DNA from: Gammaproteobacteria bacterium
GTDB taxonomy: Bacteria; Pseudomonadota; Gammaproteobacteria; Nitrococcales; Nitrococcaceae
NCBI GenBank assembly: GCA_030433275.1
Contig: JAUILK010000001.1
Location: forward strand, 62,001 to 126,000
Length of the DNA stretch: 64,000 nt
Reading direction: 5' to 3'
A model generated the notes under the pieces. The model searched no databases. It was not told where the DNA came from and worked only from the letters and a program-made list of their open reading frames with translations. The translations under genes and the position numbers were made by a program. Shown here one piece after another: positions 1-64,000 of this stretch; positions within the stretch are counted from its first letter, which is position 1; every line of letters begins with the position of its first letter.

Positions 1-234
1 AGCGGTTTCATCCGCCAACGACTCCAGCGAGCGCGCAAAGGGTTCGGAATACCGCTCCGCGCGCCCGGGGTACTGCACCGCCAACAGATCGATATGGCCG
101 GGCAACGCTTTGCTCCAGTCACGGTAATAGCTGGCGCTGCCTCCGGCATGAGGCAGGCAAACCAGCCGGGCGCGCGGCTTCGGAGAGACCCTAAGCGCGC
201 AGATGCCACGGCTGGATGGCTGAACCGCTCTCAT
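1..234 (-). CDS. Type II thioesterase, N-terminal part (runs off the window)
   Basis: The reverse strand from an ATG at 234 encodes an alpha/beta-hydrolase start with the motif LVCLPHAGGSASYYRDW and, further on, QYPGRAERYSEP. This is the signature of stand-alone NRPS/PKS type II thioesterases (PchC/YbtT family), which remove wrongly loaded or stalled acyl groups from carrier proteins. Its ATG overlaps the stop codon of the salicyl-AMP ligase gene (ATGA), so it is translationally coupled to it and belongs to the metallophore operon. About 78 residues are visible; the catalytic GxSxG motif lies beyond the left edge. Family assignment is firm; the role in editing is from family knowledge. Confidence 0.9.
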   Translation of the reverse strand, partial: MRAVQPSSRGICALRVSPKPRARLVCLPHAGGSASYYRDWSKALPGHIDLLAVQYPGRAERYSEPFARSLESLADETA

Positions 235-1838
235 GAGGCCACCCTGGCGTGAAACTGCTCCGCCAGTTGACGGCGATTGACCTTGCCCAATCGGGTAAGC
301 GGAAAACGGTCGATGATTTCCAACCGATCCAGCAGCTTGTACGCCGCCAGCCCCGATGCGGAAAGGTGAGCGTTCAACTCGGAGAGCCGGGGTGCTTCGC
401 CTCTGGCGATAACGCACGCGCAGTTACATTCGCCCAGAGTGTTATGCGGCATCCCGATCAAAGCTACGTCGGCGACACTGGGATGCGACAACAAGTGGTT
501 CTCCACATCCTCCACCGGTACTTTTTCGCCCCCCCGGTTGATGATGTCCTTCTCACGCCCCTCCACCACCAGATAGCCGCTGGCCAGCCGGCGCACTCGA
601 TCACCGCTCCGATAAAAGCCGCCCTCGGTGAAGGAACGGCGATTATGTTCCTCGGCGCGGTAGTAGCCGCGCAGAGTGTAGGGCCCGCGTACCAGCAACT
701 CACCGATTTCTCCGTCCGGCAAATCACGCCCCTGATCGTCCACCACCCGAACCTCGTCGCCGGGAGAAATAGGGCATCCCTGGGTGTTGAGCACCAATGA
801 TCCCGGGTCCCCCGGCGCAGTCATGCATAACAGCCCCTCGGCCATGCCGTAAACCTGCTGAAGACCGCACCCCAGTATCTCGCCCACCTGTGCCGCAACC
901 TCCACCTTCAGACGTGCCCCTCCCACCTGCAGGCAAGTTAGGCTGCTCAAATCGGCTTCGGTAAGCGGGGCGAATTCCAGCCAGACCCGTACCAGCGTGG
1001 GAATCAGCGCGGCAACCGTAATCCCCTCTTTCTCGATCAGTGCAAAAGCCGTATCGGGGCTGGGGTCAGGGCAAAGCACCACCGTCCCTCCCGCATCGAA
1101 AGTGCCGAGCAGCCCCGGACACGCCAACGGAAAATTATGCGCCACGGGCAACACGGCCAAATAACGGGTGTCTTCAGTAAAACCGGCCCGTTCAGCGCTC
1201 GTGCGGGCGTTATAGAGATAGTCGTTGTGTGTACGCGGAATCAGCTTGGGCAATCCCGTAGTGCCGCCGGACAATAACATTACGGCAACGTCCTCGGCGG
1301 CCGGCGCGGGCACTGAGCGCGGCTCCCCTTCCAGAGCCGAGAACGGAGCAAAACTTCCCGGTTCTCCAACCACGAAGACCGAGCGCAGGGTCTCGACATT
1401 GTCCAGCACCGTTCTGGCCATCGGCCGATAATCGAATCCGAGATGCGTGTCGGGGATCACATAGGCAACCGCCTGTGAAGCTTCCGCCAAGTGACGAATT
1501 TCCTTCTCTCGATGCGCCGGCAAGGCCAGTACCGGAATTACACCAATCCTGAAAAAAGCCAGGCACAAAGCAACAAACTCCGCCTTGTTGGGCAGCTGCA
1601 GCAGAACCCTCTGTCCCGGTTCAAATCCAACCTCCAGAATGCCCCCCGCTAACCTCTCTACCCAGGCATCCAGTTCCCGATAAGACCATTGCCGACTGCC
1701 TTCGATCAGCGCTGTGCTGACAGCGAATTCGTCGGCACAGCAGCGCCACCACTCTCCCAGATCGATACCCCGCCAATATCCTTTTTCCCGGTAATGCTCC
1801 GCGAGTTCCACCGGCCAGGCCACACAACCTTCCAACAT
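231..1838 (-). CDS. Salicyl-AMP ligase (salicylate-activating, PchD/YbtE/DhbE family)
   Basis: A 535-residue stand-alone adenylation enzyme that activates an aryl acid with ATP and loads it on an aryl carrier domain, here most likely the N-terminus of the 2190-residue NRPS. Visible motifs: LLSGGTTGLPKLIPRTHNDY (A3), HNFPLACPG, YGMAEGLLCMT (A5), YRSGDRVRR (A7) and LTRLGKVNRRQL (A10). Where 2,3-dihydroxybenzoate ligases such as DhbE have Ser and Val in the acid pocket, this protein has Cys (HNFPLAC) and Leu (AEGLL). That is the known signature of salicylate activators, so salicylate is the expected substrate. Length is normal. The start has an AGGAGG ribosome site 5 nt upstream. The gene sits 9 nt after the VOC gene and overlaps the thioesterase. 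No salicylate synthase is in the window. Confidence 0.95.
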   Translation of the reverse strand: MLEGCVAWPVELAEHYREKGYWRGIDLGEWWRCCADEFAVSTALIEGSRQWSYRELDAWVERLAGGILEVGFEPGQRVLLQLPNKAEFVALCLAFFRIGVIPVLALPAHREKEIRHLAEASQAVAYVIPDTHLGFDYRPMARTVLDNVETLRSVFVVGEPGSFAPFSALEGEPRSVPAPAAEDVAVMLLSGGTTGLPKLIPRTHNDYLYNARTSAERAGFTEDTRYLAVLPVAHNFPLACPGLLGTFDAGGTVVLCPDPSPDTAFALIEKEGITVAALIPTLVRVWLEFAPLTEADLSSLTCLQVGGARLKVEVAAQVGEILGCGLQQVYGMAEGLLCMTAPGDPGSLVLNTQGCPISPGDEVRVVDDQGRDLPDGEIGELLVRGPYTLRGYYRAEEHNRRSFTEGGFYRSGDRVRRLASGYLVVEGREKDIINRGGEKVPVEDVENHLLSHPSVADVALIGMPHNTLGECNCACVIARGEAPRLSELNAHLSASGLAAYKLLDRLEIIDRFPLTRLGKVNRRQLAEQFHARVAS

Positions 1839-1847
1839 CTTTGCCTC

Positions 1848-2576
1848 CTACTTTGCAAATGCGGGTGAGCTTCGCGCCGCGTCGGCGCGCGCGCCGGCCG
1901 GGCGAATCTCCGCCCCGTGCGTCAACGTCTCAGGCAGCGGCAGCGAAAGGCCCTCCAATTCGATCCACAACACGCCGGTTTGCTCGGCAGGCGTCAAGGA
2001 GAAAACCGGATCCGCCCCCACCAGATGATGCAGCCGGTCACTGTCTTCCGCCCGCGCACCCATCCGCACATGCCGCAAAGCGGTGGCACCATTGGAATGA
2101 CGAACCCTGGCTGGATGTTGAGGCGGTTCATAGGGAGTTACCACGAAAGGGAGCCGGCTTTGGCGTGGGTAGGCGAAGCGGAAGTGGACTCGCTGACCAT
2201 CCGGGCGAGTGCGCCGCCAGGGAACAAAACGTCCCATGGCAATTCCGGAACGCTTCAGTTCCGCCGACACTTTTTTAGGATTGCCCTCGACAACCACCGC
2301 CACATCGCAGAATCCTTCTCCCTCGCAGCCCCAACGCACCATGCGCTCTCCGGCGCCGCGACCGGCCATAAGATCAATCGGCCACTTGAAATAACGAGCG
2401 TTGCCCGGGGTGGTCAGCAACTCGATCACCGGCCCTCGGCAAAACCAGATGTGGGCGTGCTGTGCTTTTTTCGGATCGGTGGCGTAATCCACCTGGAATC
2501 CCAGCGCGCGAAAATCCGCCACCGCCTGATGAAGATCACGAACCCAAAGCAAAACGTGACTGCACGATAATCCCAT
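1848..2576 (-). CDS. VOC (glyoxalase-fold) family protein
   Basis: A 242-residue protein beginning MGLSCSHVLLWVRDLHQAVADFRALGFQVDY-like, the first beta-alpha-beta-beta-beta module of a vicinal-oxygen-chelate/glyoxalase-like domain. HVLL supplies the usual first metal-ligand position, and a second half-module follows around residues 145-230. I chose the ATG at 2576: it follows the reductase stop by one base and has a GAGGA box about 8 nt upstream. A longer reading to 2612 would overlap the reductase. VOC proteins can be isomerases, dioxygenases or drug/metal-chelate sequestering proteins. In a metallophore operon, self-protection or a tailoring step are both conceivable; no specific reaction can be read from the sequence. 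Confidence 0.75.
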   Translation of the reverse strand: MGLSCSHVLLWVRDLHQAVADFRALGFQVDYATDPKKAQHAHIWFCRGPVIELLTTPGNARYFKWPIDLMAGRGAGERMVRWGCEGEGFCDVAVVVEGNPKKVSAELKRSGIAMGRFVPWRRTRPDGQRVHFRFAYPRQSRLPFVVTPYEPPQHPARVRHSNGATALRHVRMGARAEDSDRLHHLVGADPVFSLTPAEQTGVLWIELEGLSLPLPETLTHGAEIRPAGARADAARSSPAFAK

Positions 2577-2577
2577 A

Positions 2578-3696
2578 TCACCATTCCTCTGCCCCGGCCG
2601 CGGCAGCGGCACGTAAGGCGTCCAAGCAAACGGCCCGCGGCTCCGCAGGACGAATCAACTCGGGCATACCCACCGCCGCCGTCATATCCCGCCAGGCCTG
2701 AGACACACCCAGAGCCCACTGCCCACTTCGCGCCCTGCCCGCAGGAGCATCGATATCGCGGCACAAGCGTGCCAGGGCCACCGCAACCGCATCCGGCCAG
2801 GTTTCCGCAAACACTCGGTGATAATCACGGGGCTCTTCGTCGCCCAGAATCACGGTGCTGGGTACTGCCAGTCGTTCTGTGCCAGGGCCTTCCATCAGCA
2901 ACCGCCCGGTGTCGTCACGGGGCGCATGCAATCGGGGGTTCCAAAACACCGGTCCGTGGGTATCGGCAAGACTCAGAATGCCCGCTTCCCAGCCCAGGGT
3001 GATGCGGTGCATGAGATAGGAATGATTGTCCGGATCCTCGGGATGAACCTGGTTCTGTATTCGCAGCGCCACCGGAACACCGCCAATGGTGGCCGTCAGG
3101 GAGCGGAAAGGCGTCGCCTCGCTGTCGGACACTAGAGGCGGCTCCTGGAACGACCACGGTCGCAGTGAGCCCGCCGCCCGGCCGAGGATATCGATGAGCG
3201 GATAGGCCACTTGACTGTTGCACGCCGCATCAATGAAAGCCAACGGCTGTTGTTGCCGAAGATAGGCGGCGGCGGCAAGCAATTGCCGCACCGGCTTGAT
3301 ATCGGGATAAAGCGTGTTCACTGCATAGGCTGCGTTACCGGATCGGGCGGCGCGTAAGCACTCGACGATTTCCGAACTGTGCACCGGGTGTTCCTGGAGC
3401 ACGTGATACCCTCGTTCCAGCAACGCCTTCGCCAGCTCCGCACCGACACCGCCAATGGCCCCGGAGCGGACCACCACGCAGACGATGTCCACGTCATCGG
3501 GAATTCGTTCCGGACCGGTGAACAACGGCACACCGTAACGTTCAGCACAGCCCCGGGAATAGTCTCCGCCCTTAGCCAGAATTCCCGCCAATGCGAATCG
3601 ATCAGGGCGGGAAAGCACCGCCTGGATATAGATACGCCCAAACCCGGTGCCCGCGACCACCACTCGACGTCGGCGATCGCCGACCTCGCTCACCAT
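2578..3696 (-). CDS. Thiazolinyl imide reductase (YbtU/Irp3/PchG family)
   Basis: An NADPH-dependent reductase that converts one carrier-bound thiazoline ring to thiazolidine during assembly. The N-terminal Rossmann motif is VVVAGTGFGRIYIQAVL (residues about 11-27), and the family-specific LQEHPVHSSEI segment follows near residue 120. The length of about 372 residues fits the family. I prefer the ATG at 3696 (MVSEVGD) over the one at 3744, because it overlaps the stop of the downstream P450 frame (ATGGTGA), the coupling style used across this operon, and homologues start close to the Rossmann fold. Its presence implies that at least one ring of the product is reduced, as in pyochelin and yersiniabactin. 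Confidence 0.9.
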   Translation of the reverse strand: MVSEVGDRRRRVVVAGTGFGRIYIQAVLSRPDRFALAGILAKGGDYSRGCAERYGVPLFTGPERIPDDVDIVCVVVRSGAIGGVGAELAKALLERGYHVLQEHPVHSSEIVECLRAARSGNAAYAVNTLYPDIKPVRQLLAAAAYLRQQQPLAFIDAACNSQVAYPLIDILGRAAGSLRPWSFQEPPLVSDSEATPFRSLTATIGGVPVALRIQNQVHPEDPDNHSYLMHRITLGWEAGILSLADTHGPVFWNPRLHAPRDDTGRLLMEGPGTERLAVPSTVILGDEEPRDYHRVFAETWPDAVAVALARLCRDIDAPAGRARSGQWALGVSQAWRDMTAAVGMPELIRPAEPRAVCLDALRAAAAAGAEEW

Positions 3697-4885
3697 GCCA
3701 CCAGCATGCGCCGCGGCCCGCGAAAGAAGGTCTTGGTCTTCCATTCAATTTCTCCGCAAAGATGGATATCCGGCAGGCGCTCCAGCAAAATACGCAATGC
3801 TTCCTGCAGTTCGACCCGGGCCAGACCGGCGCCGATGCAGCAATGCATGCCGTACCCAAAAGCGAAATGCCCTGCCGCCTCATGGCCGATATCCAGCTGG
3901 TCGGGATTGGCGAATCGTCGCGGGTCCCGATTGGCGGCGCCCACCGAGGCAAACACCGCTTCCCCGCGCCGTACCAGGGCAGGGTGTCACCCACCTGAAC
4001 GTCTTCCTGCGCGAAGTGCACGAACATTGCGGCGGACGCCAGAGGGATCAGACGCAGCAGTTCCTCTACCGCGCCAGGGATCCGATCCGGCTCGCGCCGC
4101 AGGCGCTCCAGCGCTTCCGGCTGCGCCAGCAAGGTGTGAATGAAGTTGGGTATGTGCGAGGAAACGCCTTCGTAGCCCGCCACCAGAATGGCGATGCAAA
4201 GCAGTACCAGTTCGCTTTGAGAAAGGCGGTCGTCCTGATCGCGCGCCCGGATCATGGCGGAGATCAGATCGTCCTGGGGACCAGCCTGACGTTCACCGAT
4301 CAGGCCCATGATGTATTGGGACAATTCTCCTAAATTGCGCTGGGTCTGTTCGGCGGACAAAGCATTGGTGGACAGCAGCGAATCGTTCCAGATCTTGAAA
4401 CGGGGCTGATCCGCCACCGGCACCCCCAGCAACTCGCAGATCACCGACATCGGAATCGGCAAGGCGTAGTCCGCCACCAGGTCGGCCGGCGCGCTCCGGC
4501 TGACCATTACGTCAACCAAACGGTTGGCAAAGCCCCGCACGTGGGGCCGTAGAGCTTCCACGCGACGCACGGTAAAGGCCTGCAATGCCAGTTTGCGCAA
4601 ACGTGTAAATTCCGGCGGGTCCATAATGACAATACCGCCGGCGATACGGGGAAAGGCCCGGGGCACGCAATTCCTTCGCGCCGCCTCCGCCCGGCTGAAA
4701 CGGCGATCCGAAAGCACCAGCCGCACATCCGCGTAACGCGTCGCCAACCAGGCGTCGCCGTCGAACGGCAAGGTGATCCGAGTCAGTCCGGTCTGGCGCA
4801 GCGCCCACGCGTACTGTGGCGCAAGCTCCAGACCGTCGAACCGGTTGAAGGGATAGGCCTGCGGCTGATCCAGTGTGGATGTCAT
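3690..4885 (-). pseudogene. Cytochrome P450 split by a 5-bp tandem duplication
   Basis: A class I bacterial P450 (CYP107-like fold) read in two frames. The first frame starts at the ATG at 4885 (GGAGGG ribosome site 7 nt upstream) and carries the N-terminal region, an I-helix AGYEGVSSHI and the helix-K ERLRREPDRIPGAVEELLR. It runs to about 3984. The rest (VRRGEAVFASVGAANRDP, then the haem motif FGYGMHCCIGAGLAR with the Cys ligand) is in another frame and ends at 3690. At 3975-3984 the plus strand reads caggg twice in tandem; removing one copy restores a continuous protein. The present first-frame product lacks the haem ligand, so it should be inactive. It sits between the methyltransferase and reductase genes and probably oxidised the metallophore scaffold. 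Confidence 0.88.
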
Positions 4886-4932
4886 AGGATCCCTCCGAAG
4901 GGTTGAGTAGCCGGCCGGTCTGACCGTGGTCA

Positions 4933-7158
4933 CTATATGCAGTGGCCGGACTCCGCGGCCGCCGGTTCGCCGGTTCGCAGCTCCGGCAGCCGATCAAGAA
5001 TTTCCACCCGGGAAATGACATCACCCAGACGCTGCCGACAGTACCGTTCCAGATCGGTGCGACGCAGAGGTGCGCGGTCGGTCTTGGCACGCGCGGCGAA
5101 AACCCGGTGCCCCAAAGCCCACAGCGGGTGCCCCGACGGAGGCAAATCCAGCACGCGCCGCAGGCCGGCCTGGGCCATGACCCGATGCCACTGTTCCAGG
5201 CTGAGGAAAGTGCGGCCTGATTGCGCCCGTTCGTCGCTGGCATCAGCCAGCATGAAGGCCTGGGACGCCATCACCCAGAATTCCTCCATGGTCGGCTCGG
5301 TGATCACCAGCCAGCCTCCCGGTCTCAGTAACTGTTGCAGCCAGCGCACCGAGGCATCCGTGTCACGGGCCGCGTTGAGTACCCCTCCGCCGATAACCAC
5401 GTCAAAATCGTTGGGCGAGAAACCCTGGGCTTCAGGGGAGCTGTCGATGTCGTAAATGGCGAATGTCACCCGCGGATCGTTCTCCAGGCGCCGAACAGCC
5501 TGATCCAGAAAGAACCGGGAAAAATCGGTGTAGAGATAACTCACCGGCTCACCCGCCAAAGCCGGCAGCACCACTTCGGAAGTGGCGCCGGTGCCGGCTC
5601 CGACTTCTAGAATCCGCATCGGATCGGCCTGCTCGTGGGCGGCAACGATCTCCGTCAACAAGACCGCGACCGCCTGATGTTGGTAACGCGCCGCCGGGCT
5701 TTCTCGATAGAGGGCTTCGGCGAGATCCATCCGCCCCGCCGGAAACAGAACCTCGACGGCATTGCGTTGTCCGGACAGCAATTCGGCAAGACAGGCGCTG
5801 TTCTCGCGGGCATACTCAATGGTGCCGGCGGAACCCGCCACCTCACGCCAAACGCTTTCCATGTCGTCCCAGGCCTGCTCCAGTGCCGAGTCATCATAGT
5901 CACCAAGCCGATCCGAAACCCTCAGCCCGTCGCCATGGCGACGCAACAACCCCTGCTGTTCCAACACCGCCAGCCATCGGGACACTAAAGGCCGGTGCCG
6001 TTCGGCGGCGCAGGCCAATATCTGTTGTTGGGAATATCCGGTTTCACGCTCGGTAAAAACACCCCGCCGACTTAGCGCATTGACCATGGACAGCAAAGCG
6101 ATGCGGGCCAAGCGCTGTGTCGCCGCAACCCCGACATGCCAGTCGAAGTCGGTGAAATGCGCGGCCAAACGGGTCTGGACATGGTCATTCCAGCAATCCT
6201 CCTCTCCCTCCTCCTCGATCATCGGACATTGCTCGGCAGGAACGGCCAACAACGCCCATTTCCCGACGCCATCCGGCAACACCCGGACCTCGCCCACCAG
6301 CGGGTGGGCAGCAGCTGCCTCCTCCACCCTCCGGGCTCCCTGTTGCAGTCGCAAAAACGCCTCTTTTGTGGGCAGGAATCCCTGGTCGGTGGGAACGACA
6401 ACGACGGTCTTTTCGCAATGAAGGGGACCGGAGGCAACCAACGACTCAAGATCGTTTTCCTCTGCCCCGGGGCTGCTTTCGATCAGCAGTGTCTGCAGCG
6501 GCGCGCAACGGGCCAGTACCGCCGCCGGATGCGCCAGCAACTGTCGCAGTCGATGTTCCGACACAATCAGGCGATCGGCGGCTACACGTTCGAGAAAGGC
6601 GAAAACACCGGCGGGTTGCTTGGCGCCGGAGTAATGAACCGGTGCGGACAAACTCCACGCTGCCAGGCAAAGCTCGCCTCCAAAGCCGGACAGAGGGGCA
6701 AGCACGGCAATGCGCCGCGGCACTTCCTCCAAGGTGACTCGCAGCTCCGACAAGGCGGCGCTGAAAGTGTCTTCAGACCAGGCAAAGGCGCCCTTTCGTA
6801 CCTGGTAGCACCAGGGCTCGTCCCGTTGGGCATCCACCCCCCTGCCGTCGACGCAGTCCTGGAGAATGGACGAGGAAACCGGCACCGCGTCACCGGCGCC
6901 GCCCGGTGCGGAAACAAACGTGCAACCGCGGGCCATGGCCGCCAATCGCAATGCCAGTACCTGACCGTCTTCCTCACCGTCCCAGATCAGGCTGTCGCCG
7001 ATGCCGAGACCTCGCCAGGACAGCGCGGCCCGGTACTGCTCCACGGTCTCCAGCATCCGGGCTCCGTTCCATTGCTGAGCATCGCCGTACAACACGGTGA
7101 GCTCGCGCATTCGTTCCAGTCCGTCGAAAATGATTTGGTGAAAGCTCATGGTCGCCAT
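4933..7158 (-). CDS. Stand-alone methyltransferase flanked by a degenerate adenylation domain
   Basis: About 741 residues from the ATG at 7158. The middle (about 340-690) matches in order the methyltransferase insert of the 1833-residue NRPS in this window: a helical lead with LAELLSGQRNAVEVLFPAG, the SAM motif ILEVGAGTGATSE (about 516) and RPGGWLVITEPT. The first 330 residues look like an eroded adenylation N-domain (RGLGIGDSLIWDGEEDGQVLALRLAAMARG resembles the A1/A2 region), but no A3 glycine-rich loop is present. The end retains a decayed A10 (LDRLPELRTGEP where NRPSs have LPLTANGK). It has no carrier or condensation domain. I infer a trans-acting C- or N-methyltransferase derived from an A-MT didomain; the substrate is unknown. 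It lies 10 nt after the preceding methyltransferase gene. Confidence 0.8.
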   Translation of the reverse strand: MATMSFHQIIFDGLERMRELTVLYGDAQQWNGARMLETVEQYRAALSWRGLGIGDSLIWDGEEDGQVLALRLAAMARGCTFVSAPGGAGDAVPVSSSILQDCVDGRGVDAQRDEPWCYQVRKGAFAWSEDTFSAALSELRVTLEEVPRRIAVLAPLSGFGGELCLAAWSLSAPVHYSGAKQPAGVFAFLERVAADRLIVSEHRLRQLLAHPAAVLARCAPLQTLLIESSPGAEENDLESLVASGPLHCEKTVVVVPTDQGFLPTKEAFLRLQQGARRVEEAAAAHPLVGEVRVLPDGVGKWALLAVPAEQCPMIEEEGEEDCWNDHVQTRLAAHFTDFDWHVGVAATQRLARIALLSMVNALSRRGVFTERETGYSQQQILACAAERHRPLVSRWLAVLEQQGLLRRHGDGLRVSDRLGDYDDSALEQAWDDMESVWREVAGSAGTIEYARENSACLAELLSGQRNAVEVLFPAGRMDLAEALYRESPAARYQHQAVAVLLTEIVAAHEQADPMRILEVGAGTGATSEVVLPALAGEPVSYLYTDFSRFFLDQAVRRLENDPRVTFAIYDIDSSPEAQGFSPNDFDVVIGGGVLNAARDTDASVRWLQQLLRPGGWLVITEPTMEEFWVMASQAFMLADASDERAQSGRTFLSLEQWHRVMAQAGLRRVLDLPPSGHPLWALGHRVFAARAKTDRAPLRRTDLERYCRQRLGDVISRVEILDRLPELRTGEPAAAESGHCI

Positions 7159-7168
7159 GCAGTTCTTG

Positions 7169-8326
7169 TCAGTCCGTATTGCCAAGCCGAGCCAGAAACA
7201 GATACTGTCCCGCCGCAGCCAACGGGGAATCGACCTGCGGCAGCACCAGCAACGGCTCGAACCCGGCTTCGCGCAGTTCCCGGTCCCAACCCCCGACATC
7301 TAGAAAAAGGCTGCCTGTGAATCGACGCCGGTCTGCCATGCCCGGCATCGGAGTCCTTGGCGCCGGAGAGAACAGGAACTGCATGCAGGTCAGCACGGCG
7401 TGGTTATCGCGGCACGATTCGGTGAACAGCAGCCAACCTCCCGGCGCCAGCAGTTGATGAATATGAACGAGGGTTTGCCCCAGGTGGCGGGCGTTGTGCA
7501 GTACATTGCCGGCCAACACGAGATCGGCGCCGGCCGGCGGCACCCCCTGGCTGGGAAACCCGGTATTGATGTCCAACAGCTCGTAGCGCATTCCCGGCTG
7601 ACCGGCGAACCGTTCACCGGCGGCGACGGTAAAGATCCGGGACAGATCGGAGAATAAATAATCCACCGCCATACCGTTCAATGCCCGCAAGGTGGCAGCG
7701 GTGGTCAATCCAGCGCCGGCACCCAACTCGACCACTCTCAAGGGAGACGGACGCTGCTCCGCCAAATGTCGGGCCAGATGGCCGCAGGCGGCGTTGAGAT
7801 AAGACGTGAACAAGTTGTCCTGATACGCGCCGAGCGCTTCCAGCACCTTGCCGTCCCGGAACAACAGCTGCTCGATGCGCAGTTCATCGCGGATCAATCG
7901 CGGCAAACAGGCCAGCGCCCGAGAATGAACCTCGGCCATGATCGGCGGGAATCCCAATTGGGCGTAGGCATCTTTCATATTCTCCGCCAGCTTTTCCGAT
8001 GCGTCCTGAGACGTAGCGACCGAGCGCCAGCGGCAGCCCCCCGTGCTCTCCTCCAACATCCCAGCGGCCAGCAAAGCCGCCAACCAGGACCGCAGCAGCC
8101 CGGCATGACGGGACGCGGCGCCTACGTTCGTCACAACCTGTTCCCGGGGTACGGAGTCACCGGCGGACCAGCCACATTGCTGAAGGCAACCTTGCATGGC
8201 GAGGCGGCTGAGGGTTTCCAGTCGTTCCATGGCCTCCGAAATCCGTGCCGGGTCGCACACCGGACGACGATGCCGGCGTACACCGGCCAGCCCGGCCTGA
8301 TGAACGACAGCGGGATCGAGCATCAC
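7169..8326 (-). CDS. Stand-alone SAM methyltransferase, NRPS-insert type
   Basis: A 385-residue class I methyltransferase of the type found inside pyochelin/yersiniabactin NRPS adenylation domains. Visible: a helical N-terminal region (residues 30-180), the SAM motif RVVELGAGAGLTTAATLRAL (about 193-212), the DYLFSDLS acidic strand and LLAPGGWLLFTES. It lacks any adenylation remnant, so it is a shorter relative of the 741-residue neighbour. The start is GTG at 8326 or the overlapping ATG at 8323; both overlap the preceding stop and sit behind a GAGGAGG box. Together with the NRPS-embedded methyltransferase, the cluster encodes three related methyltransferases, suggesting more than one methyl group on the product or functional replacement. 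Confidence 0.85.
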   Translation of the reverse strand: MMLDPAVVHQAGLAGVRRHRRPVCDPARISEAMERLETLSRLAMQGCLQQCGWSAGDSVPREQVVTNVGAASRHAGLLRSWLAALLAAGMLEESTGGCRWRSVATSQDASEKLAENMKDAYAQLGFPPIMAEVHSRALACLPRLIRDELRIEQLLFRDGKVLEALGAYQDNLFTSYLNAACGHLARHLAEQRPSPLRVVELGAGAGLTTAATLRALNGMAVDYLFSDLSRIFTVAAGERFAGQPGMRYELLDINTGFPSQGVPPAGADLVLAGNVLHNARHLGQTLVHIHQLLAPGGWLLFTESCRDNHAVLTCMQFLFSPAPRTPMPGMADRRRFTGSLFLDVGGWDRELREAGFEPLLVLPQVDSPLAAAGQYLFLARLGNTD

Positions 8327-9432
8327 AATGCGCCCTCCTCGGCTTCGGTGAACATCTCCAGAGGGCCGTCCAGGACGGTGAGACCGCTCACCATGCCAGT
8401 GGCGAGCAAGGACTCGACGGCAGATACCGGTTCCACTGCCATCGCCGCGAACTGACGGCCGGGGAGGATGTTCTGCTCCAGCGCCGCGCGGGTCACCACC
8501 GCCGCAAAAGCGCCGGTCAATTCGCTATTGCGGTGCCCCCGAAATGCCAGTGAACGAGTCCGCTGCTCTCCACTGACCACGCTGCCGCCGAGTTGCACCA
8601 GTAGGGTTACGAAGGGTGTTCGACCGGCCATGTCCAGGCGGCTAGACCGTTGCAGCAGGGAGGCGGCTTTCTCACGAGACATGCCGTGGACCCGATCTAA
8701 AGCCGCCAGAGTATGGCGTCCGGCAACAACCGTGTACCAGTCCCCCTGTTCAAGTTCCAGGGACGAGGCAACCCGTTCCGCTTCCCGGTTCAGGTAGGGC
8801 AACGCCGTCACCCGGCCGGGAAAGAACGGCAACCCCGCGTCACTGTTGCGGACCAGCACGCCGGGACAGCATCCTTGCCGCCATGCGGCCAAGGGCCGTC
8901 CAAAACCGTCCTCGACACTTTGCAGATAATCGTCGGCGGCCACCGCGGTAAAGTGATCGAGCAAACCGAAATAGCTGACCAGCCGACTTACTTTGTCGAA
9001 ACCAGTAGCAGCCAGCCAGCGCGGCAGCAGTCCGGTAAGACCGGGCTGCAAACCGGCAGAGAGCAGTGCCCGGCACCCCTGCTCACGGTAGTCGGCGTCG
9101 TCCAGAAGCGCGTACAGACCGTCATCGCCGGCCACATCCACGTAATCGGCGCCCTCTTCCAAAGCGACCAACGCCGGCCCCGCACCAATCAGATGGGAAG
9201 GCCCCGCGCAGTTGAGAAGCACACGACAACCGGATACGAACCGCGCCAGAGACGAACGGTCCATAAAATCCGCTTCCGCGGCTTCCAGCGATGGGGCATC
9301 CAGTGTTCTTACCAGTGCCCTGGCAGCGGCGCCGTCACGACCACCGATCCGCAACGGACCGAGCCCTAGCGCCAGCAAGGCCCTGACCGCCGCCGTTCCA
9401 ACCTCACCGTAACCTCCCAACACCGAGATCAT
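8323..9432 (-). CDS. Saccharopine dehydrogenase-like NAD(P)-binding protein
   Basis: About 369 residues. The N-terminus MISVLGGYGEVGTAAVRALL is a Rossmann GxGxxG loop, followed by ADFMDRSSLARFVSGCRVLLNCAGP, which is typical of the saccharopine dehydrogenase NADP-binding domain. The ATG at 9432 overlaps the ABC-transporter stop (ATGA). Saccharopine dehydrogenase family members include reductases and dehydrogenases acting on amino-acid-like or lipid substrates; this one lies in the middle of an NRPS operon, so a tailoring reduction or dehydrogenation of the metallophore is plausible. It is distinct from the thiazolinyl imide reductase, so the operon may have two redox tailoring enzymes besides the broken P450. 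Exact reaction unknown. Confidence 0.75.
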   Translation of the reverse strand: MISVLGGYGEVGTAAVRALLALGLGPLRIGGRDGAAARALVRTLDAPSLEAAEADFMDRSSLARFVSGCRVLLNCAGPSHLIGAGPALVALEEGADYVDVAGDDGLYALLDDADYREQGCRALLSAGLQPGLTGLLPRWLAATGFDKVSRLVSYFGLLDHFTAVAADDYLQSVEDGFGRPLAAWRQGCCPGVLVRNSDAGLPFFPGRVTALPYLNREAERVASSLELEQGDWYTVVAGRHTLAALDRVHGMSREKAASLLQRSSRLDMAGRTPFVTLLVQLGGSVVSGEQRTRSLAFRGHRNSELTGAFAAVVTRAALEQNILPGRQFAAMAVEPVSAVESLLATGMVSGLTVLDGPLEMFTEAEEGAL

Positions 9433-11171
9433 GGCGCTGCTTCCCCCGTCAGCCGCCATCCCTGGGCGCGATTGCGTTCTTGCCAGAACGCGCAATAGCG
9501 CGGATCACTGGCCTGTAACTGCCGATGCGTACCGGCGGCGACGACAACGCCGTCCTCAAGCATAAGAATCTGATCCGCCGCACGAATCGTGGACAGCTGG
9601 TGCGCCACCACGATGAGAGTGGAGCACGACTTCAGGGTACGGATGGCGTTTTGAACATGATGCTCGTTCTCCGCATCGAGGGCAGCTGTGGCCTCATCGA
9701 GAATTACGATCGAGGCTCGTTTCAACAGCGCGCGCGCCACGGAAATCCGTTGCCGCTCGCCGCCGGACAAGGCACTGCCGCCCTCGCCCACCGATGAGCG
9801 CCAGCCGAACGGCAACCGTTCCACGATGTCGTCGACACCGGCAAGCCGGGCGGCTTCGCGAACCTCAGCTTGGCTGGCCGTCGGCGCGCCGATGCGGATG
9901 TTTGCTTCGAGGGTATCGTTGAACAGGTAGACGTCCTGCATCACCGGCGCGATCTGCGCCATCAGATCTCCGGTGGTCAAGCTGCGAACATCGCTACCAC
10001 CCACCCGCACCGATCCGCTGTCGACGTCGTGAAAGCGCATGATCAGTTTGGTAAGCGTGGTTTTGCCGGACCCGGAAGGTCCGACGATGGCGGTCATGGT
10101 TCCCGCTGGCACATGGAACGAGACACCGTTTATCACCTTCTCCCCGGGCCGGTATCCGAACACCACATCGGAGAACGCCACTGATCCCGGATCGCTCATC
10201 GGCATGGAATGACCCGATTCCGGCAGCGGTTCCTGATCGAAGATGTCCGCGAGCCGTCGCAGATCGTTCGCCGCCATGCGCAGTTGCCCGCTGCGCGCCG
10301 CCGCCTCTGCGAGCGGACTGGCCAGCCGCGCGGACAGAGCCAAAAGCGCGATGAGTTCGACGTTGTCGATGGCGTGGGCAAGCGCCAGAGCGACACCGAC
10401 TGCCAACAGGGCAGCAAAAGCGAGATGTATACCCAGCCCTGCCACCAGAAGACGGGGGAAAGTAGCACTCAGGTGGTTACCGCCGGCACGGCGTTGCTCC
10501 TCAATGGCCTCCTCCAGTGGCGGGTAGCCCTCCGTGGTACGACCGAAAGCCCTCAACACTGGCTGCAGGCGAGCGAATTCCACCACTCGGTTACTGGCCT
10601 CGACACCGGCGGCGTCGACCTGCAGCTCGGTACGGGCAATCCATGACGACGACCAGTTATGAAGCAGGAATATCAGTGGCGCGGCGAATAAAACAGTCAG
10701 TCCAAGACGCCAGTCGAAATACAATAGAGCGACGGCTGTGGTGGCTGGGGTGAGAATTCCGATCGCCACTGGAGTCAAAAGATGGGCGAAGACATTAGTA
10801 ACTAACACAGTGCCGCCGGTAGCGCTGCGCGACAGCCGGCCTACCCGCTCCGACGAAAACCACCCCAGCGGCAGGGAGACCAGCTTAGCCCCGAGGCGGT
10901 CATGAAGCGTGGTCAACACCACCAGCGCCAGCGTGAAGCCTTTCATTGCCTGGCGATAGTGGGCGACGGCCACCAGCACCACCATCAGCGCCAACCCCAG
11001 CAATCCATAGCCCGCACGGGTGATATCACCGTGCATCATCGCCGCCAGCACCGGCACCAGAAAGGCGATGGCGACGCCCTGGAGTACCGCGTAGGCGATC
11101 AACCAGTTCAGATAGCGGTACAGATCCCGGCGATGCACCGGTCCCAGTATTTTCGAAAGATCACCGATCAT
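9429..11171 (-). CDS. ABC half-transporter (permease plus ATPase), YbtQ-like
   Basis: About 580 residues with an N-terminal six-helix exporter-type membrane domain (residues 1-310) and a C-terminal ATPase: Walker A VGPSGSGKTT, signature LSGGERQRISVARALL, Walker B IVILDEATAALD and switch VAHQLST. The ATG at 11171 overlaps the stop of the upstream ABC gene. In the yersiniabactin locus, paired YbtP and YbtQ proteins of this architecture form a heterodimer in the inner membrane that imports the ferric siderophore despite an exporter-like fold. The adjacent pair here is the natural counterpart; export rather than import cannot be excluded from sequence. Confidence 0.9.
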   Translation of the reverse strand: MIGDLSKILGPVHRRDLYRYLNWLIAYAVLQGVAIAFLVPVLAAMMHGDITRAGYGLLGLALMVVLVAVAHYRQAMKGFTLALVVLTTLHDRLGAKLVSLPLGWFSSERVGRLSRSATGGTVLVTNVFAHLLTPVAIGILTPATTAVALLYFDWRLGLTVLFAAPLIFLLHNWSSSWIARTELQVDAAGVEASNRVVEFARLQPVLRAFGRTTEGYPPLEEAIEEQRRAGGNHLSATFPRLLVAGLGIHLAFAALLAVGVALALAHAIDNVELIALLALSARLASPLAEAAARSGQLRMAANDLRRLADIFDQEPLPESGHSMPMSDPGSVAFSDVVFGYRPGEKVINGVSFHVPAGTMTAIVGPSGSGKTTLTKLIMRFHDVDSGSVRVGGSDVRSLTTGDLMAQIAPVMQDVYLFNDTLEANIRIGAPTASQAEVREAARLAGVDDIVERLPFGWRSSVGEGGSALSGGERQRISVARALLKRASIVILDEATAALDAENEHHVQNAIRTLKSCSTLIVVAHQLSTIRAADQILMLEDGVVVAAGTHRQLQASDPRYCAFWQERNRAQGWRLTGEAAP

Positions 11172-12934
11172 GCCCGTGCCGCCTCTTCCCGCTCGCCCCC
11201 TTCCGACTCCACAAACGTCTGCAGTCGCCACAAGCGCGCGTACAGACCGTCCGCTTCCAACAGCCGGTCATGGGTGCCCTGCTCAACAATCCGGCCGCCG
11301 TCGATGACGGCGATTTGATCCGCGGCAACGATGGAAGCCAAGCGATGGGCAATCACCAGAACCGTCCGCCCCCATGCCAGAGTGGAGAGCGCATCCTGAA
11401 TGTGCGCTTCGGATTCCGGATCGGCATGGGCCGTCGCCTCGTCCAGAATCAGAATCGGCGTATCGGCGAGCAACATACGGGCGATCGATACGCGCTGCGT
11501 TTCACCACCGGAAAACACCGCGTCCTCGCCAATCACGCTGTCGTATCCTCGGGGCAAGGTCAGAATGCGATCATGGATGCGAGCAGCACGGGCCGCCTCG
11601 ATCACCGCCGCCTGATCGGCGCCGGGCCGCCCCAGACAAACGTTGTCGCGGACCGTACCGCGCACCAGTTGCGCATTCTGCAGCACGAAACCCACTTTTC
11701 TGTACAACACGGAGGGAGCGATCTCGCGAACGTCGACACCCCCCACCCGCACTGTTCCCGCGCTGACGTCATGAAACCGGGGCACCAGCATGGCCAGGGT
11801 GGACTTGCCGGCTCCGGACCGGCCCACCAAGGCGGTCACCGTGCCGGGCCGGCAACTCAGCGAGATATTGGAAAGAACCTCATGGTCGTCGGCGTAACGA
11901 AACGAGACTTGTTCGAATTCCACCGTGGCGCCGACGGGACGGCGCGGATGACAACTCACCGGCAGCGGCTCCACTGCGAGCAACGAAGCGATTCGCTTTG
12001 CCGCGGCCTGGGCATTGCGTTGCGCGACCAGCCCCTGGTTCAACGTCAGTAGCGTTTGAGGAAGCGCCATGCCAACCAGGGTCGCGGCCATCACATCCAC
12101 AGACCCCACCCAGCCGTTGGCAAGAAACCAGGCCCCACCGGCCAGGGTCGACAGCATGATCACCGGCGCTGACAGCGCCAGCGAAGACAACGCTTCAAGC
12201 CGCAACAGGGGCCTGACCCAACCTGCATAGCGTTCGCTGAAATTACGAACCGCGTTCTGGTAACCCTCGTAGGCCCGTCCGGACTGACCGAAAGCCTTGA
12301 CCACGGTGATACCATTAACGAACTCGACAATGGCGGCGCTGACCTCGGAAAAGCTGGCGTCGAGTTGCGTCATTTTGTCGCCAAAACCGCGCATCATCCG
12401 GGCGTAAGCCACCGCGTAAACCGGCAGGGTCACCACTGCCAGCAACATCAGACGCCAGTCGAGCCACAGCAAATAGAGCAGTCCTCCCGCGGGTAATACA
12501 ATGGCGGCGACGCGCTCCACGTCATGGTGCGCCACCAAGTGATGCAGATCCTCCAAGTCGTTTTGCACCGCCTTACGGACGGCGCCGGAGGTCTTGTCGG
12601 AATACCAGCCCAAAGGCACGCGGCCGAGTACCCGTACCAGCTCGCGCCGCAGTAACGCCTGCATGCGATGATCGGCCAGATGGGTGGCCCAGAGCGCCAA
12701 CCCCATGCTGAGCCAGCCCAGCAAAAGCGCCAGCCCGATCACCGCCACGATCATTGCCACCCGGACGGTATCGAGAGGCCCTGGAGCCATCAACACTCGC
12801 CCCAATTCCACAATGGCGATAAAGGGAAGCAGCGAGCTCAATGCCCCCACCCCTCCGAGTATCACACCGAGGCGAATCAACCCCGCCACCGGGCGACGCA
12901 ACTCGTACAAAGGCTGGTTGGATGTGTGATTCAC
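11168..12934 (-). CDS. ABC half-transporter (permease plus ATPase), YbtP-like
   Basis: A 588-residue protein with an exporter-type membrane domain (about 15-310) and a complete ATPase: Walker A VGRSGAGKST, signature FSGGETQRVSIARMLL, Walker B ILILDEATAHADPE and switch IAHRLAS. It starts with GTG at 12934, overlapping the NRPS stop (GTGA), and its own stop overlaps the start of the second half-transporter, so the two are probably made in equal amounts and form a heterodimer. Its position right after the NRPS genes supports transport of the cluster's product or its metal complex across the inner membrane. Confidence 0.9.
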   Translation of the reverse strand: MNHTSNQPLYELRRPVAGLIRLGVILGGVGALSSLLPFIAIVELGRVLMAPGPLDTVRVAMIVAVIGLALLLGWLSMGLALWATHLADHRMQALLRRELVRVLGRVPLGWYSDKTSGAVRKAVQNDLEDLHHLVAHHDVERVAAIVLPAGGLLYLLWLDWRLMLLAVVTLPVYAVAYARMMRGFGDKMTQLDASFSEVSAAIVEFVNGITVVKAFGQSGRAYEGYQNAVRNFSERYAGWVRPLLRLEALSSLALSAPVIMLSTLAGGAWFLANGWVGSVDVMAATLVGMALPQTLLTLNQGLVAQRNAQAAAKRIASLLAVEPLPVSCHPRRPVGATVEFEQVSFRYADDHEVLSNISLSCRPGTVTALVGRSGAGKSTLAMLVPRFHDVSAGTVRVGGVDVREIAPSVLYRKVGFVLQNAQLVRGTVRDNVCLGRPGADQAAVIEAARAARIHDRILTLPRGYDSVIGEDAVFSGGETQRVSIARMLLADTPILILDEATAHADPESEAHIQDALSTLAWGRTVLVIAHRLASIVAADQIAVIDGGRIVEQGTHDRLLEADGLYARLWRLQTFVESEGGEREEAARA

Positions 12935-15900
12935 CGGTTCCCCCGCAGAGTTTCAGCCAGCCGGGCGGCGACCTCTTCCACATAGGGCGGTTCGATCACA
13001 CTGAAATGATTGCCCGGCACATCGACAAGGTTAAACACGCCGAGGCAGGTGTTTTCCCAGAATGGCGCCGCGTAGTGGCCGACACCGGCGGTGATGCCGA
13101 ACGACTGCTGCTCCCTGCAACGCAGATAGTTGATGTTTCCGACGTAGGGCGGCGGGTCGAAACGAGCGGCCCGCATACTGTGTCGGCACACCCGGAACAA
13201 GGCCGGGATCAGTTCGGGTCCGACCGGAACGCCGGCCTGACCGCCGGCGAGGCGGGCGTAGCCGGCCAGTCGTTCATCCTGGGGTATCGCCGAGCGTTGA
13301 CGCACCGCCTCCGCCACGGCACGCAGGCCATCATCACCATCCAGGCCGGCCATGGCTCCGGCTGGGATACGGCGGTCGTATTGATGCATCAACGTCTCGA
13401 TCGCACGGTAAACGTCTTCGTGCTCGACCCCGGCACCGAAGACATCTTTCACCGGATCAAGATTCAGGTTGGGCGCGAAGATCGCTTCAAACGCCAATTC
13501 TTCGTCCGTTTCGATGAACATCGGAATACTGTCCACCAACGTCAGATCGATCACCTCGAGACCGCGTTCCAGCAGGCGGCGCGACACTTCCATCGCCAGC
13601 AACCCGCCAAGGCAATAGCCGATCAACTGGAAACGCCGGTAACCCTCACCCACCAACCGCTGTGCGTAATCATCGGCGACTCGGTTGATCAGTTCCTGAT
13701 GAGGGATGGCCAGATACCGTTCGGGATCCGCCACCGCCAGCCCCACCACGGGCCCCTGTTGCTGAGCGGCCAGCGCCCGCCCGAGATGTTGGAAATAGTC
13801 CATGGTGCCGAGCGCCGCGTGGAACAGCACCCGTACCGGCCCCGCCCCGCCGCCGAACGGAACGATCAGGGAGTTACTACCGGGCCGCGCCCGCGCCGCA
13901 CCGACGTCCGCAATCGTGTCGGAAGAATTGGCGGCCGGTTCCGCGTCGCCTGGCGATGCGTGCAGAGCCCGGGCAAGCGCCGCCACCGTGGGTTCATTCA
14001 GCATCTGCCGCAGCAAGGCGTCGTAGGTGAAGGCCTGAGCCTCCGGCACGGTTTCGCGCAACTGTCCCGCCACCCTGGCCAGCACCAGGGAATCCGCGCC
14101 CTGATCGTAGAAGTTATCTTCAGTGCCGATGTGCGGCAGCCCCAGCGCCGCCGCCCACAGTGCACGCAAGCCGTCCACCAGCGGATCAGCGGATTGCCCC
14201 TCCGTGTGTCCACCACCTTGAATCAAAGGCGCTGGCTTCCAACCGGCCAGAGTCTTACGATCCAACTTGCCATTGGCGGTCAGCGGGAGTCGATCAAGCA
14301 CCTGTATATGGGCGGGCACCATGTAGCCGGGCAGGCGTTCGGAGAGGAACGCAAACACATCCGTGTCGGACAGCGCAGTTCGGTCGCTTTTGAAACGCGC
14401 CGCGATCAGGTTCATTCCACAAGCCGCCAGCGGATGCGTCAGCTCAGGCAAGCAAAGCAGGTCCTGCCCCCCCTTGCTCTTTAGCACTGCAAGCCAGTCC
14501 TCCCGAGATGAAAACGGCGCCCGACCGGTTTCCCGATCTCCGTCCGGCTCCATCATGAATCCCTGGGTCAGCAGAATATGTGGATGCTCCACCGTCGGCT
14601 CGGTCAATATCAGCCAGCCTCCCGGTGCCAGCAGTTCGATGATCCTGTCGACGGCCGCTTGCGGATCCCGAGTACTGTTGAGGACTCCAGCGCACAGCAC
14701 CACGTCCTGCGAGTTCGGCACCAATCCCTGAGTTCGGTAGTCCTGATCCAGGTCGAACAATCCGAAACGCATCCACGGCAGGTTCCCCCAGCTCTGCCGG
14801 GCCGCTGACAGAAAGAACGGCGTCAGGTCCGTAAACAGATACTCCACCTGGCAACCGTCCAGCATGGGCACCACCGCCGAAGTAGTGGCGCCGGTACCGG
14901 CCCCTATTTCCAGAACCCGCAGCGGGCTCGCGTCAGTGCGCTCCAGCGCCAGCCGGTTCAACAAGGCAGCCACGGCGTGATTGTTGTAGCGTGTAATCAG
15001 GTCATCCCGGTATAAGGCCAATGCGATGTCCTGCTCGCCTCGCGGGAACAACAGCTCAAACGGGTTTTGCTCCCCGCTCAACAGTTCCGGCAAACGCGCC
15101 ACGTGTGCCTTGTGATAATCGATGAATTCCCGGGCACACCAGTGCCGCTCGACACCGGTCTCGGCACGCCGCCAGGCCTGCTCCACTTCGGCGCTGTCGA
15201 TCTCGGCCGTTCTCCAGTACTGATCTTCGTTGTCCGCCTTACTCAACCAGCCGTGCCGCACCAACAACGCCAGCCAGCGGCGAATCAGCCAATGATGTCG
15301 CGGTTCGGCGGCCAGGGCCTGGATCACCTGATCCGAGGAGCAACGGGATTCCCTATCGACAAACAGGCGATGTTCCACCATGACGTTCAGCAGCGACGCC
15401 AAAGCGGCATGATGGAGCGCATTGACCTGCGTGCCCACGCCCTCGTATTCCAGACCTCGGAGCTGATACTCCGCCATCCGCCGCGCCGCTTCACCAAACT
15501 CCGCCGAAACCGGGTACGCCTCCACGCCGCGACGCGGTTCGACAAAACCCAGCAGCATCCGATCACCGCTGTCGTTGTCCTCGGTAATGGCGACGGCAGC
15601 GGCTACATTCGGGTGAGCAAGCATCGCGGCTTCCACCTCGCCCAGTTCAACACGGTGTCCGCGGACTTTGACTTGGCCATCATCACGGCCGAGAAACTCC
15701 AATTCACCGGATGGCAAATAGCGCGCCAGATCGCCGGTACGATAAAGCCTCTGTCCGTCCAGCGGATGGGAGAAAAATCGCGCTTCGGTCAAGACCGGAT
15801 CACCCAGGTATCCGGTGGAGAGTCCGAGGCCGGTGATATAGAGCTCACCGGGAACCCACACCGGCCGATCTCGGAATTCGGCGTCGAGGACACGAAATCC

Positions 15901-18432
15901 CTGATTCGCCAACGGACGTCCGTAGGGGATACTGGTCCATTCCGGATCCAGCTTTTCAACACGGTGATAGTTGGACCAAATCGAAGCCTCGGTGGCCCCC
16001 CCGAGAGCCACCAGAGACAGGCAAGGCGCATACCGACGAATATGATCGTGCAACGTCAGCGGAACCCAATCCCCGGAGACCAGCGCCAAACGCAGCGTTG
16101 TCAGCGTAGCCGGTTCTCCATCGAGGTAATTGGCCAGCATTTGCAATTGCGCCGGCACCGAGTTCCAGACGGTGACGTCATGCTCGATGACGCATTGCGC
16201 CCAGTGCGAAGGGTCGGCTCCTCGTTCCGCGTCCGGCAGCACCAGCGCGCCGCCCTGGGAAAGAGGACCGAAGATATCGTAAACGGAAAGGTCGAAACCC
16301 AGTTGCGCCAGCCCCAGCACACGGTCACCGGCATCGACCTCGAAACGACGATTAATGTCGTCGATGGTATTGAGCGCGGCCTGGTGGGTGATCATCACTC
16401 CTTTCGGGTCACCGGTTGAACCCGAGGTATAGATCACGTACGCCAGTGTGTCGGGAGCTCCTTGCGGTATCTGTGGTATCCGTTGCGCTTCGCCGAGCGT
16501 ATCCGTTTCGATCGTACGGACCGTATCGGGCAGATCCGATGGCCGATGGCAGGACTGAGTCAGCGCCACCGCTACCGACGCGTCGGCGAGCACCTTGTCC
16601 CTGCGCCGCACCGGTTGGGTCGTCTCTAACGGCAGATAAACCGCGCCGGCCAGCAGAATTCCAAGAACCGCGACTACCTGCTCCACCCCTTTGCGCATCA
16701 AAATGGCGACACGCTCACCGGGTTGGCAGCCACCGTCCCGCAATGCCTCGGCCACGGCCGCCGCACGCAGTGCCAAAGTGCGGTAACACAGTGTGTCTTC
16801 CGGCCCTACAATGGCGATGGCTTCCGGCGTGCGCGCGGCTTGTTCCAACACGGTTTGGTGCAAGAGCCGGTTCGACACCGGCGCTTCGGTATCATTAACC
16901 TGCGCCCTGATCGAGGTTTGCCATGCGGGAAGAGGAAGCGAATTGGCAGCGGACCAACTTCGACCGCCGGAGGCCAGATCCAGGATCAACGTCTGAAATG
17001 CATCCCACATATCGTCGATCAAACCTTCGGGAAACACGCCCTGACGGACATCCCAGTTCAGTTCCAATCCGTCCGCGTCATCGCGGACCTGGCAATCCAG
17101 GAACACTTGCGGAGTCTGGGTGACACCGTTCTCCAGCCGGCAACCGATATCCATTTCACCGGTTCCATCCAGACCTATGGCACTGGTGAACACCACCGGC
17201 ATGAAGGCGGCTTCGTGGCCACGCCGCCGGCTGATTTCGCGAATGACTTCCACGCCAGAGAACAGACGATGATCCAGGTCCGCAAACAGTTGCTCGCCCA
17301 GAACAGCCGCCTGCTCATGAAACGGGCGCCCGCCGAAAGCAGGCACTTCCAGCAGACTGACCGAGGTGAAATCCCCTACCAGACGGTTGACCTGAGGATG
17401 CAGCGGTTGACGATTCAGCAGGGTCAAATTCAGCGAGAAGTGAGGAGATCGGCTCCAGCGCTGTAGTACCGCAACATAAGCGGCCAGCACCACATTGGAG
17501 GCGGTCAGGCTGAACATGGAGGCTTGTCGCCGCAGCGCCTCCCAATGACCGCGTGGCAGACGCCAATGATGGCGCCGAAAGCGCGCGCGGTTCTCCGCCG
17601 CAGCCCGAGACAAGATCGGTAATTCCGGCGCACTGGGCAAAGCCTCCACCCGATCCATCCAGTAATCCCGGGCTCTGCGATAGGCAACACCGTCGCGCAA
17701 CCGCCGTTCGGCCAGCAGGTAGTCGCGGAACCTGATGTCCAGAGCGGGCAAGGTGTCACCGTGCCCCCGAAGTATCTGGTTCAACTCGGAGAATAGAATG
17801 CCGGCGCTGGCCCAGTCCGCGATCAGCGCGTCCAGAGAGAAATGAAGAATGTCGCCACCACGGGTCCGCGTCAGGCGCAACTCAAACAGCGGCCACTTGT
17901 CGGTGTCGTAAAGGCGATGGTCCATCTCCGCGCGGGACGCACGTAGATGCCGCTCCAACTCGGAGGGCGCCCAGTCCCGGCCGTCCTGCACCGCGATCCG
18001 ATAGCGTGGCACTTCCGGCAGCACGCGCTGGTAGCCGTCCGCGCTGATCACCGCGCGCAGCATATCGTGGCGGTGGATCAGATCGTTCCAGGCATCTTGC
18101 AACGCGGCCGGATCAAGTTCCGGATAGATCGCCTCCAGATAGCCGTGGCAGGCCACGCCCCCAAAACCAAAGGATTCGCTGCGTCCGAGCAGGTAGGCCT
18201 CCTGCACTTCGGTCAATGGAAAAGGCTCATGGCGGGCCTGGGCGTCCGCCGCCACCGCTCCTGCTTTATCCGTGCGCAACAGATCGATGATCTGCGTTTT
18301 GTGAGTACGCAACACCGCGATTTTTTCCTCGGTTAGTACTCCTCTGGGGGCACGGAAACGCAGTTGCTCCTCCTCTGCCCAGAGTTCCACTCCGAGTCCT
18401 TGCAGTTCCTCAATCAAGGCATTGGCGTTCAT
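12931..18432 (-). CDS. NRPS: docking-Cy-A(Cys)-MT-PCP-TE
   Basis: An 1833-residue terminal synthetase. Residues 1-53 form a TubC-like docking domain (LGVELWAEEEQLRFRAPRG). A cyclization domain spans about 68-500, with the DxxxxD motif DALIADWAS at 201. The adenylation domain (about 515-1400) has core FDLSVYDIFG, and the pocket residues read from the alignment are DLYNLSLIW, a cysteine code. A methyltransferase is inserted between A8 and A10 (about 985-1345; SAM motif LEIGAGTGATT at 1174). The PCP has GADSL (Ser1448). The thioesterase (about 1520-1833) has GYCLGG with Cys1607 at the nucleophile position instead of Ser. It adds and cyclizes the last cysteine, methylates it and releases the product. 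The start has a GGGAG box; 51 nt separate it from the upstream NRPS. Confidence 0.95.
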   Translation of the reverse strand: MNANALIEELQGLGVELWAEEEQLRFRAPRGVLTEEKIAVLRTHKTQIIDLLRTDKAGAVAADAQARHEPFPLTEVQEAYLLGRSESFGFGGVACHGYLEAIYPELDPAALQDAWNDLIHRHDMLRAVISADGYQRVLPEVPRYRIAVQDGRDWAPSELERHLRASRAEMDHRLYDTDKWPLFELRLTRTRGGDILHFSLDALIADWASAGILFSELNQILRGHGDTLPALDIRFRDYLLAERRLRDGVAYRRARDYWMDRVEALPSAPELPILSRAAAENRARFRRHHWRLPRGHWEALRRQASMFSLTASNVVLAAYVAVLQRWSRSPHFSLNLTLLNRQPLHPQVNRLVGDFTSVSLLEVPAFGGRPFHEQAAVLGEQLFADLDHRLFSGVEVIREISRRRGHEAAFMPVVFTSAIGLDGTGEMDIGCRLENGVTQTPQVFLDCQVRDDADGLELNWDVRQGVFPEGLIDDMWDAFQTLILDLASGGRSWSAANSLPLPAWQTSIRAQVNDTEAPVSNRLLHQTVLEQAARTPEAIAIVGPEDTLCYRTLALRAAAVAEALRDGGCQPGERVAILMRKGVEQVVAVLGILLAGAVYLPLETTQPVRRRDKVLADASVAVALTQSCHRPSDLPDTVRTIETDTLGEAQRIPQIPQGAPDTLAYVIYTSGSTGDPKGVMITHQAALNTIDDINRRFEVDAGDRVLGLAQLGFDLSVYDIFGPLSQGGALVLPDAERGADPSHWAQCVIEHDVTVWNSVPAQLQMLANYLDGEPATLTTLRLALVSGDWVPLTLHDHIRRYAPCLSLVALGGATEASIWSNYHRVEKLDPEWTSIPYGRPLANQGFRVLDAEFRDRPVWVPGELYITGLGLSTGYLGDPVLTEARFFSHPLDGQRLYRTGDLARYLPSGELEFLGRDDGQVKVRGHRVELGEVEAAMLAHPNVAAAVAITEDNDSGDRMLLGFVEPRRGVEAYPVSAEFGEAARRMAEYQLRGLEYEGVGTQVNALHHAALASLLNVMVEHRLFVDRESRCSSDQVIQALAAEPRHHWLIRRWLALLVRHGWLSKADNEDQYWRTAEIDSAEVEQAWRRAETGVERHWCAREFIDYHKAHVARLPELLSGEQNPFELLFPRGEQDIALALYRDDLITRYNNHAVAALLNRLALERTDASPLRVLEIGAGTGATTSAVVPMLDGCQVEYLFTDLTPFFLSAARQSWGNLPWMRFGLFDLDQDYRTQGLVPNSQDVVLCAGVLNSTRDPQAAVDRIIELLAPGGWLILTEPTVEHPHILLTQGFMMEPDGDRETGRAPFSSREDWLAVLKSKGGQDLLCLPELTHPLAACGMNLIAARFKSDRTALSDTDVFAFLSERLPGYMVPAHIQVLDRLPLTANGKLDRKTLAGWKPAPLIQGGGHTEGQSADPLVDGLRALWAAALGLPHIGTEDNFYDQGADSLVLARVAGQLRETVPEAQAFTYDALLRQMLNEPTVAALARALHASPGDAEPAANSSDTIADVGAARARPGSNSLIVPFGGGAGPVRVLFHAALGTMDYFQHLGRALAAQQQGPVVGLAVADPERYLAIPHQELINRVADDYAQRLVGEGYRRFQLIGYCLGGLLAMEVSRRLLERGLEVIDLTLVDSIPMFIETDEELAFEAIFAPNLNLDPVKDVFGAGVEHEDVYRAIETLMHQYDRRIPAGAMAGLDGDDGLRAVAEAVRQRSAIPQDERLAGYARLAGGQAGVPVGPELIPALFRVCRHSMRAARFDPPPYVGNINYLRCREQQSFGITAGVGHYAAPFWENTCLGVFNLVDVPGNHFSVIEPPYVEEVAARLAETLRGNR

Positions 18433-18483
18433 AATGTAAGACTCCCTGTGTGTCCTGGGTGAGAAATCGGGGCGGTCAGATGC

Positions 18484-21400
18484 TCACAGGGCGCCTTCTT
18501 CTGTATCCACGGCGCGCGCCGCTTCGACTTCGATGGCCGCCGCCACATCCGCTAACATAGGCTGGGTAAAAAGGTAACGAAGGGGTAAAGTCACACCATA
18601 GCGGCGGCACAGGGTTTCGGTAAAACGGGTTGCCAAAAGGCTGTCGCCCCCCAGTTCGAAAAAACTGTGCTGTCGTTGCGGAAAAGGCACCTCTAGCAGT
18701 GCTTCCCAGATCTCAGAAACGCGCTGTTCCCACTCGCCCCGCGGCGCCCCGGATTGACTCTCGTCCTTCGAAGCGGGGCTTTTGAAGCATTCCGCCAGCG
18801 CGGCACGATCCACCTTGCCATTGGCGGTCAGCGGCAAGGCATCCACCACCTCGATGTGTTCGGGAACCATCGGCGGCGGCAACATTCCGATCAGGTGCGA
18901 ATGCAGAAGGTCGCCGTCGGGGACCCGGTCCCCGGGCCGCGCCACCACGGCAGCTACCAATCGCGCCGTTGAAGCCGGCCCACGCAGTACCAGCGCCACG
19001 GCATGGTCAACGCGGGGGCATTCCAGAAGCGCGGCTTCGATCTCTCCAAGTTCGATACGATGGCCGCGAATTTTGACCTGACCGTCGATGCGACCGAGAA
19101 ACTCCAACATACCGTCCGGCCAGTAGCGGGCCCGGTCACCGGTCCGGTACCATCGGCCCGTGGTATCGTCGCGGTCTGTTTTAACGGTAACGAAGCGCGC
19201 GCCGCTGCGCTCAGGATCGGCACGGTAGCCGAGCGCCAGACCGTCCCCACCGATCCACAGTTCACCGCTGACCCAGTCCGGACAATCCCGCCCTTGCTCG
19301 TCGACCACACGGAAACGCTGATTGGACAGAGGTCGCCCGTAGGGAATGGAACGCCAGTCGGCATCCACCGTCTCGACCTCATAGAAATTGGACCAGATCG
19401 ACGCTTCGGTGGCACCGCCCAAAGCGATGAAACGGCATTCGGGAAAGCGGGCGGTGAGACGCCTGGGCAGATCCAAGCCGATCCAGTCGCCGGAAGCCAG
19501 AGCCAGACGCAACGGCGCCGGTGGCGAGGACTGATCGCTGACCGTCAACAACATCTCCAACAAAGCCGGAGCACTGTTCCAAATGGTCGCACCATGTCGT
19601 CGCGCCAGTTCGTGCCAGTCGCGGGCCTCGCGTCTCGCCTGTTCGTCGATGAGAATCAGCGAACCGCCGGTGGAGAGAAGACCGAAGATGTCGTAGACCG
19701 ACAGATCGAAATCCAGGGCTGATACCGCCAACACACGGTCCTGCGCGTCGACACCGAAGCGGCGGTTAATATCGAGTATCGTATTCAGGGCAGCGCGGTG
19801 AGTAATCTCCACGCCTTTGGGTTCACCGGTGGACCCGGAAGTAAAAATCACATACGCCAGTTGATCCGTCGCCACCGGCACAGGTTCAGGCAAAGGCTCG
19901 ACGGCCGGTATGCGGGAAAACAAACAGGGTGATACCTGGTCCGGCCAGGATTGATTCGAGTCGGTCACCACCCGGCGAACACCGGCCCGCCGCAACACCC
20001 GATCACGACGGGCAACCGGCTGATCCATGCCCAGGGGCAGATAGGCGGCACCGGCGGCCAGCACCCCCAATACAGCGGCGATCTGATCCGGGCTCTTGGG
20101 CAGGTGCACTGCCACCACCTCCCCCGGAGAGACGCCGCCGCGTATCAATTCCGCGGCCACCCGCAGCGCGCTATCAGCCAGCTCGCCATAGCTCCGCGTC
20201 CCGGTACGCCCCCATCGCAGGGCAATCCAGTCGGTGTTTTCCCGGGCGTTCTGAAAGAAGCGGTCGTGTAAGGCGTGCTGAGGAAGCGGCGCGGTAGTGG
20301 CATTGACCTGTCGGCGCACTTCGCGTTGGCCCAACGGCATCAGGTCCGGCGGCGGCATTCGCCAGTCCATATCGCCCAACAGATGCAACAAACGGAGATA
20401 GGCATCGAACATATCGGCGATCAATCCACCGGGGAAGAGGTCCTCCACCACGTCCCAGTTCAATGCGATGCCGCCATCCGCTTCTACCACCTGGTGATCG
20501 ATCCACACCTGTGGTGTCTGCGTAACGCCCCAGACCTGCCGGCTGAAAGGACCGCGCTCCGGAACAGCGGTGCCACCGGGGACACCCAAAGCGCTGGTGA
20601 ACACCACCGGCATGGACACCATGGCATCCCCAGTATCCCGGGCCAACTCGCGCAACAGCGTGACACTCGAGCATGCGCGATGATCGAGCGCCTCCCCCAG
20701 TTCTTTCTGTGTTCGCCGAAGGCGATCAAGCCAGCTATCGGTGTTCCGTACCCGGTAACCAAGTAGCGTCAAGGACGTGAAGTCACCCATCACCCGGTGA
20801 ATGTCGGGGTGGCATTCCTGGCGATCAAAGAGAGTCAGGTTCAGCGTCAAGTCCGGACCAGAACTCCACCGGCCCAACACCTCGGCGAAGGCGGTCAGCA
20901 GAATAGCCGACGCGGTGACACCCTCGAGCTGGGCCCAGTTCGTCAGACGGGACCAGGTTGTGGCGTCCAGGTTTCCCTGGTAACGAACAAAGCGCGGCAC
21001 GCCGATTTCTTCCGGGTTACGGGCCAGCGGCAGCTCCGGTGCCGGCGGCAGTTCCGGCAATTTGCACAGCCAGAATTCCCGTGCTGTCTGCAGCGCCTGT
21101 GGCGAAGGCGCACTGTTTAGCCGGTAATCGCGAAACGACAAAGATATCGGTGGCAGAGAGGCATCGGGTTGCTGATAAAGCTGACTCAATTCCGCGTAAA
21201 ACATTAAAATGCTGAGTGCATCGACGATCAGATTATCCAGACTGATCGCCAGACGCGTGCCCTGTCGCGAACGTATCGCGCGGATGTCGAACAACGGCCA
21301 GCGTGTGGGGTCGAACACTCGATGCGAGGCTTCCGCACGCACCGCGTCGCAGACCTCGTCCCAACGGCCCTCCGCATCATCGATTTTGATGGAAAAACGC

Positions 21401-24400
21401 GGCACATCGGGCAAAATCCGCTGGCGACCTTCTTCGTCGAACACCGCACGCAACATTTCATGCCGGCCGATGAGGGTATTCACCGCAGCTTCCAGCCGTG
21501 CGATATCCAGATCCCCGGCATCGTACTCGCGGTAAAAATGGCAACCGACACCACCCAACACCAGCCCCGGATCCCGGCCGATCCAATAGGCGCGCTGCAC
21601 CTCCGTGGGCGGGAACGGCTGATAGCGGTTTTCGACATCCGCGTGCCACTCCCGCATCAGCGCCGGAGCACCGCCGAGGTGCAGAGTGGCGGCGAACTCC
21701 GATAGGGTCGGCTTCTCGAACAACGCCGCCAGACGCACACCCTCGACACCGACCTCACCAAGTTGGCGTGCCATCCGGGTGGCAAGCAACGAATCGCCAC
21801 CGAGAGAAAAGAAGTTATGATCGCGCCCTACTTCGGACACCTTGAGCAGCCTGGACCAGATTTCGGCCACACGACGTTCCAGTTCGCCTTCGGGGGGAAC
21901 GACGAGCGTCGGGTTCACCGACTGTGTACTTTGCTCAACGAGGTGGGCCAACGACTTGCGATCAATCTTGCCGTTGGCGGTAAGCGGCAATTCGGAGCAG
22001 CAGTAAAGACTCACCGGCACCATCGCCGGTGGCAGCGTCGCACGCAGATGCTCCCGAAGCGGCTGAAACTCCACCGGGGGCGCCTGCAGATCCAGCCACT
22101 GGGTCGCGCCTTTCATACTCGGATTCTGGCCGGACAACGTAACAACGCCCACCAGGCCCTGTTTGCCCGCTAACGCCACTGCCTGGCCGACCCCCGGACC
22201 GGAAACCAGCGCCGCCTCCACTTCACCAAGCTCGATGCGGTGGCCGCGCAATTTGATTTGCTGGTCGAGGCGTCCGAGGAATTCGACGTTACCGTCCGAG
22301 CGATAGCGCGCCTGATCCCCGGTGCGATACCAGCGCAGTCCGTCATGCACGACGAACTGACAAGCGGTTCTTTCCGGGTCCCCGCGATAGCCCCGAGCCA
22401 CCCCTTCCCCGCCAATCCAGAGTTCGCCCGGAACGAAGTCCGGGCAGTCCCGCCCCAAAGCGTCCACCACTCGCAGGCGGACGTTGCCCAGAGGCTTGCC
22501 GTAGGGAGCGGAATGCCAGGAGGGCTGGGTTTCCGTGACCTCGAAGAAAGTGGAATGAATGGCCGTTTCGGTGGTGCCTCCCAATGCAATGAAACGACAC
22601 CCCGGCGCCCAGTCCGCCAGTCTGCCGGGGAGATCCGGAGGAATCTTGTCGCCCCCAAGCAACACGGCCCGCAGCATCACCGCCCCGCTCTGATCGTTCG
22701 GTGCGCTCAGCACCATATCCAGCAACGCGGGCACGCAATTCAGCAGGGTCACCCCATGGCGCCGTATCAATCGATTCCAGGCCGCCGCATCCCGGCGCTC
22801 ACCCTCGTCCACGCAAACCACGGCGGCTCCCACGGAAAGAGCGGCGAAAATGTCGAAAACCGAGAGATCGAACTCGAGAGCGGACAACGCCAGAATTCGA
22901 TCGTCGCCGGATAGCTCCAGGCGGCGATTCAAATCCTCGATGGTATTCATGGCGGCTCGATGCGGCACTTCCACGCCCTTGGGCTCTCCGGTAGAACCAG
23001 AGGTGTAGAGGATGTAGGCGAGATCTTGATCTGAGCCGGGCACGGGTGCCGCCAGCAGCTCAGCGTCCTCCGGCAAAGCATCGAGCACCAGGCGCACTGC
23101 GGCGGCGCGCTGGATACGTTCGCGACGCGCCGCCGGCTGATCCACGCCGACTGGCAGATACACCGCTCCCGCCGCCAGCGTGCCGAGCACGGCGATAATC
23201 TGTTCCGGACCCTTTGGCAGCGACACCGCCACCACGTCCCCCGGCCGCACGCCTTCCGCCACCAGATAGCCGGCGACGTCCATCGCCCGGCGCCGTAGCT
23301 CGCCGTAGGACAACACCCCGCTCTCACCCCAAAGCAGCGCCAGCGCTTGCGGCTCGGCTTCGGCGAAGGACAGAAAACCGTCATGCAGACGGCGACCAGA
23401 TACTGGCCTCCCTGTCGCGTTGATTGCCTCCCGCCGTTGACGCGCGGCATCGGGCAACAACGGCGGAACCGGTTGGTTCCAAACCTCAGGCCGGTCGATC
23501 AAATCCGCCAGCAACCGGCCGTGGGCATCGAACAAAGCGTCCAGCACATCCGGCTCGAAGGCATCCTCCCGCGCATCCAGATTCACCAGCAAGCCGCCAT
23601 TGAGTTCCGTGACCTGAGCATCCAGCCAGACCTGCGGGTTCTGGGAAATAATCCAGGAAGGACGGCCAAGACACGCCTGGACAATGTCGGGGAAAAGCTC
23701 CCCCAGCCCCAAGGCACTGGTGTAAACCACCGGAGCCAGCCACCGTTCGCCATGACGACGGGAAAGCTCCCTCAATACCTCGACGCCGGAAAAACCGCTG
23801 TGTTGCACGTCCGAATGAAAGCGCGCCTGCAGCGCGGTGGCCCGCTCGACGAAGGTCCCCCCAGCACCGCCCTGCCACTCCAACAACACTGAGGAAGTGA
23901 AATCGCCGACAAGGAGATCGGCCTCAGGATGGAGCGGCTCACGATTAAACAGAGGGAGATTGAGCAGAAAGGCGGGTTCGGCGCTCCAGGCGGTCAGGAC
24001 TTCGGCGAACAGAGCCGCCAGCGCCATAGCGGGCGTCAAACCATGCTGCCGGGCCGCCGCCTCGAAGGCTCGAACTGAATCCGGCGCCAACCATCTGTGT
24101 CGGCGCACCACTCGCGTTGCGTTCCACTCCTCACCCGCACCGACCACCGGCAGGCGCGGTGCCGCCGGCATCTGATCGAGCCGTTGCCACCAGTAAGCCC
24201 GGTCGTTCCGCAATGCGCTTGCCCGATCCGGCTGACACAACGCGGCTTCGCGGTCAGCCAGATACTGTGGATAACTGTACTGGATGGGAGGCAGTTCCCG
24301 ACCCGCATACAGATAAGCCAGATCCTTCAACAAGATACGCAGACTCAAGGCATCGGCGGCGACCATGTCCAGATTGAAATGAATACGGGTGCCGTTGGAG

Positions 24401-25056
24401 CGAAGGGAATCGGGCAACAAGGAAAGCTGAACATCGAACACCTCTCCTGCGACCAGATTCATTTGCCGGTGAGAAAGGCGTTGGCGTAACGCTTCAAGCG
24501 TTTTTTCTGCATCCCCGACTTCCAACGTACGAAAGTCATGAACGGTCAAACCCGGCCAGTGGCTGTCGGCGGAAATCCGCTGCCGACCATCGTCGGTGAT
24601 GCGCACCCGCAGCATACCGTGACGTTCGATCAGCGCGCGAACCGCGGATTCAAGACGCACGGCTTCCACGCCGACACCATCGAATTCGTTGTAGAAATGG
24701 GCGGCGACACCGCCGAGATACTGATCACCTGTACGCCCGACCCAGTAGGCGTGCTGCATTAGGGCGAGTTCGAACGGCGCTTGCCCATCAACGGCCATGC
24801 CGCTATCCGTCCTCGGTACTTCCCTCTCACCTCCCGCAATGATCATTCGCCAGGCCGACACTCTCGGATCCGACACCATCCCGGCGAAGGTGATTCCATA
24901 ACCTTGGCGATACCATTCACTGGCCAGCCGCATCATGGTGATCGAATCGATCCCCATTTCGATCAGGTTGCCGTCCTCGCTGACGGCTTCAACGGGAAGG
25001 TCAAGAACCGCCGCTACACGAGCGCGCAGGTCCAGCGCATCAGTGACGTTATTCAT
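18484..25056 (-). CDS. NRPS: ArCP-Cy-A-PCP-Cy-A(Cys)-PCP
   Basis: A 2190-residue initiating synthetase. An aryl carrier domain (about 8-78, GIDS, Ser38) receives the salicyl group. Cy1 (about 92-530; DMVAADALS at 230), A1 (about 550-1045), PCP1 (Ser1089), Cy2 (about 1145-1575; DNLIVDALS at 1274), A2 (about 1595-2090) and PCP2 (Ser2139) follow. Pocket residues read by eye are DLFNLGLIH for A1 and DLYNLSLIW for A2. A2 is a standard cysteine code; A1 is cysteine-like but differs at three positions. Neither A domain has a methyltransferase insert. Two heterocyclization modules here plus one in the next NRPS give three rings. It is the first gene of the operon and follows an 88-nt gap that should hold the main promoter. 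Confidence 0.95.
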   Translation of the reverse strand: MNNVTDALDLRARVAAVLDLPVEAVSEDGNLIEMGIDSITMMRLASEWYRQGYGITFAGMVSDPRVSAWRMIIAGGEREVPRTDSGMAVDGQAPFELALMQHAYWVGRTGDQYLGGVAAHFYNEFDGVGVEAVRLESAVRALIERHGMLRVRITDDGRQRISADSHWPGLTVHDFRTLEVGDAEKTLEALRQRLSHRQMNLVAGEVFDVQLSLLPDSLRSNGTRIHFNLDMVAADALSLRILLKDLAYLYAGRELPPIQYSYPQYLADREAALCQPDRASALRNDRAYWWQRLDQMPAAPRLPVVGAGEEWNATRVVRRHRWLAPDSVRAFEAAARQHGLTPAMALAALFAEVLTAWSAEPAFLLNLPLFNREPLHPEADLLVGDFTSSVLLEWQGGAGGTFVERATALQARFHSDVQHSGFSGVEVLRELSRRHGERWLAPVVYTSALGLGELFPDIVQACLGRPSWIISQNPQVWLDAQVTELNGGLLVNLDAREDAFEPDVLDALFDAHGRLLADLIDRPEVWNQPVPPLLPDAARQRREAINATGRPVSGRRLHDGFLSFAEAEPQALALLWGESGVLSYGELRRRAMDVAGYLVAEGVRPGDVVAVSLPKGPEQIIAVLGTLAAGAVYLPVGVDQPAARRERIQRAAAVRLVLDALPEDAELLAAPVPGSDQDLAYILYTSGSTGEPKGVEVPHRAAMNTIEDLNRRLELSGDDRILALSALEFDLSVFDIFAALSVGAAVVCVDEGERRDAAAWNRLIRRHGVTLLNCVPALLDMVLSAPNDQSGAVMLRAVLLGGDKIPPDLPGRLADWAPGCRFIALGGTTETAIHSTFFEVTETQPSWHSAPYGKPLGNVRLRVVDALGRDCPDFVPGELWIGGEGVARGYRGDPERTACQFVVHDGLRWYRTGDQARYRSDGNVEFLGRLDQQIKLRGHRIELGEVEAALVSGPGVGQAVALAGKQGLVGVVTLSGQNPSMKGATQWLDLQAPPVEFQPLREHLRATLPPAMVPVSLYCCSELPLTANGKIDRKSLAHLVEQSTQSVNPTLVVPPEGELERRVAEIWSRLLKVSEVGRDHNFFSLGGDSLLATRMARQLGEVGVEGVRLAALFEKPTLSEFAATLHLGGAPALMREWHADVENRYQPFPPTEVQRAYWIGRDPGLVLGGVGCHFYREYDAGDLDIARLEAAVNTLIGRHEMLRAVFDEEGRQRILPDVPRFSIKIDDAEGRWDEVCDAVRAEASHRVFDPTRWPLFDIRAIRSRQGTRLAISLDNLIVDALSILMFYAELSQLYQQPDASLPPISLSFRDYRLNSAPSPQALQTAREFWLCKLPELPPAPELPLARNPEEIGVPRFVRYQGNLDATTWSRLTNWAQLEGVTASAILLTAFAEVLGRWSSGPDLTLNLTLFDRQECHPDIHRVMGDFTSLTLLGYRVRNTDSWLDRLRRTQKELGEALDHRACSSVTLLRELARDTGDAMVSMPVVFTSALGVPGGTAVPERGPFSRQVWGVTQTPQVWIDHQVVEADGGIALNWDVVEDLFPGGLIADMFDAYLRLLHLLGDMDWRMPPPDLMPLGQREVRRQVNATTAPLPQHALHDRFFQNARENTDWIALRWGRTGTRSYGELADSALRVAAELIRGGVSPGEVVAVHLPKSPDQIAAVLGVLAAGAAYLPLGMDQPVARRDRVLRRAGVRRVVTDSNQSWPDQVSPCLFSRIPAVEPLPEPVPVATDQLAYVIFTSGSTGEPKGVEITHRAALNTILDINRRFGVDAQDRVLAVSALDFDLSVYDIFGLLSTGGSLILIDEQARREARDWHELARRHGATIWNSAPALLEMLLTVSDQSSPPAPLRLALASGDWIGLDLPRRLTARFPECRFIALGGATEASIWSNFYEVETVDADWRSIPYGRPLSNQRFRVVDEQGRDCPDWVSGELWIGGDGLALGYRADPERSGARFVTVKTDRDDTTGRWYRTGDRARYWPDGMLEFLGRIDGQVKIRGHRIELGEIEAALLECPRVDHAVALVLRGPASTARLVAAVVARPGDRVPDGDLLHSHLIGMLPPPMVPEHIEVVDALPLTANGKVDRAALAECFKSPASKDESQSGAPRGEWEQRVSEIWEALLEVPFPQRQHSFFELGGDSLLATRFTETLCRRYGVTLPLRYLFTQPMLADVAAAIEVEAARAVDTEEGAL

Positions 25057-25075
25057 GGTTCACCGTCAGCAAAGG

Positions 25076-25094
25076 ATCATTCGGAGTGAATGAT
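25076..25094. promoter_or_regulatory. 19-bp palindrome upstream of the NRPS operon
   Basis: ATCATTC and GAATGAT are perfect 7-bp inverted arms around GGAGT, lying 20-38 nt before the start codon of the first NRPS gene. The size fits a dimeric repressor site such as Fur or Zur, but the arm order is not that of the classic Fur box, so the binder is undetermined. Confidence 0.35.
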
Positions 25095-25107
25095 ATCCAC
25101 TTGCTAT

Positions 25108-25132
25108 CACGGCTCTACCCGAATCAAGTTGA
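25108..25132 (-). promoter_or_regulatory. Candidate AraC-type site before the NRPS operon
   Basis: On the minus strand this reads TTGATTCGGGTAGAGC. It shares GATTCGGG with the two tandem sites between the regulator and the divergent ABC genes. It lies about 55-75 nt upstream of the NRPS start codon, a suitable place for activation by the adjacent AraC-family protein. Only one copy is seen here, so support is moderate. Confidence 0.35.
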
Positions 25133-25144
25133 TTTAGACCCGGG

Positions 25145-26140
25145 TCAGTTCACTGTATCCGACCGCTTTTGACGACATTGCCGACGCTTAAATGTGGACG
25201 GTTTAACGCCAAATTCCTTATAAAAAGCAGCAGCGAAATGACTGGCATTCGTGTAACCCAACTCGACGGCCACCCGCAGAACCGGCTGGCCCTCGGAGTC
25301 GAGACGGCGGCGCGCCTCATGCATGCGTTCGCGCTGAAATAGACCATAGACGCTATTGTTGAAAAGCTTTCGAAAACCCCGCTTCAATTTTATCGCACTC
25401 AGATTCGAAGCCCTGGCCAGCTCATCGATGGTGGGCGCCTGACTGAGGTTTCCCAGCAACAATCCCCGAGCCCGAATCAGTTTTTCCCGATCCGTAATCG
25501 ACAGGTTGCAGGCGCATTGGGAATCGGATTCAAGTGTTTCCAGCAATAGACTGACGAACAGCAGACTGTTGCCGAAAAGCCACAATCGTTTCCGGTTGCT
25601 GGCATCCTCTGGGCACAAGTCAGAAACCCGCAATGCCTTGCTGAGCGCGTGAGCGGTGGCTCTCAACTCCGCGCTGGCGCACAGACAATGGGCAAAACAA
25701 CGCCCCGAATTCAACGACCGTTGCAACGGAGCACTCAGTTCCCCGGCCCACTGAGAGAGCACATCCGGACGCATCATCACGGTGACGCTTTCGAACTCCC
25801 CATGCTGGCGGAACCCGCCGGACCGGCCCGGATTGTAATTGATACACCCATCCCCCTCGTGAACCGTATGGACGTGCCCAGGATCACTATCATCGAACCA
25901 ACTCTGGAACCCCCCCCGCAAAGAATAGGAGAAATGGATTCTTCTACTATCGTCACAAACATTCATGGTCACCGGATTCTCGAACCGGCCCTGCCAGACC
26001 AGCAGTTCCACGCCGTCCTGCAACGATACCCGCAACAACCGGCATTTTGACAACGGCTCCAGCTCGATACACGAGGTATTGGAAAGCAATGCGATCGCGG
26101 AAAATTCCCTCCGCGCCAAGATGGATTGATGTATGGACAT
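25145..26140 (-). CDS. AraC-family regulator, PchR/YbtA-like
   Basis: About 331 residues from the ATG at 26140, which has a GGAG box 9 nt upstream; earlier in-frame starts lack a ribosome site. The C-terminal 100 residues contain both helix-turn-helix units of the AraC/XylS family (TIDELARASNLSAIKLKRGFR and RVAVELGYTNASHFAAAFYKEFGVKP). The N-terminal 200 residues are a sensing domain. In pyochelin and yersiniabactin loci, such regulators bind the ferric siderophore and activate synthesis and receptor genes. Its place between the NRPS operon and the divergent transport genes suggests the same role here. Tandem GCCGATTCGGGC repeats just upstream are the likely binding sites. Confidence 0.88.
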   Translation of the reverse strand: MSIHQSILARREFSAIALLSNTSCIELEPLSKCRLLRVSLQDGVELLVWQGRFENPVTMNVCDDSRRIHFSYSLRGGFQSWFDDSDPGHVHTVHEGDGCINYNPGRSGGFRQHGEFESVTVMMRPDVLSQWAGELSAPLQRSLNSGRCFAHCLCASAELRATAHALSKALRVSDLCPEDASNRKRLWLFGNSLLFVSLLLETLESDSQCACNLSITDREKLIRARGLLLGNLSQAPTIDELARASNLSAIKLKRGFRKLFNNSVYGLFQRERMHEARRRLDSEGQPVLRVAVELGYTNASHFAAAFYKEFGVKPSTFKRRQCRQKRSDTVN

Positions 26141-26189
26141 GCAAGAAATCTCCACTTCAAGAAACCTCCGCTCCATGGATACAAGAATG

Positions 26190-26223
26190 AGCCGATTCGG
26201 GCATAAAAAAAGCCGATTCGGGC
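26190..26223 (+). promoter_or_regulatory. Tandem operator candidate (two AGCCGATTCGGGC, 21 bp apart)
   Basis: The 13-mer AGCCGATTCGGGC occurs at 26190-26202 and again at 26211-26223, exactly two helical turns apart. It lies in the region between the AraC regulator and the divergent ABC ATPase gene. Direct repeats of this spacing are the usual geometry for AraC-family activators. A related half (GATTCGGG) occurs before the NRPS operon. Confidence 0.6.
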
Positions 26224-26276
26224 GGAACAATAAATGAAAAAATTTACCTTTTATAAAGCGTTTCCTAACTCCTGTC

Positions 26277-26288
26277 GACTTCGAAGTC
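26277..26288. promoter_or_regulatory. 12-bp perfect palindrome GACTTCGAAGTC
   Basis: A self-complementary dodecamer lies 38 nt before the start codon of the ABC ATPase gene, in the AT-rich divergent promoter region. It could be a repressor operator; the binder is unknown. Confidence 0.25.
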
Positions 26289-26326
26289 TTGCTATTTATT
26301 AAGGCTTCTTTTTGGGAATCCACTTC

Positions 26327-27208
26327 ATGGCGAATCCAACCGGCTTGGTCATCGAGGACCTGGCGAAGACCTATGATAACGGCGTGCGCGCCCTGGATGG
26401 CATTACGCTACATGTGGCACCCGGAATGTACGGCCTGCTGGGCCCCAATGGGGCTGGCAAAAGCACTTTAATGCGGACTCTGGCCACGTTACAGACCCCG
26501 GACCGCGGACGCCTCTCTCTCGATGGCGAGAACGTCCTCGCACACCCCGACCATCTGCGCCAGCGGCTTGGCTATTTGCCACAACAAATCGGCGCCTATC
26601 CGGGAATCCCGGCCCGGAACCTGCTGGAACGATTTGCCTGGCTGAAGGGCCGACACCGACGCTCGGAACGTCGCAACGAGGTGGAGGTGCTACTTGACAA
26701 GGTCAATTTGAGGGAAGCAGCCCATCAAGCCGTCTCTACCTTTTCCGGTGGCATGCTGCGCCGCTTCGGTATCGCCCTGGCACTGATCGGGTCACCGCGC
26801 CTGTTGATCGTGGACGAACCCACCGCCGGCCTGGACCCTGCCGAGCGCAACCAATTCCATCGTGTTCTGGCCGAAACCGCCACGAACACCATCGTGCTGC
26901 TTTCCACCCATATCGTCGAGGACGTGGAAAATCTTTGCGACCGCCTAGCAATACTTGCCGTCGGCAAACTGCTTGTCGAAGGCACACCGACGGCGTTGAC
27001 CGCCCTCTATCAAGGACGTCTTTGGGAAGCCACGTTCAAACGGGGTGAACCGATTCCAAGCTCTGCCCTTCGCGTCCTGCCCCACCCCCGCGGTACTCGC
27101 GTGATATACCACAGCGAGAAGGCGCCGGATGACCGCTTCGTTCCCCGCCCCCCCCGACTCGAGGATGTCTATTACCTGGCACTGGAGCGTACGGGAGCGA
27201 CAGCGTGA
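26327..27208 (+). CDS. ABC-2 type transporter ATP-binding protein
   Basis: About 293 residues from the ATG at 26327 (a TTG at 26312 is a less likely start). Motifs: Walker A GLLGPNGAGKSTL, signature FSGGMLRRFGIALALIG, Walker B LLIVDEPTAGLDP and switch STHIVED. This is a cytoplasmic ATPase partner for a separate membrane subunit; the next gene, overlapping its end by 4 nt, is a large permease, so the two form one transporter. It is transcribed away from the regulator and shares its promoter region. In a metallophore locus the likely job is export of the apo-compound or a redox/metal-linked membrane task; the direction is inferred only. Confidence 0.9.
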   Translation: MANPTGLVIEDLAKTYDNGVRALDGITLHVAPGMYGLLGPNGAGKSTLMRTLATLQTPDRGRLSLDGENVLAHPDHLRQRLGYLPQQIGAYPGIPARNLLERFAWLKGRHRRSERRNEVEVLLDKVNLREAAHQAVSTFSGGMLRRFGIALALIGSPRLLIVDEPTAGLDPAERNQFHRVLAETATNTIVLLSTHIVEDVENLCDRLAILAVGKLLVEGTPTALTALYQGRLWEATFKRGEPIPSSALRVLPHPRGTRVIYHSEKAPDDRFVPRPPRLEDVYYLALERTGATA

Positions 27209-30200
27209 AAGCACTGCGTTTGATCCTTCACGAAGCCGGCCATGAACTGCGCGCGGGACTGCAAAGCGGGATCGTCACCTTGATTTTCTTCGGCCTGCCG
27301 CTCTACCTGCTGATGTCCCTCAGCAACGCTGAATACATGGAAAAAATGGCGGCCACCGACATTCCCCGCAACGCCCCGAGCCTGATCTATCTGATGTCCA
27401 CCGGCTGCATGTTCTTTTTGTTTTTTGCCTGGGCCTGGGTGTTCGCGCAACCGCTGATTCGGGACCGCCAGGCCAGTCTGCATGAAGTCGTGCTGTCCGC
27501 GCCAATCTCTCTGCCTTCACTGCTGTTCGGACGTTTCCTCGGTGCCGCGGTGATCGGCATGCTGCTGGGCGGTTCGGTGATGGTCGGCTTCCTGTGCGCT
27601 CCGCTGCTGTCCTGGCTGGGTCTGGTACCGACCGGCACCATCGCCGCCCCCGCTTGGCAAGCGTTGTGGTTCAGTTGGTTGTGGCTGGTCGTACCGCTCG
27701 CTTTCGGCGTCGGCGCGTTGTACTTCATGATCACTCTGCGCACGCGCAGCATGGCCGGCGCATTCGGGTTGTCCGCGTTTCTGATGCTGTTGTGGATGAT
27801 CGCTGTGGTGGTGCTGGAGGGGGGGCACATTCATCCCTTCCTGGCGGCTGTGCTGGACCCGTCCCTGTTCACCTTCGCTCATGCCCAAGTGGAAAGTTGG
27901 ACACCCGAACAGAAAAGTCAGGCTCTGCTGCCGATAAGCCCCGAATTTTTGCTCAATCGGGGGCTCTGGTGCGCCCTCCCGATCACAGGGTTGGCATGGA
28001 TGGTAACCCGGATACGCCGGGAGACCCTGATATTCGAACGCACTGAGCGTCCCACCCGGCAAGCCGCCAAGATGCCGGAGCCGGCGCGCCAGGAAACCCT
28101 TCCCAGGCCGGCGCAGGCTTTCCGATGGTGGAACGCGACCGCCACCGAAACCCGCTGGCGGCTGCGGCAAACACTACGGACACGCGCCGCCCTGATCGGC
28201 TCTGTCCTGCTGGTCGGTGTAGGCATGATGGCCTCGTTCGTTCATGTGATCTGGCACGCGGAAGGGCCATTTCAACCCCACCCAGATCGGTTATTGCCGC
28301 TGCTGATGACTACCATCTACATGGTCACCGCCTTCCTGGTGGCGGCCAGCGCCGGTCTGATGTCGCGACAAGACGATGTGGAAGGCTTTAAGGACATCCT
28401 CGACGCCGCTCCCGCTCCCGCTTTCGTGCGCCTGTTCGCCCTCGCCCTGACCATGGTGGTGATCACTCTAATACTGGCCCTGCTGCCGGGCGTGGCCGGG
28501 CTGATCGTGACGGCTCTGGTCACTCCCGAAAGCCTGGCCCTGGGTATCACTCTCATCTACCAAACCCTGGTGATGGCTCCGGCCCTACTGGAACTCGCCA
28601 TGTTGGCGCTGCTGGTTCATGCCCTGATACGGCGCCCCGGCCTCGCCTATGCCGCCTCCATGTTGTTGACCTTTATCCTGGTTCTCAACAACGAGCTGGA
28701 ATTAGTGCGCTACCCGCCGCACAAACTAGGGATTCCCGTGCAAATTCACTTTTCCGCACTGACCGGATGGGAGCCGTGGCGGGCCTACTTGCTAGCCATA
28801 GACGGCTACAAACTGGGGGTGGCCGCGCTGTCTGTGGCCGTTGCCGGCCTGGTGCTGCCGCGCGGAAAACTCGGCCGACTGCGGGAAGCCATGATGCGAG
28901 CCCCCGGCCCGATCGGCGGCTTGGGATTGATCGCCCTTCTCGGGGTCATAGCCACCGGCGTTCTGCTGCATCAAAAATTAGTGACCGAGGGAGACTACCG
29001 CTCCGCCGAACAGGAACAGCGGGATCAAGCCGGCTGGGAGCGGAGCACAGCGGGCACCAGCGGTGATTTCACGGCGGGCGGCGGCGAACTGATCCTGGAC
29101 CTCGACACCCTGACTCGGGAGGTGCGGGGCCATTGGCGAATCAAGAATGTCCATGCTGCCACAGGTGTATTACACGCCGAATTGCCACCGGGCTTCTCTC
29201 TCACCTCGGTGCAGGTGAGCGATCTGCCAGCCAACGCCACCGTGGCCCATGATCATCTGATCCTGCCCCTAGGCAGCTGCGCCGAGCGCGGCTGCCAAGT
29301 CGAGCTGCACTGGACGCTGTCTCTCTCCGGCTGGTCCACAAACGACCATCTCCCGGTGCTGGCCGGCGATCAGGTGTGGCTGCGCGCCGACTGGGTGGTC
29401 CCCCGGCTAGGCATCGACCCCGACCGCGCCTTGCGTGCTTCTGCGGAGAGGGCACGCTATGACTTGACCTCTGAATTCATCCCGCCGCCGGCCGCCGCCG
29501 CCGTCCCCGCCCAAGGCATCGCGCCTTCCGGACAATGGCAATGGCAGTTGAATGTCCGGCGCGCGGACCAGACATGGTCCGACCAGGGCGAGACCCGGGG
29601 GGCTATGGGTTTCAGCCTATTCCTGACCGACAGCGCCTATACACTGGAACGCGATGACCTGCATGTGACCAGCGACCCGACTCGGGCCGGCATGGCCAAA
29701 AGCGTGGCCGACGACGTCCGTTTGATGCAAGCCTGCGTTTCTCGGCGCCTGGGTACCAGCATCGAAATCAATGCTGTAGTGCAGTGGCCCCGGGGGCTGG
29801 GCGGCACTCGCCTTGATCAGGACGTACTGCAACTGAGCGAGGCCCCGGATTGGGATGTAGCCGACAACGGCGCCGGACGCTGGCTGCGTCAGACTCATAT
29901 CGCCGAGGCCATGGCGCGCCATTACCTGACGAGGACCAGCGATCTACGCCGCGGCCCCGGCTCCGCGTGGCTCAGCCGGGGTGTTGCCGGGGCTGTCGGG
30001 CTATTGTGCGTGGGCGATGAAAACGGCATCACAGCCCTGCGAACCGTTATTGAACGGCGTGCGGAAATCGCTACCCAGAGCCTCGCCAACAGCAACATCC
30101 CGGTGTCTTCCCTGAAGAACGCGTCGACCACCGGCTGGGTACCCCAATACGCTCCTCTGGCGGCCTTGAGCTGGACCGTTCGCCAAACCCCTTCAGATTT

Positions 30201-30537
30201 GAACAGCCTGCTTGCCGACATTCGACACCGGCAAGATCTGGCGGCGGCCCTGACCGCCCGCCTAGGCGAGGAACCGGCAAACCGACTGCTCGGCCCACCC
30301 CTCAGCTTTAGTTCCGAGGGAGAGCGCTGGCGCTGGCGGGACGGCGGCTGGCAACCGCTGAGTTCACCAGCGGACTATCACCGCCTGGTGCGACGGGAGG
30401 GCCGGATCATTTCCGTGCCCGGAGGTACTGAAAAAGGCCCCGGCGTTTTACTCGACAACTGGCCGGCCTATCCCCGATTTGTGCAACACAGCGAATCCCA
30501 AGCCGAGCCATGGGCCGGAGACACAAATGTCGAGTGA
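27205..30537 (+). CDS. ABC-2 permease fused to a degenerate M1-peptidase-like domain
   Basis: A 1110-residue membrane protein. Two blocks of hydrophobic helices (about 20-260 and 340-600) form duplicated ABC-2-type permease halves, followed by a helix near 570-595 and a soluble C-terminal half (about 600-1110). That layout matches the family annotated as ABC permease/M1 aminopeptidase. No HExxH zinc motif is visible; the equivalent position appears as IAEAMARHYLTR, so peptidase activity is unlikely. The C-terminal half would face the periplasm. It overlaps the ATPase gene by 4 nt. Role inferred: a membrane partner for product export or handling at the outer face of the inner membrane. Confidence 0.8.
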   Translation: MKALRLILHEAGHELRAGLQSGIVTLIFFGLPLYLLMSLSNAEYMEKMAATDIPRNAPSLIYLMSTGCMFFLFFAWAWVFAQPLIRDRQASLHEVVLSAPISLPSLLFGRFLGAAVIGMLLGGSVMVGFLCAPLLSWLGLVPTGTIAAPAWQALWFSWLWLVVPLAFGVGALYFMITLRTRSMAGAFGLSAFLMLLWMIAVVVLEGGHIHPFLAAVLDPSLFTFAHAQVESWTPEQKSQALLPISPEFLLNRGLWCALPITGLAWMVTRIRRETLIFERTERPTRQAAKMPEPARQETLPRPAQAFRWWNATATETRWRLRQTLRTRAALIGSVLLVGVGMMASFVHVIWHAEGPFQPHPDRLLPLLMTTIYMVTAFLVAASAGLMSRQDDVEGFKDILDAAPAPAFVRLFALALTMVVITLILALLPGVAGLIVTALVTPESLALGITLIYQTLVMAPALLELAMLALLVHALIRRPGLAYAASMLLTFILVLNNELELVRYPPHKLGIPVQIHFSALTGWEPWRAYLLAIDGYKLGVAALSVAVAGLVLPRGKLGRLREAMMRAPGPIGGLGLIALLGVIATGVLLHQKLVTEGDYRSAEQEQRDQAGWERSTAGTSGDFTAGGGELILDLDTLTREVRGHWRIKNVHAATGVLHAELPPGFSLTSVQVSDLPANATVAHDHLILPLGSCAERGCQVELHWTLSLSGWSTNDHLPVLAGDQVWLRADWVVPRLGIDPDRALRASAERARYDLTSEFIPPPAAAAVPAQGIAPSGQWQWQLNVRRADQTWSDQGETRGAMGFSLFLTDSAYTLERDDLHVTSDPTRAGMAKSVADDVRLMQACVSRRLGTSIEINAVVQWPRGLGGTRLDQDVLQLSEAPDWDVADNGAGRWLRQTHIAEAMARHYLTRTSDLRRGPGSAWLSRGVAGAVGLLCVGDENGITALRTVIERRAEIATQSLANSNIPVSSLKNASTTGWVPQYAPLAALSWTVRQTPSDLNSLLADIRHRQDLAAALTARLGEEPANRLLGPPLSFSSEGERWRWRDGGWQPLSSPADYHRLVRREGRIISVPGGTEKGPGVLLDNWPAYPRFVQHSESQAEPWAGDTNVE

Positions 30538-30551
30538 AAAATACCCAAACC

Positions 30552-30902
30552 ATGAAGCGTTTTGATCGGGCCAGGACAGCTGCGATGTTTTCCCTCTGAT
30601 TCGCCGTGTCGCCGTGCTCGCTCCGACTCACGCCGAGCCAGAGCAAGCCGGACTCCCGACCACGAGGTCCCACATGGACTGGGAGGCGCCACCGTTACCA
30701 CTCGTAAGAGAGAGGAACGAGCCAAGGACGTGCCTTTCGAAATCAGCGTGGTTGACGGCAGCAAAATCACCGATCAACGGCTTTCCGATGTGGAGGAAAT
30801 TCTGCGGTCCGGTGCCCGAAATCAATATCAACTCCTCGGCCGACAGTAACACGCCAAGGTAGGGGAAACACCGTGGGCGCCGGGCTGAGTTACCACTTCT
30901 GA
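30552..30902 (+). pseudogene. TonB-dependent receptor reduced to its two ends
   Basis: The start (MKRFDRARTAAMFSL then a frameshift) resembles a signal peptide. At about 30690-30800, TVTTRKREERAKDVPFEISVVDG matches the plug start of the intact receptor just downstream (VTSRRGEERAKDVPFGISVIDG). After another frame change, EININSSADSNTP corresponds to its GVNISSSGPYDAN. Directly after that, VGAGLSYHF followed by a stop at 30900-30902 is a typical receptor C-terminus. Roughly 600 codons in between are missing. This is a second receptor gene that has lost its barrel by internal deletion. Confidence 0.75.
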
Positions 30903-30909
30903 ACATTCC

Positions 30910-30943
30910 GGCCTTGCCGCTCCCCAACCGGAGCGGCAAGGCC
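30910..30943 (+). terminator. Perfect 14-bp hairpin between receptor pseudogene and receptor
   Basis: GGCCTTGCCGCTCC and its exact complement enclose the loop CCAACC, starting 7 nt after the stop of the receptor pseudogene. The stem is GC-rich and strong, but no T-run follows, so it may be a terminator, an mRNA processing barrier or both. Confidence 0.6.
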
Positions 30944-31024
30944 CTATAACCCAGTCCCGATGATGTTTCGGCGACGATTACCCAACTCAAAAGAAACTTA
31001 TAGCTTCAAAATTGGAGCCCTTCG

Positions 31025-33142
31025 ATGACGACGTCATTCCGACCTTCCCGATCAACCATGATCCTGGTTCTTACTCTGCTGCTGCCGCCTCTGTCGTATG
31101 CCGATACCGAAGGCGAGCCCGATGAAGCGGCACTTCCGGTCCAATTGGAGGTCATCAAGGTCACCTCTCGTCGCGGGGAGGAGCGGGCGAAGGACGTGCC
31201 ATTTGGTATCAGCGTGATCGACGGTGATACCTTGGACGCCAAGGGAGATCCGGACCTGGAAAGCACTCTGCGTGACACCACGGGTGTGAACATCAGCTCC
31301 TCAGGGCCCTACGACGCCAATGTGTTGATTCGGGGAATAGGATCGCTCAATCAGATCAGCCAGGAAGACGGCTCCGTAGCCCTAAACCTTGACGGTGCGG
31401 CAATGTCCGCCCGCCAACTCTCATTGGCCACTCTGGATATGGAGCGCGTGGAGGTTCTTAAAGGCCCCCAGGGCACCCAGTTTGGCCGCAACAGCGAAGC
31501 CGGTGCCATTAACGTGATCAGCCGTAAGCCCACCTCCTATCTTGAAGGCTATCTTCGAGGGCGGTACGGGCGGTACGGGCAGTTCCAGCAATATCGTCTT
31601 GAGGGCGCCTTGAGCGGCCCGATCACCGAAACGCTCAGCGGTCGCTTCGCCCTTCGGCAAAGCCGTCAGGATCATTGGGTCGAAAACGTAGATGACGGCG
31701 AACCGATTTCCGAACCCCGTTTGCTCTCCTACCGCGGCAGCCTGCTCTGGAACGTCGGCGAAGAAACCAGCGCCCTGTTCATCGCCGAACGACAGCGCAT
31801 CCGGCGCGGGGTCAGCGTGCAAGCGCTCCATCCCTTCGGAGACCCGCCCGAGATCGACATCACTCCGGGTCGCTTCGACGATAATCGCAATACCGTGGAA
31901 CGTTACTCTGCGAAAATTGACCATGATTTCGAATCAAGCCGTCTCACCTCCATCACCGCTTTAACCAAGACGGATGCGCTTCTGGTCACAGGCTATGGAC
32001 GCCGAATCACCGAAGCGCTGTTCGGCATGCCAATGGAGTTCATGAAGGAAGACGACTACGGTCAACGGGTAATCAGCCAGGAGCTGCGTTGGTCTTCCCT
32101 ACCCAGCTCACCGAACTTCTGGGTGCTCGGTCTGTATACGTCCCACTCCAAACGCGACTTCGATTCCGCATTCGAAACCACCGGGAACCAACAGAACCGG
32201 AACTATAAAACCCACAGCTCCGCACTCTACGGAGAAACTGCCTACCCGCTCACCGATGCCCTTGACTGGAGCTTCGGGCTGCGCCACACATGGGATCGGA
32301 AAACCTATGATGCGGACTATTTCAGCGGCGCCTGGCAGCACGATGACCGCCGTCTCAACGACAACTACACTACTGGGCGCACCGGTCTGTCTTTCGCTCT
32401 CACGCCGGTTCTGAACCTCTACAGTACGCTGGCACGAGGTTATAAGTCCGGCCTGTTCAGTGACTACACTACCCAAGTCGCGGACAGCAAGCCGACCAAA
32501 GCTGCCACCGTGAACAGCGTGGAAGTCGGCTTCAAGCTGGAAACCCCCCAGCGAAAATACTCCCTTAACGGCGCCGCCTTCTTCAGCCACGTCAAGGATG
32601 ACCACCTACTGGGCTATGACGCCGCCACCCAGGCTACCAGCGCCATCAACGCCGACACCCGAAGCTGGGGCATGGAACTGGAAGGGACAGCGAACCTGAG
32701 CCGGAGTCTGGCATTATCCGGGTCGGTAAACTACATCAACGCGAAGATCACCAGCGATGCCATCGGCGTGCAGGGCGGCGATGTCCGCTCCGGAAACCAG
32801 GTTCCCAATGCAGCTCACTGGAGCGGCGATCTGGCTCTCACTTACCAGCGCAACCTCCCCGAGATAATGGGGCTGGAATTACCGATGCTAAAAGCCCGCT
32901 TTGGCTACCACTACGTCGGCGCCCGCCCCGCTGATCCACAGAATCATTTCAACCTGGATCATTACAACCTGGTGGATCTCAGGGTGGCGTTGCTGGCCGG
33001 CAGCACCGAACTCTACCTCTATGGCGACAATCTGCTCAACGAACGCTATGACCTGTCCGGCTATCAGCTCGCCCCCGGAGTGAGAACCGGAGCACCACAT
33101 CGCGGACGCGCCTTCGGTGTGGGAGCGAGTTACTTTTTCTAA
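31025..33142 (+). CDS. TonB-dependent outer-membrane receptor
   Basis: A 705-residue receptor. The signal peptide is about residues 1-26 (MILVLTLLLPPLSYA, then DTEG). A TonB-box-like stretch (LEVIKVTSRRGEERAKDVP) leads into the plug domain (about 45-165, with LIRGIG and VEVLKGPQGTQFGRNSEAGAINV), followed by a 22-strand barrel ending in SYFF, with the aromatic C-terminal residue expected for outer-membrane proteins. The ribosome site is TTGGAG. It imports the metal-loaded product and is the FyuA/FptA equivalent in this locus. A 14-bp hairpin and a decayed paralogue lie just upstream. Confidence 0.93.
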   Translation: MTTSFRPSRSTMILVLTLLLPPLSYADTEGEPDEAALPVQLEVIKVTSRRGEERAKDVPFGISVIDGDTLDAKGDPDLESTLRDTTGVNISSSGPYDANVLIRGIGSLNQISQEDGSVALNLDGAAMSARQLSLATLDMERVEVLKGPQGTQFGRNSEAGAINVISRKPTSYLEGYLRGRYGRYGQFQQYRLEGALSGPITETLSGRFALRQSRQDHWVENVDDGEPISEPRLLSYRGSLLWNVGEETSALFIAERQRIRRGVSVQALHPFGDPPEIDITPGRFDDNRNTVERYSAKIDHDFESSRLTSITALTKTDALLVTGYGRRITEALFGMPMEFMKEDDYGQRVISQELRWSSLPSSPNFWVLGLYTSHSKRDFDSAFETTGNQQNRNYKTHSSALYGETAYPLTDALDWSFGLRHTWDRKTYDADYFSGAWQHDDRRLNDNYTTGRTGLSFALTPVLNLYSTLARGYKSGLFSDYTTQVADSKPTKAATVNSVEVGFKLETPQRKYSLNGAAFFSHVKDDHLLGYDAATQATSAINADTRSWGMELEGTANLSRSLALSGSVNYINAKITSDAIGVQGGDVRSGNQVPNAAHWSGDLALTYQRNLPEIMGLELPMLKARFGYHYVGARPADPQNHFNLDHYNLVDLRVALLAGSTELYLYGDNLLNERYDLSGYQLAPGVRTGAPHRGRAFGVGASYFF

Positions 33143-33204
33143 AGCGTTTTATGAACTTCTGATCCGGGGGGCCACCGTGCCTAAATTCCAGGAACGCGGC
33201 CGCT

Positions 33205-33536
33205 CCACAACACCGGTACGACCTGCGCGACATTTTCAATGCCCTACGTTGGCTCGTGCGGGCGGATGCGCCGCAGCGACTGTTGCCCAACGGTTTTCCG
33301 CCCTGGGAGGTTGTCTAACAACAAAGCCGGTCTTGGATGGATTCGGGCTGCTTCGAGCCTATGTTTTCGAAGCTGCGTGCGAGCATCCGCGTGGCACAAG
33401 GACGCCAAAGCCAGCCCAGCACCGTAGTGGTGAATGGTCGCACGCTGCAATTCAGCGGACCGCATGACGGCTACGATGGCTATAAGCGTCGACGCGGCCG
33501 CAAGGCGCGTATTGCGATATTAACCCGGCAATAAAT
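33205..33536 (+). pseudogene. IS5-family transposase remnant
   Basis: In broken frames the region encodes YDLRDIFNALRWLVRADAPQ and LLPNGFPPWEVV, the N-terminal signature of IS5-group transposases, then a GCFE/LRA segment and QPSTVVVNGRTLQ with GYDGYKRRRGRKARI, the start of the DDE catalytic part. The remainder is absent. It lies directly downstream of the receptor gene. Confidence 0.7.
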
Positions 33537-33574
33537 TCAGTGCATTCGATTACAGATGGCGTTAATTTTGGTGG

Positions 33575-34345
33575 ATGGTTGCTGATAAAAACGATGCTCG
33601 CCGTTTTGCCGATACCACGCTGGAACGAGTGCGCCGTTGCCTGCCGGAGAAGACACCGAAGCAGTTTCTCTTTGAGTTTGTGCTGTGGACACGACCGGCA
33701 ATCCAGGAGTTAATCGAGTATCTGTGTGGGATGTGCATGCCGATTCGCACCATCGGGGAATATCCCAAGCGCTGGAGCTATAACGTGCAATGCCCGCTCA
33801 TCGGCGCCTATGAGCCGTATCCGCAGGCGGTACAATGCTGGCTCGATTAAAACGATCCGACGAGAGCGGGCCAATGAGACCGGCGTGCGCAACCACTGCC
33901 AACATGAGCGAGCGCGGCAAAGCGCTTTGGGACCGACCTCATCTCCAGCATAGCCAACCGCAGCAAGCTGTGCTTTATGGGCTATGAGGCGAACTTCACC
34001 GTCAAAGTGTTCGTTCGCTTTTTGCGCCGGCTCATTGAAAACAGCGGCGCCAAGGCCTATCTCATCGTCGATAACCTGCGTGTGCATCAAGCCCACTAAA
34101 GTCAGTGAATGGGTGGCTAGCCATTGTGATCGAATCAAGCTCTTCTACCTGCCGGCCGACTCCCCGAAACTCAATCCCGATGAGTATCCCAACAACGACC
34201 TCAAGGACGGCGCTCGTCGAATACCGGCGCCGCCGGGACAGCGGCGAGCTTAAAACCCAGGTCTATTCACACATGCGAATGCTGCAAAGACGCCCGACCC
34301 GCGTGCAGGCGTATTCCAAGCACCCTAAGATCCGCTGCGCGGATT
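33575..34345 (+). pseudogene. IS630-family transposase remnant
   Basis: Pieces of an IS630-type transposase appear in order in different frames: an N-terminal helix-turn-helix region (IQELIEYLCGMCMPIRTIGEYPKRW), NETGVRNHCQHER, then AYLIVDNLRVH, LFYLPADSPKLNPDEY and finally a MRMLQRRPTRVQAY tail. Several frameshifts and stops interrupt it, so it is inactive. Confidence 0.75.
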
Positions 34346-34398
34346 GGCCAAAGGACCCATATTTATTTGTCGGGTTAATATTTAAAAGAGGGAAGATA

Positions 34399-34791
34399 AT
34401 GAAGAAAATACAAGTAGCAATGGACAAATTAGCTATTGGTTTCTCAATTATTTGTGCAGTTCATTGCGTTTTGGTTCCAATAGCAATGGTGCTTTTGCCT
34501 GCATTAGCCGCAACACCACTTAGAGATGAAGCATTCCATAAATTAATGTTAATAGCAGTTTTGCCGGCAAGCATTATTGCGCTAGCAATAGGGTGTCGAA
34601 AACATAAAAATTGGCGAGTGGGTGCAGCCGGGGTTATAGGTTTAGCTATTCTTATAGCCACAGCATTTTTAGGGCATGATTTACTAGGTGAAAATGGCGA
34701 AAAAATAGCGACGTTAATTGGTGCGACAATTATCTCTTTTGGTCATATTCAAAATCATAGATTGTGTTGCAAATACAACTGTCATAGCTAA
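34399..34791 (+). CDS. MerC-domain integral membrane protein
   Basis: About 130 residues from the ATG at 34399, preceded by a GAGGGAAG ribosome site. It has about four hydrophobic segments. The first carries ICAVHC, a cysteine/histidine pair as in MerC-type metal transport proteins, and the tail NHRLCCKYNCHS is Cys/His-rich. The coding sequence is clearly richer in A and T than everything around it, a sign of recent acquisition from a low-GC donor. MerC-domain proteins move mercury or other soft metals; the ion here is unknown. It stands between transposase remnants and 1 kb before a His-rich metal-binding-type protein. Confidence 0.7.
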   Translation: MKKIQVAMDKLAIGFSIICAVHCVLVPIAMVLLPALAATPLRDEAFHKLMLIAVLPASIIALAIGCRKHKNWRVGAAGVIGLAILIATAFLGHDLLGENGEKIATLIGATIISFGHIQNHRLCCKYNCHS

Positions 34792-34936
34792 TAAATCGCT
34801 GCACCGGACGGTAAAAACACAATGCGGGTTCACGTTGGTGAGTTTGTCATTCCTGAATAATCCGTTACACGGCTGCCCGAAAAGCGAATTCAGCTTCCTG
34901 CTCACGAACGCCGAACCTCGATTCCGCCAATAGGCA

Positions 34937-35131
34937 TCATAACGCTTGGCCACCACACCGTTTAGGATTTCCGCCTGCTTCAAGTGTTTCAGACAAAGTC
35001 TGGCCGTCGCAAGGATTGCCGGGCAGGCTGCGGCAGTCGACGACAAAGGTTTCGCGGTTGGCCACCGAGAGCGCGACTTTCACACCGAACTCCCAGGGCT
35101 TGGCCACCTTGCCCTTGCCGATGACCCCCAC
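34937..35131 (-). pseudogene. IS5-family transposase remnant (C-terminal part)
   Basis: The minus strand encodes GKGKVAKPWEFGVKVALS and LPGNPCDGQTLSETLE, a segment characteristic of IS5-like transposases (consensus KPYEFGVKVS...LPGNPYDGHTL). No complete gene or catalytic set is present, and flanking frames are broken. Confidence 0.65.
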
Positions 35132-35259
35132 CTCAGGGGACTGCCAGAAAAGAAGCTTATTCTTACCCTTAGTACTACACGTCTAACCTGCGTGGTACAA
35201 ACCTGAGAAGACTGTCATGCAAGCAAGAGTCCGGGAATAGAATGGAGCGTTGGGGGCGC

Positions 35260-35650
35260 CCCATGAACGGATCGTCCCCCGCCTTCGGCGGGCTGAGCTG
35301 CGCAAACGGGTTCTGGGCGATCTGCGCGGACTGCTCAGTCCGGTGCTCGGAAGAATGATTGGCACCTGACCGAATATCTAGGGGGAAGACTGTCCCGACG
35401 GTGTACAACGCCTGCTCAACGCGGCGCACTGAGATGCCGAGACGGTGCGTGAGGATTTGCACCGATACGGTGCCGAGCAGTTGGGCGACCCGCAAGCCTT
35501 GCTGATTCGTTGACGAGACCGGCTTTCTGAAGAAGAGCACGCACTAGGCCAGGGTCAAGCGTCAGTACAGCGACACAGCGGGACGGGTCGAGGATTGCCA
35601 GGTGGGTGTATTCTTGTGTTACGCGAGCCGACACGGTGCGGGCTGGGCGT
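35260..35650 (+). pseudogene. IS701-family transposase remnant
   Basis: Reading across stops gives RAELRKRVLGDLRGLLSPVL, DCPDGVQRLLNAA, DLHRYGAEQLGDPQALLI and, after a shift, QRHSGTGRGLPGG. This is the N-terminal order of IS701-type transposases. Multiple nonsense and frame changes make it inactive. Confidence 0.65.
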
Positions 35651-35796
35651 ACGTTGCAATGAAACACAGCACTGCCGACGCGCGCCGGTCGAGCGCCCGA
35701 TTTGAGAAACAACCACCCTGGTTAGCTCGACGTGCTGCAATCTCCGGCCTACAATCAAATTGTCTACCCCCAGCGACGCCAAGGAAACAATCAACC

Positions 35797-36126
35797 ATGC
35801 CATTCTCTTCTAGAATATCCAAAAAACTTCGTATTCTGATTCTGGCGATTGCCGCGGCCGCACTTCCGCTCAGTTTCTCCACCCTGAGCATCGCCGCCGA
35901 CGATGGGCACGCCTCGGAACACGAGCATCATCATGGCAATGACGGCCACGCCAACGAGCATGAACACCATCACGGTAATGACGGCCACGCCAGCGAGCAT
36001 GAACACCATCACGGTAATGACGGCCACGCCAGCGAGCATGAACACCATCATGGCGATGACGGCCACGCCAACGAGCATGAACACCATCATGCTGGAGATG
36101 GAGATCATCACCACCACCACGAATAG
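35797..36126 (+). CDS. Secreted His-rich repeat protein
   Basis: A 109-residue protein with a clear signal peptide (RILILAIAAAALPLSFSTLSIAA, residues about 12-34) and a mature part made almost only of five copies of a 12-13-residue unit of the form GNDGHAxEHEHHH, ending in DHHHHHE. Such His/Asp/Glu-rich periplasmic proteins bind Zn, Ni or Cu as buffers or chaperones. The DNA repeats (39 nt) are nearly identical, so copy number may vary by slippage. An AAGGA site precedes the ATG. It lies near the metallophore locus and the MerC-type gene; a joint metal-supply role is an inference. Confidence 0.8.
   Translation: MPFSSRISKKLRILILAIAAAALPLSFSTLSIAADDGHASEHEHHHGNDGHANEHEHHHGNDGHASEHEHHHGNDGHASEHEHHHGDDGHANEHEHHHAGDGDHHHHHE
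35909..36101 (+). repeat. 39-bp tandem repeats coding His-rich units
   Basis: Near-identical units of 39 bp (GACGGCCACGCC...GAGCATGAACACCATCA) follow one another inside the His-rich protein gene, with about five units. Differences between units are single bases, such as AAC versus AGC, indicating recent expansion or homogenisation. Confidence 0.8.
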
Positions 36127-36255
36127 CCCCTGCCATTGAGCGACGCACAGGCTGCAATTACTATTTGATCCCCTGGTAACGTATTGCCGGGGTATCGAAC
36201 CGTGGCTACGGGGTAGAACCCCTCTCTCTTACAGGGTATGCTGTGATCACGGACA

Positions 36256-36827
36256 GGCAGAACGACTGCTACACCATAGAGATATTCGAACGGTAGATCT
36301 TCCTCCCAAATACGGACTCGAGCTTGCCCTCGTCTACACCGACATCCAAGATCTTCCGGCTGTTGAAGCGCCTCCAGAAAATGCCCTGGCCTTGTTGTTC
36401 TCGACAGCAGCTTGACGACTGGACATTCGCTATTGGCTCCAGCAGTTGGTGATGCCGAAAGCTGCCTGCCAGGCAAAGGCCCTGAAGACGAACACGGGCA
36501 TGGCACATTGATCGCGGGGCTCACCCTTTATGGGGACCTTGAATCGACGCTACGAGATGGAAATCTTACCTCACGACTTCGTCTTTTCAGCGGCCGAATC
36601 CTGGACGAGAACAATCAGAACGAAACTGGCTTCGTAGAGAACCAGATCAGCGAGGCGGTTCGCTATTTCAACGGCGAATACGGTTGCCGCATTTTCAAAC
36701 TATCGTTCGGCGACAAAAATAAGCCTTACTTGGGTAAACACGTCAAAGGTCTCTCGTATACCCTCGATGTGCTATCTCGCAAGCTGAATGTCATTTTCAT
36801 CGTATCGGCAGGCAACATCACAGCTTA
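36256..36827 (+). pseudogene. Subtilase (peptidase S8) fragment
   Basis: The first frame gives VDLPPKYGLELALVYTDIQ and APPENALALL. After a one-base shift near 36395, VVLDSSLTTGHSLLAPAV supplies the catalytic Asp region, DEHGHGTLIAGL the catalytic His, and NVIFIVSAGN the oxyanion Asn. The Ser region is missing because the sequence stops at the junction with the next IS remnant. This is the core of a large S8 peptidase of the kind sometimes found beside ATPases in defence islands; here it is dead. Confidence 0.75.
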
Positions 36828-37135
36828 AAAAGACCATCGCCCCATTCAAAACGCTGTTCTAAGAACCTGTTCACAATCTCCGGAGCAAACAGTGTCAAGA
36901 ACGCCACATGGACGAACTGTCGGCTGGTATTGATCTTACGCTCGCAGTTCTTCCATAAGCGGCGGCATTTTTCCAGCCAACCGAAGGAGCGTTCCACGGC
37001 CCAACGTTGGGGTAACACAGCAAAGGTGTGCGCACCGTTACGTTTGACCACCTGTGCCGTGGCCTGGAGCTTCTCCTGCACGGCTTGCGCAAAAGAGCGT
37101 CCCCGTTGTAGCCCCGCCATCCACCAACACGCTCT
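36818..37135 (-). pseudogene. IS5-family transposase, C-terminal part
   Basis: About 100 residues with LQATAQVVKRNGAHTFAVLP, QRWAVERSFGWLEKCRRLWK and NCERKINTSRQFVHVAFL, the end of an IS5-group DDE transposase including the catalytic Glu region (VERSFGWLEK). The N-terminal two thirds are missing; upstream the sequence turns into a group II intron end. It truncates the S8 peptidase gene at the other side. Confidence 0.8.
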
Positions 37136-37146
37136 TAGAGAGGCTT

Positions 37147-37221
37147 GAGCCGTGTGACGGTAAACTGTCATGCACGGTTCTTAGGGGAGGGGGTGACCGT
37201 AAGGTCGCTCCCTTACCCGAC
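37147..37221 (+). ncRNA. Group II intron 3' end (domains V and VI), remnant
   Basis: Positions 37147-37180 form the 34-nt hairpin of domain V (GAGCCGTGTGACGG, then the GTAA-type tetraloop region and the complementary CGTGCATGAC strand ending CACGGTTC). It is followed by a second GC-rich hairpin ending CTCCCTTACCCGAC, the form of domain VI and the intron 3' terminus. No intron-encoded reverse transcriptase or 5' part is present, so only the end remains. Confidence 0.7.
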
Positions 37222-37239
37222 ATCCGCAGAGGCCGCGCT

Positions 37240-37551
37240 TCAGGGCGCGTCTTCGTCCGGCACTTCGAGCAGGCGCTCGCTGCGCCATACTCGAACGATG
37301 CGCACGTGCTTCGAGTCACGCCGGTACACGATGCGGAACGGCGGCCGGATCAGCTCGCGCAGAAAGGGCTGGTCGAACTCCGGGACGATCCGGCCCATGT
37401 CGGGATGATCGGCCAGCGCCTCGATGCTCGCGACGATCTCACCGAGCAGACGCTCGCCCACGTCGGGCACGCCCTGTTCGGTGTACCAGGCACGCAATGC
37501 CTCCAGATCGGCGAGTGCGGATTCGGCGAACCGGATAGCGACCTTCGACAT
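37240..37551 (-). CDS. ParE/RelE-family toxin
   Basis: A 103-residue protein with the ParE/RelE fold pattern: FAESALADLEALRAWYTEQG at the start, GRIVPEF and then FRIVYRRDSKHVRIVRVWRSER. Members cleave mRNA (RelE) or poison gyrase (ParE); which applies is not evident. It lies 4 nt downstream of a Phd/YefM-type antitoxin gene, forming a toxin-antitoxin operon on the minus strand. Its end is 19 bp from the group II intron remnant. Confidence 0.88.
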   Translation of the reverse strand: MSKVAIRFAESALADLEALRAWYTEQGVPDVGERLLGEIVASIEALADHPDMGRIVPEFDQPFLRELIRPPFRIVYRRDSKHVRIVRVWRSERLLEVPDEDAP

Positions 37552-37555
37552 GCGG

Positions 37556-37825
37556 CTACTTCAAGCCGAGCCGAGCCTTGACATCCGAAAGGGACAGCTC
37601 GCGTCCGGCCTCGAGATCCGCCAGACCGATGACCACAGCCCGCATGAACGCCCGTTCCTCTTCGGCCGCCTCGTAATCGGTGACCGACTGCACCACGGCG
37701 ACCCCGCGCCCGCGGCTGGTGAGCAGCACAGGCCGGTGAGCGTCGGTCGCGTGCTTGACGACACGGCCGGGGTTGACCTTCAGGTCGGTCAGCGGAATCA
37801 CGTCCTCGGAGAACTTGGCGCTCAT
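37556..37825 (-). CDS. Phd/YefM-family antitoxin
   Basis: An 89-residue antitoxin. The N-terminal DNA-binding part contains IPLTDLKVNPGRVVKHATDAHRPVLLTSRGRGVAVV, the standard Phd/YefM pattern, and the C-terminal half (residues 50-89) should wrap and neutralise the toxin. It is first in the two-gene operon and presumably represses it together with the toxin. Confidence 0.88.
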   Translation of the reverse strand: MSAKFSEDVIPLTDLKVNPGRVVKHATDAHRPVLLTSRGRGVAVVQSVTDYEAAEEERAFMRAVVIGLADLEAGRELSLSDVKARLGLK

Positions 37826-38377
37826 GCTCGGATCCTAAAGCCCTGTGAACAGGGCCAATAATAGCACCTGTTAAAAGATCTCTCCAGGTTCGTGCCGACA
37901 GCTGAGCAAGACCGCCTCGTCGATCGAGCGCAAGGCACCACTTTTACCCAAGTGGCCAGGGAGAAGATGCCAGCCTCGGCCGGCGTGCTCAGTCCTCGTT
38001 CGGCAGCAGAATGGTCATGACCGGCTCGCCCCCGTCGCCGGCACCCACCGCCCGCGAATTGAGCGGTCAAAGACAATGCCGCGTGCCGGTGCGTGCCTCT
38101 CCATCTGTCAGCACGATGCCCCGTATCGCGTCGTCGCATTGAAACAAACCAAGCGACCGATTAGGACCACATGCTGGCCCGGTGGAGTTTCGAGTCACAG
38201 GACAAAGCGGCGCAGTTTAGAAAGCCGGTCTGCCAATGGCTACGGGGCGGGATTTCGGGCGCCTCTGGGGCAGCCCTGTCCAGCGAAAATCGTGTCCGAA
38301 ATCGTGTCTAACTGGAGCCCAAGCTGCCCCAAAACACCCCTAAAATTAGACACGAATGACATATAAGCTATTGATTT
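37826..38377. other. Region between the toxin-antitoxin pair and the island boundary
   Basis: I see no convincing gene in these 550 bp; short frames on both strands look decayed. Near the right end are TCGTGTCCGA (38290), TCGTGTCTAA (38302) and its complement TTAGACACGA (38346), close to the attachment site. Confidence 0.5.
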
Positions 38378-38393
38378 ATTGGCGGAGAGGGAG
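38378..38393 (-). other. attL: 16-bp tRNA-Ser 3'-end repeat
   Basis: ATTGGCGGAGAGGGAG occurs here and again at 63167-63182. Its complement CTCCCTCTCCGCCA is the 3' end of a tRNA-Ser gene. The integrase gene begins 160 bp away. The full tRNA gene is not present at either copy. Confidence 0.7.
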
Positions 38394-38516
38394 TCCGCTA
38401 ACTTAGGGGCTCATAAGGCCCCATAAGATACATAGTCCCTTTCTAATCTAACTACTTATATTCCTATACAGTCCCAAAGCCGTTATTATAATCCATGTCA
38501 AAAGGGGGACTTATTC

Positions 38517-38536
38517 GGGGACCGCTCTTGGTCCCC
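38517..38536 (+). promoter_or_regulatory. Hairpin before the integrase gene
   Basis: GGGGACC and GGTCCCC form a perfect 7-bp stem around GCTCTT, ending 19 nt before the integrase start. The GGGGACC word also occurs twice near the right end of the island (63094-63112). It could be an attenuator or an integrase/excisionase binding site. Confidence 0.35.
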
Positions 38537-38555
38537 TGAGGAACAGGATTACGCG

Positions 38556-39776
38556 ATGGCCATTCACAAGCTCACGCCACGCAAGGTGGCAACCGCTCGC
38601 CCTGGAAAATACGTCGACGGCGGTGGGCTCCGGCTGGTGGTCTCAAATTCGGGCGCGAAGAAGTGGGTATTTCGCTTCACCTTTGAGGGCAAGTGTCGGG
38701 AGATGGGCCTGGGCAGCTTCCCTGACGTCGGATTGGCCGCGGCACGCGAGAAGGCCACCGAGCACCGCAAAGAGGTCAAGGCGGGCATTGATCCCATTGA
38801 GGCGCGCCGTTCCCAGCCGCAGAAAACCCCGACCTTCACCACCTGCGCGGCCCGCTACCTCCGCGCGCACCGGCGCGGCTGGAGGAACGCTAAACACGCG
38901 CGACAGTGGGCGAGCACCTTAAAGACCTATGCGCGGCCCGTGATCGGATCCATGCGGGTGGACGCCATCGCGACCGAAGACATCTTGGGGATCCTCTCCC
39001 CCGTCTGGACTAGCAAGACCGAAACCGCCAAACGGGTGCAAGGGCGTGTAGAGAACATCCTGGATTACGCCGCGGCGCATAAGTACCGCGATCCCTTGAA
39101 CCCCGCCCGCTGGCGCGGCCACTTGGACAAGCTGCTGCCGAAGCCCTCACGGGTGAAGAAGGTCACACATCATCCCGCCATGCCGCATATGGAGGTCCCG
39201 GCCTTCATGGCGGAGCTCTGGGGCAACGACAGCATCTCGGCGCTCGCGCTGCGCTTCCTCATCCTGACGGCTACGCGTACCAATGAGGTCCTGAGAGCGC
39301 AGTGGCCGGAGATCGACTTGGAGAGTGCCATCTGGATCGTCCCGGCGCAGCGGATGAAGGCTCGGCGTGATCACCGGGTGCCGCTGTCCGATGCCACCAT
39401 GGCCGTACTAGACGCCCTACCCCGCGTTGCCGGCAATCCCTACCTTTTTCCCGGTGTCCGCCGCGGCCGGCCACTATCGAACATGGCGCTGCTGCAGCTG
39501 ATGCGAGGTATGGGCTACGGAGTGGCGGGCGACCGGGGCAGCTACGTGCCCCATGGCTTTCGCTCGAGCTTTCGAGACTGGTCCGGCGAGGTATCAAGCT
39601 TCCCGCGCGATGTGGCGGAGATGGCGCTCGCGCACGTCATAGAGAACAAGGTCGAGGCCGCTTACCGGCGCGGGGACCTCTTCACCAAGCGTCGCAAGAT
39701 GATGCAGGAATGGGCGGACTATCTTGGTAAGTTGAAAGCCGGCGCCGAGGTTACGCCGATTAACCAGAGCGCCTGA
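38556..39776 (+). CDS. int: P4-type tyrosine integrase
   Basis: A 406-residue integrase. The N-terminal DUF4102-type arm-binding domain (YVDGGGLRLVVSNSGAKKWVFRF) is followed by a SAM-like core-binding domain and a catalytic domain with Arg in TATRTNEVLRAQW, His-x-x-Arg in HGFRSSFRDW, LAHVIENKVEAAYRRGDL with the second His and the Tyr nucleophile. It catalyses site-specific recombination between the element and a tRNA-Ser 3' end. It sits next to attL, as is usual for genomic islands and phage satellites. Confidence 0.95.
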   Translation: MAIHKLTPRKVATARPGKYVDGGGLRLVVSNSGAKKWVFRFTFEGKCREMGLGSFPDVGLAAAREKATEHRKEVKAGIDPIEARRSQPQKTPTFTTCAARYLRAHRRGWRNAKHARQWASTLKTYARPVIGSMRVDAIATEDILGILSPVWTSKTETAKRVQGRVENILDYAAAHKYRDPLNPARWRGHLDKLLPKPSRVKKVTHHPAMPHMEVPAFMAELWGNDSISALALRFLILTATRTNEVLRAQWPEIDLESAIWIVPAQRMKARRDHRVPLSDATMAVLDALPRVAGNPYLFPGVRRGRPLSNMALLQLMRGMGYGVAGDRGSYVPHGFRSSFRDWSGEVSSFPRDVAEMALAHVIENKVEAAYRRGDLFTKRRKMMQEWADYLGKLKAGAEVTPINQSA

Positions 39777-40051
39777 ACGCAGCCACCAGGGAACGCATTG
39801 TGGGCGGCCGGGGAATCAAAAACAGGCGGCCCCAACGTTGGCACGGGGCCGTTGGCACGGGGCGACCCGGCGCGGCACTTGCCTTTGAGCCTGCAAGCGG
39901 CGTGACGGGCGGTCCGAAGCCTCAAGCTTGATAAGCATCGCACGCGACAACAGAATAATCGGCAAATGGATTGGGAGTTCCCGATCGGCGTAGCGGTGCG
40001 GTGGAAGTCGCGCCCCTTCTGCTTTCTCCTGCCGCCCCCGGTTTAGAGCAT

Positions 40052-43000
40052 CTATTGCTGCGACAGTTCGATATTCCCGGGAGCCCAGCCCATAGTAGCG
40101 ACCTCATCGATGGCCGATCCCAGCTTCTGCGGATCGTCGACCACCACGTAACTCCACCGTCCATATTCTCCTAATTGATTCACGGCCCGCACCCAGCGCT
40201 CCGCGGCCTTGGCCTTTACATCGGCGTCATCGCCATACTGCCCCTTTACCTCGACGATGAGCTGTAGGCGGTTGTCCAGTACGACGATGAAATCCGGGAA
40301 ATACCGGGCCTGAATATTGCGCTTACGGTAGGGAATAACGAAGCCGAGATGGTCGTTCTTGACCCATCGAGCCACACCGGGATGTGAATCCAACGCAAAC
40401 GCCGCGCTTTGTTCCCACTTGCCAGTGTCGGCAACCATCGCATTTAGGTGGCATTTCTCCACCGAATAGATCGGCTTGGTGGAATAGAAGTCCACGTACA
40501 GCGTGCTGCCGCGGCCGCTTGCGCCCTGCGGGATGACCGGCAACTCTTGCACTGAGTCATCTCCACCCTTACGAATCGCATCGAGCAGCGCCGATACCGC
40601 CGCCTGCATGTAATGGCGGACAGCGAGCAGGTCGCAAGCCTGGCTGTCTCCCTTGCGCACGAGCTTGTCGGGGTCGGCCAGGAATCGCCGGGCGACGAAC
40701 AGTACCTTCTGAAACAATTGCGTCACAGGCACCGCGTCCGCGCCGTTTTCCACCTGCCAGCGACGACAGACTTCCCTGGCCAGCCGGAAGGCCACCTCCT
40801 GATCCCGAAACTGGGCTCGCCATGCATCGAGCGAGAGCTTGGGACGCTCGCCGGGGCCATAGGCAGATAAGGCACCTTCCGGCGCAGTCAGTGCGACCAA
40901 CTCAACAGTCTGCGGAATCTGCATCGGGTCCAGGGTCACCTGCGATACGCGCTCCCACTCCACCGTGACGTCGACACCACCGCTTTGGTGGTATCCGGTC
41001 ACGATGGGAAACGTAATCTCGTATTCCGCCTTCTCCGGCACGGAATAGATATGGTTCGGCTCGGGCTGATCCACCGGATCACGTGACTCGCGCACCTTGA
41101 AAGGCACCAGCTCGAAAGGCACGCCGAATACCTTGGCGGTCTCCTCGGCGAACTGCTCTGAGCCGTCATCCTTCAGGGCATAGCTCCGCCGCCGCAGCGC
41201 ACGTCCGACCACCTGCTCGCAGAGCAACTGCGAGCCAAAGGGACGAAGTCCCACAATGTGGGTTACCGTGTTCGCATCCCAGCCCTCCGTGAGCATGGAA
41301 ACCGAAACGATGCAGCGCACATCGCGTCCCGGCGGAATACGCTCGTCCATCCACCGTAGCGTCCCGTCGTCGTCATCGTTGGCGACCTTTTCGTTGTGCT
41401 TGTGCACCAGCTCGGACCACTCCTCCGGCACCTTGCCACCCGGCCATTCCGCCTTGCCGATGGTGTCCATGGTGAAGCGCAGGCGCCGCGTCTCGTCCTT
41501 GGTGCCACCTTCCTCGATGTCTTCCACCACGCGGGAATCGATGCGTACGGTCACTTCCTGATCCGGCTCGTTACGGAACCATGGCGGCGCCTCGCCGTGT
41601 CCCCCTTCGCCTTCCCCCAGCCATTCGTACACGGCCTTGGCCACCCGGGTATCGCGACAGACAATAATGAATACCGGCGGCACCGGGTGTTTGTGTTGCC
41701 GCTTGGCAAAGCCTTCCCACTGCTGGAAGCGGTGATGCCATTCCTGCGCCAGCAGGTTGATGGGGGCACTGGCGTAGGTCATCACGATCTCGGGGGTAAT
41801 ATTGGTGCCGTAGCCGTCCTGCTGGGCCTTCTCCTGCACCCAGCGCCAGACATTGAAATAGGCGGCTTCCTCCGCGCCTGTCGCGTCTCGGGACGGCAAC
41901 TGCGGGATCTTCACCAGGCCGGATTCGATCGCATCCAGCAGCCCAAAATCTGACACCACCCAGGGGAACGGCTTACCCACCTCATTGCCGGAACCCTGGA
42001 TGTAGAACGGCGTAGCGGAGAGGTCGACGCAGAGGCGAATGCCCTTCTTCCTGCCGCCAGCCAGCTTGTTGATACGGTCGAGCCCCTCGATCCAGATGGT
42101 GGCCTCGCGCGCATTCTTCTTGGCCAGGTTCCTGTCCTCCTCCAGGTCGGCCTCGTCGCTGATGCGATCCCCTCGCCGATAGGCATGATGCGCCTCGTCA
42201 TTGAACACCAGCCAGTGCGGCGCACGGCCGCGGCCCGATCCCAACTCCTGGCGGATGCGCTTGAACCAGGCCTGGTCCGATTCGAAATACTTGATCTCCC
42301 GGGTCTCGTTGGCCTTGCCCTCGTTCTTGACGATCTCCACCGGCTCGCCGGTCTTTACCACCCTGGCGGATTGGCCATTGACGGTGTTGGTCTCCCGCTT
42401 GGCCAGCCGGTGCCAGTTAGCGATCATCACCTCGCCCCGCCTCAGCTCCTCCATCCGCTGAGGCGGCACCAGTTGCCGTGTGCGGTACAGGCTCAGGTCG
42501 CCGTGCGCCGGATTCAGCTCCTGAAGGCGTTCGCGGATGGTCACGTTCGGACACACGATCAGCACCGTGTCGGTGAAGCGGTTGTCGGTGGGTGCGGCCA
42601 TCCGGTTCAGGATCGACCAGGCCGCCAGCATCCCCATTACCGTGGTCTTGCCTGTCCCCGTGGCCATCTTGCAGGCATAGCGAGTAAAGGCACGAAAGCC
42701 CTGCGCCTTCGCCTCGGCGCCGGGGTTGTCAGTGGGGATCGCCGGTATGTCCTTGCGGTAGAGTTCCGCCGCCTCGGTGAGAAATATAACGGTCTCGGCC
42801 GCCTCGATTTGCGCAAAGAACAGCCGTTGCATCCGGTCTTCGGATCGCCACAGGCCCAGCAGCTCCCGCGTCACCGGCGAGACACCGTCGTAGGCGCGCC
42901 TGGTCAACTCGCCCGCGCGCCAGACCGCCACCCGCTGACGCAGCAGATTGACCAGCGCCAGCTCCTCCTCTTGCCCGACCTCGGCATCGCCGAACAGGCC

Positions 43001-43219
43001 TTCCTGACCCTTCGCCGGCTTGCGCCCGCGCTGGGCATGCTCCGGGACTCGGAAGTAGTAGCTGGCCGGTCGTCGACCCTCAGCCTTCTCCGGTAGCTCG
43101 CCCCTTTTGACCTGCCAGTGAAAGCGAGGCTTGTAGAAGGGCGGGTTGATGATCGGGGAATCGACCTCGAGCGGGCCGCCCGGCGTCTGGTGATCTTGCC
43201 CTTCTTCGTCCGGCATCAC
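40052..43219 (-). CDS. Type III-like restriction helicase-nuclease (Res)
   Basis: About 1055 residues. Superfamily 2 helicase motifs are visible: KMATGTGKT (motif I, about residue 185), NDEAHH (motif II, about 335), DLSATPF (motif III) and EQVVGRALRR (motif VI, about 685). The C-terminus has a PD-(D/E)xK nuclease signature, YFPDFIVVLDNRLQLIVEVKG (about 980-1000). It starts with GTG at 43219 or ATG at 43216, overlapping the methyltransferase stop. It should translocate on and cut unmodified DNA together with the adjacent methyltransferase. Confidence 0.9.
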   Translation of the reverse strand: MMPDEEGQDHQTPGGPLEVDSPIINPPFYKPRFHWQVKRGELPEKAEGRRPASYYFRVPEHAQRGRKPAKGQEGLFGDAEVGQEEELALVNLLRQRVAVWRAGELTRRAYDGVSPVTRELLGLWRSEDRMQRLFFAQIEAAETVIFLTEAAELYRKDIPAIPTDNPGAEAKAQGFRAFTRYACKMATGTGKTTVMGMLAAWSILNRMAAPTDNRFTDTVLIVCPNVTIRERLQELNPAHGDLSLYRTRQLVPPQRMEELRRGEVMIANWHRLAKRETNTVNGQSARVVKTGEPVEIVKNEGKANETREIKYFESDQAWFKRIRQELGSGRGRAPHWLVFNDEAHHAYRRGDRISDEADLEEDRNLAKKNAREATIWIEGLDRINKLAGGRKKGIRLCVDLSATPFYIQGSGNEVGKPFPWVVSDFGLLDAIESGLVKIPQLPSRDATGAEEAAYFNVWRWVQEKAQQDGYGTNITPEIVMTYASAPINLLAQEWHHRFQQWEGFAKRQHKHPVPPVFIIVCRDTRVAKAVYEWLGEGEGGHGEAPPWFRNEPDQEVTVRIDSRVVEDIEEGGTKDETRRLRFTMDTIGKAEWPGGKVPEEWSELVHKHNEKVANDDDDGTLRWMDERIPPGRDVRCIVSVSMLTEGWDANTVTHIVGLRPFGSQLLCEQVVGRALRRRSYALKDDGSEQFAEETAKVFGVPFELVPFKVRESRDPVDQPEPNHIYSVPEKAEYEITFPIVTGYHQSGGVDVTVEWERVSQVTLDPMQIPQTVELVALTAPEGALSAYGPGERPKLSLDAWRAQFRDQEVAFRLAREVCRRWQVENGADAVPVTQLFQKVLFVARRFLADPDKLVRKGDSQACDLLAVRHYMQAAVSALLDAIRKGGDDSVQELPVIPQGASGRGSTLYVDFYSTKPIYSVEKCHLNAMVADTGKWEQSAAFALDSHPGVARWVKNDHLGFVIPYRKRNIQARYFPDFIVVLDNRLQLIVEVKGQYGDDADVKAKAAERWVRAVNQLGEYGRWSYVVVDDPQKLGSAIDEVATMGWAPGNIELSQQ

Positions 43220-46200
43220 TGTGCCTCATCCACGCTGCGAACTTTCATCAGCTCATTGCCCCGCTCGTCGATGACCTTCACCGCGATCCGGCGATTTTCC
43301 CCGAGCGGGAACGGCTCCGACTCCGTGCCCGCCAGATGCTCCCACACGCTGTCGTCGAAATCGGCCTTGAGCGATTTCTTCAGGTTGTCCCAGGCGCCGG
43401 TGCGCGGGAAGAACACCTGCGAGGCGCAGAACACCAGGCTGTTGTAGTCGGTATCCAGCATCCAGCAGGGCAGATTCTCGGCTGCCACAGACTCCGTCTC
43501 CAGATTGTCCGGGCGGAAAATGTCCAACCCGCGCACCTCGGCCTGGTACAGCGGCTCGCCACCGTCGTGTTGGCCGGCGGGCTTGAGTTGGACGTCCGGC
43601 AACCCGGTCACCGAGAAGATCTGGTCGGTATGGCTCGTCTTGAGCAAATCCGCCATCACCACGTCCGGGGTGACGTTCACGTAAATGCACGGGATGCGCA
43701 GCTTGGCACGATCTTCCACCAGCTCCCGGGCCTTCGCCTGGATGGCGAAGCCGAACAGATAGAGCCGGTCATATTTCAGGAAGTAGGCTTCCCGCGCTGC
43801 CTCGTAGACCTGCTGCGAATGAATGGCGCCGTCTTCCGGCCCAAAAACCACGGCAATGCGCTGCTCGGCCTCACCATTGCCCTCCATCTTCGCCTCGGCA
43901 TGCAGCCATTCGCAGTCCGCCAGCGGCCGCACATTGTCCAGGGCTAGGGACTGATTGCCGGGCAACTGCAGATTGTGCGCCTGACGCAGCACCTCGATCA
44001 TCCGATCCAAGTAGGCGCGCGGGTTCTCGTAGCCAGCCGCCGATTCCGCGGTTTCCTCGGCTGCTGTCTCGTCCAGGGTCGCCGCCGCCTGGATGGTCGC
44101 CTCAACGGTGAAGGGGCCGCATACGCGCGTCGTCTTTTTGTTCTCTTCCGGCCGGTCCACCAGCGTGACCATTTCCGGCTCTTCGTTATTGGCGATGCTC
44201 GCGGCCGTCGTACGGGGCACTAGCCCGCCAATTTCCTCGCCCTTGCGGTTCTGCTTGCGTTTATAGACGAAGCCGCCGGCCGGGCCACGCTGTGGTTCCT
44301 TCAGTTCGTACCAGGGGAAGGTGGCGGTAAGAAGACGCTGCCGGGCCAGCGCTAGCGGCACGCGGGAAGTATCGCAGGTAATCCAGCGGCGGCCCCATTG
44401 TTCGGCAACGTAGGCCGTAGTACCGGAGCCACAGGTTGGATCCAGCACAACATCACCAGGCTCCGTAGCCAGTAGAATACATCGCTCAATCACCCTGTTA
44501 TTCGTCTGAACAGCATATATCGGATCACTCGGTCCACCGATGCCATCCCACCAGTTTGTCAGGGATCTATAACCGAAGTCATTGTGATACCGCTTGAAAG
44601 CAAGCTGATCCCGCCCGACGTATAGCCGTCCCGCTTTCGCAAGCCGGTCCATGCCACTTGGCCCATTGACGGCAACCGCTGAATGTTTCCAACCCAGCCC
44701 TCGTGACACCCCGGGATCAAAGGTTCTTCCCATGTACTCATAAAGCTGAGCTTGCGACTTACCGGGATTACCGCTTGTGCTTGGATCAGCCTTGAACAGG
44801 CTAGCACCCGGAAAATCGTCTAGAGCCCGCGCGGGCTCATTCCTATAAAATCCACTTCCCTTGCCTTCCTTCTTCTCTAACTCAGCAAGGGACATTGTGT
44901 TCCCATCGGAGAATTCTATTTTGGAGAAACCATCTTCAACGAGCTCCCTAGTCACCGGTGACTTTTCATAAAGATTGTTGCAATAGCTAGCAGCCTTATC
45001 CCGGTCATTGGCATACCAAAGAAGATAGTCATTTACCGATTGCAACAATTTCCCTTTCTGACTTCCTGTTTTCTTTACTGGAATCGTAATTACAAAATTC
45101 TCATACCCGAATACTTCATCCATCACCTCCCGCATATGATGTAGATTGTCATCTGAAATCTGTACAAACACGCTGCCGCTCTCGCTCAGCAACTCCCGCG
45201 CCAGCAGCAGCCGGTCGCGCAGGTAGCTGAGATAGGAATGGAGGCCCAGCTCCCAGGTATCCCGGTAAGCCTTGACCATCTCCGGCTCGCGGATCATCTC
45301 CGCGTCCCTGCCGTGCTTGACATCCCGCTTGCGCACGAAAGGCTGGAAGTTGGAGCCGAACTTCACGCCGTAGGGCGGATCGATGTAGATCATCTGCACT
45401 TGGCCGCCCAGGCCCTCGTACTCCAGCAGGGAGTTCATCACCTGTAGTGAGTCGCCCAGGATCATGCGGTTGGTCCAAGGGCCGGTATGCTCGTAGGCAT
45501 CCAGCTTGTCCGCGATGTCCGCCTGCGGGTCACCGAACAGCTCCAAGTTCTGCCCGGCGGCCTTATAGCTCTGCAGCTTCTCCAGAATCGCGCGCGTGGA
45601 ATGGCGCTCGTGCACAAACAGCGGCACCGTGGGCACGCTAATCTGCTGACGCTCGGCCTTACCGGCCCAATTGAGGAAGGGCTGGGTGAGACTTTTCAGC
45701 CGCGCTGCGCACTCGCGGCTGGAACGGAAGGTCTCGCCGGTGCCCTGCCAGCGCTGCGGCTCGGCAAAGACGACTTCCTCACCCTTCTCCCCCGCCTCGG
45801 CCACCAGATTCAGCAGCCACTCAGCAAACTCCCGCTCGGCGTTCTCGTCCCATACCAGCTCCGGCGCCAGGCTGGAGTCATAGCGATAGGTCTTCGGCTC
45901 CCTGACCTGGTGGAACTGATCCTGCAAGCCCACGTCTGGGCGTAGCGTCGCCTCATCCGGGTGCTGGTAGTTGCCGTACTGGGCATTCCCGAAGGCGGAT
46001 TTCTCAGCCGCGTCAGCCGGCGTCTCGGTATTGCGGGGCGCCCTTGATGTGCCGGCCGAATTCGCGGCTGGCTCCACCACCAACGCCTTACGATACACGG
46101 CACCACCTCGGCCCCGGCCCTTGCCCAACACGCCTTCCCCAATCAATCGCTCGCGTACGACGTTCACCGCGTCTTCGCCGTATTCTTGCCCCTCGGCTTC

Positions 46201-46311
46201 CAGTGCCTGTTGTACCTCGCGGAACAGACTGACGTTGCCGATTGTGCTGCCGTCATCGGGCACTACGGAGAGAATCAGCTTGCGGATACGGGCATCCGTC
46301 GTTTCATCCAT
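43216..46311 (-). CDS. DNA adenine methyltransferase, beta class (type III Mod-like)
   Basis: A 1031-residue protein. A winged-helix-like N-terminus (ARIRKLILSVVPDDGSTIGN to about 75) precedes a long linker. Catalytic motif IV is MIYIDPPYGVKF (about 305) and the SAM-binding motif VVLDPTCGSGTTAYVAEQWG is near residue 620. Motif IV before motif I marks the beta class used by type III Mod proteins, and DPPY indicates N6-adenine methylation. Type III Mod subunits are usually 550-700 residues; the extra 350-residue C-terminal region is unassigned. It is the middle gene of the three-gene operon and recognises the target sequence. Confidence 0.9.
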   Translation of the reverse strand: MDETTDARIRKLILSVVPDDGSTIGNVSLFREVQQALEAEGQEYGEDAVNVVRERLIGEGVLGKGRGRGGAVYRKALVVEPAANSAGTSRAPRNTETPADAAEKSAFGNAQYGNYQHPDEATLRPDVGLQDQFHQVREPKTYRYDSSLAPELVWDENAEREFAEWLLNLVAEAGEKGEEVVFAEPQRWQGTGETFRSSRECAARLKSLTQPFLNWAGKAERQQISVPTVPLFVHERHSTRAILEKLQSYKAAGQNLELFGDPQADIADKLDAYEHTGPWTNRMILGDSLQVMNSLLEYEGLGGQVQMIYIDPPYGVKFGSNFQPFVRKRDVKHGRDAEMIREPEMVKAYRDTWELGLHSYLSYLRDRLLLARELLSESGSVFVQISDDNLHHMREVMDEVFGYENFVITIPVKKTGSQKGKLLQSVNDYLLWYANDRDKAASYCNNLYEKSPVTRELVEDGFSKIEFSDGNTMSLAELEKKEGKGSGFYRNEPARALDDFPGASLFKADPSTSGNPGKSQAQLYEYMGRTFDPGVSRGLGWKHSAVAVNGPSGMDRLAKAGRLYVGRDQLAFKRYHNDFGYRSLTNWWDGIGGPSDPIYAVQTNNRVIERCILLATEPGDVVLDPTCGSGTTAYVAEQWGRRWITCDTSRVPLALARQRLLTATFPWYELKEPQRGPAGGFVYKRKQNRKGEEIGGLVPRTTAASIANNEEPEMVTLVDRPEENKKTTRVCGPFTVEATIQAAATLDETAAEETAESAAGYENPRAYLDRMIEVLRQAHNLQLPGNQSLALDNVRPLADCEWLHAEAKMEGNGEAEQRIAVVFGPEDGAIHSQQVYEAAREAYFLKYDRLYLFGFAIQAKARELVEDRAKLRIPCIYVNVTPDVVMADLLKTSHTDQIFSVTGLPDVQLKPAGQHDGGEPLYQAEVRGLDIFRPDNLETESVAAENLPCWMLDTDYNSLVFCASQVFFPRTGAWDNLKKSLKADFDDSVWEHLAGTESEPFPLGENRRIAVKVIDERGNELMKVRSVDEAQ

Positions 46312-46350
46312 AGTTCTTGTTCTCTTATCGGTCTATGCTCAGGCACACCT

Positions 46351-48198
46351 TCAGTCGGCAAAGGGCTCCGCTTCTGTCACCTCGTATTCCTCGACCTCTC
46401 CGGCCAGATTCACCTGCTTGCCCATGGCGCGCTCGATCAGTGCGACCAGGCGATGGCGGCGATCTTCGACGAAGCGGCCAAAGGCGTTGCTCCGCAGACG
46501 TGTCGGCTCCAGCGCATGGCTGGCCAGCAGGGCGTCCATCGCTTCATCGCCCAGTCCCACCTGCTTCTCGTTCTGGATGCGCGGGATGTAGACCGAAGGC
46601 GCATCGCCGCCGATCTTGCGGTTCGCCTTATAGGAAATCGGAGTCTTGTTTAGGATGCTGTCGTAGCGCTCACGCGCTATGCCCTGCTTTTCGCACCAGT
46701 CGCGGGGAAAGATGTGGTGAATATCCAGGGCGATCTCGTTGACGTCCAACTCCTGGATGGTGGCTTTCCAGAACCAGTCCTTCGAGCCTTCGCGCAGGAC
46801 CAGCACATTGATGCCCTTGTAGGCGGCGCTCAGACGGGTGCGCAGCGTATCGAAGCGTTCGGGCTGGAAGTTGGCGTCGCGCACCGTGCGCGGAACGGCC
46901 TGGTCATCCTCGAACCAGCGCAGCAGCTCATCGTAGTCATTGGCGATGCGGGTTTCGACCGCGCCGCCGTAGAGCTCGCCCAATACGCCACACCAATACC
47001 AGCGCGCCAGTTTGTCGTGGATGCGCGGCTCAAGCCAGCGGTCTCCCAACCGCGCCAACACGGTGGCCAGCGGCACCAGTTGCGTGCTGTAGGGCAGCTC
47101 CCGACGGCTGTAGAAGCACTCCTTGCGCAGAAACTTCCCCGCCCGACGAAAGCCGGCTTCCAGGTCGTCGGCCCACTGTTGCCAGGCGAACAAGGGGAGC
47201 TGCAGCACGTCGGCGCGCTTAGCGCTGACCGGCCGGACCTGCTTGCCAGTCTTGCCGGCAGCCAGATCCGCTTGGCGCTGTTTGTGGGTGTGCAGCAGGC
47301 TGATTGCCTGGAGGAATTCCGTGGCTTCCGTACCCTTGAGCAGATTATCCTCTTCGATGCGCGCCTTGCGGGACTCCACGTTGCGCACCTTTGAGCCGAA
47401 CCAGTCATCACGCAGGTTGTAGCCTTCCGCGGCGTAGCTGGCAGTGATCAGCTCGAACACGGATAGCTGCACGCCGCCGGTGTTGACCTTCTCAAAAACC
47501 AGGCAGACTGCCTCTTTGCTGGTCTCTTTCTTGAGCTGGATCACCGGGAGCTGATAGTTGCGAAACGGCGCCAGAACCTGGCTGCGGAAGGTCATGTAGG
47601 TGCCGAACTGCTCCGGGGCGACCTGATGAAGGGTGGCCTCCCAGTCATCCGAACTCATAATCTGGCTGCAAGGGAAATATAGTTGCTGGCATTCCAGCTC
47701 ACGGGTGGACAGGTCCAGCTCGACATCACGGCCAAAGTTGCTGCGCAGTTGGCGATGCTCGTCCACGGCAATGACGGCTTCATCCAGGGCGTGGGGCATC
47801 TCCACCGCCTTGCGAATATCGAAGTAATAGTGCCGCTTGATCTTCTTTCCCTTGGCGGTTCGCGTGTTGACGGGCGCCTCCAGTGAGAGCGCCTGGGTCA
47901 AGGTGGTCAGCCGCTGCTGGCCGTCGAGGATCAGCTTTTCCGGCTCGCGGTCTGTGGGAATGAGCCCTTCCAGTCCCTCGACCGGCCGAGTTTGAAAGCG
48001 AACCTCGCCGCCGGCTTCCAGCAGCATTACAGCCCCGATGGGGAACGACCGGGCGATGCTCACCAGCAGATCGCTAATGTGGTCATCGTCCCAGACCCAG
48101 CCGCGCTGAAAGTCCGGAAGCTGGATCTTGCCCTCGCGTATTTCCCGCAGCAGATCGTTCAGTGAGGCTTTGGTGCTGTCAAACGTCGTCATGGGCAT
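46351..48198 (-). CDS. DUF262/DUF1524 protein (GmrSD-like)
   Basis: A 615-residue protein. The N-terminal DUF262 domain shows IQLPDFQRGWVWDDDHISDLL and the nucleotide-binding loop LILDGQQRLTTL (about 90-101); the C-terminal DUF1524 part has the HNH-like DIHHIFPRDW (about 490). This pairing is that of the GmrSD modification-dependent nucleases. It is the first gene of the operon with the Mod-like and Res-like genes (39 nt gap to the Mod gene). It may be a third subunit or an added nuclease that senses DNA modification; the joint function is inferred. Confidence 0.88.
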   Translation of the reverse strand: MPMTTFDSTKASLNDLLREIREGKIQLPDFQRGWVWDDDHISDLLVSIARSFPIGAVMLLEAGGEVRFQTRPVEGLEGLIPTDREPEKLILDGQQRLTTLTQALSLEAPVNTRTAKGKKIKRHYYFDIRKAVEMPHALDEAVIAVDEHRQLRSNFGRDVELDLSTRELECQQLYFPCSQIMSSDDWEATLHQVAPEQFGTYMTFRSQVLAPFRNYQLPVIQLKKETSKEAVCLVFEKVNTGGVQLSVFELITASYAAEGYNLRDDWFGSKVRNVESRKARIEEDNLLKGTEATEFLQAISLLHTHKQRQADLAAGKTGKQVRPVSAKRADVLQLPLFAWQQWADDLEAGFRRAGKFLRKECFYSRRELPYSTQLVPLATVLARLGDRWLEPRIHDKLARWYWCGVLGELYGGAVETRIANDYDELLRWFEDDQAVPRTVRDANFQPERFDTLRTRLSAAYKGINVLVLREGSKDWFWKATIQELDVNEIALDIHHIFPRDWCEKQGIARERYDSILNKTPISYKANRKIGGDAPSVYIPRIQNEKQVGLGDEAMDALLASHALEPTRLRSNAFGRFVEDRRHRLVALIERAMGKQVNLAGEVEEYEVTEAEPFAD

Positions 48199-48226
48199 CC
48201 GTTCTTAATTGTTGTCGGTCGTCATT

Positions 48227-48502
48227 TCAGCCTTGCGTCTCACCACAAAGCAGGGCGCCCTGCTCGGGGATGCTGATGCTGTCACGCCCACCATAATCAC
48301 GACCCGAGTACCACCTTAACCATGTTGGCGTATCGATCGATGATCCTGCTGAGCAGTTGCGCACATACCACCCGTTTCCGCCTGAATCGATAGGATCAGG
48401 GTAAGCCACGGTCTTGGTGACACTCCCCCACGGCTCGCTGCAAACGTACGGTAACGTACAATACAATCCGATGCTTATGAACAGTACGGCGTGGGGACGC
48501 AT
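48227..48502 (-). CDS. Possible small secreted Cys-containing protein
   Basis: A 91-residue frame with a hydrophobic signal-like start (AVLFISIGLYCTLPYVCS) and a mature part containing NGWYVRNCSAG and QGALLCGETQ. It lies just upstream of, and co-directional with, the DUF262 gene. No clear ribosome site is visible and I recognise no family. It could be a chance frame in a 384-bp divergent promoter region. Confidence 0.3.
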   Translation of the reverse strand: MRPHAVLFISIGLYCTLPYVCSEPWGSVTKTVAYPDPIDSGGNGWYVRNCSAGSSIDTPTWLRWYSGRDYGGRDSISIPEQGALLCGETQG

Positions 48503-48582
48503 TGGCCCGGATTACCGGCGGTTGCCAAATAGCTGCTGGCCCGGCACTTCCACTAGCGATTGGTCGCGGAAAAGGAGGTGTG

Positions 48583-49389
48583 ATGAATAAGCCTTGGGAA
48601 ATTGACGATTGTGCGGCAATAAAGGCGTATTACGCGATCTACTCAATTCCGCACGCTGCAGCGCTCTGGTGCGGTGTGCCAGACGATCAGATGTCCCAAA
48701 TCCTGCAAGAAGCCAGGCAGTTATCACCTACAGGGCTGGGGAGAAGCATCTGGACACACCCCGGTGTTCCGTGCCTCGAAGCTAGGGGCCGAGCCATCGC
48801 AGAGGCAATAGAAGACGGCGAACTGCAGTGCGTGCGAGAAGATGGCAAGCCAGTGCCGGCCGGCGAGTACGTAGCCCATGAACGCAGGCACGTCTTCGGA
48901 CGCGCTCTCAGGGAATGGTTGAAGAAGGCGTTTCCTAATGAGAAGCCGGCTTTCCTGTTCGATGATATCGAGCAGAGCACGCACCCTGCCATCAGCACGG
49001 ATGCTTATTGGGCGTTAAAAGCAGAGCATGAAAAACTGAAGGTACGGCTGGAGAACGCTAAAAGCGAATACAAGAAGCTGCGAGAAGAAAAGGAGGCGCT
49101 TGACGCTGAACGCAATTCCTTCAAGGACATAGTAGACAAGCTTAACGCAAAGGTGGATAAGCTTGGCGTACCAGGCGAGCGCGCAGAGTCAACTTACCAA
49201 AATATCATCGCCGCACTGCTCGACTGTATTGGCGGCAATCTCCCCGGCGTCCAAAAGCACCCATCCTTCGCGAGTGAAGCAAGGCTGATTGAAGTCATAG
49301 AAGATTACTTCCGCGGCTATGGCGGCTTAACCAAGAGCACCCTGTCCCGAAAATTCCCCGAAGCCAAGCGAGCACTGAAATCCCGCTAG
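48583..49389 (+). CDS. Island protein with coiled coil, unknown function
   Basis: About 268 residues from the ATG at 48583, chosen for its AAGGAGG ribosome site 5 nt upstream. The N-terminal 130 residues (WEIDDCAAIKAYYAIYSIPHAAALWCGVP) look like a small helical domain. Residues about 150-205 form a charged coiled coil (EHEKLKVRLENAKSEYKKLREEKEAL), and the end KSTLSRKFPEAKRAL resembles a short DNA-binding helix-turn-helix. Proteins with this outline are found near the start of integrative elements. Function not recognised. Confidence 0.7.
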   Translation: MNKPWEIDDCAAIKAYYAIYSIPHAAALWCGVPDDQMSQILQEARQLSPTGLGRSIWTHPGVPCLEARGRAIAEAIEDGELQCVREDGKPVPAGEYVAHERRHVFGRALREWLKKAFPNEKPAFLFDDIEQSTHPAISTDAYWALKAEHEKLKVRLENAKSEYKKLREEKEALDAERNSFKDIVDKLNAKVDKLGVPGERAESTYQNIIAALLDCIGGNLPGVQKHPSFASEARLIEVIEDYFRGYGGLTKSTLSRKFPEAKRALKSR

Positions 49390-49391
49390 CG

Positions 49392-49424
49392 CCGCAATTG
49401 CGGTTTCGGTCACCGCAATTGCGG
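49392..49424. promoter_or_regulatory. Two CCGCAATTGCGG palindromes, 21 bp apart
   Basis: The 12-bp perfect palindrome CCGCAATTGCGG lies at 49392-49403 and again at 49413-49424, two helical turns apart, 67 bp before the AlpA-type regulator gene. It is a good candidate for an operator bound cooperatively by a dimeric regulator such as AlpA or a phage-type repressor. Confidence 0.5.
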
Positions 49425-49490
49425 TGCTGTGCTGAAGCCGTGAGCTAACAATTGCTAGCCATGTTCAGCAATGCCCCACGAGGCGCAAAC

Positions 49491-49751
49491 ATGGCTATCC
49501 ACATCCTCAGAGGTCCCGAGACCACGGCCCGCACGGGCGAATCCAGAAGTACGAGGTATCAGCGCATTAGGGAGGGTCTCTTTCCCCGCCCGGTGCGTAT
49601 CGGCCCGCGCGCCGTTGGCTGGCCTGATTACGAGATCGACGCCCTCATCGCCTCGCGCATTGCTGGCGCCACGGACGACGAGCTCCGCGAGCTGGTCGTC
49701 CAGCTCGAGGGCGCCCGCAAGACAGCATTCAGCGGTGGGGCGGCGCGATGA
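49491..49751 (+). CDS. alpA: AlpA-family regulator
   Basis: An 86-residue protein with the AlpA/MerR-like winged helix-turn-helix pattern: ILRGPETTARTGESRSTRYQRIREGLFPRPVRIGPRAVGWPDYEIDALIASRI. AlpA proteins activate excision or late genes in P4-like satellites and PICIs. It is the first gene of the rightward replication module and lies behind paired palindromes. The ATG at 49491 is used; an earlier in-frame start at 49452 would add residues not typical of the family. Confidence 0.85.
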   Translation: MAIHILRGPETTARTGESRSTRYQRIREGLFPRPVRIGPRAVGWPDYEIDALIASRIAGATDDELRELVVQLEGARKTAFSGGAAR

Positions 49752-50716
49752 CGAGGAACACACGACGACACTCGGCCGTAGCTGGACCAAACGCCGGGGG
49801 TGAGCTATACGCCGAGGCTCAGGCGCCGTATACCGCGCCTGACACACCGCGGATACCCTCCCACCCCGGACAGCATCGCGCCCCATGCCTGCGCTGTGAC
49901 CGTGGCCCCCGCGATACGGCGCTGAGCATCCGCGTGGACACTGACGGCTCGGCCGTTTGGTACTGCTGGCGCTGCCAGTGGTCCGGCCACACTCGTCACG
50001 GCAGCCGGCCGCCGCGGTACGCGGGCCGCATCCCGGAGCACGACAAGCGCCGAGCCGAGCACGACCGCGAGAGACTGCGCCGGCTGTGCCGGGAGTCTGT
50101 GCCACTGGACCTGGCCTGGCATAATGTTGTCGCCCGGTACTTCGACCGCCGTGGCCTGGCTGACATCCTAGCCGACTCGCCCGCCGATCTGCGCTATCAC
50201 CCCGCCCTCGATTATTGGGCACCCGCCACCAACGGCCCCGAGCGCACCGGGAGCTACCCTGCCATCCTGGCCGTAATCCGCGATCCGGCCGGCAATCCGG
50301 TGGCGCTCCATCGCACCTACCTGCGCGCGGACGGCTCCGGCAAGGCCGACGTGCCAAGCTCCCGCAAGCTGTGTCCGCCCTCTCGGCCCAACGGGCTTCG
50401 TGGGGCAGCGATCCGGCTGTATTCGGCAGGCGAACGGCTGGCGTTAACGGAGGGCTTAGAGACCGGGTTGGCAGTGCGCATCGCCACCGGCTGGCCCGCA
50501 TGGAGCTGTATCTCCGCTCACGGCCTCCAGACGGTGGAGTTGCCGGCTGGCGTCGTTGACGTGCTGATAGCTGCCGACCACGACGAGGCCGGTGAGCGTG
50601 CGGCCTACGCCCTGGCGCGGCGGTTGATCCGGGAGGGACGCACGCCACGGGTGGCGATACCCGAGACCGAGGGCGCCGACTGGGCGGACGTGCTCCGGGA
50701 GGTGGCGCATGAGTGA
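49748..50716 (+). CDS. Zinc-finger TOPRIM primase
   Basis: A 322-residue protein. An N-terminal CHC2-like zinc ribbon (CLRCDRG and WYCWRCQWSG, residues about 47-80) is followed by a linker and a TOPRIM domain (LALTEGLETGLAV and DVLIAADHDEAGERAA, residues about 235-285). It makes RNA primers for replication of the element. Its start overlaps the alpA stop (4 nt), and its end overlaps the DUF3987 gene by 8 nt, giving a tight replication operon. Confidence 0.9.
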   Translation: MTRNTRRHSAVAGPNAGGELYAEAQAPYTAPDTPRIPSHPGQHRAPCLRCDRGPRDTALSIRVDTDGSAVWYCWRCQWSGHTRHGSRPPRYAGRIPEHDKRRAEHDRERLRRLCRESVPLDLAWHNVVARYFDRRGLADILADSPADLRYHPALDYWAPATNGPERTGSYPAILAVIRDPAGNPVALHRTYLRADGSGKADVPSSRKLCPPSRPNGLRGAAIRLYSAGERLALTEGLETGLAVRIATGWPAWSCISAHGLQTVELPAGVVDVLIAADHDEAGERAAYALARRLIREGRTPRVAIPETEGADWADVLREVAHE

Positions 50717-52148
50717 GTTAGATCGACTGCGCAAGGCGCCCACCTTCGAGTTTGGCGAAAGCGGCGAAAACGCCCGTATAGCGCGGTCCGACACGAATGG
50801 CGAACTTGGCGAATCGTGGCGAAAGGAAACCCCAAAGAGAGTGATTGCGGAGGCTCAAAAAATACTGGGTGCTCGTAAGCACGTGGAGGTTGCTTATCCG
50901 CTCATGGCACTTGGTCCGCTCGCGCCCGCATGTGAGGCAGTCGCTGAGGGCGGGCAAATGGCGCCGGCGATGGCTGGTCAGAGTCTGCTGATCGCTGCGG
51001 CGCTTCTCGCGCAATCGCTGGCCGATGTACGGACGCTCGCCGGCACCAAGCCGCTATCTTTGTATGCCTTCACTATCGCTGACAGCGGCGACGGCAAGAG
51101 CACCGCCGAGGCCGTTGCGCTGCACGCAATCCAAGAGCACCAGCGTCAGGAGTCCGAGGCATACCGGGCTCGCCTCGCGGAGTGCGAGACGTCCAAGCAA
51201 GCTGCAGGCGACCCACCGCGCCCGCCGTACCGAATCATGCGTGATGGCACCGTGGAGGGTATCCGCCAGTCGTTCAAGCATGGCGTTCCGAGCCAGGGGG
51301 TGTTTACGTCCGAAGCGGCAATCGTGGTAACCGGGTACGGGATGACGCCAGATAACAAAGCCAAGACCTGCGGCGCGTTCAACGGGCTTTGGGACGACGG
51401 CGAGGTATCGGTGGGCCGATCCACGTCTGGCCGTGTCCAGCTCTACGATCGGCGCCTATCCATGCATTGGCTGATACAGCCCGAAGCGGCACTCGGCCCG
51501 GTGATGGATCCGCTCATGTCGAGGATAGGCTTCTGGCCGCGCTTTTTGCTGGCATGGCCGAAGCCGGCGGCGCCGCGCAAGGCGATACCGTTTCACCCGG
51601 AGAGGGACAGACGGATCGCCGCGTATTGGCGGGAGTGTCAGCGGTTACTGGAGCGCGAGTTGCCGAAGGATCGCAGCAATGTTTCCGTCATCGAGCCTAC
51701 GCCCGAAGCCGAGAGCCTGGCAGGCCGGTTCTTCGAGCTGATGGAGGTGGCCGCCAGAGATCGCAATGGTGAGCTCTCGGTCATCAAGCCGTTCGCGCTG
51801 CGGGCAACTGAGCAGGCGTTCCGGGTCGCTGGCGTGCTTGCCGTTATGGGCCGCCACGACGTGATCGACGCCGCCGCTATGCGCAACGCGATTGAGCTTG
51901 TCGGCTACAGCCTCGAATCCTGGCGAGTGCTGCTCGGCAACCCGAAAGAAATCGATATCAAGTGCCATGCCATGGAGCTAATCGATTGGCTGGTGAAGCA
52001 GCCGGACATGGCCGCCACCGAGACGGCAATCATCCGGATCGGCCCGAGGGTAACGCGTTCGAGATCCAGACGAGACTCTGCATTGGCAACACTGGAACAA
52101 GCCGGGCTAATCCGACGCGTGGGCCGTCGGTGGGAGGCGTCGGCATGA
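50709..52148 (+). CDS. DUF3987 (YfjI-like) helicase-like protein
   Basis: A 479-residue protein of the DUF3987 family, usually found beside TOPRIM primases in prophages and satellites. A P-loop-like IADSGDGKSTAEAVALH sits near residue 125, with FTSEAAIVVTGYGM around 200 and the family segment LSMHWLIQPEAAL near 255. It probably acts as the replicative ATPase. The first 120 nt carry five GGCGAA hexamers at 50754-50823, encoding a low-complexity start. Its stop overlaps the next gene (ATGA). Confidence 0.85.
   Translation: MSELDRLRKAPTFEFGESGENARIARSDTNGELGESWRKETPKRVIAEAQKILGARKHVEVAYPLMALGPLAPACEAVAEGGQMAPAMAGQSLLIAAALLAQSLADVRTLAGTKPLSLYAFTIADSGDGKSTAEAVALHAIQEHQRQESEAYRARLAECETSKQAAGDPPRPPYRIMRDGTVEGIRQSFKHGVPSQGVFTSEAAIVVTGYGMTPDNKAKTCGAFNGLWDDGEVSVGRSTSGRVQLYDRRLSMHWLIQPEAALGPVMDPLMSRIGFWPRFLLAWPKPAAPRKAIPFHPERDRRIAAYWRECQRLLERELPKDRSNVSVIEPTPEAESLAGRFFELMEVAARDRNGELSVIKPFALRATEQAFRVAGVLAVMGRHDVIDAAAMRNAIELVGYSLESWRVLLGNPKEIDIKCHAMELIDWLVKQPDMAATETAIIRIGPRVTRSRSRRDSALATLEQAGLIRRVGRRWEASA
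50754..50823 (-). repeat. Iteron-like cluster of GGCGAA (TTCGCC on the minus strand), copy 1
   Basis: Five GGCGAA words start at 50754, 50763, 50799, 50808 and 50818, spaced 9-10 nt within each group. The same hexamer is clustered in opposite orientation at 52188-52272 and 62722-62810. Confidence 0.65.
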
Positions 52149-52558
52149 GCGTGCAAGACCTGATTGCCGACTTGGTGGGCGATGAAATTCGCCACGATTC
52201 ACCCAGGTCGCCAAAGCCGGAATCCGTTGCGACACAAGGCTTTTCGCCGCATTCGCCACCGCCAACTTCGCCAGAGCCTGGCAAAGCGGGGTATGACGAG
52301 CTCAAGCAGATGGACGAGGACGCCCGCGAGTACTTCACCGAGCGTGCGGCCATTGGCGAGTACGACGGCGGTCTATCCCGCGAAGAAGCCGAGCAGCAAG
52401 CGGCTGAGCGCGTGTTCGAGTATCGCCTCACTGGCTGGTCCCAGTGGGGTGTTCTGCTAGGCCAGCCGGGTGACGGTATTGTCGAGGCTGAGCAGTGGTG
52501 CCGGGAGCGCTTCGGGGACCGGGTAGTGGACGTGCGGCCCTATCGGCCAAAGAGGTGA
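52145..52558 (+). CDS. Small island protein, unknown
   Basis: A 137-residue protein from the ATG at 52145 overlapping the DUF3987 stop. After an N-terminal helix (SVQDLIADLVGDEI) comes a low-complexity Ser/Pro stretch encoded by the TTCGCC repeats, then an acidic helical part (REYFTERAAIGEYDGGLSREEAEQQAAERVFEYRL) that resembles small phage proteins annotated only as hypothetical. Its position after the helicase-like gene suggests a replication accessory, but this is not shown. Confidence 0.6.
   Translation: MSVQDLIADLVGDEIRHDSPRSPKPESVATQGFSPHSPPPTSPEPGKAGYDELKQMDEDAREYFTERAAIGEYDGGLSREEAEQQAAERVFEYRLTGWSQWGVLLGQPGDGIVEAEQWCRERFGDRVVDVRPYRPKR
52188..52272 (+). repeat. Iteron-like cluster of TTCGCC, copy 2
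   Basis: TTCGCC at 52188, 52243, 52252 and 52267, with a one-base variant GTCGCC at 52207. Spacing within the second group is 9-15 nt. Confidence 0.6.
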
Positions 52559-52562
52559 CGAG

Positions 52563-52721
52563 ATGACTATCAGAGACGAGCAAGGCAATCGGCCGTAGCT
52601 GATCCCGGTGGCGACGGTGCGGGGGTACGCCAGGGAGATAGTTAAGCAGGGCCCGCGGGAGCTGGGCACGACAGTGCATGGCGTAAGGGTTACGACTTAC
52701 AAACGGGGAGGCCACAAATGA
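52563..52721 (+). pseudogene. 52-codon ORF with an in-frame amber codon
   Basis: ATG at 52563 opens MTIRDEQGNRP, then TAG at 52596, and the same frame continues LIPVATVRGYAREIVKQG and VTTYKRGGHK to TGA at 52719-52721, which overlaps the next ATG. The continuation has protein-like composition, so the stop is probably a nonsense mutation; an internal GTG start is an alternative. Confidence 0.45.
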
Positions 52722-52993
52722 GTCTGCGTGAGTGGATCACATCGGGTGGCCCGGAGCGCGCCGAGCGCGAGCGCTGCAAGCTCGTCTATCTACCGGTGCC
52801 GCATTGGCGTTTCGACAGTTGGCGTGTGCGCCTCGGCTCAAGAGGCAAGGCCCATCGAGTGCTGCGTGTGCCGGACGGGGCGGGCGGCTGGAAGCTATGC
52901 CTCGGCTGCCGGTACGCGCGCCGGGGGAACTATGTTGTGGTGTCGCAGGCTCACCCGCGCTGTGTCGCGTGCCAGCGCGAGCTTACCGCATGA
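52718..52993 (+). CDS. Small zinc-ribbon-like protein
   Basis: A 91-residue protein with two CxxC pairs in CLGCRYARRGNYV and HPRCVACQREL, spaced as in a zinc ribbon (residues about 60-88). The start overlaps the preceding frame's stop (ATGA) and has a GGGGAGG ribosome site. Function unknown; small Zn-binding proteins like this are common in phage and satellite early operons. Confidence 0.6.
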   Translation: MSLREWITSGGPERAERERCKLVYLPVPHWRFDSWRVRLGSRGKAHRVLRVPDGAGGWKLCLGCRYARRGNYVVVSQAHPRCVACQRELTA

Positions 52994-53236
52994 GCGCCGA
53001 CATGCGCCGCAAGGCCTGCAGCACCGAGCGCGGCGCGTGGCCGACGGCGAGCGCGCCAGGTGGTTGCTGCCCGGTTCGCCACGGCCGTCGAAGGCCTGCC
53101 GATCACCGCACGCGAGCTTCTCGAGCGCCTCGGCAAGGAAGACGTAGCGGATCTGCGCCGGGGGCGTATTCCGCTCAACACGCTGCGCGGCTACGCGGAG
53201 CATTTCAGCCGATTAAAAGGAGGTATCAATGGCTAA
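52990..53236 (+). pseudogene. Small ORF interrupted by two frameshifts
   Basis: From ATG 52990 the frames MSADMRRKA, then LQHRARRVADGERARW, then VAARFATAVEGLPITARELL and LRRGRIPLNTLRGYAEHFSRL join into a plausible 80-residue helical protein, but each step needs a minus-one shift. The final frame ends at TAA 53234-53236, overlapping the ParB-Dam start. Two single-base losses would explain it. A GTG inside the last frame could still start a 58-residue product. Confidence 0.5.
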
Positions 53237-54398
53237 CGCCACAGCAGGACTGCCTCAAAAAGGGGTAGTCCCAGTGGACGGGATTCGCCTGGACGGTGGA
53301 ACACAGCCACGCGACGCAATCCACTATGAGTGGGCGCGCGAGTACGCCGAGGAGATGCAGGCGGGCGCCGTTTTCCCGCCGGTGACGGTGTATTTCGATG
53401 GGACTGATTACTGGCTCGCCGACGGCTTTCATCGTGTCGAGGCTGCCCGGATGGCCGGGCTTGAGCGCATTGCCGCCGACGTGCGCGAGGGCACTCGTCG
53501 CGATGCAATCCTGCGTAGCGTGCACGCCAACGCTGACCACGGCCACCGGCGCACCAATGCCGATAAGCGCCGAGCCGCTCTAAAGCTGCTTGAGGATGAG
53601 GAATGGAGCCAGTGGAGCGATCGGGAGATCGCGCGGCAGTGCGGAGTGAGCCACGACTTCGTAAACCGGCTTCGTCAAAGTTCACTGTCATCGAATGACA
53701 GTGACACCACCACCCGCACCTACACAGACAAGCACGGCAACATCTCCACGATGAATATCGCCCAAATCGGGCACAGCGACTATGAACATGCCGCGGCCGA
53801 GGACTGCATGGACTGCCCGGTGGGTAAGCCCATTGAATCGCCCGAGATAGTTCATTTTCGCGCGCGCGGAACCGGCGAAAACGAATGGCACACGCCGCCG
53901 GATGTGCTTGATCTTGTTCGCTCGGCGCTCGGCACGATCGACCTCGATCCCGCCTCCTCGGAGGTCGCGCAAAGAGTTGTTCAGGCCAGCGAATTCTTCC
54001 GTAAAGGCGATGGCGCACTCAACCGTCATTGGCACGGCCGGGTGTGGCTCAATCCACCCTACTCGCAACCGGATATCCAGCGGTTCATCGAGAAGCTCAT
54101 CGTCGAATACCGGCTCGGGCGCGTAAGTGAAGCGATCCTGCTTACACATAATTACACCGACACCGCTTGGTTCCACCTCGCCGCGCCAGCTGCCGAGGCG
54201 ATCTGCTTCACTCGCGGGCGCATTCGCTTTGTCTCTCGTGACGGCGAGCTCGCCGCGCCGACTCAAGGGCAGTTGTTTTTCTATTTTGGGGCGGACCTCG
54301 GAGCATTTCGCCGTGCGTTCTCTGAAGTGGGGCTCGTTGTCACGGAGACAAGAAACGTGCGCAGTAATACGTGTTCCGTAGCCGGAGGGATTCCATGA
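53229..54398 (+). CDS. ParB-like domain fused to phage-type Dam methyltransferase
   Basis: A 389-residue protein. The N-terminal part (about 1-150) is a ParB/Srx-like domain (YWLADGFHRVEAARMAG is the GxxR box) with a following helix-turn-helix (SDREIARQCGVSHDFVNRL). The C-terminal part (about 220-375) is a phage DNA N6-adenine methyltransferase: NEWHTPPDVLDLV, TIDLDPASS, and the catalytic NPPY in VWLNPPYSQPDI. It is preceded by a strong AAAAGGAGG site. It probably protects the element's DNA from restriction or marks it during replication. Confidence 0.88.
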   Translation: MANATAGLPQKGVVPVDGIRLDGGTQPRDAIHYEWAREYAEEMQAGAVFPPVTVYFDGTDYWLADGFHRVEAARMAGLERIAADVREGTRRDAILRSVHANADHGHRRTNADKRRAALKLLEDEEWSQWSDREIARQCGVSHDFVNRLRQSSLSSNDSDTTTRTYTDKHGNISTMNIAQIGHSDYEHAAAEDCMDCPVGKPIESPEIVHFRARGTGENEWHTPPDVLDLVRSALGTIDLDPASSEVAQRVVQASEFFRKGDGALNRHWHGRVWLNPPYSQPDIQRFIEKLIVEYRLGRVSEAILLTHNYTDTAWFHLAAPAAEAICFTRGRIRFVSRDGELAAPTQGQLFFYFGADLGAFRRAFSEVGLVVTETRNVRSNTCSVAGGIP

Positions 54399-54706
54399 AC
54401 GACAACGTTTTACCCCGAAGGGGCTATGATTGCGCAAAGCACGGCTGCTTCAACCAGAAGCCCTACTTAAAAAGCGCAGTGTTTGCGCTGTGCCAGCCCA
54501 GGCAAAATCCGCTCCTTCAAAATGGCTTGTTCCACCTACAACCGGTGCCGGTAGTCGCAACGGCCTTGTTCTACAAGGGCTTCAATTTGCAGCGCCTTGC
54601 TACTGGCTGTCTTTTCCCCGCCGGCTGTCTTTCGCTGGTGGCATTGCCGAGTGCATGGAGCCTCGGCGGATGCTCCGCCCCGGCGATTAGTTCTGCCGTG
54701 CGATAG
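54395..54706 (+). CDS. Possible small protein, unknown
   Basis: A 103-residue frame from an ATG overlapping the ParB-Dam stop (ATGA). The start MNDNVLPRRGYDCAKHGC is polar with two Cys; the rest is hydrophobic and Cys-rich without a recognisable domain. The composition is unusual, so this may be non-coding DNA read by chance. Confidence 0.3.
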   Translation: MNDNVLPRRGYDCAKHGCFNQKPYLKSAVFALCQPRQNPLLQNGLFHLQPVPVVATALFYKGFNLQRLATGCLFPAGCLSLVALPSAWSLGGCSAPAISSAVR

Positions 54707-54794
54707 AGCACGCTGCGCGTGCCTTCCGTAGTCGGGACGCTGCCTTGAGAGTGTGCCCGGCAGCGCGACAACCACAGAACCAGGAGATAGAACC

Positions 54795-55430
54795 ATGAGG
54801 GATCATAAACCCGTAATCAAATATTTCACTTTGGGCGAGTGTCGCATTGCGCTGCGTTATGTGCCGGATGCTTGGCCCCCGCCCGAAGGCGCACAATGTG
54901 GCGAATCCCGTGATGAAGATCATCGCCGCCAACCGGGCGCCGATATCCCAAACGGGCCAAAAAGAGTGCTCGCTTCGATAGTGGCAGGGCTAATAGGGGG
55001 CTCGGGGGCGCGCTGTTCCCCTGGGCCTATCTCAAGCGAGGACGTGGATGGGTGGCTCGATGAGCTACACGAGCAAAGCAATGTCGAAGACTTTCCGGTG
55101 CCAACGCCGTTTCGTGCCGATGAGTCCAGCCATGACACAGACAGCATGGCTTCATACGCCGAAGTGGTTGATATCAATGGCCTAATTACATGCAACCACT
55201 GCGATCACCACATAGAAGCGGTCGACGTATGGCGGAATATGCCTTGCGAAAAGGCTCGCATCCAGAGTCTGCGGCAGTTCCTTGTCGAAGGAGAGGCTTG
55301 GATGCAGCTTAAATGTAGCCGTTGCGGAACCCCAAAAGCTATACGTTTATCAAAGGAGTGGTACGAATTGGACAATTGTAGTTGTCTTTCTACTGTCGGA
55401 GGAAAGCAAAGTAATTACCCCCCTGAATAG
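54795..55430 (+). CDS. Zinc-ribbon protein, unknown
   Basis: About 211 residues from the ATG at 54795, behind an AGGAGAT ribosome site. The C-terminal half has ITCNHCDHHIE and LKCSRCGTPKAIRL, two CxxC pairs that likely bind one zinc ion. The N-terminal half (EDVDGWLDELHEQ) is acidic. I recognise no family; it sits between the ParB-Dam gene and the convergent terminase gene. Confidence 0.55.
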   Translation: MRDHKPVIKYFTLGECRIALRYVPDAWPPPEGAQCGESRDEDHRRQPGADIPNGPKRVLASIVAGLIGGSGARCSPGPISSEDVDGWLDELHEQSNVEDFPVPTPFRADESSHDTDSMASYAEVVDINGLITCNHCDHHIEAVDVWRNMPCEKARIQSLRQFLVEGEAWMQLKCSRCGTPKAIRLSKEWYELDNCSCLSTVGGKQSNYPPE

Positions 55431-55709
55431 CCTCTGCTCAATTCCTAGGCGGCCTTTAACGAGGGCCATCGCACCTGAGGCGGGTTGAACGGATGAAGTG
55501 GACTCTCTTTTTGCCTCAAGCGCTTTGCTGCCAAAAGGCGCAGCATAAGCCAAGAGAATTCGCGAGTCGGCATGGAGTCAATCGCGCTTTGGGCGATAGT
55601 AGCGCCTTATTGAGGGCTGAACATTGAACGGCGGGGGCGTGCCAATGCCGCTGGAGTCGATGCTCCCTATCTGCATGCCGCGGCACTGGTGCGTGCCCCG
55701 CCCCAATGG

Positions 55710-56207
55710 TTAGTGGTAAGGCCCACCGTTTAGCCGTGCCCTGATCCGACCGGCCGGCGTGCTCGTGGCGCTCTGCGCCAGCGATCGCAAGAACTCGTCC
55801 AACCCCGAGTGCTGGACACTTACCTTATCGTTGAAAAGCCCCTGGTGCCGTCCGAGTAGCTCCAAGGCCTTGACGGCCGCCGCTGGCTGGAACTTCCGGC
55901 GCTCGACGTGGATCACCTCACCTTCCGTCAACACCGAGTCGATATAAGCCTTGCGGCCCAGAGCGATATCGGCTAGCTCACGCAGATCGGCAATCGTCTG
56001 GTCGGCGCTGATCCGCGTGCGGGCCTCGCGTCCGGCCTGGAGTTCGGCAATACGGGCTGCAATTTCAGGTTTCCTCAAGAGATCGTGCGCTTGTGAATAA
56101 GCCGTGCGCTCGCTGTACCCCGCCCGAGTCGCAGCCTGCGTCGCGCACAGATCAACGATGTACTCCTGGCAGAACCTTGCCTGTCTGGCATTGAGCTTCC
56201 CGGCCAT
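55710..56207 (-). CDS. terS: Phage terminase small subunit
   Basis: A 165-residue protein with the terminase small subunit pattern: KLNARQARFCQEYIVDLCATQAATRAGYSERTAYSQAHDLLRKPEIAARIAEL (a helix-turn-helix that recognises the packaging site), then an oligomerisation part ending with a short tail. It normally pairs with a large terminase, absent here; in satellites TerS alone redirects the helper phage's packaging machinery. It is on the opposite strand to the replication genes. Confidence 0.9.
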   Translation of the reverse strand: MAGKLNARQARFCQEYIVDLCATQAATRAGYSERTAYSQAHDLLRKPEIAARIAELQAGREARTRISADQTIADLRELADIALGRKAYIDSVLTEGEVIHVERRKFQPAAAVKALELLGRHQGLFNDKVSVQHSGLDEFLRSLAQSATSTPAGRIRARLNGGPYH

Positions 56208-56259
56208 GATCCCCTCCAGGGTTCCAGCGCTTCCGACAGTCTACAGGCGTTCGTGAGCC

Positions 56260-56456
56260 ATGCATGCGTGACCAAGCGGCTCACATAAGCTCTTGAAGTT
56301 TGTCCCATCTCCCGCCGAAGACTTCCATACAGCGGCCCTCTGCGGTACTTCGGCACAAACACGACGTAGTATTTGCAATACCATCTCAGGTAAGACTGGC
56401 TCGACCAGTCTCGCATGATAACCTCCCTCCGTTTCTCTGGCTTGGAAGGAGGTCAT
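56260..56456 (-). pseudogene. IS200/IS605 TnpA fragment
   Basis: The minus strand encodes YLRWYCKYYVVFVPKYRRGPLYG, the N-terminal beta strand of a Y1 transposase (consensus KYHVVFVPKYRRKVLYG). The catalytic HUH and Tyr are missing and the frame is broken within 60 codons. It is a truncated copy. Confidence 0.7.
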
Positions 56457-56772
56457 CTACATCAAAGCACGCCGGAACGGCAGAGCCTTTGTTAGTCACA
56501 CCGCCACATGCGGTGGCTTACGCTGTTCGATTTAGGCCAGACAAATATCTCGACGACGACCGGCTGCGAGGCAACAAAATTGCCAATTAATCAATCGCTT
56601 CAGATCGATTGGTGGCGCAGTGCTGCACGAACGTAGCGAGAACCGTTAGCGGCGACTGGGGTCGCCCGAAATGCTGAGAAATCGGACAAATGGCTCAAGA
56701 ACCAAAGCCTGCTCCCTAGCGGACAGGTAACTGCGACCCGAAAACTGGTCTTCACGGAACCCTGGAGTGCGC
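56457..56772. other. Non-coding stretch before the giant ATPase gene
   Basis: No gene is visible in these 316 bp. The end holds the GGAG ribosome site (56764-56767) of the next gene, and its promoter must lie here. Confidence 0.5.
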
Positions 56773-59700
56773 ATGGACCAACCTGCCGAACCTCAAGAGA
56801 GTGGCTCATACACCGCAAACCTCCTCGGCAATATCCGAAGCCACCTTGCCGGGCTTCAGGGCTACGACGTGATGGGCCTGGAGTTGATCCAGAACGCCGA
56901 TGATGCCCACGGTGAAGAGATCGTTTTCGACATCACCGATGACGGCCTCCTGGTGCGCAACAGTGGTAAGTTCACCTACTGTGGTGACTTAAAGTCTCGA
57001 CCGTGCAGATTCGTCGCCTCAAATCAATACAGCTGCGATTACCACCGCATCGCGGACGTTGGGAGCGGCGGCAAACTTTCACGGGGCGAGAACATCGGGC
57101 GCTTCGGCATCGGTTTCGTATCAACCTATCAGGTAACTGACCACCCAGAGATCCGATCCTCAGGGATCAGGCTGACTCTCCATCCGGAGTCCGGGCAATG
57201 GTTCACTGAGCCATATGAAGAGCCCTTCGGGACGTCGTTCTTCCTGCCATGGGCCCAAGACCCCAACACGGAGACGCGCTTAGCGCTGGGCGTTTCCCAG
57301 GTGAGCGCGTCACATATCGAGCAGCTCGTCGATGACTTCAAGCGGATTCTGGAACAGAGCTTGCTGTTCCTCCGCCATATCCGAACGGCGGAGGTGCGAC
57401 GAAATGGCGCGCTCCTACTAGCTTGTGACCTAGAGAGGGGCGAGGGATCCGACCTTATTGTTAGCTTCCGCCCAAGCGGCACAGTCGAGTATTGGCAAAT
57501 CCTTCGCGCTGATGCGAAAGACGCCGCGACGCAGCTTTATGCATCACACCCCAGACTGGAGTCTCTTGGACGAAGCACCAAAATAAGCGTCGGACTGCGA
57601 ATTGATCCTGAACCACTGGCTGAGGGCCTAATCTATGCGTTCTTGCCAACAGAACAGTTGACCGGGCTTCCTCTGCACATAAATGCTGATTTCTTCCCTG
57701 AACCTGATCGTAAGGCGGTGATATTCGCCGGGCACCAACATGAGCAGGCATGGAACGAGATGCTCATCGACACCGCAGCCGTTGAGCTGGCCCGCGACCC
57801 AGAAGGGCTGCTGCAAATGCTCGGCCCCGTTCAGTTGTGGCAGATCCTCAGCCGGGCATACGACCTATTCTCTAAGCCATCAGGGCATCCGCCTTGCTTC
57901 AAAGGTTTTTGGGAGCGCGCAAAGGTTACGGCGCCACAAGCACATATCGCTTGCGCACAAGATGACAGCTTCCAGCTCCCCAACGGCGTATTCATCCCGC
58001 GCAGCCCACTGGATGAGGACCAAGCAAAGGCTTTACAAGAAATAGGTGGCAGGCTCGTCGACGAGGACCTGCGACCATTCCATGTGGCGATAAACCAACT
58101 GGGCGCCCCAATCCTGACACTGGAACGCCTGGTTACGCTGTTGGAAACAGGGATAGCACATAAGGTGGTGGGCGCAACAGAAGTCGACCAAGAAAAGCTG
58201 GAGCACTTCTATCGCCCTCTCTGGAGCATTATCAACGACCTACTTCCGGAGGGCGGAACGGCCAACTTGAGTACGAATCCATCCGTGCAACGCCTCCTAG
58301 CGCTTCCATTCATTGTCACTCAGGATCTGGTCGCGGTAACCGTCGAACAGTCCTACGCCGCATCGGTTGAGTTGGATGCTGATCGGCTTGCAGCATTGCT
58401 GCCCAGGCTGGCGATTGCATCGAGACTTCTCGCCACGTTCCCCAAGATCATCCGGCTGATAAAGCTGCTCGATCTCGGCGCGGTGGTATCGCACATCAGT
58501 TCGATGCTTTCCTCCGAATCGATCGAAGACGTGATCTGTGTCGATCAGGAGGCGCTGCGCAACCTGTACTCGATGTTCGCTAGCCTGGACCACCAAAGCA
58601 CCACCGAGACGACGGTTTATCAGCAACTGCGCAGTCTGCCTATATGGCAATCAAGCCGTGGGCTGGTCAAAGCCACTCAAGCGCTGCTACCAGGAAACTT
58701 CGCGGATCCAACCGGTCAGGCCGATTTGCTGGATACGTGTGTTCTCACCGAATCAGCGAGAGATTTCCTATCGATAAAGCTGGGGGTACAGACTCAGACA
58801 ATCGAAGCGTTTGTGCACACTGTGCTGCCGATGTTTTTCGACGAAGACGGCCCGTTAGATCCAAGCAAGTACACCCGGCTTATCAGCGAGCTCGCCAATC
58901 ACCCAACACTTGTAAACGACGATGACACCCGTGGGCTGCTGGGATCACTTCCTATCGTCCCCACGCAAGATGGAGGCTGGTCGCGTCCGGTCATCACCTA
59001 TCGCCGCGCTGACGATCTTGTGAAAGTGCTTGGCGACGCGCTCCACCTTTGGTTGGACACCAGCCGTATTCCCAATAACCGATCGGTACATACCTTCATC
59101 GACAGCCTGGGAATCCGACGCTCGCCGGTCGCCAGACATCTTGTTGACCGAATGCTATACATCGCCCAGGCATACCTGCCGACAGAGGATGCTAAGGGCG
59201 CAAGCAGCGAAGCCTTTTACGTCCTATGCGACAAATACGAAGAGTGGAAAGAAAGGAGGTCATTTCAGGAAGCCATCGATGATCTTCGACAAGCCATCTG
59301 TTTCCCCGCTGACGAGGATGCGGAAGAATGGCACACCGCCAACTCTCTCTATGCACCTTACCGTGCCGACGCGTTTCGTTCTCAAGCCAATATTCTTGGC
59401 TTCAGGAACACAGCACGCCTAAAAACGGAGTTGCTGGAAGAACTCGATGTTTCCATAAATCCAGAAACACGGCTGGTCATCAACCATCTGCAGCATTGCG
59501 TCACAACGGAAACGCAACCGCACGTCTCGACATATCAGGTGTTGAATGAGCGCGCTCAGCGATCAGACCAACTCATTGCGACACTCTCTGGCTCACGGTG
59601 CATCTACGTCGAAAGCCAGAGAAAGTTCGTGCGTCCTAATCAGCTGTACTGGGTACCGCAACAACTTGGACGCTACGCCTACACCATTCCGGGCAATTAC

Positions 59701-61554
59701 GAGTCATTCAAGCCACTCTTCGACGCAATTGGAGTGAAGAATGCTCCGGAAGGCGGCGATTTCGTCGACATACTGCGCGACATCGTTGAAGAGTATTATG
59801 AACAGTCCAAACCCCTGACAGGACCAGACCGTGCTGTATACGAAGGCTGCCTGATGGGTGCAGCTTCCGCCTTTGAGCAGGAAGAGTTGTCCACAACCGA
59901 CCTGCGGCGTCTGCAGCAAGCGCCGACCATTTTGAACTTACAAGGCCGATTAACTCACCCGGACGAAGTCTTGCTCCGGGATAGCGAGTGGCATGCTGGA
60001 TTCTTCGGTGGAGAACTTGATCAAGCCTTGTGCAAACACGCGCCGGAGCTTTGGCCATTCGTTGAAGAGCTCGGTGTCAAACGGCTGAGCGAGAACGCGC
60101 AAGTTGCACTCGAGTTCGTGGATGGACCGCAAGTCGACGAAGACGCGATCGCCGAAAGGCTTATGGACAGGATAGACATCCTCGCCCGACTGCTTCATGA
60201 CAAGCCAACAACCGTCAGGAAGAAGATCCGAAATGCTCTCTCCGGTCTGACAGCAGTCAGCCATGACATAGTCCGCATCCAAGCCACGGTTCATGTTGGA
60301 GGAGATCAGGCGTTTGCTCCTCCTGCCCCGGCTCAGGCCTTTTACGACCTTGAGAGCAAGTGCCTGATCCTCGCGCGCCCAGTCGGCGATCGGAGCTGGG
60401 CCCACATCCTCAATGCGTTATTTCACCAGCTGATGCCTGAAGAGTCAGGGAGCGAAATCTCGAAACTAACGCTAAGTGTCCGTCCGTTGATTGGGGTGAC
60501 TGTCGGAGACGCCCATCGTGAGTTGAGTGATGCTGGCATCCCCTATCTGGACGGGGACGTCGACAACGCGGAGGATCTAACGTCGCCTGACCTCGATGAA
60601 ATGAGCGACACAACGGAGCCCGCTGGCCACAAGCAAAGTGATGCAGAATCTGCATCTGATGAGAGTTCTGTCGAGCACGAGGCCGCCGGCGGCGGCCGAA
60701 GGAACCAACAACCCGAAAATTCGGAATCCCAGCCAGCAGCAGAGCCGTCAGTTGGAGGCCGTGGTGGGAAAGACGCGCGGGGCTCACGCCCGGACGCTAC
60801 CGAGCGGAATGGCCCCGCTTCTCGGGGGGACAATAATAGCGGCACAGTGCAAAGCGAGCGGCGCAAGAAGAAGTCACGCCCCGAGCACAAGGAACAGTGG
60901 GATCGGCGTCTGCTCTCCTACGTTCGACGGAAACAAGAGAAGACCTCAGAAGCTGAAGAACAGGACGCGCTGTCGGAATACAACCTAGCCATCGAAATCA
61001 TTGCCCGTGACGCAGTATGCGCTTATGAGAAGGAACGCGGTCGTGTGCCGGAGCAGATGGCTCAAACGCATCCCGGATACGACATCATTAGCCGCAATCC
61101 CGTAACTGGCGAGGACCGGTTCATCGAAGTGAAGGGCGTGAATGGAGAATGGAACCAGACCGGTGTTGGCCTCTCACGGCTCCAGTTTAGCAACGCCCAA
61201 GACTACAGTGACCGCTACTGGCTCTATGTGGTTGAGTTCGTCTCTGACCCTGAGCACATACGCGTCCACCCCATCCGGAATCCTGCAACCCAAGTTACCG
61301 CTTTCATGTTCGACGGCAACTGGCGAGATGCAGTGACGGAGGAGCGAGCCGATCCTTCCGCGCTCTTTATCCCTGGAGTACGGATTCGCCACCAAGACAT
61401 GGGTTGCGGAGAAATTCGGGATGTCGTCACTCGCGGGAATACTAAGCTACTGACAATCCTATTTGATGGAAAGTCCCAGGCTACGCCTAACGTGACACTG
61501 AACTTGCGCCGCATGCGCGTTCTGGAAGAATCCAATGGCGACATTGATTCCTGA
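56773..61554 (+). CDS. Giant sacsin/HSP90-like ATPase with DUF3883 nuclease-like C-terminus
   Basis: About 1593 residues from the ATG at 56773 (GGAG box 5 nt upstream). The N-terminal 180 residues are a GHKL ATPase: ELIQNADDAHGEEIVFDITDDGLLVRNSGKF (the N and G1 boxes) and NIGRFGIGFVSTYQVTDHPEI (G2). About 1000 residues of helical repeats follow, then a charged linker (about 1280-1390) and a DUF3883 domain with YDIISRNPVTGEDRFIEVKG (about 1440-1460), a PD-(D/E)xK-like site. Proteins with this plan occur in bacterial defence islands. It shares a 20-nt overlap with a broken NERD-domain gene downstream, which was likely its partner. Confidence 0.85.
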   Translation: MDQPAEPQESGSYTANLLGNIRSHLAGLQGYDVMGLELIQNADDAHGEEIVFDITDDGLLVRNSGKFTYCGDLKSRPCRFVASNQYSCDYHRIADVGSGGKLSRGENIGRFGIGFVSTYQVTDHPEIRSSGIRLTLHPESGQWFTEPYEEPFGTSFFLPWAQDPNTETRLALGVSQVSASHIEQLVDDFKRILEQSLLFLRHIRTAEVRRNGALLLACDLERGEGSDLIVSFRPSGTVEYWQILRADAKDAATQLYASHPRLESLGRSTKISVGLRIDPEPLAEGLIYAFLPTEQLTGLPLHINADFFPEPDRKAVIFAGHQHEQAWNEMLIDTAAVELARDPEGLLQMLGPVQLWQILSRAYDLFSKPSGHPPCFKGFWERAKVTAPQAHIACAQDDSFQLPNGVFIPRSPLDEDQAKALQEIGGRLVDEDLRPFHVAINQLGAPILTLERLVTLLETGIAHKVVGATEVDQEKLEHFYRPLWSIINDLLPEGGTANLSTNPSVQRLLALPFIVTQDLVAVTVEQSYAASVELDADRLAALLPRLAIASRLLATFPKIIRLIKLLDLGAVVSHISSMLSSESIEDVICVDQEALRNLYSMFASLDHQSTTETTVYQQLRSLPIWQSSRGLVKATQALLPGNFADPTGQADLLDTCVLTESARDFLSIKLGVQTQTIEAFVHTVLPMFFDEDGPLDPSKYTRLISELANHPTLVNDDDTRGLLGSLPIVPTQDGGWSRPVITYRRADDLVKVLGDALHLWLDTSRIPNNRSVHTFIDSLGIRRSPVARHLVDRMLYIAQAYLPTEDAKGASSEAFYVLCDKYEEWKERRSFQEAIDDLRQAICFPADEDAEEWHTANSLYAPYRADAFRSQANILGFRNTARLKTELLEELDVSINPETRLVINHLQHCVTTETQPHVSTYQVLNERAQRSDQLIATLSGSRCIYVESQRKFVRPNQLYWVPQQLGRYAYTIPGNYESFKPLFDAIGVKNAPEGGDFVDILRDIVEEYYEQSKPLTGPDRAVYEGCLMGAASAFEQEELSTTDLRRLQQAPTILNLQGRLTHPDEVLLRDSEWHAGFFGGELDQALCKHAPELWPFVEELGVKRLSENAQVALEFVDGPQVDEDAIAERLMDRIDILARLLHDKPTTVRKKIRNALSGLTAVSHDIVRIQATVHVGGDQAFAPPAPAQAFYDLESKCLILARPVGDRSWAHILNALFHQLMPEESGSEISKLTLSVRPLIGVTVGDAHRELSDAGIPYLDGDVDNAEDLTSPDLDEMSDTTEPAGHKQSDAESASDESSVEHEAAGGGRRNQQPENSESQPAAEPSVGGRGGKDARGSRPDATERNGPASRGDNNSGTVQSERRKKKSRPEHKEQWDRRLLSYVRRKQEKTSEAEEQDALSEYNLAIEIIARDAVCAYEKERGRVPEQMAQTHPGYDIISRNPVTGEDRFIEVKGVNGEWNQTGVGLSRLQFSNAQDYSDRYWLYVVEFVSDPEHIRVHPIRNPATQVTAFMFDGNWRDAVTEERADPSALFIPGVRIRHQDMGCGEIRDVVTRGNTKLLTILFDGKSQATPNVTLNLRRMRVLEESNGDIDS

Positions 61555-61855
61555 GCTCTCAGAGGCACAACTTAAAGGCCTCCCATCGCAAGCAGAGGCA
61601 AAGGTATACCGAGCCTTAAGAGACAACGTTCCGCAAGATTATGCTGTTTTTTCAGGTCGGATGGATACTGCTCCGGGAAGAGGAGCAAGCGAAGGATGGC
61701 GAAACCAACTTCTTGGTTTAGCATCCCAACCATGGCCACCTCTGTATAGAGGTAAAAGGCAGCGGCATAGGATGGGCAGTTCACGAGCCAAGCTTTAATA
61801 GACTGTGTGTTGAGAAGCGAATCGGGATCAACATGCGTTACGGCCAGTCGGTCTT
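61535..61855 (+). pseudogene. NERD-domain nuclease/helicase start, frameshifted and truncated
   Basis: ATG 61535 opens MATLIPELSEAQLKGLPSQ and AEAKVYRALRDNVPQDYAVF. At a run of six T (61648-61653) the frame must shift, after which VGWILLREEQAKDGETNFLV, a TAG stop, HPNHGHLCIEVKGSGIGW and FNRLC continue the NERD fold with its DGE...EVKG nuclease motif. Deleting one T restores the first join. The rest, probably a superfamily 1 helicase, is missing. Confidence 0.75.
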
Positions 61856-61973
61856 ATCGTCCCATAGTGCAACGCCGTGCGGGGGACCGGGCGCTGCCAT
61901 CATCGATGTGTGGCTTGAGGACGCTTGAGGAACGAAGGTTGGCAAAGCATTGACGGCGGAGCATTAAGCCTTT

Positions 61974-62468
61974 TTGGTGCAAGCGCTGGCCCAGTTTGAA
62001 ACACCTCAGCAAGCGGCTGTGGCTCTCAAGGCAGAGCACGGTGTGGCGATCTCTCCACAGCGTGCGGAAATCTACGATCCAACGAAGCGCGCCGGGGAGC
62101 GGTTGAGCCAACGCTGGCGCGAGTTCTTCTACAAGACTCGCCGACATTTCCTGGAGCGCCTGGAGGATGTGCCGGAAGCACACAAGGCCGTGCGGGTACG
62201 CCAGCTCGCGCATGCCGCGCGCGCTTACAAGGCCCGCGGCAACTACCGCGACATGGCCAACATGCTCGAGCGAATCGCCAAGGAGGTCGGTGATGTGTAC
62301 TCAAACCGTCGCGAGGTAACCGGCCAAGGCGGCGGTCCGCTGCGCCTGGAGTACAGCGACCTTACCGATGAGGAGCTTGATGCGCGGATCGCGCAGCTGA
62401 TCGGGATCACCGGGTTGACCGTGCTCGACGAGGAAGACGGGCGCAGCACTGGCCGCGCCCTCAATTGA
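61974..62468 (+). CDS. DUF2280 phage protein, N-terminus broken
   Basis: About 164 residues of the DUF2280 family, which is found beside terminase genes in phages and satellites: LVQALAQFETPQQAAVALKAEHGVAISPQRAEIYDPTKRAGERLSQ, then a helical region and an acidic tail. In-frame sequence continues upstream (VGKALTAEH) but a TAA stop at 61965-61967 separates it, at a place where relatives have Lys or Arg. Expression would need the TTG at 61974 or the GTG after it. It may be a recent pseudogene. Confidence 0.7.
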   Translation: MVQALAQFETPQQAAVALKAEHGVAISPQRAEIYDPTKRAGERLSQRWREFFYKTRRHFLERLEDVPEAHKAVRVRQLAHAARAYKARGNYRDMANMLERIAKEVGDVYSNRREVTGQGGGPLRLEYSDLTDEELDARIAQLIGITGLTVLDEEDGRSTGRALN

Positions 62469-62529
62469 CGAGTCGCGGAGTACGAGCCTCTTCGCAGTGG
62501 GGTGCGACCATACCGCCAAGCATGCAAGC

Positions 62530-62877
62530 ATGCAGCCAGCAGCGCGATCGCTTGCGGCACCAACCGTGGCGAAGCCGCCGGGTACAGTCAGAACCGCATG
62601 GAGCACACGTGGCATTGCCCAGCGGGCCATGCTGGGGCGGCTGCTCGCGGAGACCGGGTGGGATGTGGTGAACGGGATCGAGCATCAAGCTGGGTGCTAT
62701 GACCGAGGCAATGGGATAACTTTCGCCGACTTTCGCCATCAATCGCCAGAGGTTCGCCACGCCGAAAGCCAAGCGTCGCAACCGTTTTCGCCGGATTCGC
62801 CGCTTTCGCCAAGCTACGGCGCTCATAACACTTACCCGGAGTGTCTGCACGGGGTAAAGCGGGTACGAGGTAACTGA
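62530..62877 (+). CDS. Possible island protein across the third TTCGCC cluster
   Basis: A 115-residue frame with GIAQRAMLGRLLAETGWDVVNGIEHQAGCY and then a Ser/Pro-rich stretch produced by the repeats. No ribosome site or family is evident. The N-terminal half has protein-like composition; the C-terminal half is dictated by the hexamer repeats. Confidence 0.3.
   Translation: MQPAARSLAAPTVAKPPGTVRTAWSTRGIAQRAMLGRLLAETGWDVVNGIEHQAGCYDRGNGITFADFRHQSPEVRHAESQASQPFSPDSPLSPSYGAHNTYPECLHGVKRVRGN
62722..62810 (+). repeat. Iteron-like cluster of TTCGCC, copy 3
   Basis: TTCGCC at 62722, 62732, 62753, 62787, 62796 and 62805, plus ATCGCC at 62742. Spacing is 9-11 nt within each group, close to one helical turn. 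It is the densest of the three clusters and lies about 360 bp inside the right boundary. Confidence 0.7.
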
Positions 62878-63092
62878 CACACGACCGGACCACTTAACAC
62901 CCTTGAGCGAGCCAACTGCCGTCCGGGGCACTCCCACCACATACGATCCGCCTGGTGCCAACGTTGGAGAATGATCAAAAAAATCCCGGAATCGTATGAT
63001 CGCTAGCGGAAGCCTACTCGTTGGTAAGCAATTGGCCGTCATTCAACAGGCGTGCTTCGGCTAGCACGAGACAATCAGGCGAACGCCCATCC

Positions 63093-63112
63093 AGGGGACC
63101 AATTAGGGGACC
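63093..63112 (+). repeat. Two AGGGGACC direct repeats near the right end
   Basis: AGGGGACC at 63093-63100 and 63105-63112, 12 bp apart. The second extends to GGGGACCGC, which also occurs before the integrase gene (38517). They may be arm-type sites for the integrase. Confidence 0.35.
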
Positions 63113-63166
63113 GCATCGTTTAAATAACAAATAATATAGATTTAATTCAGTTATTTAATTTAAATG

Positions 63167-63192
63167 ATTGGCGGAGAGGGAGGGATTCGAAC
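63167..63192 (-). other. attR: tRNA-Ser 3' end fragment
   Basis: ATTGGCGGAGAGGGAG (63167-63182) repeats attL exactly. Here it continues into GGATTCGAAC, so the minus strand gives GTTCGAATCCCTCCCTCTCCGCCA: T-loop, T-stem 3' strand, acceptor 3' strand, G discriminator and CCA of a tRNA-Ser. The 5' remainder of a tRNA does not follow. Confidence 0.75.
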
Positions 63193-63400
63193 TTTCGGTG
63201 TTTCTTTGTATTTCAATAGGCTACGAAGGCACCGTGTCCAGATCGTGTCTAACGTTCCCCGGTCTTTGGCGGCGGCCATCCATCATCACCGCCGTGCCTC
63301 CAGACTCAGCCCTCGCGGTACTTGCGTGGCTTCGACCCGCCCTCGAGGCGAAATCCACGACGGCTTGCGGACCTGGCGCTTCCTGGTGTATCGTTGGTGT

Positions 63401-63604
63401 ATGTCACGCACAAATGTAGATATTGACGACAAAGCATGCGCGACCGTGATGCGCCGATACCGGTTGGCCACAAAGCGCGACGCCATCAACTTTGCGTTAC
63501 GAACGCTGGCCGCGGAGCCGCTCGGACTCGACGAGGCTCGAAAGCTCAGAGGCTCCGGCTGGATTGGCGACCTTGACGAGATGCGCGTCCATCGAAAGTC
63601 GTGA
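63401..63604 (+). CDS. vapB: VapB-family antitoxin
   Basis: A 67-residue protein starting MSRTNVDIDDKACATVMRRYRLATKRDAINFALRTLA, the ribbon-helix-helix pattern of VapB antitoxins (DUF2191 type), with an acidic/aromatic tail (GSGWIGDLDEMR) that would occupy the toxin's active site. It overlaps the vapC start by 4 nt and is just outside attR. Confidence 0.88.
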   Translation: MSRTNVDIDDKACATVMRRYRLATKRDAINFALRTLAAEPLGLDEARKLRGSGWIGDLDEMRVHRKS

Positions 63605-63990
63605 TCCTGATCGACACTTCGGCTTGGATCGAGTTTCTGCGCGACACCGGTTCCCCGATCTGCCAGCGCGTCGATGATCTGCTGGCCGTGGAGATCGCCA
63701 CCTGTGATGTCGTTCGCATGGAAGTGCTCGCTGGTGCCCGCAACGAGGAACACCTTCAGCAGCTTCGTCGACTTCTCGCCCGAGCGTCCACCCTTCCTAT
63801 GGAATCGGTCGACTATGACGCAGCAGCGGCACTCTACCGAACCTGTCGTCAGCGGGGGCACACCGTGCGCAAGCTGCTTGATTGCCTGATCGCCGCGGTT
63901 GCCATCCGCGGTGACGTACCAATCATCCACAGAGACGCGGATTTCGACATCCTGGCCCAACACACAGACCTACAAGTCGACGCAGTATAG
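63601..63990 (+). CDS. vapC: VapC-family PIN-domain toxin
   Basis: A 129-residue PIN ribonuclease. Acidic residues are visible in LIDTSAWIEFL (Asp5), VRMEVLAGA (Glu41), LLDCLIAAVA and HRDADFDILA. It starts with GTG at 63601, overlapping the vapB stop (GTGA). VapC toxins cleave tRNA or rRNA when freed from VapB. The complete pair is likely functional. Confidence 0.9.
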   Translation: MILIDTSAWIEFLRDTGSPICQRVDDLLAVEIATCDVVRMEVLAGARNEEHLQQLRRLLARASTLPMESVDYDAAAALYRTCRQRGHTVRKLLDCLIAAVAIRGDVPIIHRDADFDILAQHTDLQVDAV

Positions 63991-64000
63991 GAGTCCTCGC

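Follow-up and report, generated by a model that had tools for sequence, protein, structure and literature searches.

Does a P450 gene that is interrupted in mid-frame within a metallophore cluster represent a recent loss, a reversible switch, or an error in the assembly? The question is raised by the window analyzed here, a stretch of 64,000 nucleotides from contig C100 of one 3.4-Mb draft genome (104 contigs). The nearest genome is that of Nitrococcus mobilis Nb-231, and the window therefore comes from another Nitrococcus species. We consider it probable (roughly 0.78) that the gene served a dispensable tailoring step and has recently become a pseudogene through a 5-bp tandem duplication, with an oxazoline-type ring predicted to be left unoxidized.

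The biosynthetic genes lie on the minus strand. An NRPS with the domains ArCP-Cy-A-PCP-Cy-A-PCP (18484 to 25056) and one with a docking domain and Cy-A-MT-PCP-TE (12931 to 18432) are followed by two ABC transporter genes of the MchC/D type (9429 to 12934), a saccharopine-dehydrogenase-like oxidoreductase (SrbE/MchE; 8323 to 9432), two proteins of the SrbF/G, MchF/G type, namely, a second methyltransferase (7169 to 8326) and a methyltransferase-bearing protein (4933 to 7158), the P450 slot, an Irp3-like thiazolinyl imine reductase (SrbI/MchI; 2578 to 3696), a VOC/glyoxalase-like protein (SrbJ/MchJ; 1848 to 2582), and a salicylate-AMP ligase of the SrbK/MchK type (231 to 1838). The srb and mch clusters are arranged in the same order. 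An AraC-family regulator, of the same type as in mch (PMC10080011), is encoded on the minus strand at 25145 to 26323, and an ABC ATPase, a large membrane protein, and a TonB-dependent receptor resembling mchO, mchP, and mchQ/S are encoded on the plus strand (26312 to 33142). Thioesterase, salicylate-synthase-like, and phosphopantetheinyl-transferase-like proteins, named by inspection, lie beyond the window.

The NRPSs have seven and five domains (three carrier, two Cy, and two A domains; Cy, A, MT, PCP, and TE), and the rare active-site cysteine of the thioesterase (GYCLGG) is common to the window, Alcanivorax, and Sorangium. Read by motif, the pocket of the first adenylation domain is D-L-F-N-L-G-L-I-H, versus D-L-Y-N-L-S-L-I-W in the two cysteine-like ones. 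This domain takes Ser in srb and is proposed to take Thr in mch (PMC10127202, PMC10080011), and in the window its substrate may be Ser, Thr, or Cys. Judged from its gene content, the cluster is a sorangibactin/mupirochelin/coelibactin-type metallophore cluster of a Nitrococcus species, with a P450 gene in the SrbH/MchH slot. A functional P450 is found neither in the window, where it is frameshifted, nor in N. mobilis, where it is deleted; it is not required for membership of the family because P450-less members exist.

Scans for Fur and Zur boxes upstream of the operon, the regulator, and the receptor gave nothing convincingly over background. Near the cluster, a small secreted-looking, histidine-rich protein with repeated DDGHASEHEHHHGN units (35602 to 36126, plus strand), possibly metal binding, is encoded close to a small membrane protein (34105 to 34791), and DDGHASEHEHHHGN repeats are found beside the cluster in N. 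mobilis too. Further along the window, 40052 to 48198 on the minus strand looks like a defense island, with a Type III restriction-modification-like pair, an adjacent protein matching DUF262-like defense models (HEC-05, PDC-M55C), and an integrase-like gene close by (38556 to 39776). At 56767 to 61554 on the plus strand, a candidate anti-phage defense protein matches the PADLOC family TmtA in full length (2183 bits over the whole model).

The P450 gene itself (3690 to 4885, minus strand; ATG at 4885, native stop at 3692 to 3690) is of the SrbH/MchH type, its slot being the one seen in srb and mch (PMC10127202, PMC10080011). At 3975 to 3984, the plus strand reads CAGGGCAGGG, which is a tandem CCCTG pair on the minus strand. 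The original frame encodes an N-terminal part of 302 residues ending in ..EDVQVGDTL (3980 to 4885), and the C-terminal part of 94 residues plus stop, starting with VRRGEAVFASVGAANRDP (3690 to 3974), lies in another frame. Both parts match Pfam P450, and the second holds the heme motif FGYGMHCCIG at about 3860 to 3831. The frame actually read past the lesion yields 427 residues (3602 to 4885; stop at 3604 to 3602), overruns the start of the next gene by 94 nt, and never reaches the heme cysteine ligand. The present frame has thus been shown, at the sequence level, to be unable to encode a full P450, and any translated product is predicted to lack the heme-binding part and to be inactive. The native P450 stop and the start of the reductase gene overlap as ATGGTGA (3690 to 3696, minus strand) in the window, N. 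mobilis, and Alcanivorax; the overlap suggests translational coupling of the two genes.

Three intact orthologues share the gene order of the window: those of Alcanivorax sp. 24 (83% identical), a further genome, G440 (82%), and Sorangium cellulosum So0157-2 (68%). At the lesion site they read ..VGDTLVRAGE or VGETLVRAGE with zero inserted bases. The original prediction, that a 5-bp tandem duplication had broken the gene, was therefore borne out: intact orthologues occupy the same locus, the reading frame of the window's gene is destroyed compared with theirs, and none of them carries the present sequence. A two-copy 5-mer is in itself ordinary, with 80 tandem 5-mer pairs seen in the window versus about 62 expected, and the anomaly, as far as the alignment goes, is the extra 5 bp. 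The status of the lesion thus rests on the comparison, since such pairs are ordinary and the orthologues are without the five bases. The intact orthologues need no recoding either, which makes programmed ribosomal frameshifting a barely conceivable way of restoring the P450 from the present sequence. The downstream frame does retain the C terminus with its heme motif, but a -1 (or +2) shift would be needed, and the single -1 slippery heptamer that the scan gave lies away from the site, at the far 3' end.

The original prediction had further regarded the event as a single one in an intact operon. The N. mobilis Nb-231 locus is syntenic with the window at about 96% DNA identity, and besides the P450 we found no frame-breaking gap between the two in the biosynthetic genes, the only other gap being one of 6 bp; full-length counterparts exist elsewhere as well, so the rest of the operon is indeed intact. 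In a gene-wise comparison leaving out the VOC gene and the 3' remnant of the N. mobilis P450, the other cluster genes were constrained (dN/dS of about 0.1 to 0.3, purifying selection). The idea of an isolated event was not supported, because a 963-bp deletion has removed most of this gene from N. mobilis and other clusters of the family are P450-less. The missing stretch corresponds to 3798 to 4761 of the window (minus strand; ends ambiguous by one shared base); the gene is left with its first 42 codons and a remnant of the 3' end. Since the junction shares a single base, the deletion was not repeat mediated.

The independent loss in the sister species also bears on whether the lesion is an assembly or sequencing error in a gene that is really intact. 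The genome is a draft of 104 contigs, and the gene shows no second lesion, as such an error would have it. On the other hand, the biosynthetic genes are otherwise free of frame-breaking gaps relative to N. mobilis, and an exact 5-bp duplication outside a homopolymer is atypical of short-read errors. We consider an error unlikely and retain a genuine lesion.

Past the lesions, one of the two wrong frames of the P450 gene stops at 3882, well ahead of the next gene, which starts at 3696, and the other stays open to 3602. Both the duplication in the window and the deletion in N. mobilis shift into the open frame. With translation carried beyond the point where the next gene begins, both lesions would spare downstream expression, and use of this frame may protect downstream translation; two cases could also be chance.

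How old is the duplication? No second lesion was found in the window's P450 gene, and its amino acid changes are not in excess, supporting a young lesion, as originally proposed. Pooled dS between the two Nitrococcus species is 0.11. We simulated neutral decay under the transition bias seen in the data, assuming that recombination had not occurred, and scored 264 positions, those at which Alcanivorax and Sorangium have the same residue. A gene dead since the species split is expected to show about 26 extra amino acid changes at these positions, and 84% of the runs gave it a stop codon (16% did not); over half the branch, five or fewer extra changes arose in 0.4% of runs. We observed 16 window-specific changes in all versus 17 Alcanivorax-specific ones, and no stop codon. 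Under this model, the duplication would have arisen in roughly the second half of the branch that follows the split. The duplication being young, the N. mobilis deletion is, within the model, most likely independent of it. Were the duplication instead ancestral to both species, the deletion would be later decay of a dead gene. Such an origin could account for both lesions entering the same frame and for the 963 bp being divisible by three when measured against the two-copy sequence of the window. However, the surplus over Alcanivorax is nil where decay over the whole branch predicts some 26 changes, even half the branch rarely leaves so few, and the absence of a stop codon falls within the minority of runs. 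We therefore hold an ancestral duplication to be quite unlikely and favor two separate losses.

Slippage between one and two copies had also been proposed to toggle the structure of the product, making the site a phase-variable switch. This did not find support. An exact tandem duplication could in principle revert, and no second lesion has so far accumulated, but a contingency locus has a tract of several short repeats whose length is seen to vary and this site has two units, among 80 chance-like pairs in a window devoid of any three-unit 5-mer tract. Moreover, the deletion in the sister species cannot be undone, an intact phase was not encountered in the genus, and at the site the intact orthologues have single-copy, diverged sequence, so that no repeat tract is conserved. 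We regard a switch as very improbable; reversion is possible but would be ordinary back-mutation. The pattern is better read as a dispensable step that has been lost more than once than as an on/off switch.

Lack of a functional P450 is not confined to Nitrococcus. In two Pseudomonadales genomes, G481 and G650, the cluster has no P450, and the methyltransferase gene runs straight into the reductase gene (sites L084 8882-8700 and L085 10259-10333); no relative of the window's P450 was found anywhere in these genomes. In an unrooted tree of five neighbor proteins, both group with Sorangium, apart from the Alcanivorax and Nitrococcus clusters. Loss would be the simpler reading for them, though not proven, because the P450 is present in each of the srb, mch, and coelibactin clusters. 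Similarly, Pseudomonas of the P. corrugata subgroup are without mchH, and P. thivervalensis still makes mupirochelin (PMC10080011). Class-wide sampling gave no further close P450, and searches of a plasmid collection gave distant ones only. Outside the cluster family, the closest relative that turned up (50% identical) is encoded on a plasmid of Streptomyces sp. NBC_01237 (L032 20001-21182) and does not lie in a matching cluster.

What would the loss do to the product? By chemistry, a product of this cluster type has a thiolactone end and an oxazole or oxazoline. Deletion of srbH stopped production of sorangibactin A and gave sorangibactin C, which is two hydrogens richer and was assigned an oxazoline instead of an oxazole (PMC10127202). 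The claim that one tailoring oxidation had been removed is thus supported by analogy, the orthologue SrbH being needed for the oxidation of oxazoline to oxazole (PMC10127202). In Nitrococcus, the assembly line would still run, and the first heterocycle would stay unoxidized and oxazoline-type where P450-bearing relatives make an oxazole, a prediction made by orthology with the srbH deletion. Mupirochelin is described by its authors as an aryloxazoline although the producer strain has the P450 (PMC10080011), and the role of the enzyme may therefore differ between pathways. As for rescue by another P450, the genome holds one other P450-family match and no relative at an E value of 0.001, with overlap in function possible.

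To our knowledge, no product is known from any Nitrococcus, and a literature search gave no report of such a metallophore in this nitrite-oxidizing genus. A pseudogene of a tailoring step in a known cluster family is ordinary in kind, and the parallel loss is neat: it offers a natural pair of independent knockouts of a P450 whose role was shown only recently, with the concrete prediction of a 2 H mass difference between the products of otherwise matching pathways. Taken with the P450-less clusters of Pseudomonadales and Pseudomonas, it suggests an optional oxidation of the first ring, a step that clusters gain or lose in the course of their spread. That loss was actually favored in Nitrococcus, two sister species each having disabled the gene and kept the other ~20 kb of the pathway so as to tune the metallophore, is a tentative idea that we consider doubtful. 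If true, marine nitrite oxidizers could in this way be adjusting, for instance, which metal the compound prefers or how private it is from competitors.

Among the systems compared, the N. mobilis Nb-231 cluster is the nearest, with the same order and a P450 also destroyed, although by deletion and not by duplication. The srb cluster of Sorangiineae MSr11367 (PMC10127202), for which S. cellulosum So0157-2 proteins served as a stand-in at the sequence level, is alike in gene set and order, in NRPSs of seven and five domains, in SrbE, SrbF/G, SrbH, SrbI, SrbJ, and SrbK, and in its salicylate synthase and cysteine thioesterase. It differs in that SrbH is intact and active and the regulator is LysR-type rather than AraC-type. 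The mch cluster of Pseudomonas sp. NCIMB 10586 (PMC10080011) shares the order A to K, the AraC regulator, the ABC ATPase, the membrane protein, the TonB receptors, and reported natural P450-less members; unlike in mch, the P450 in the window is frameshifted, and one salicylate synthase-like gene takes the place of MchN and MchM, which are separate in mch. Finally, a search with the window's P450 returned the PDB entries 3tyw/4fxb, which are CYP105N1 (SCO7686) of the coelibactin cluster of Streptomyces coelicolor (PMC3430247). This enzyme, likewise a P450 in a related zincophore/siderophore cluster, is intact and distant (reported identity to SrbH, 36%).
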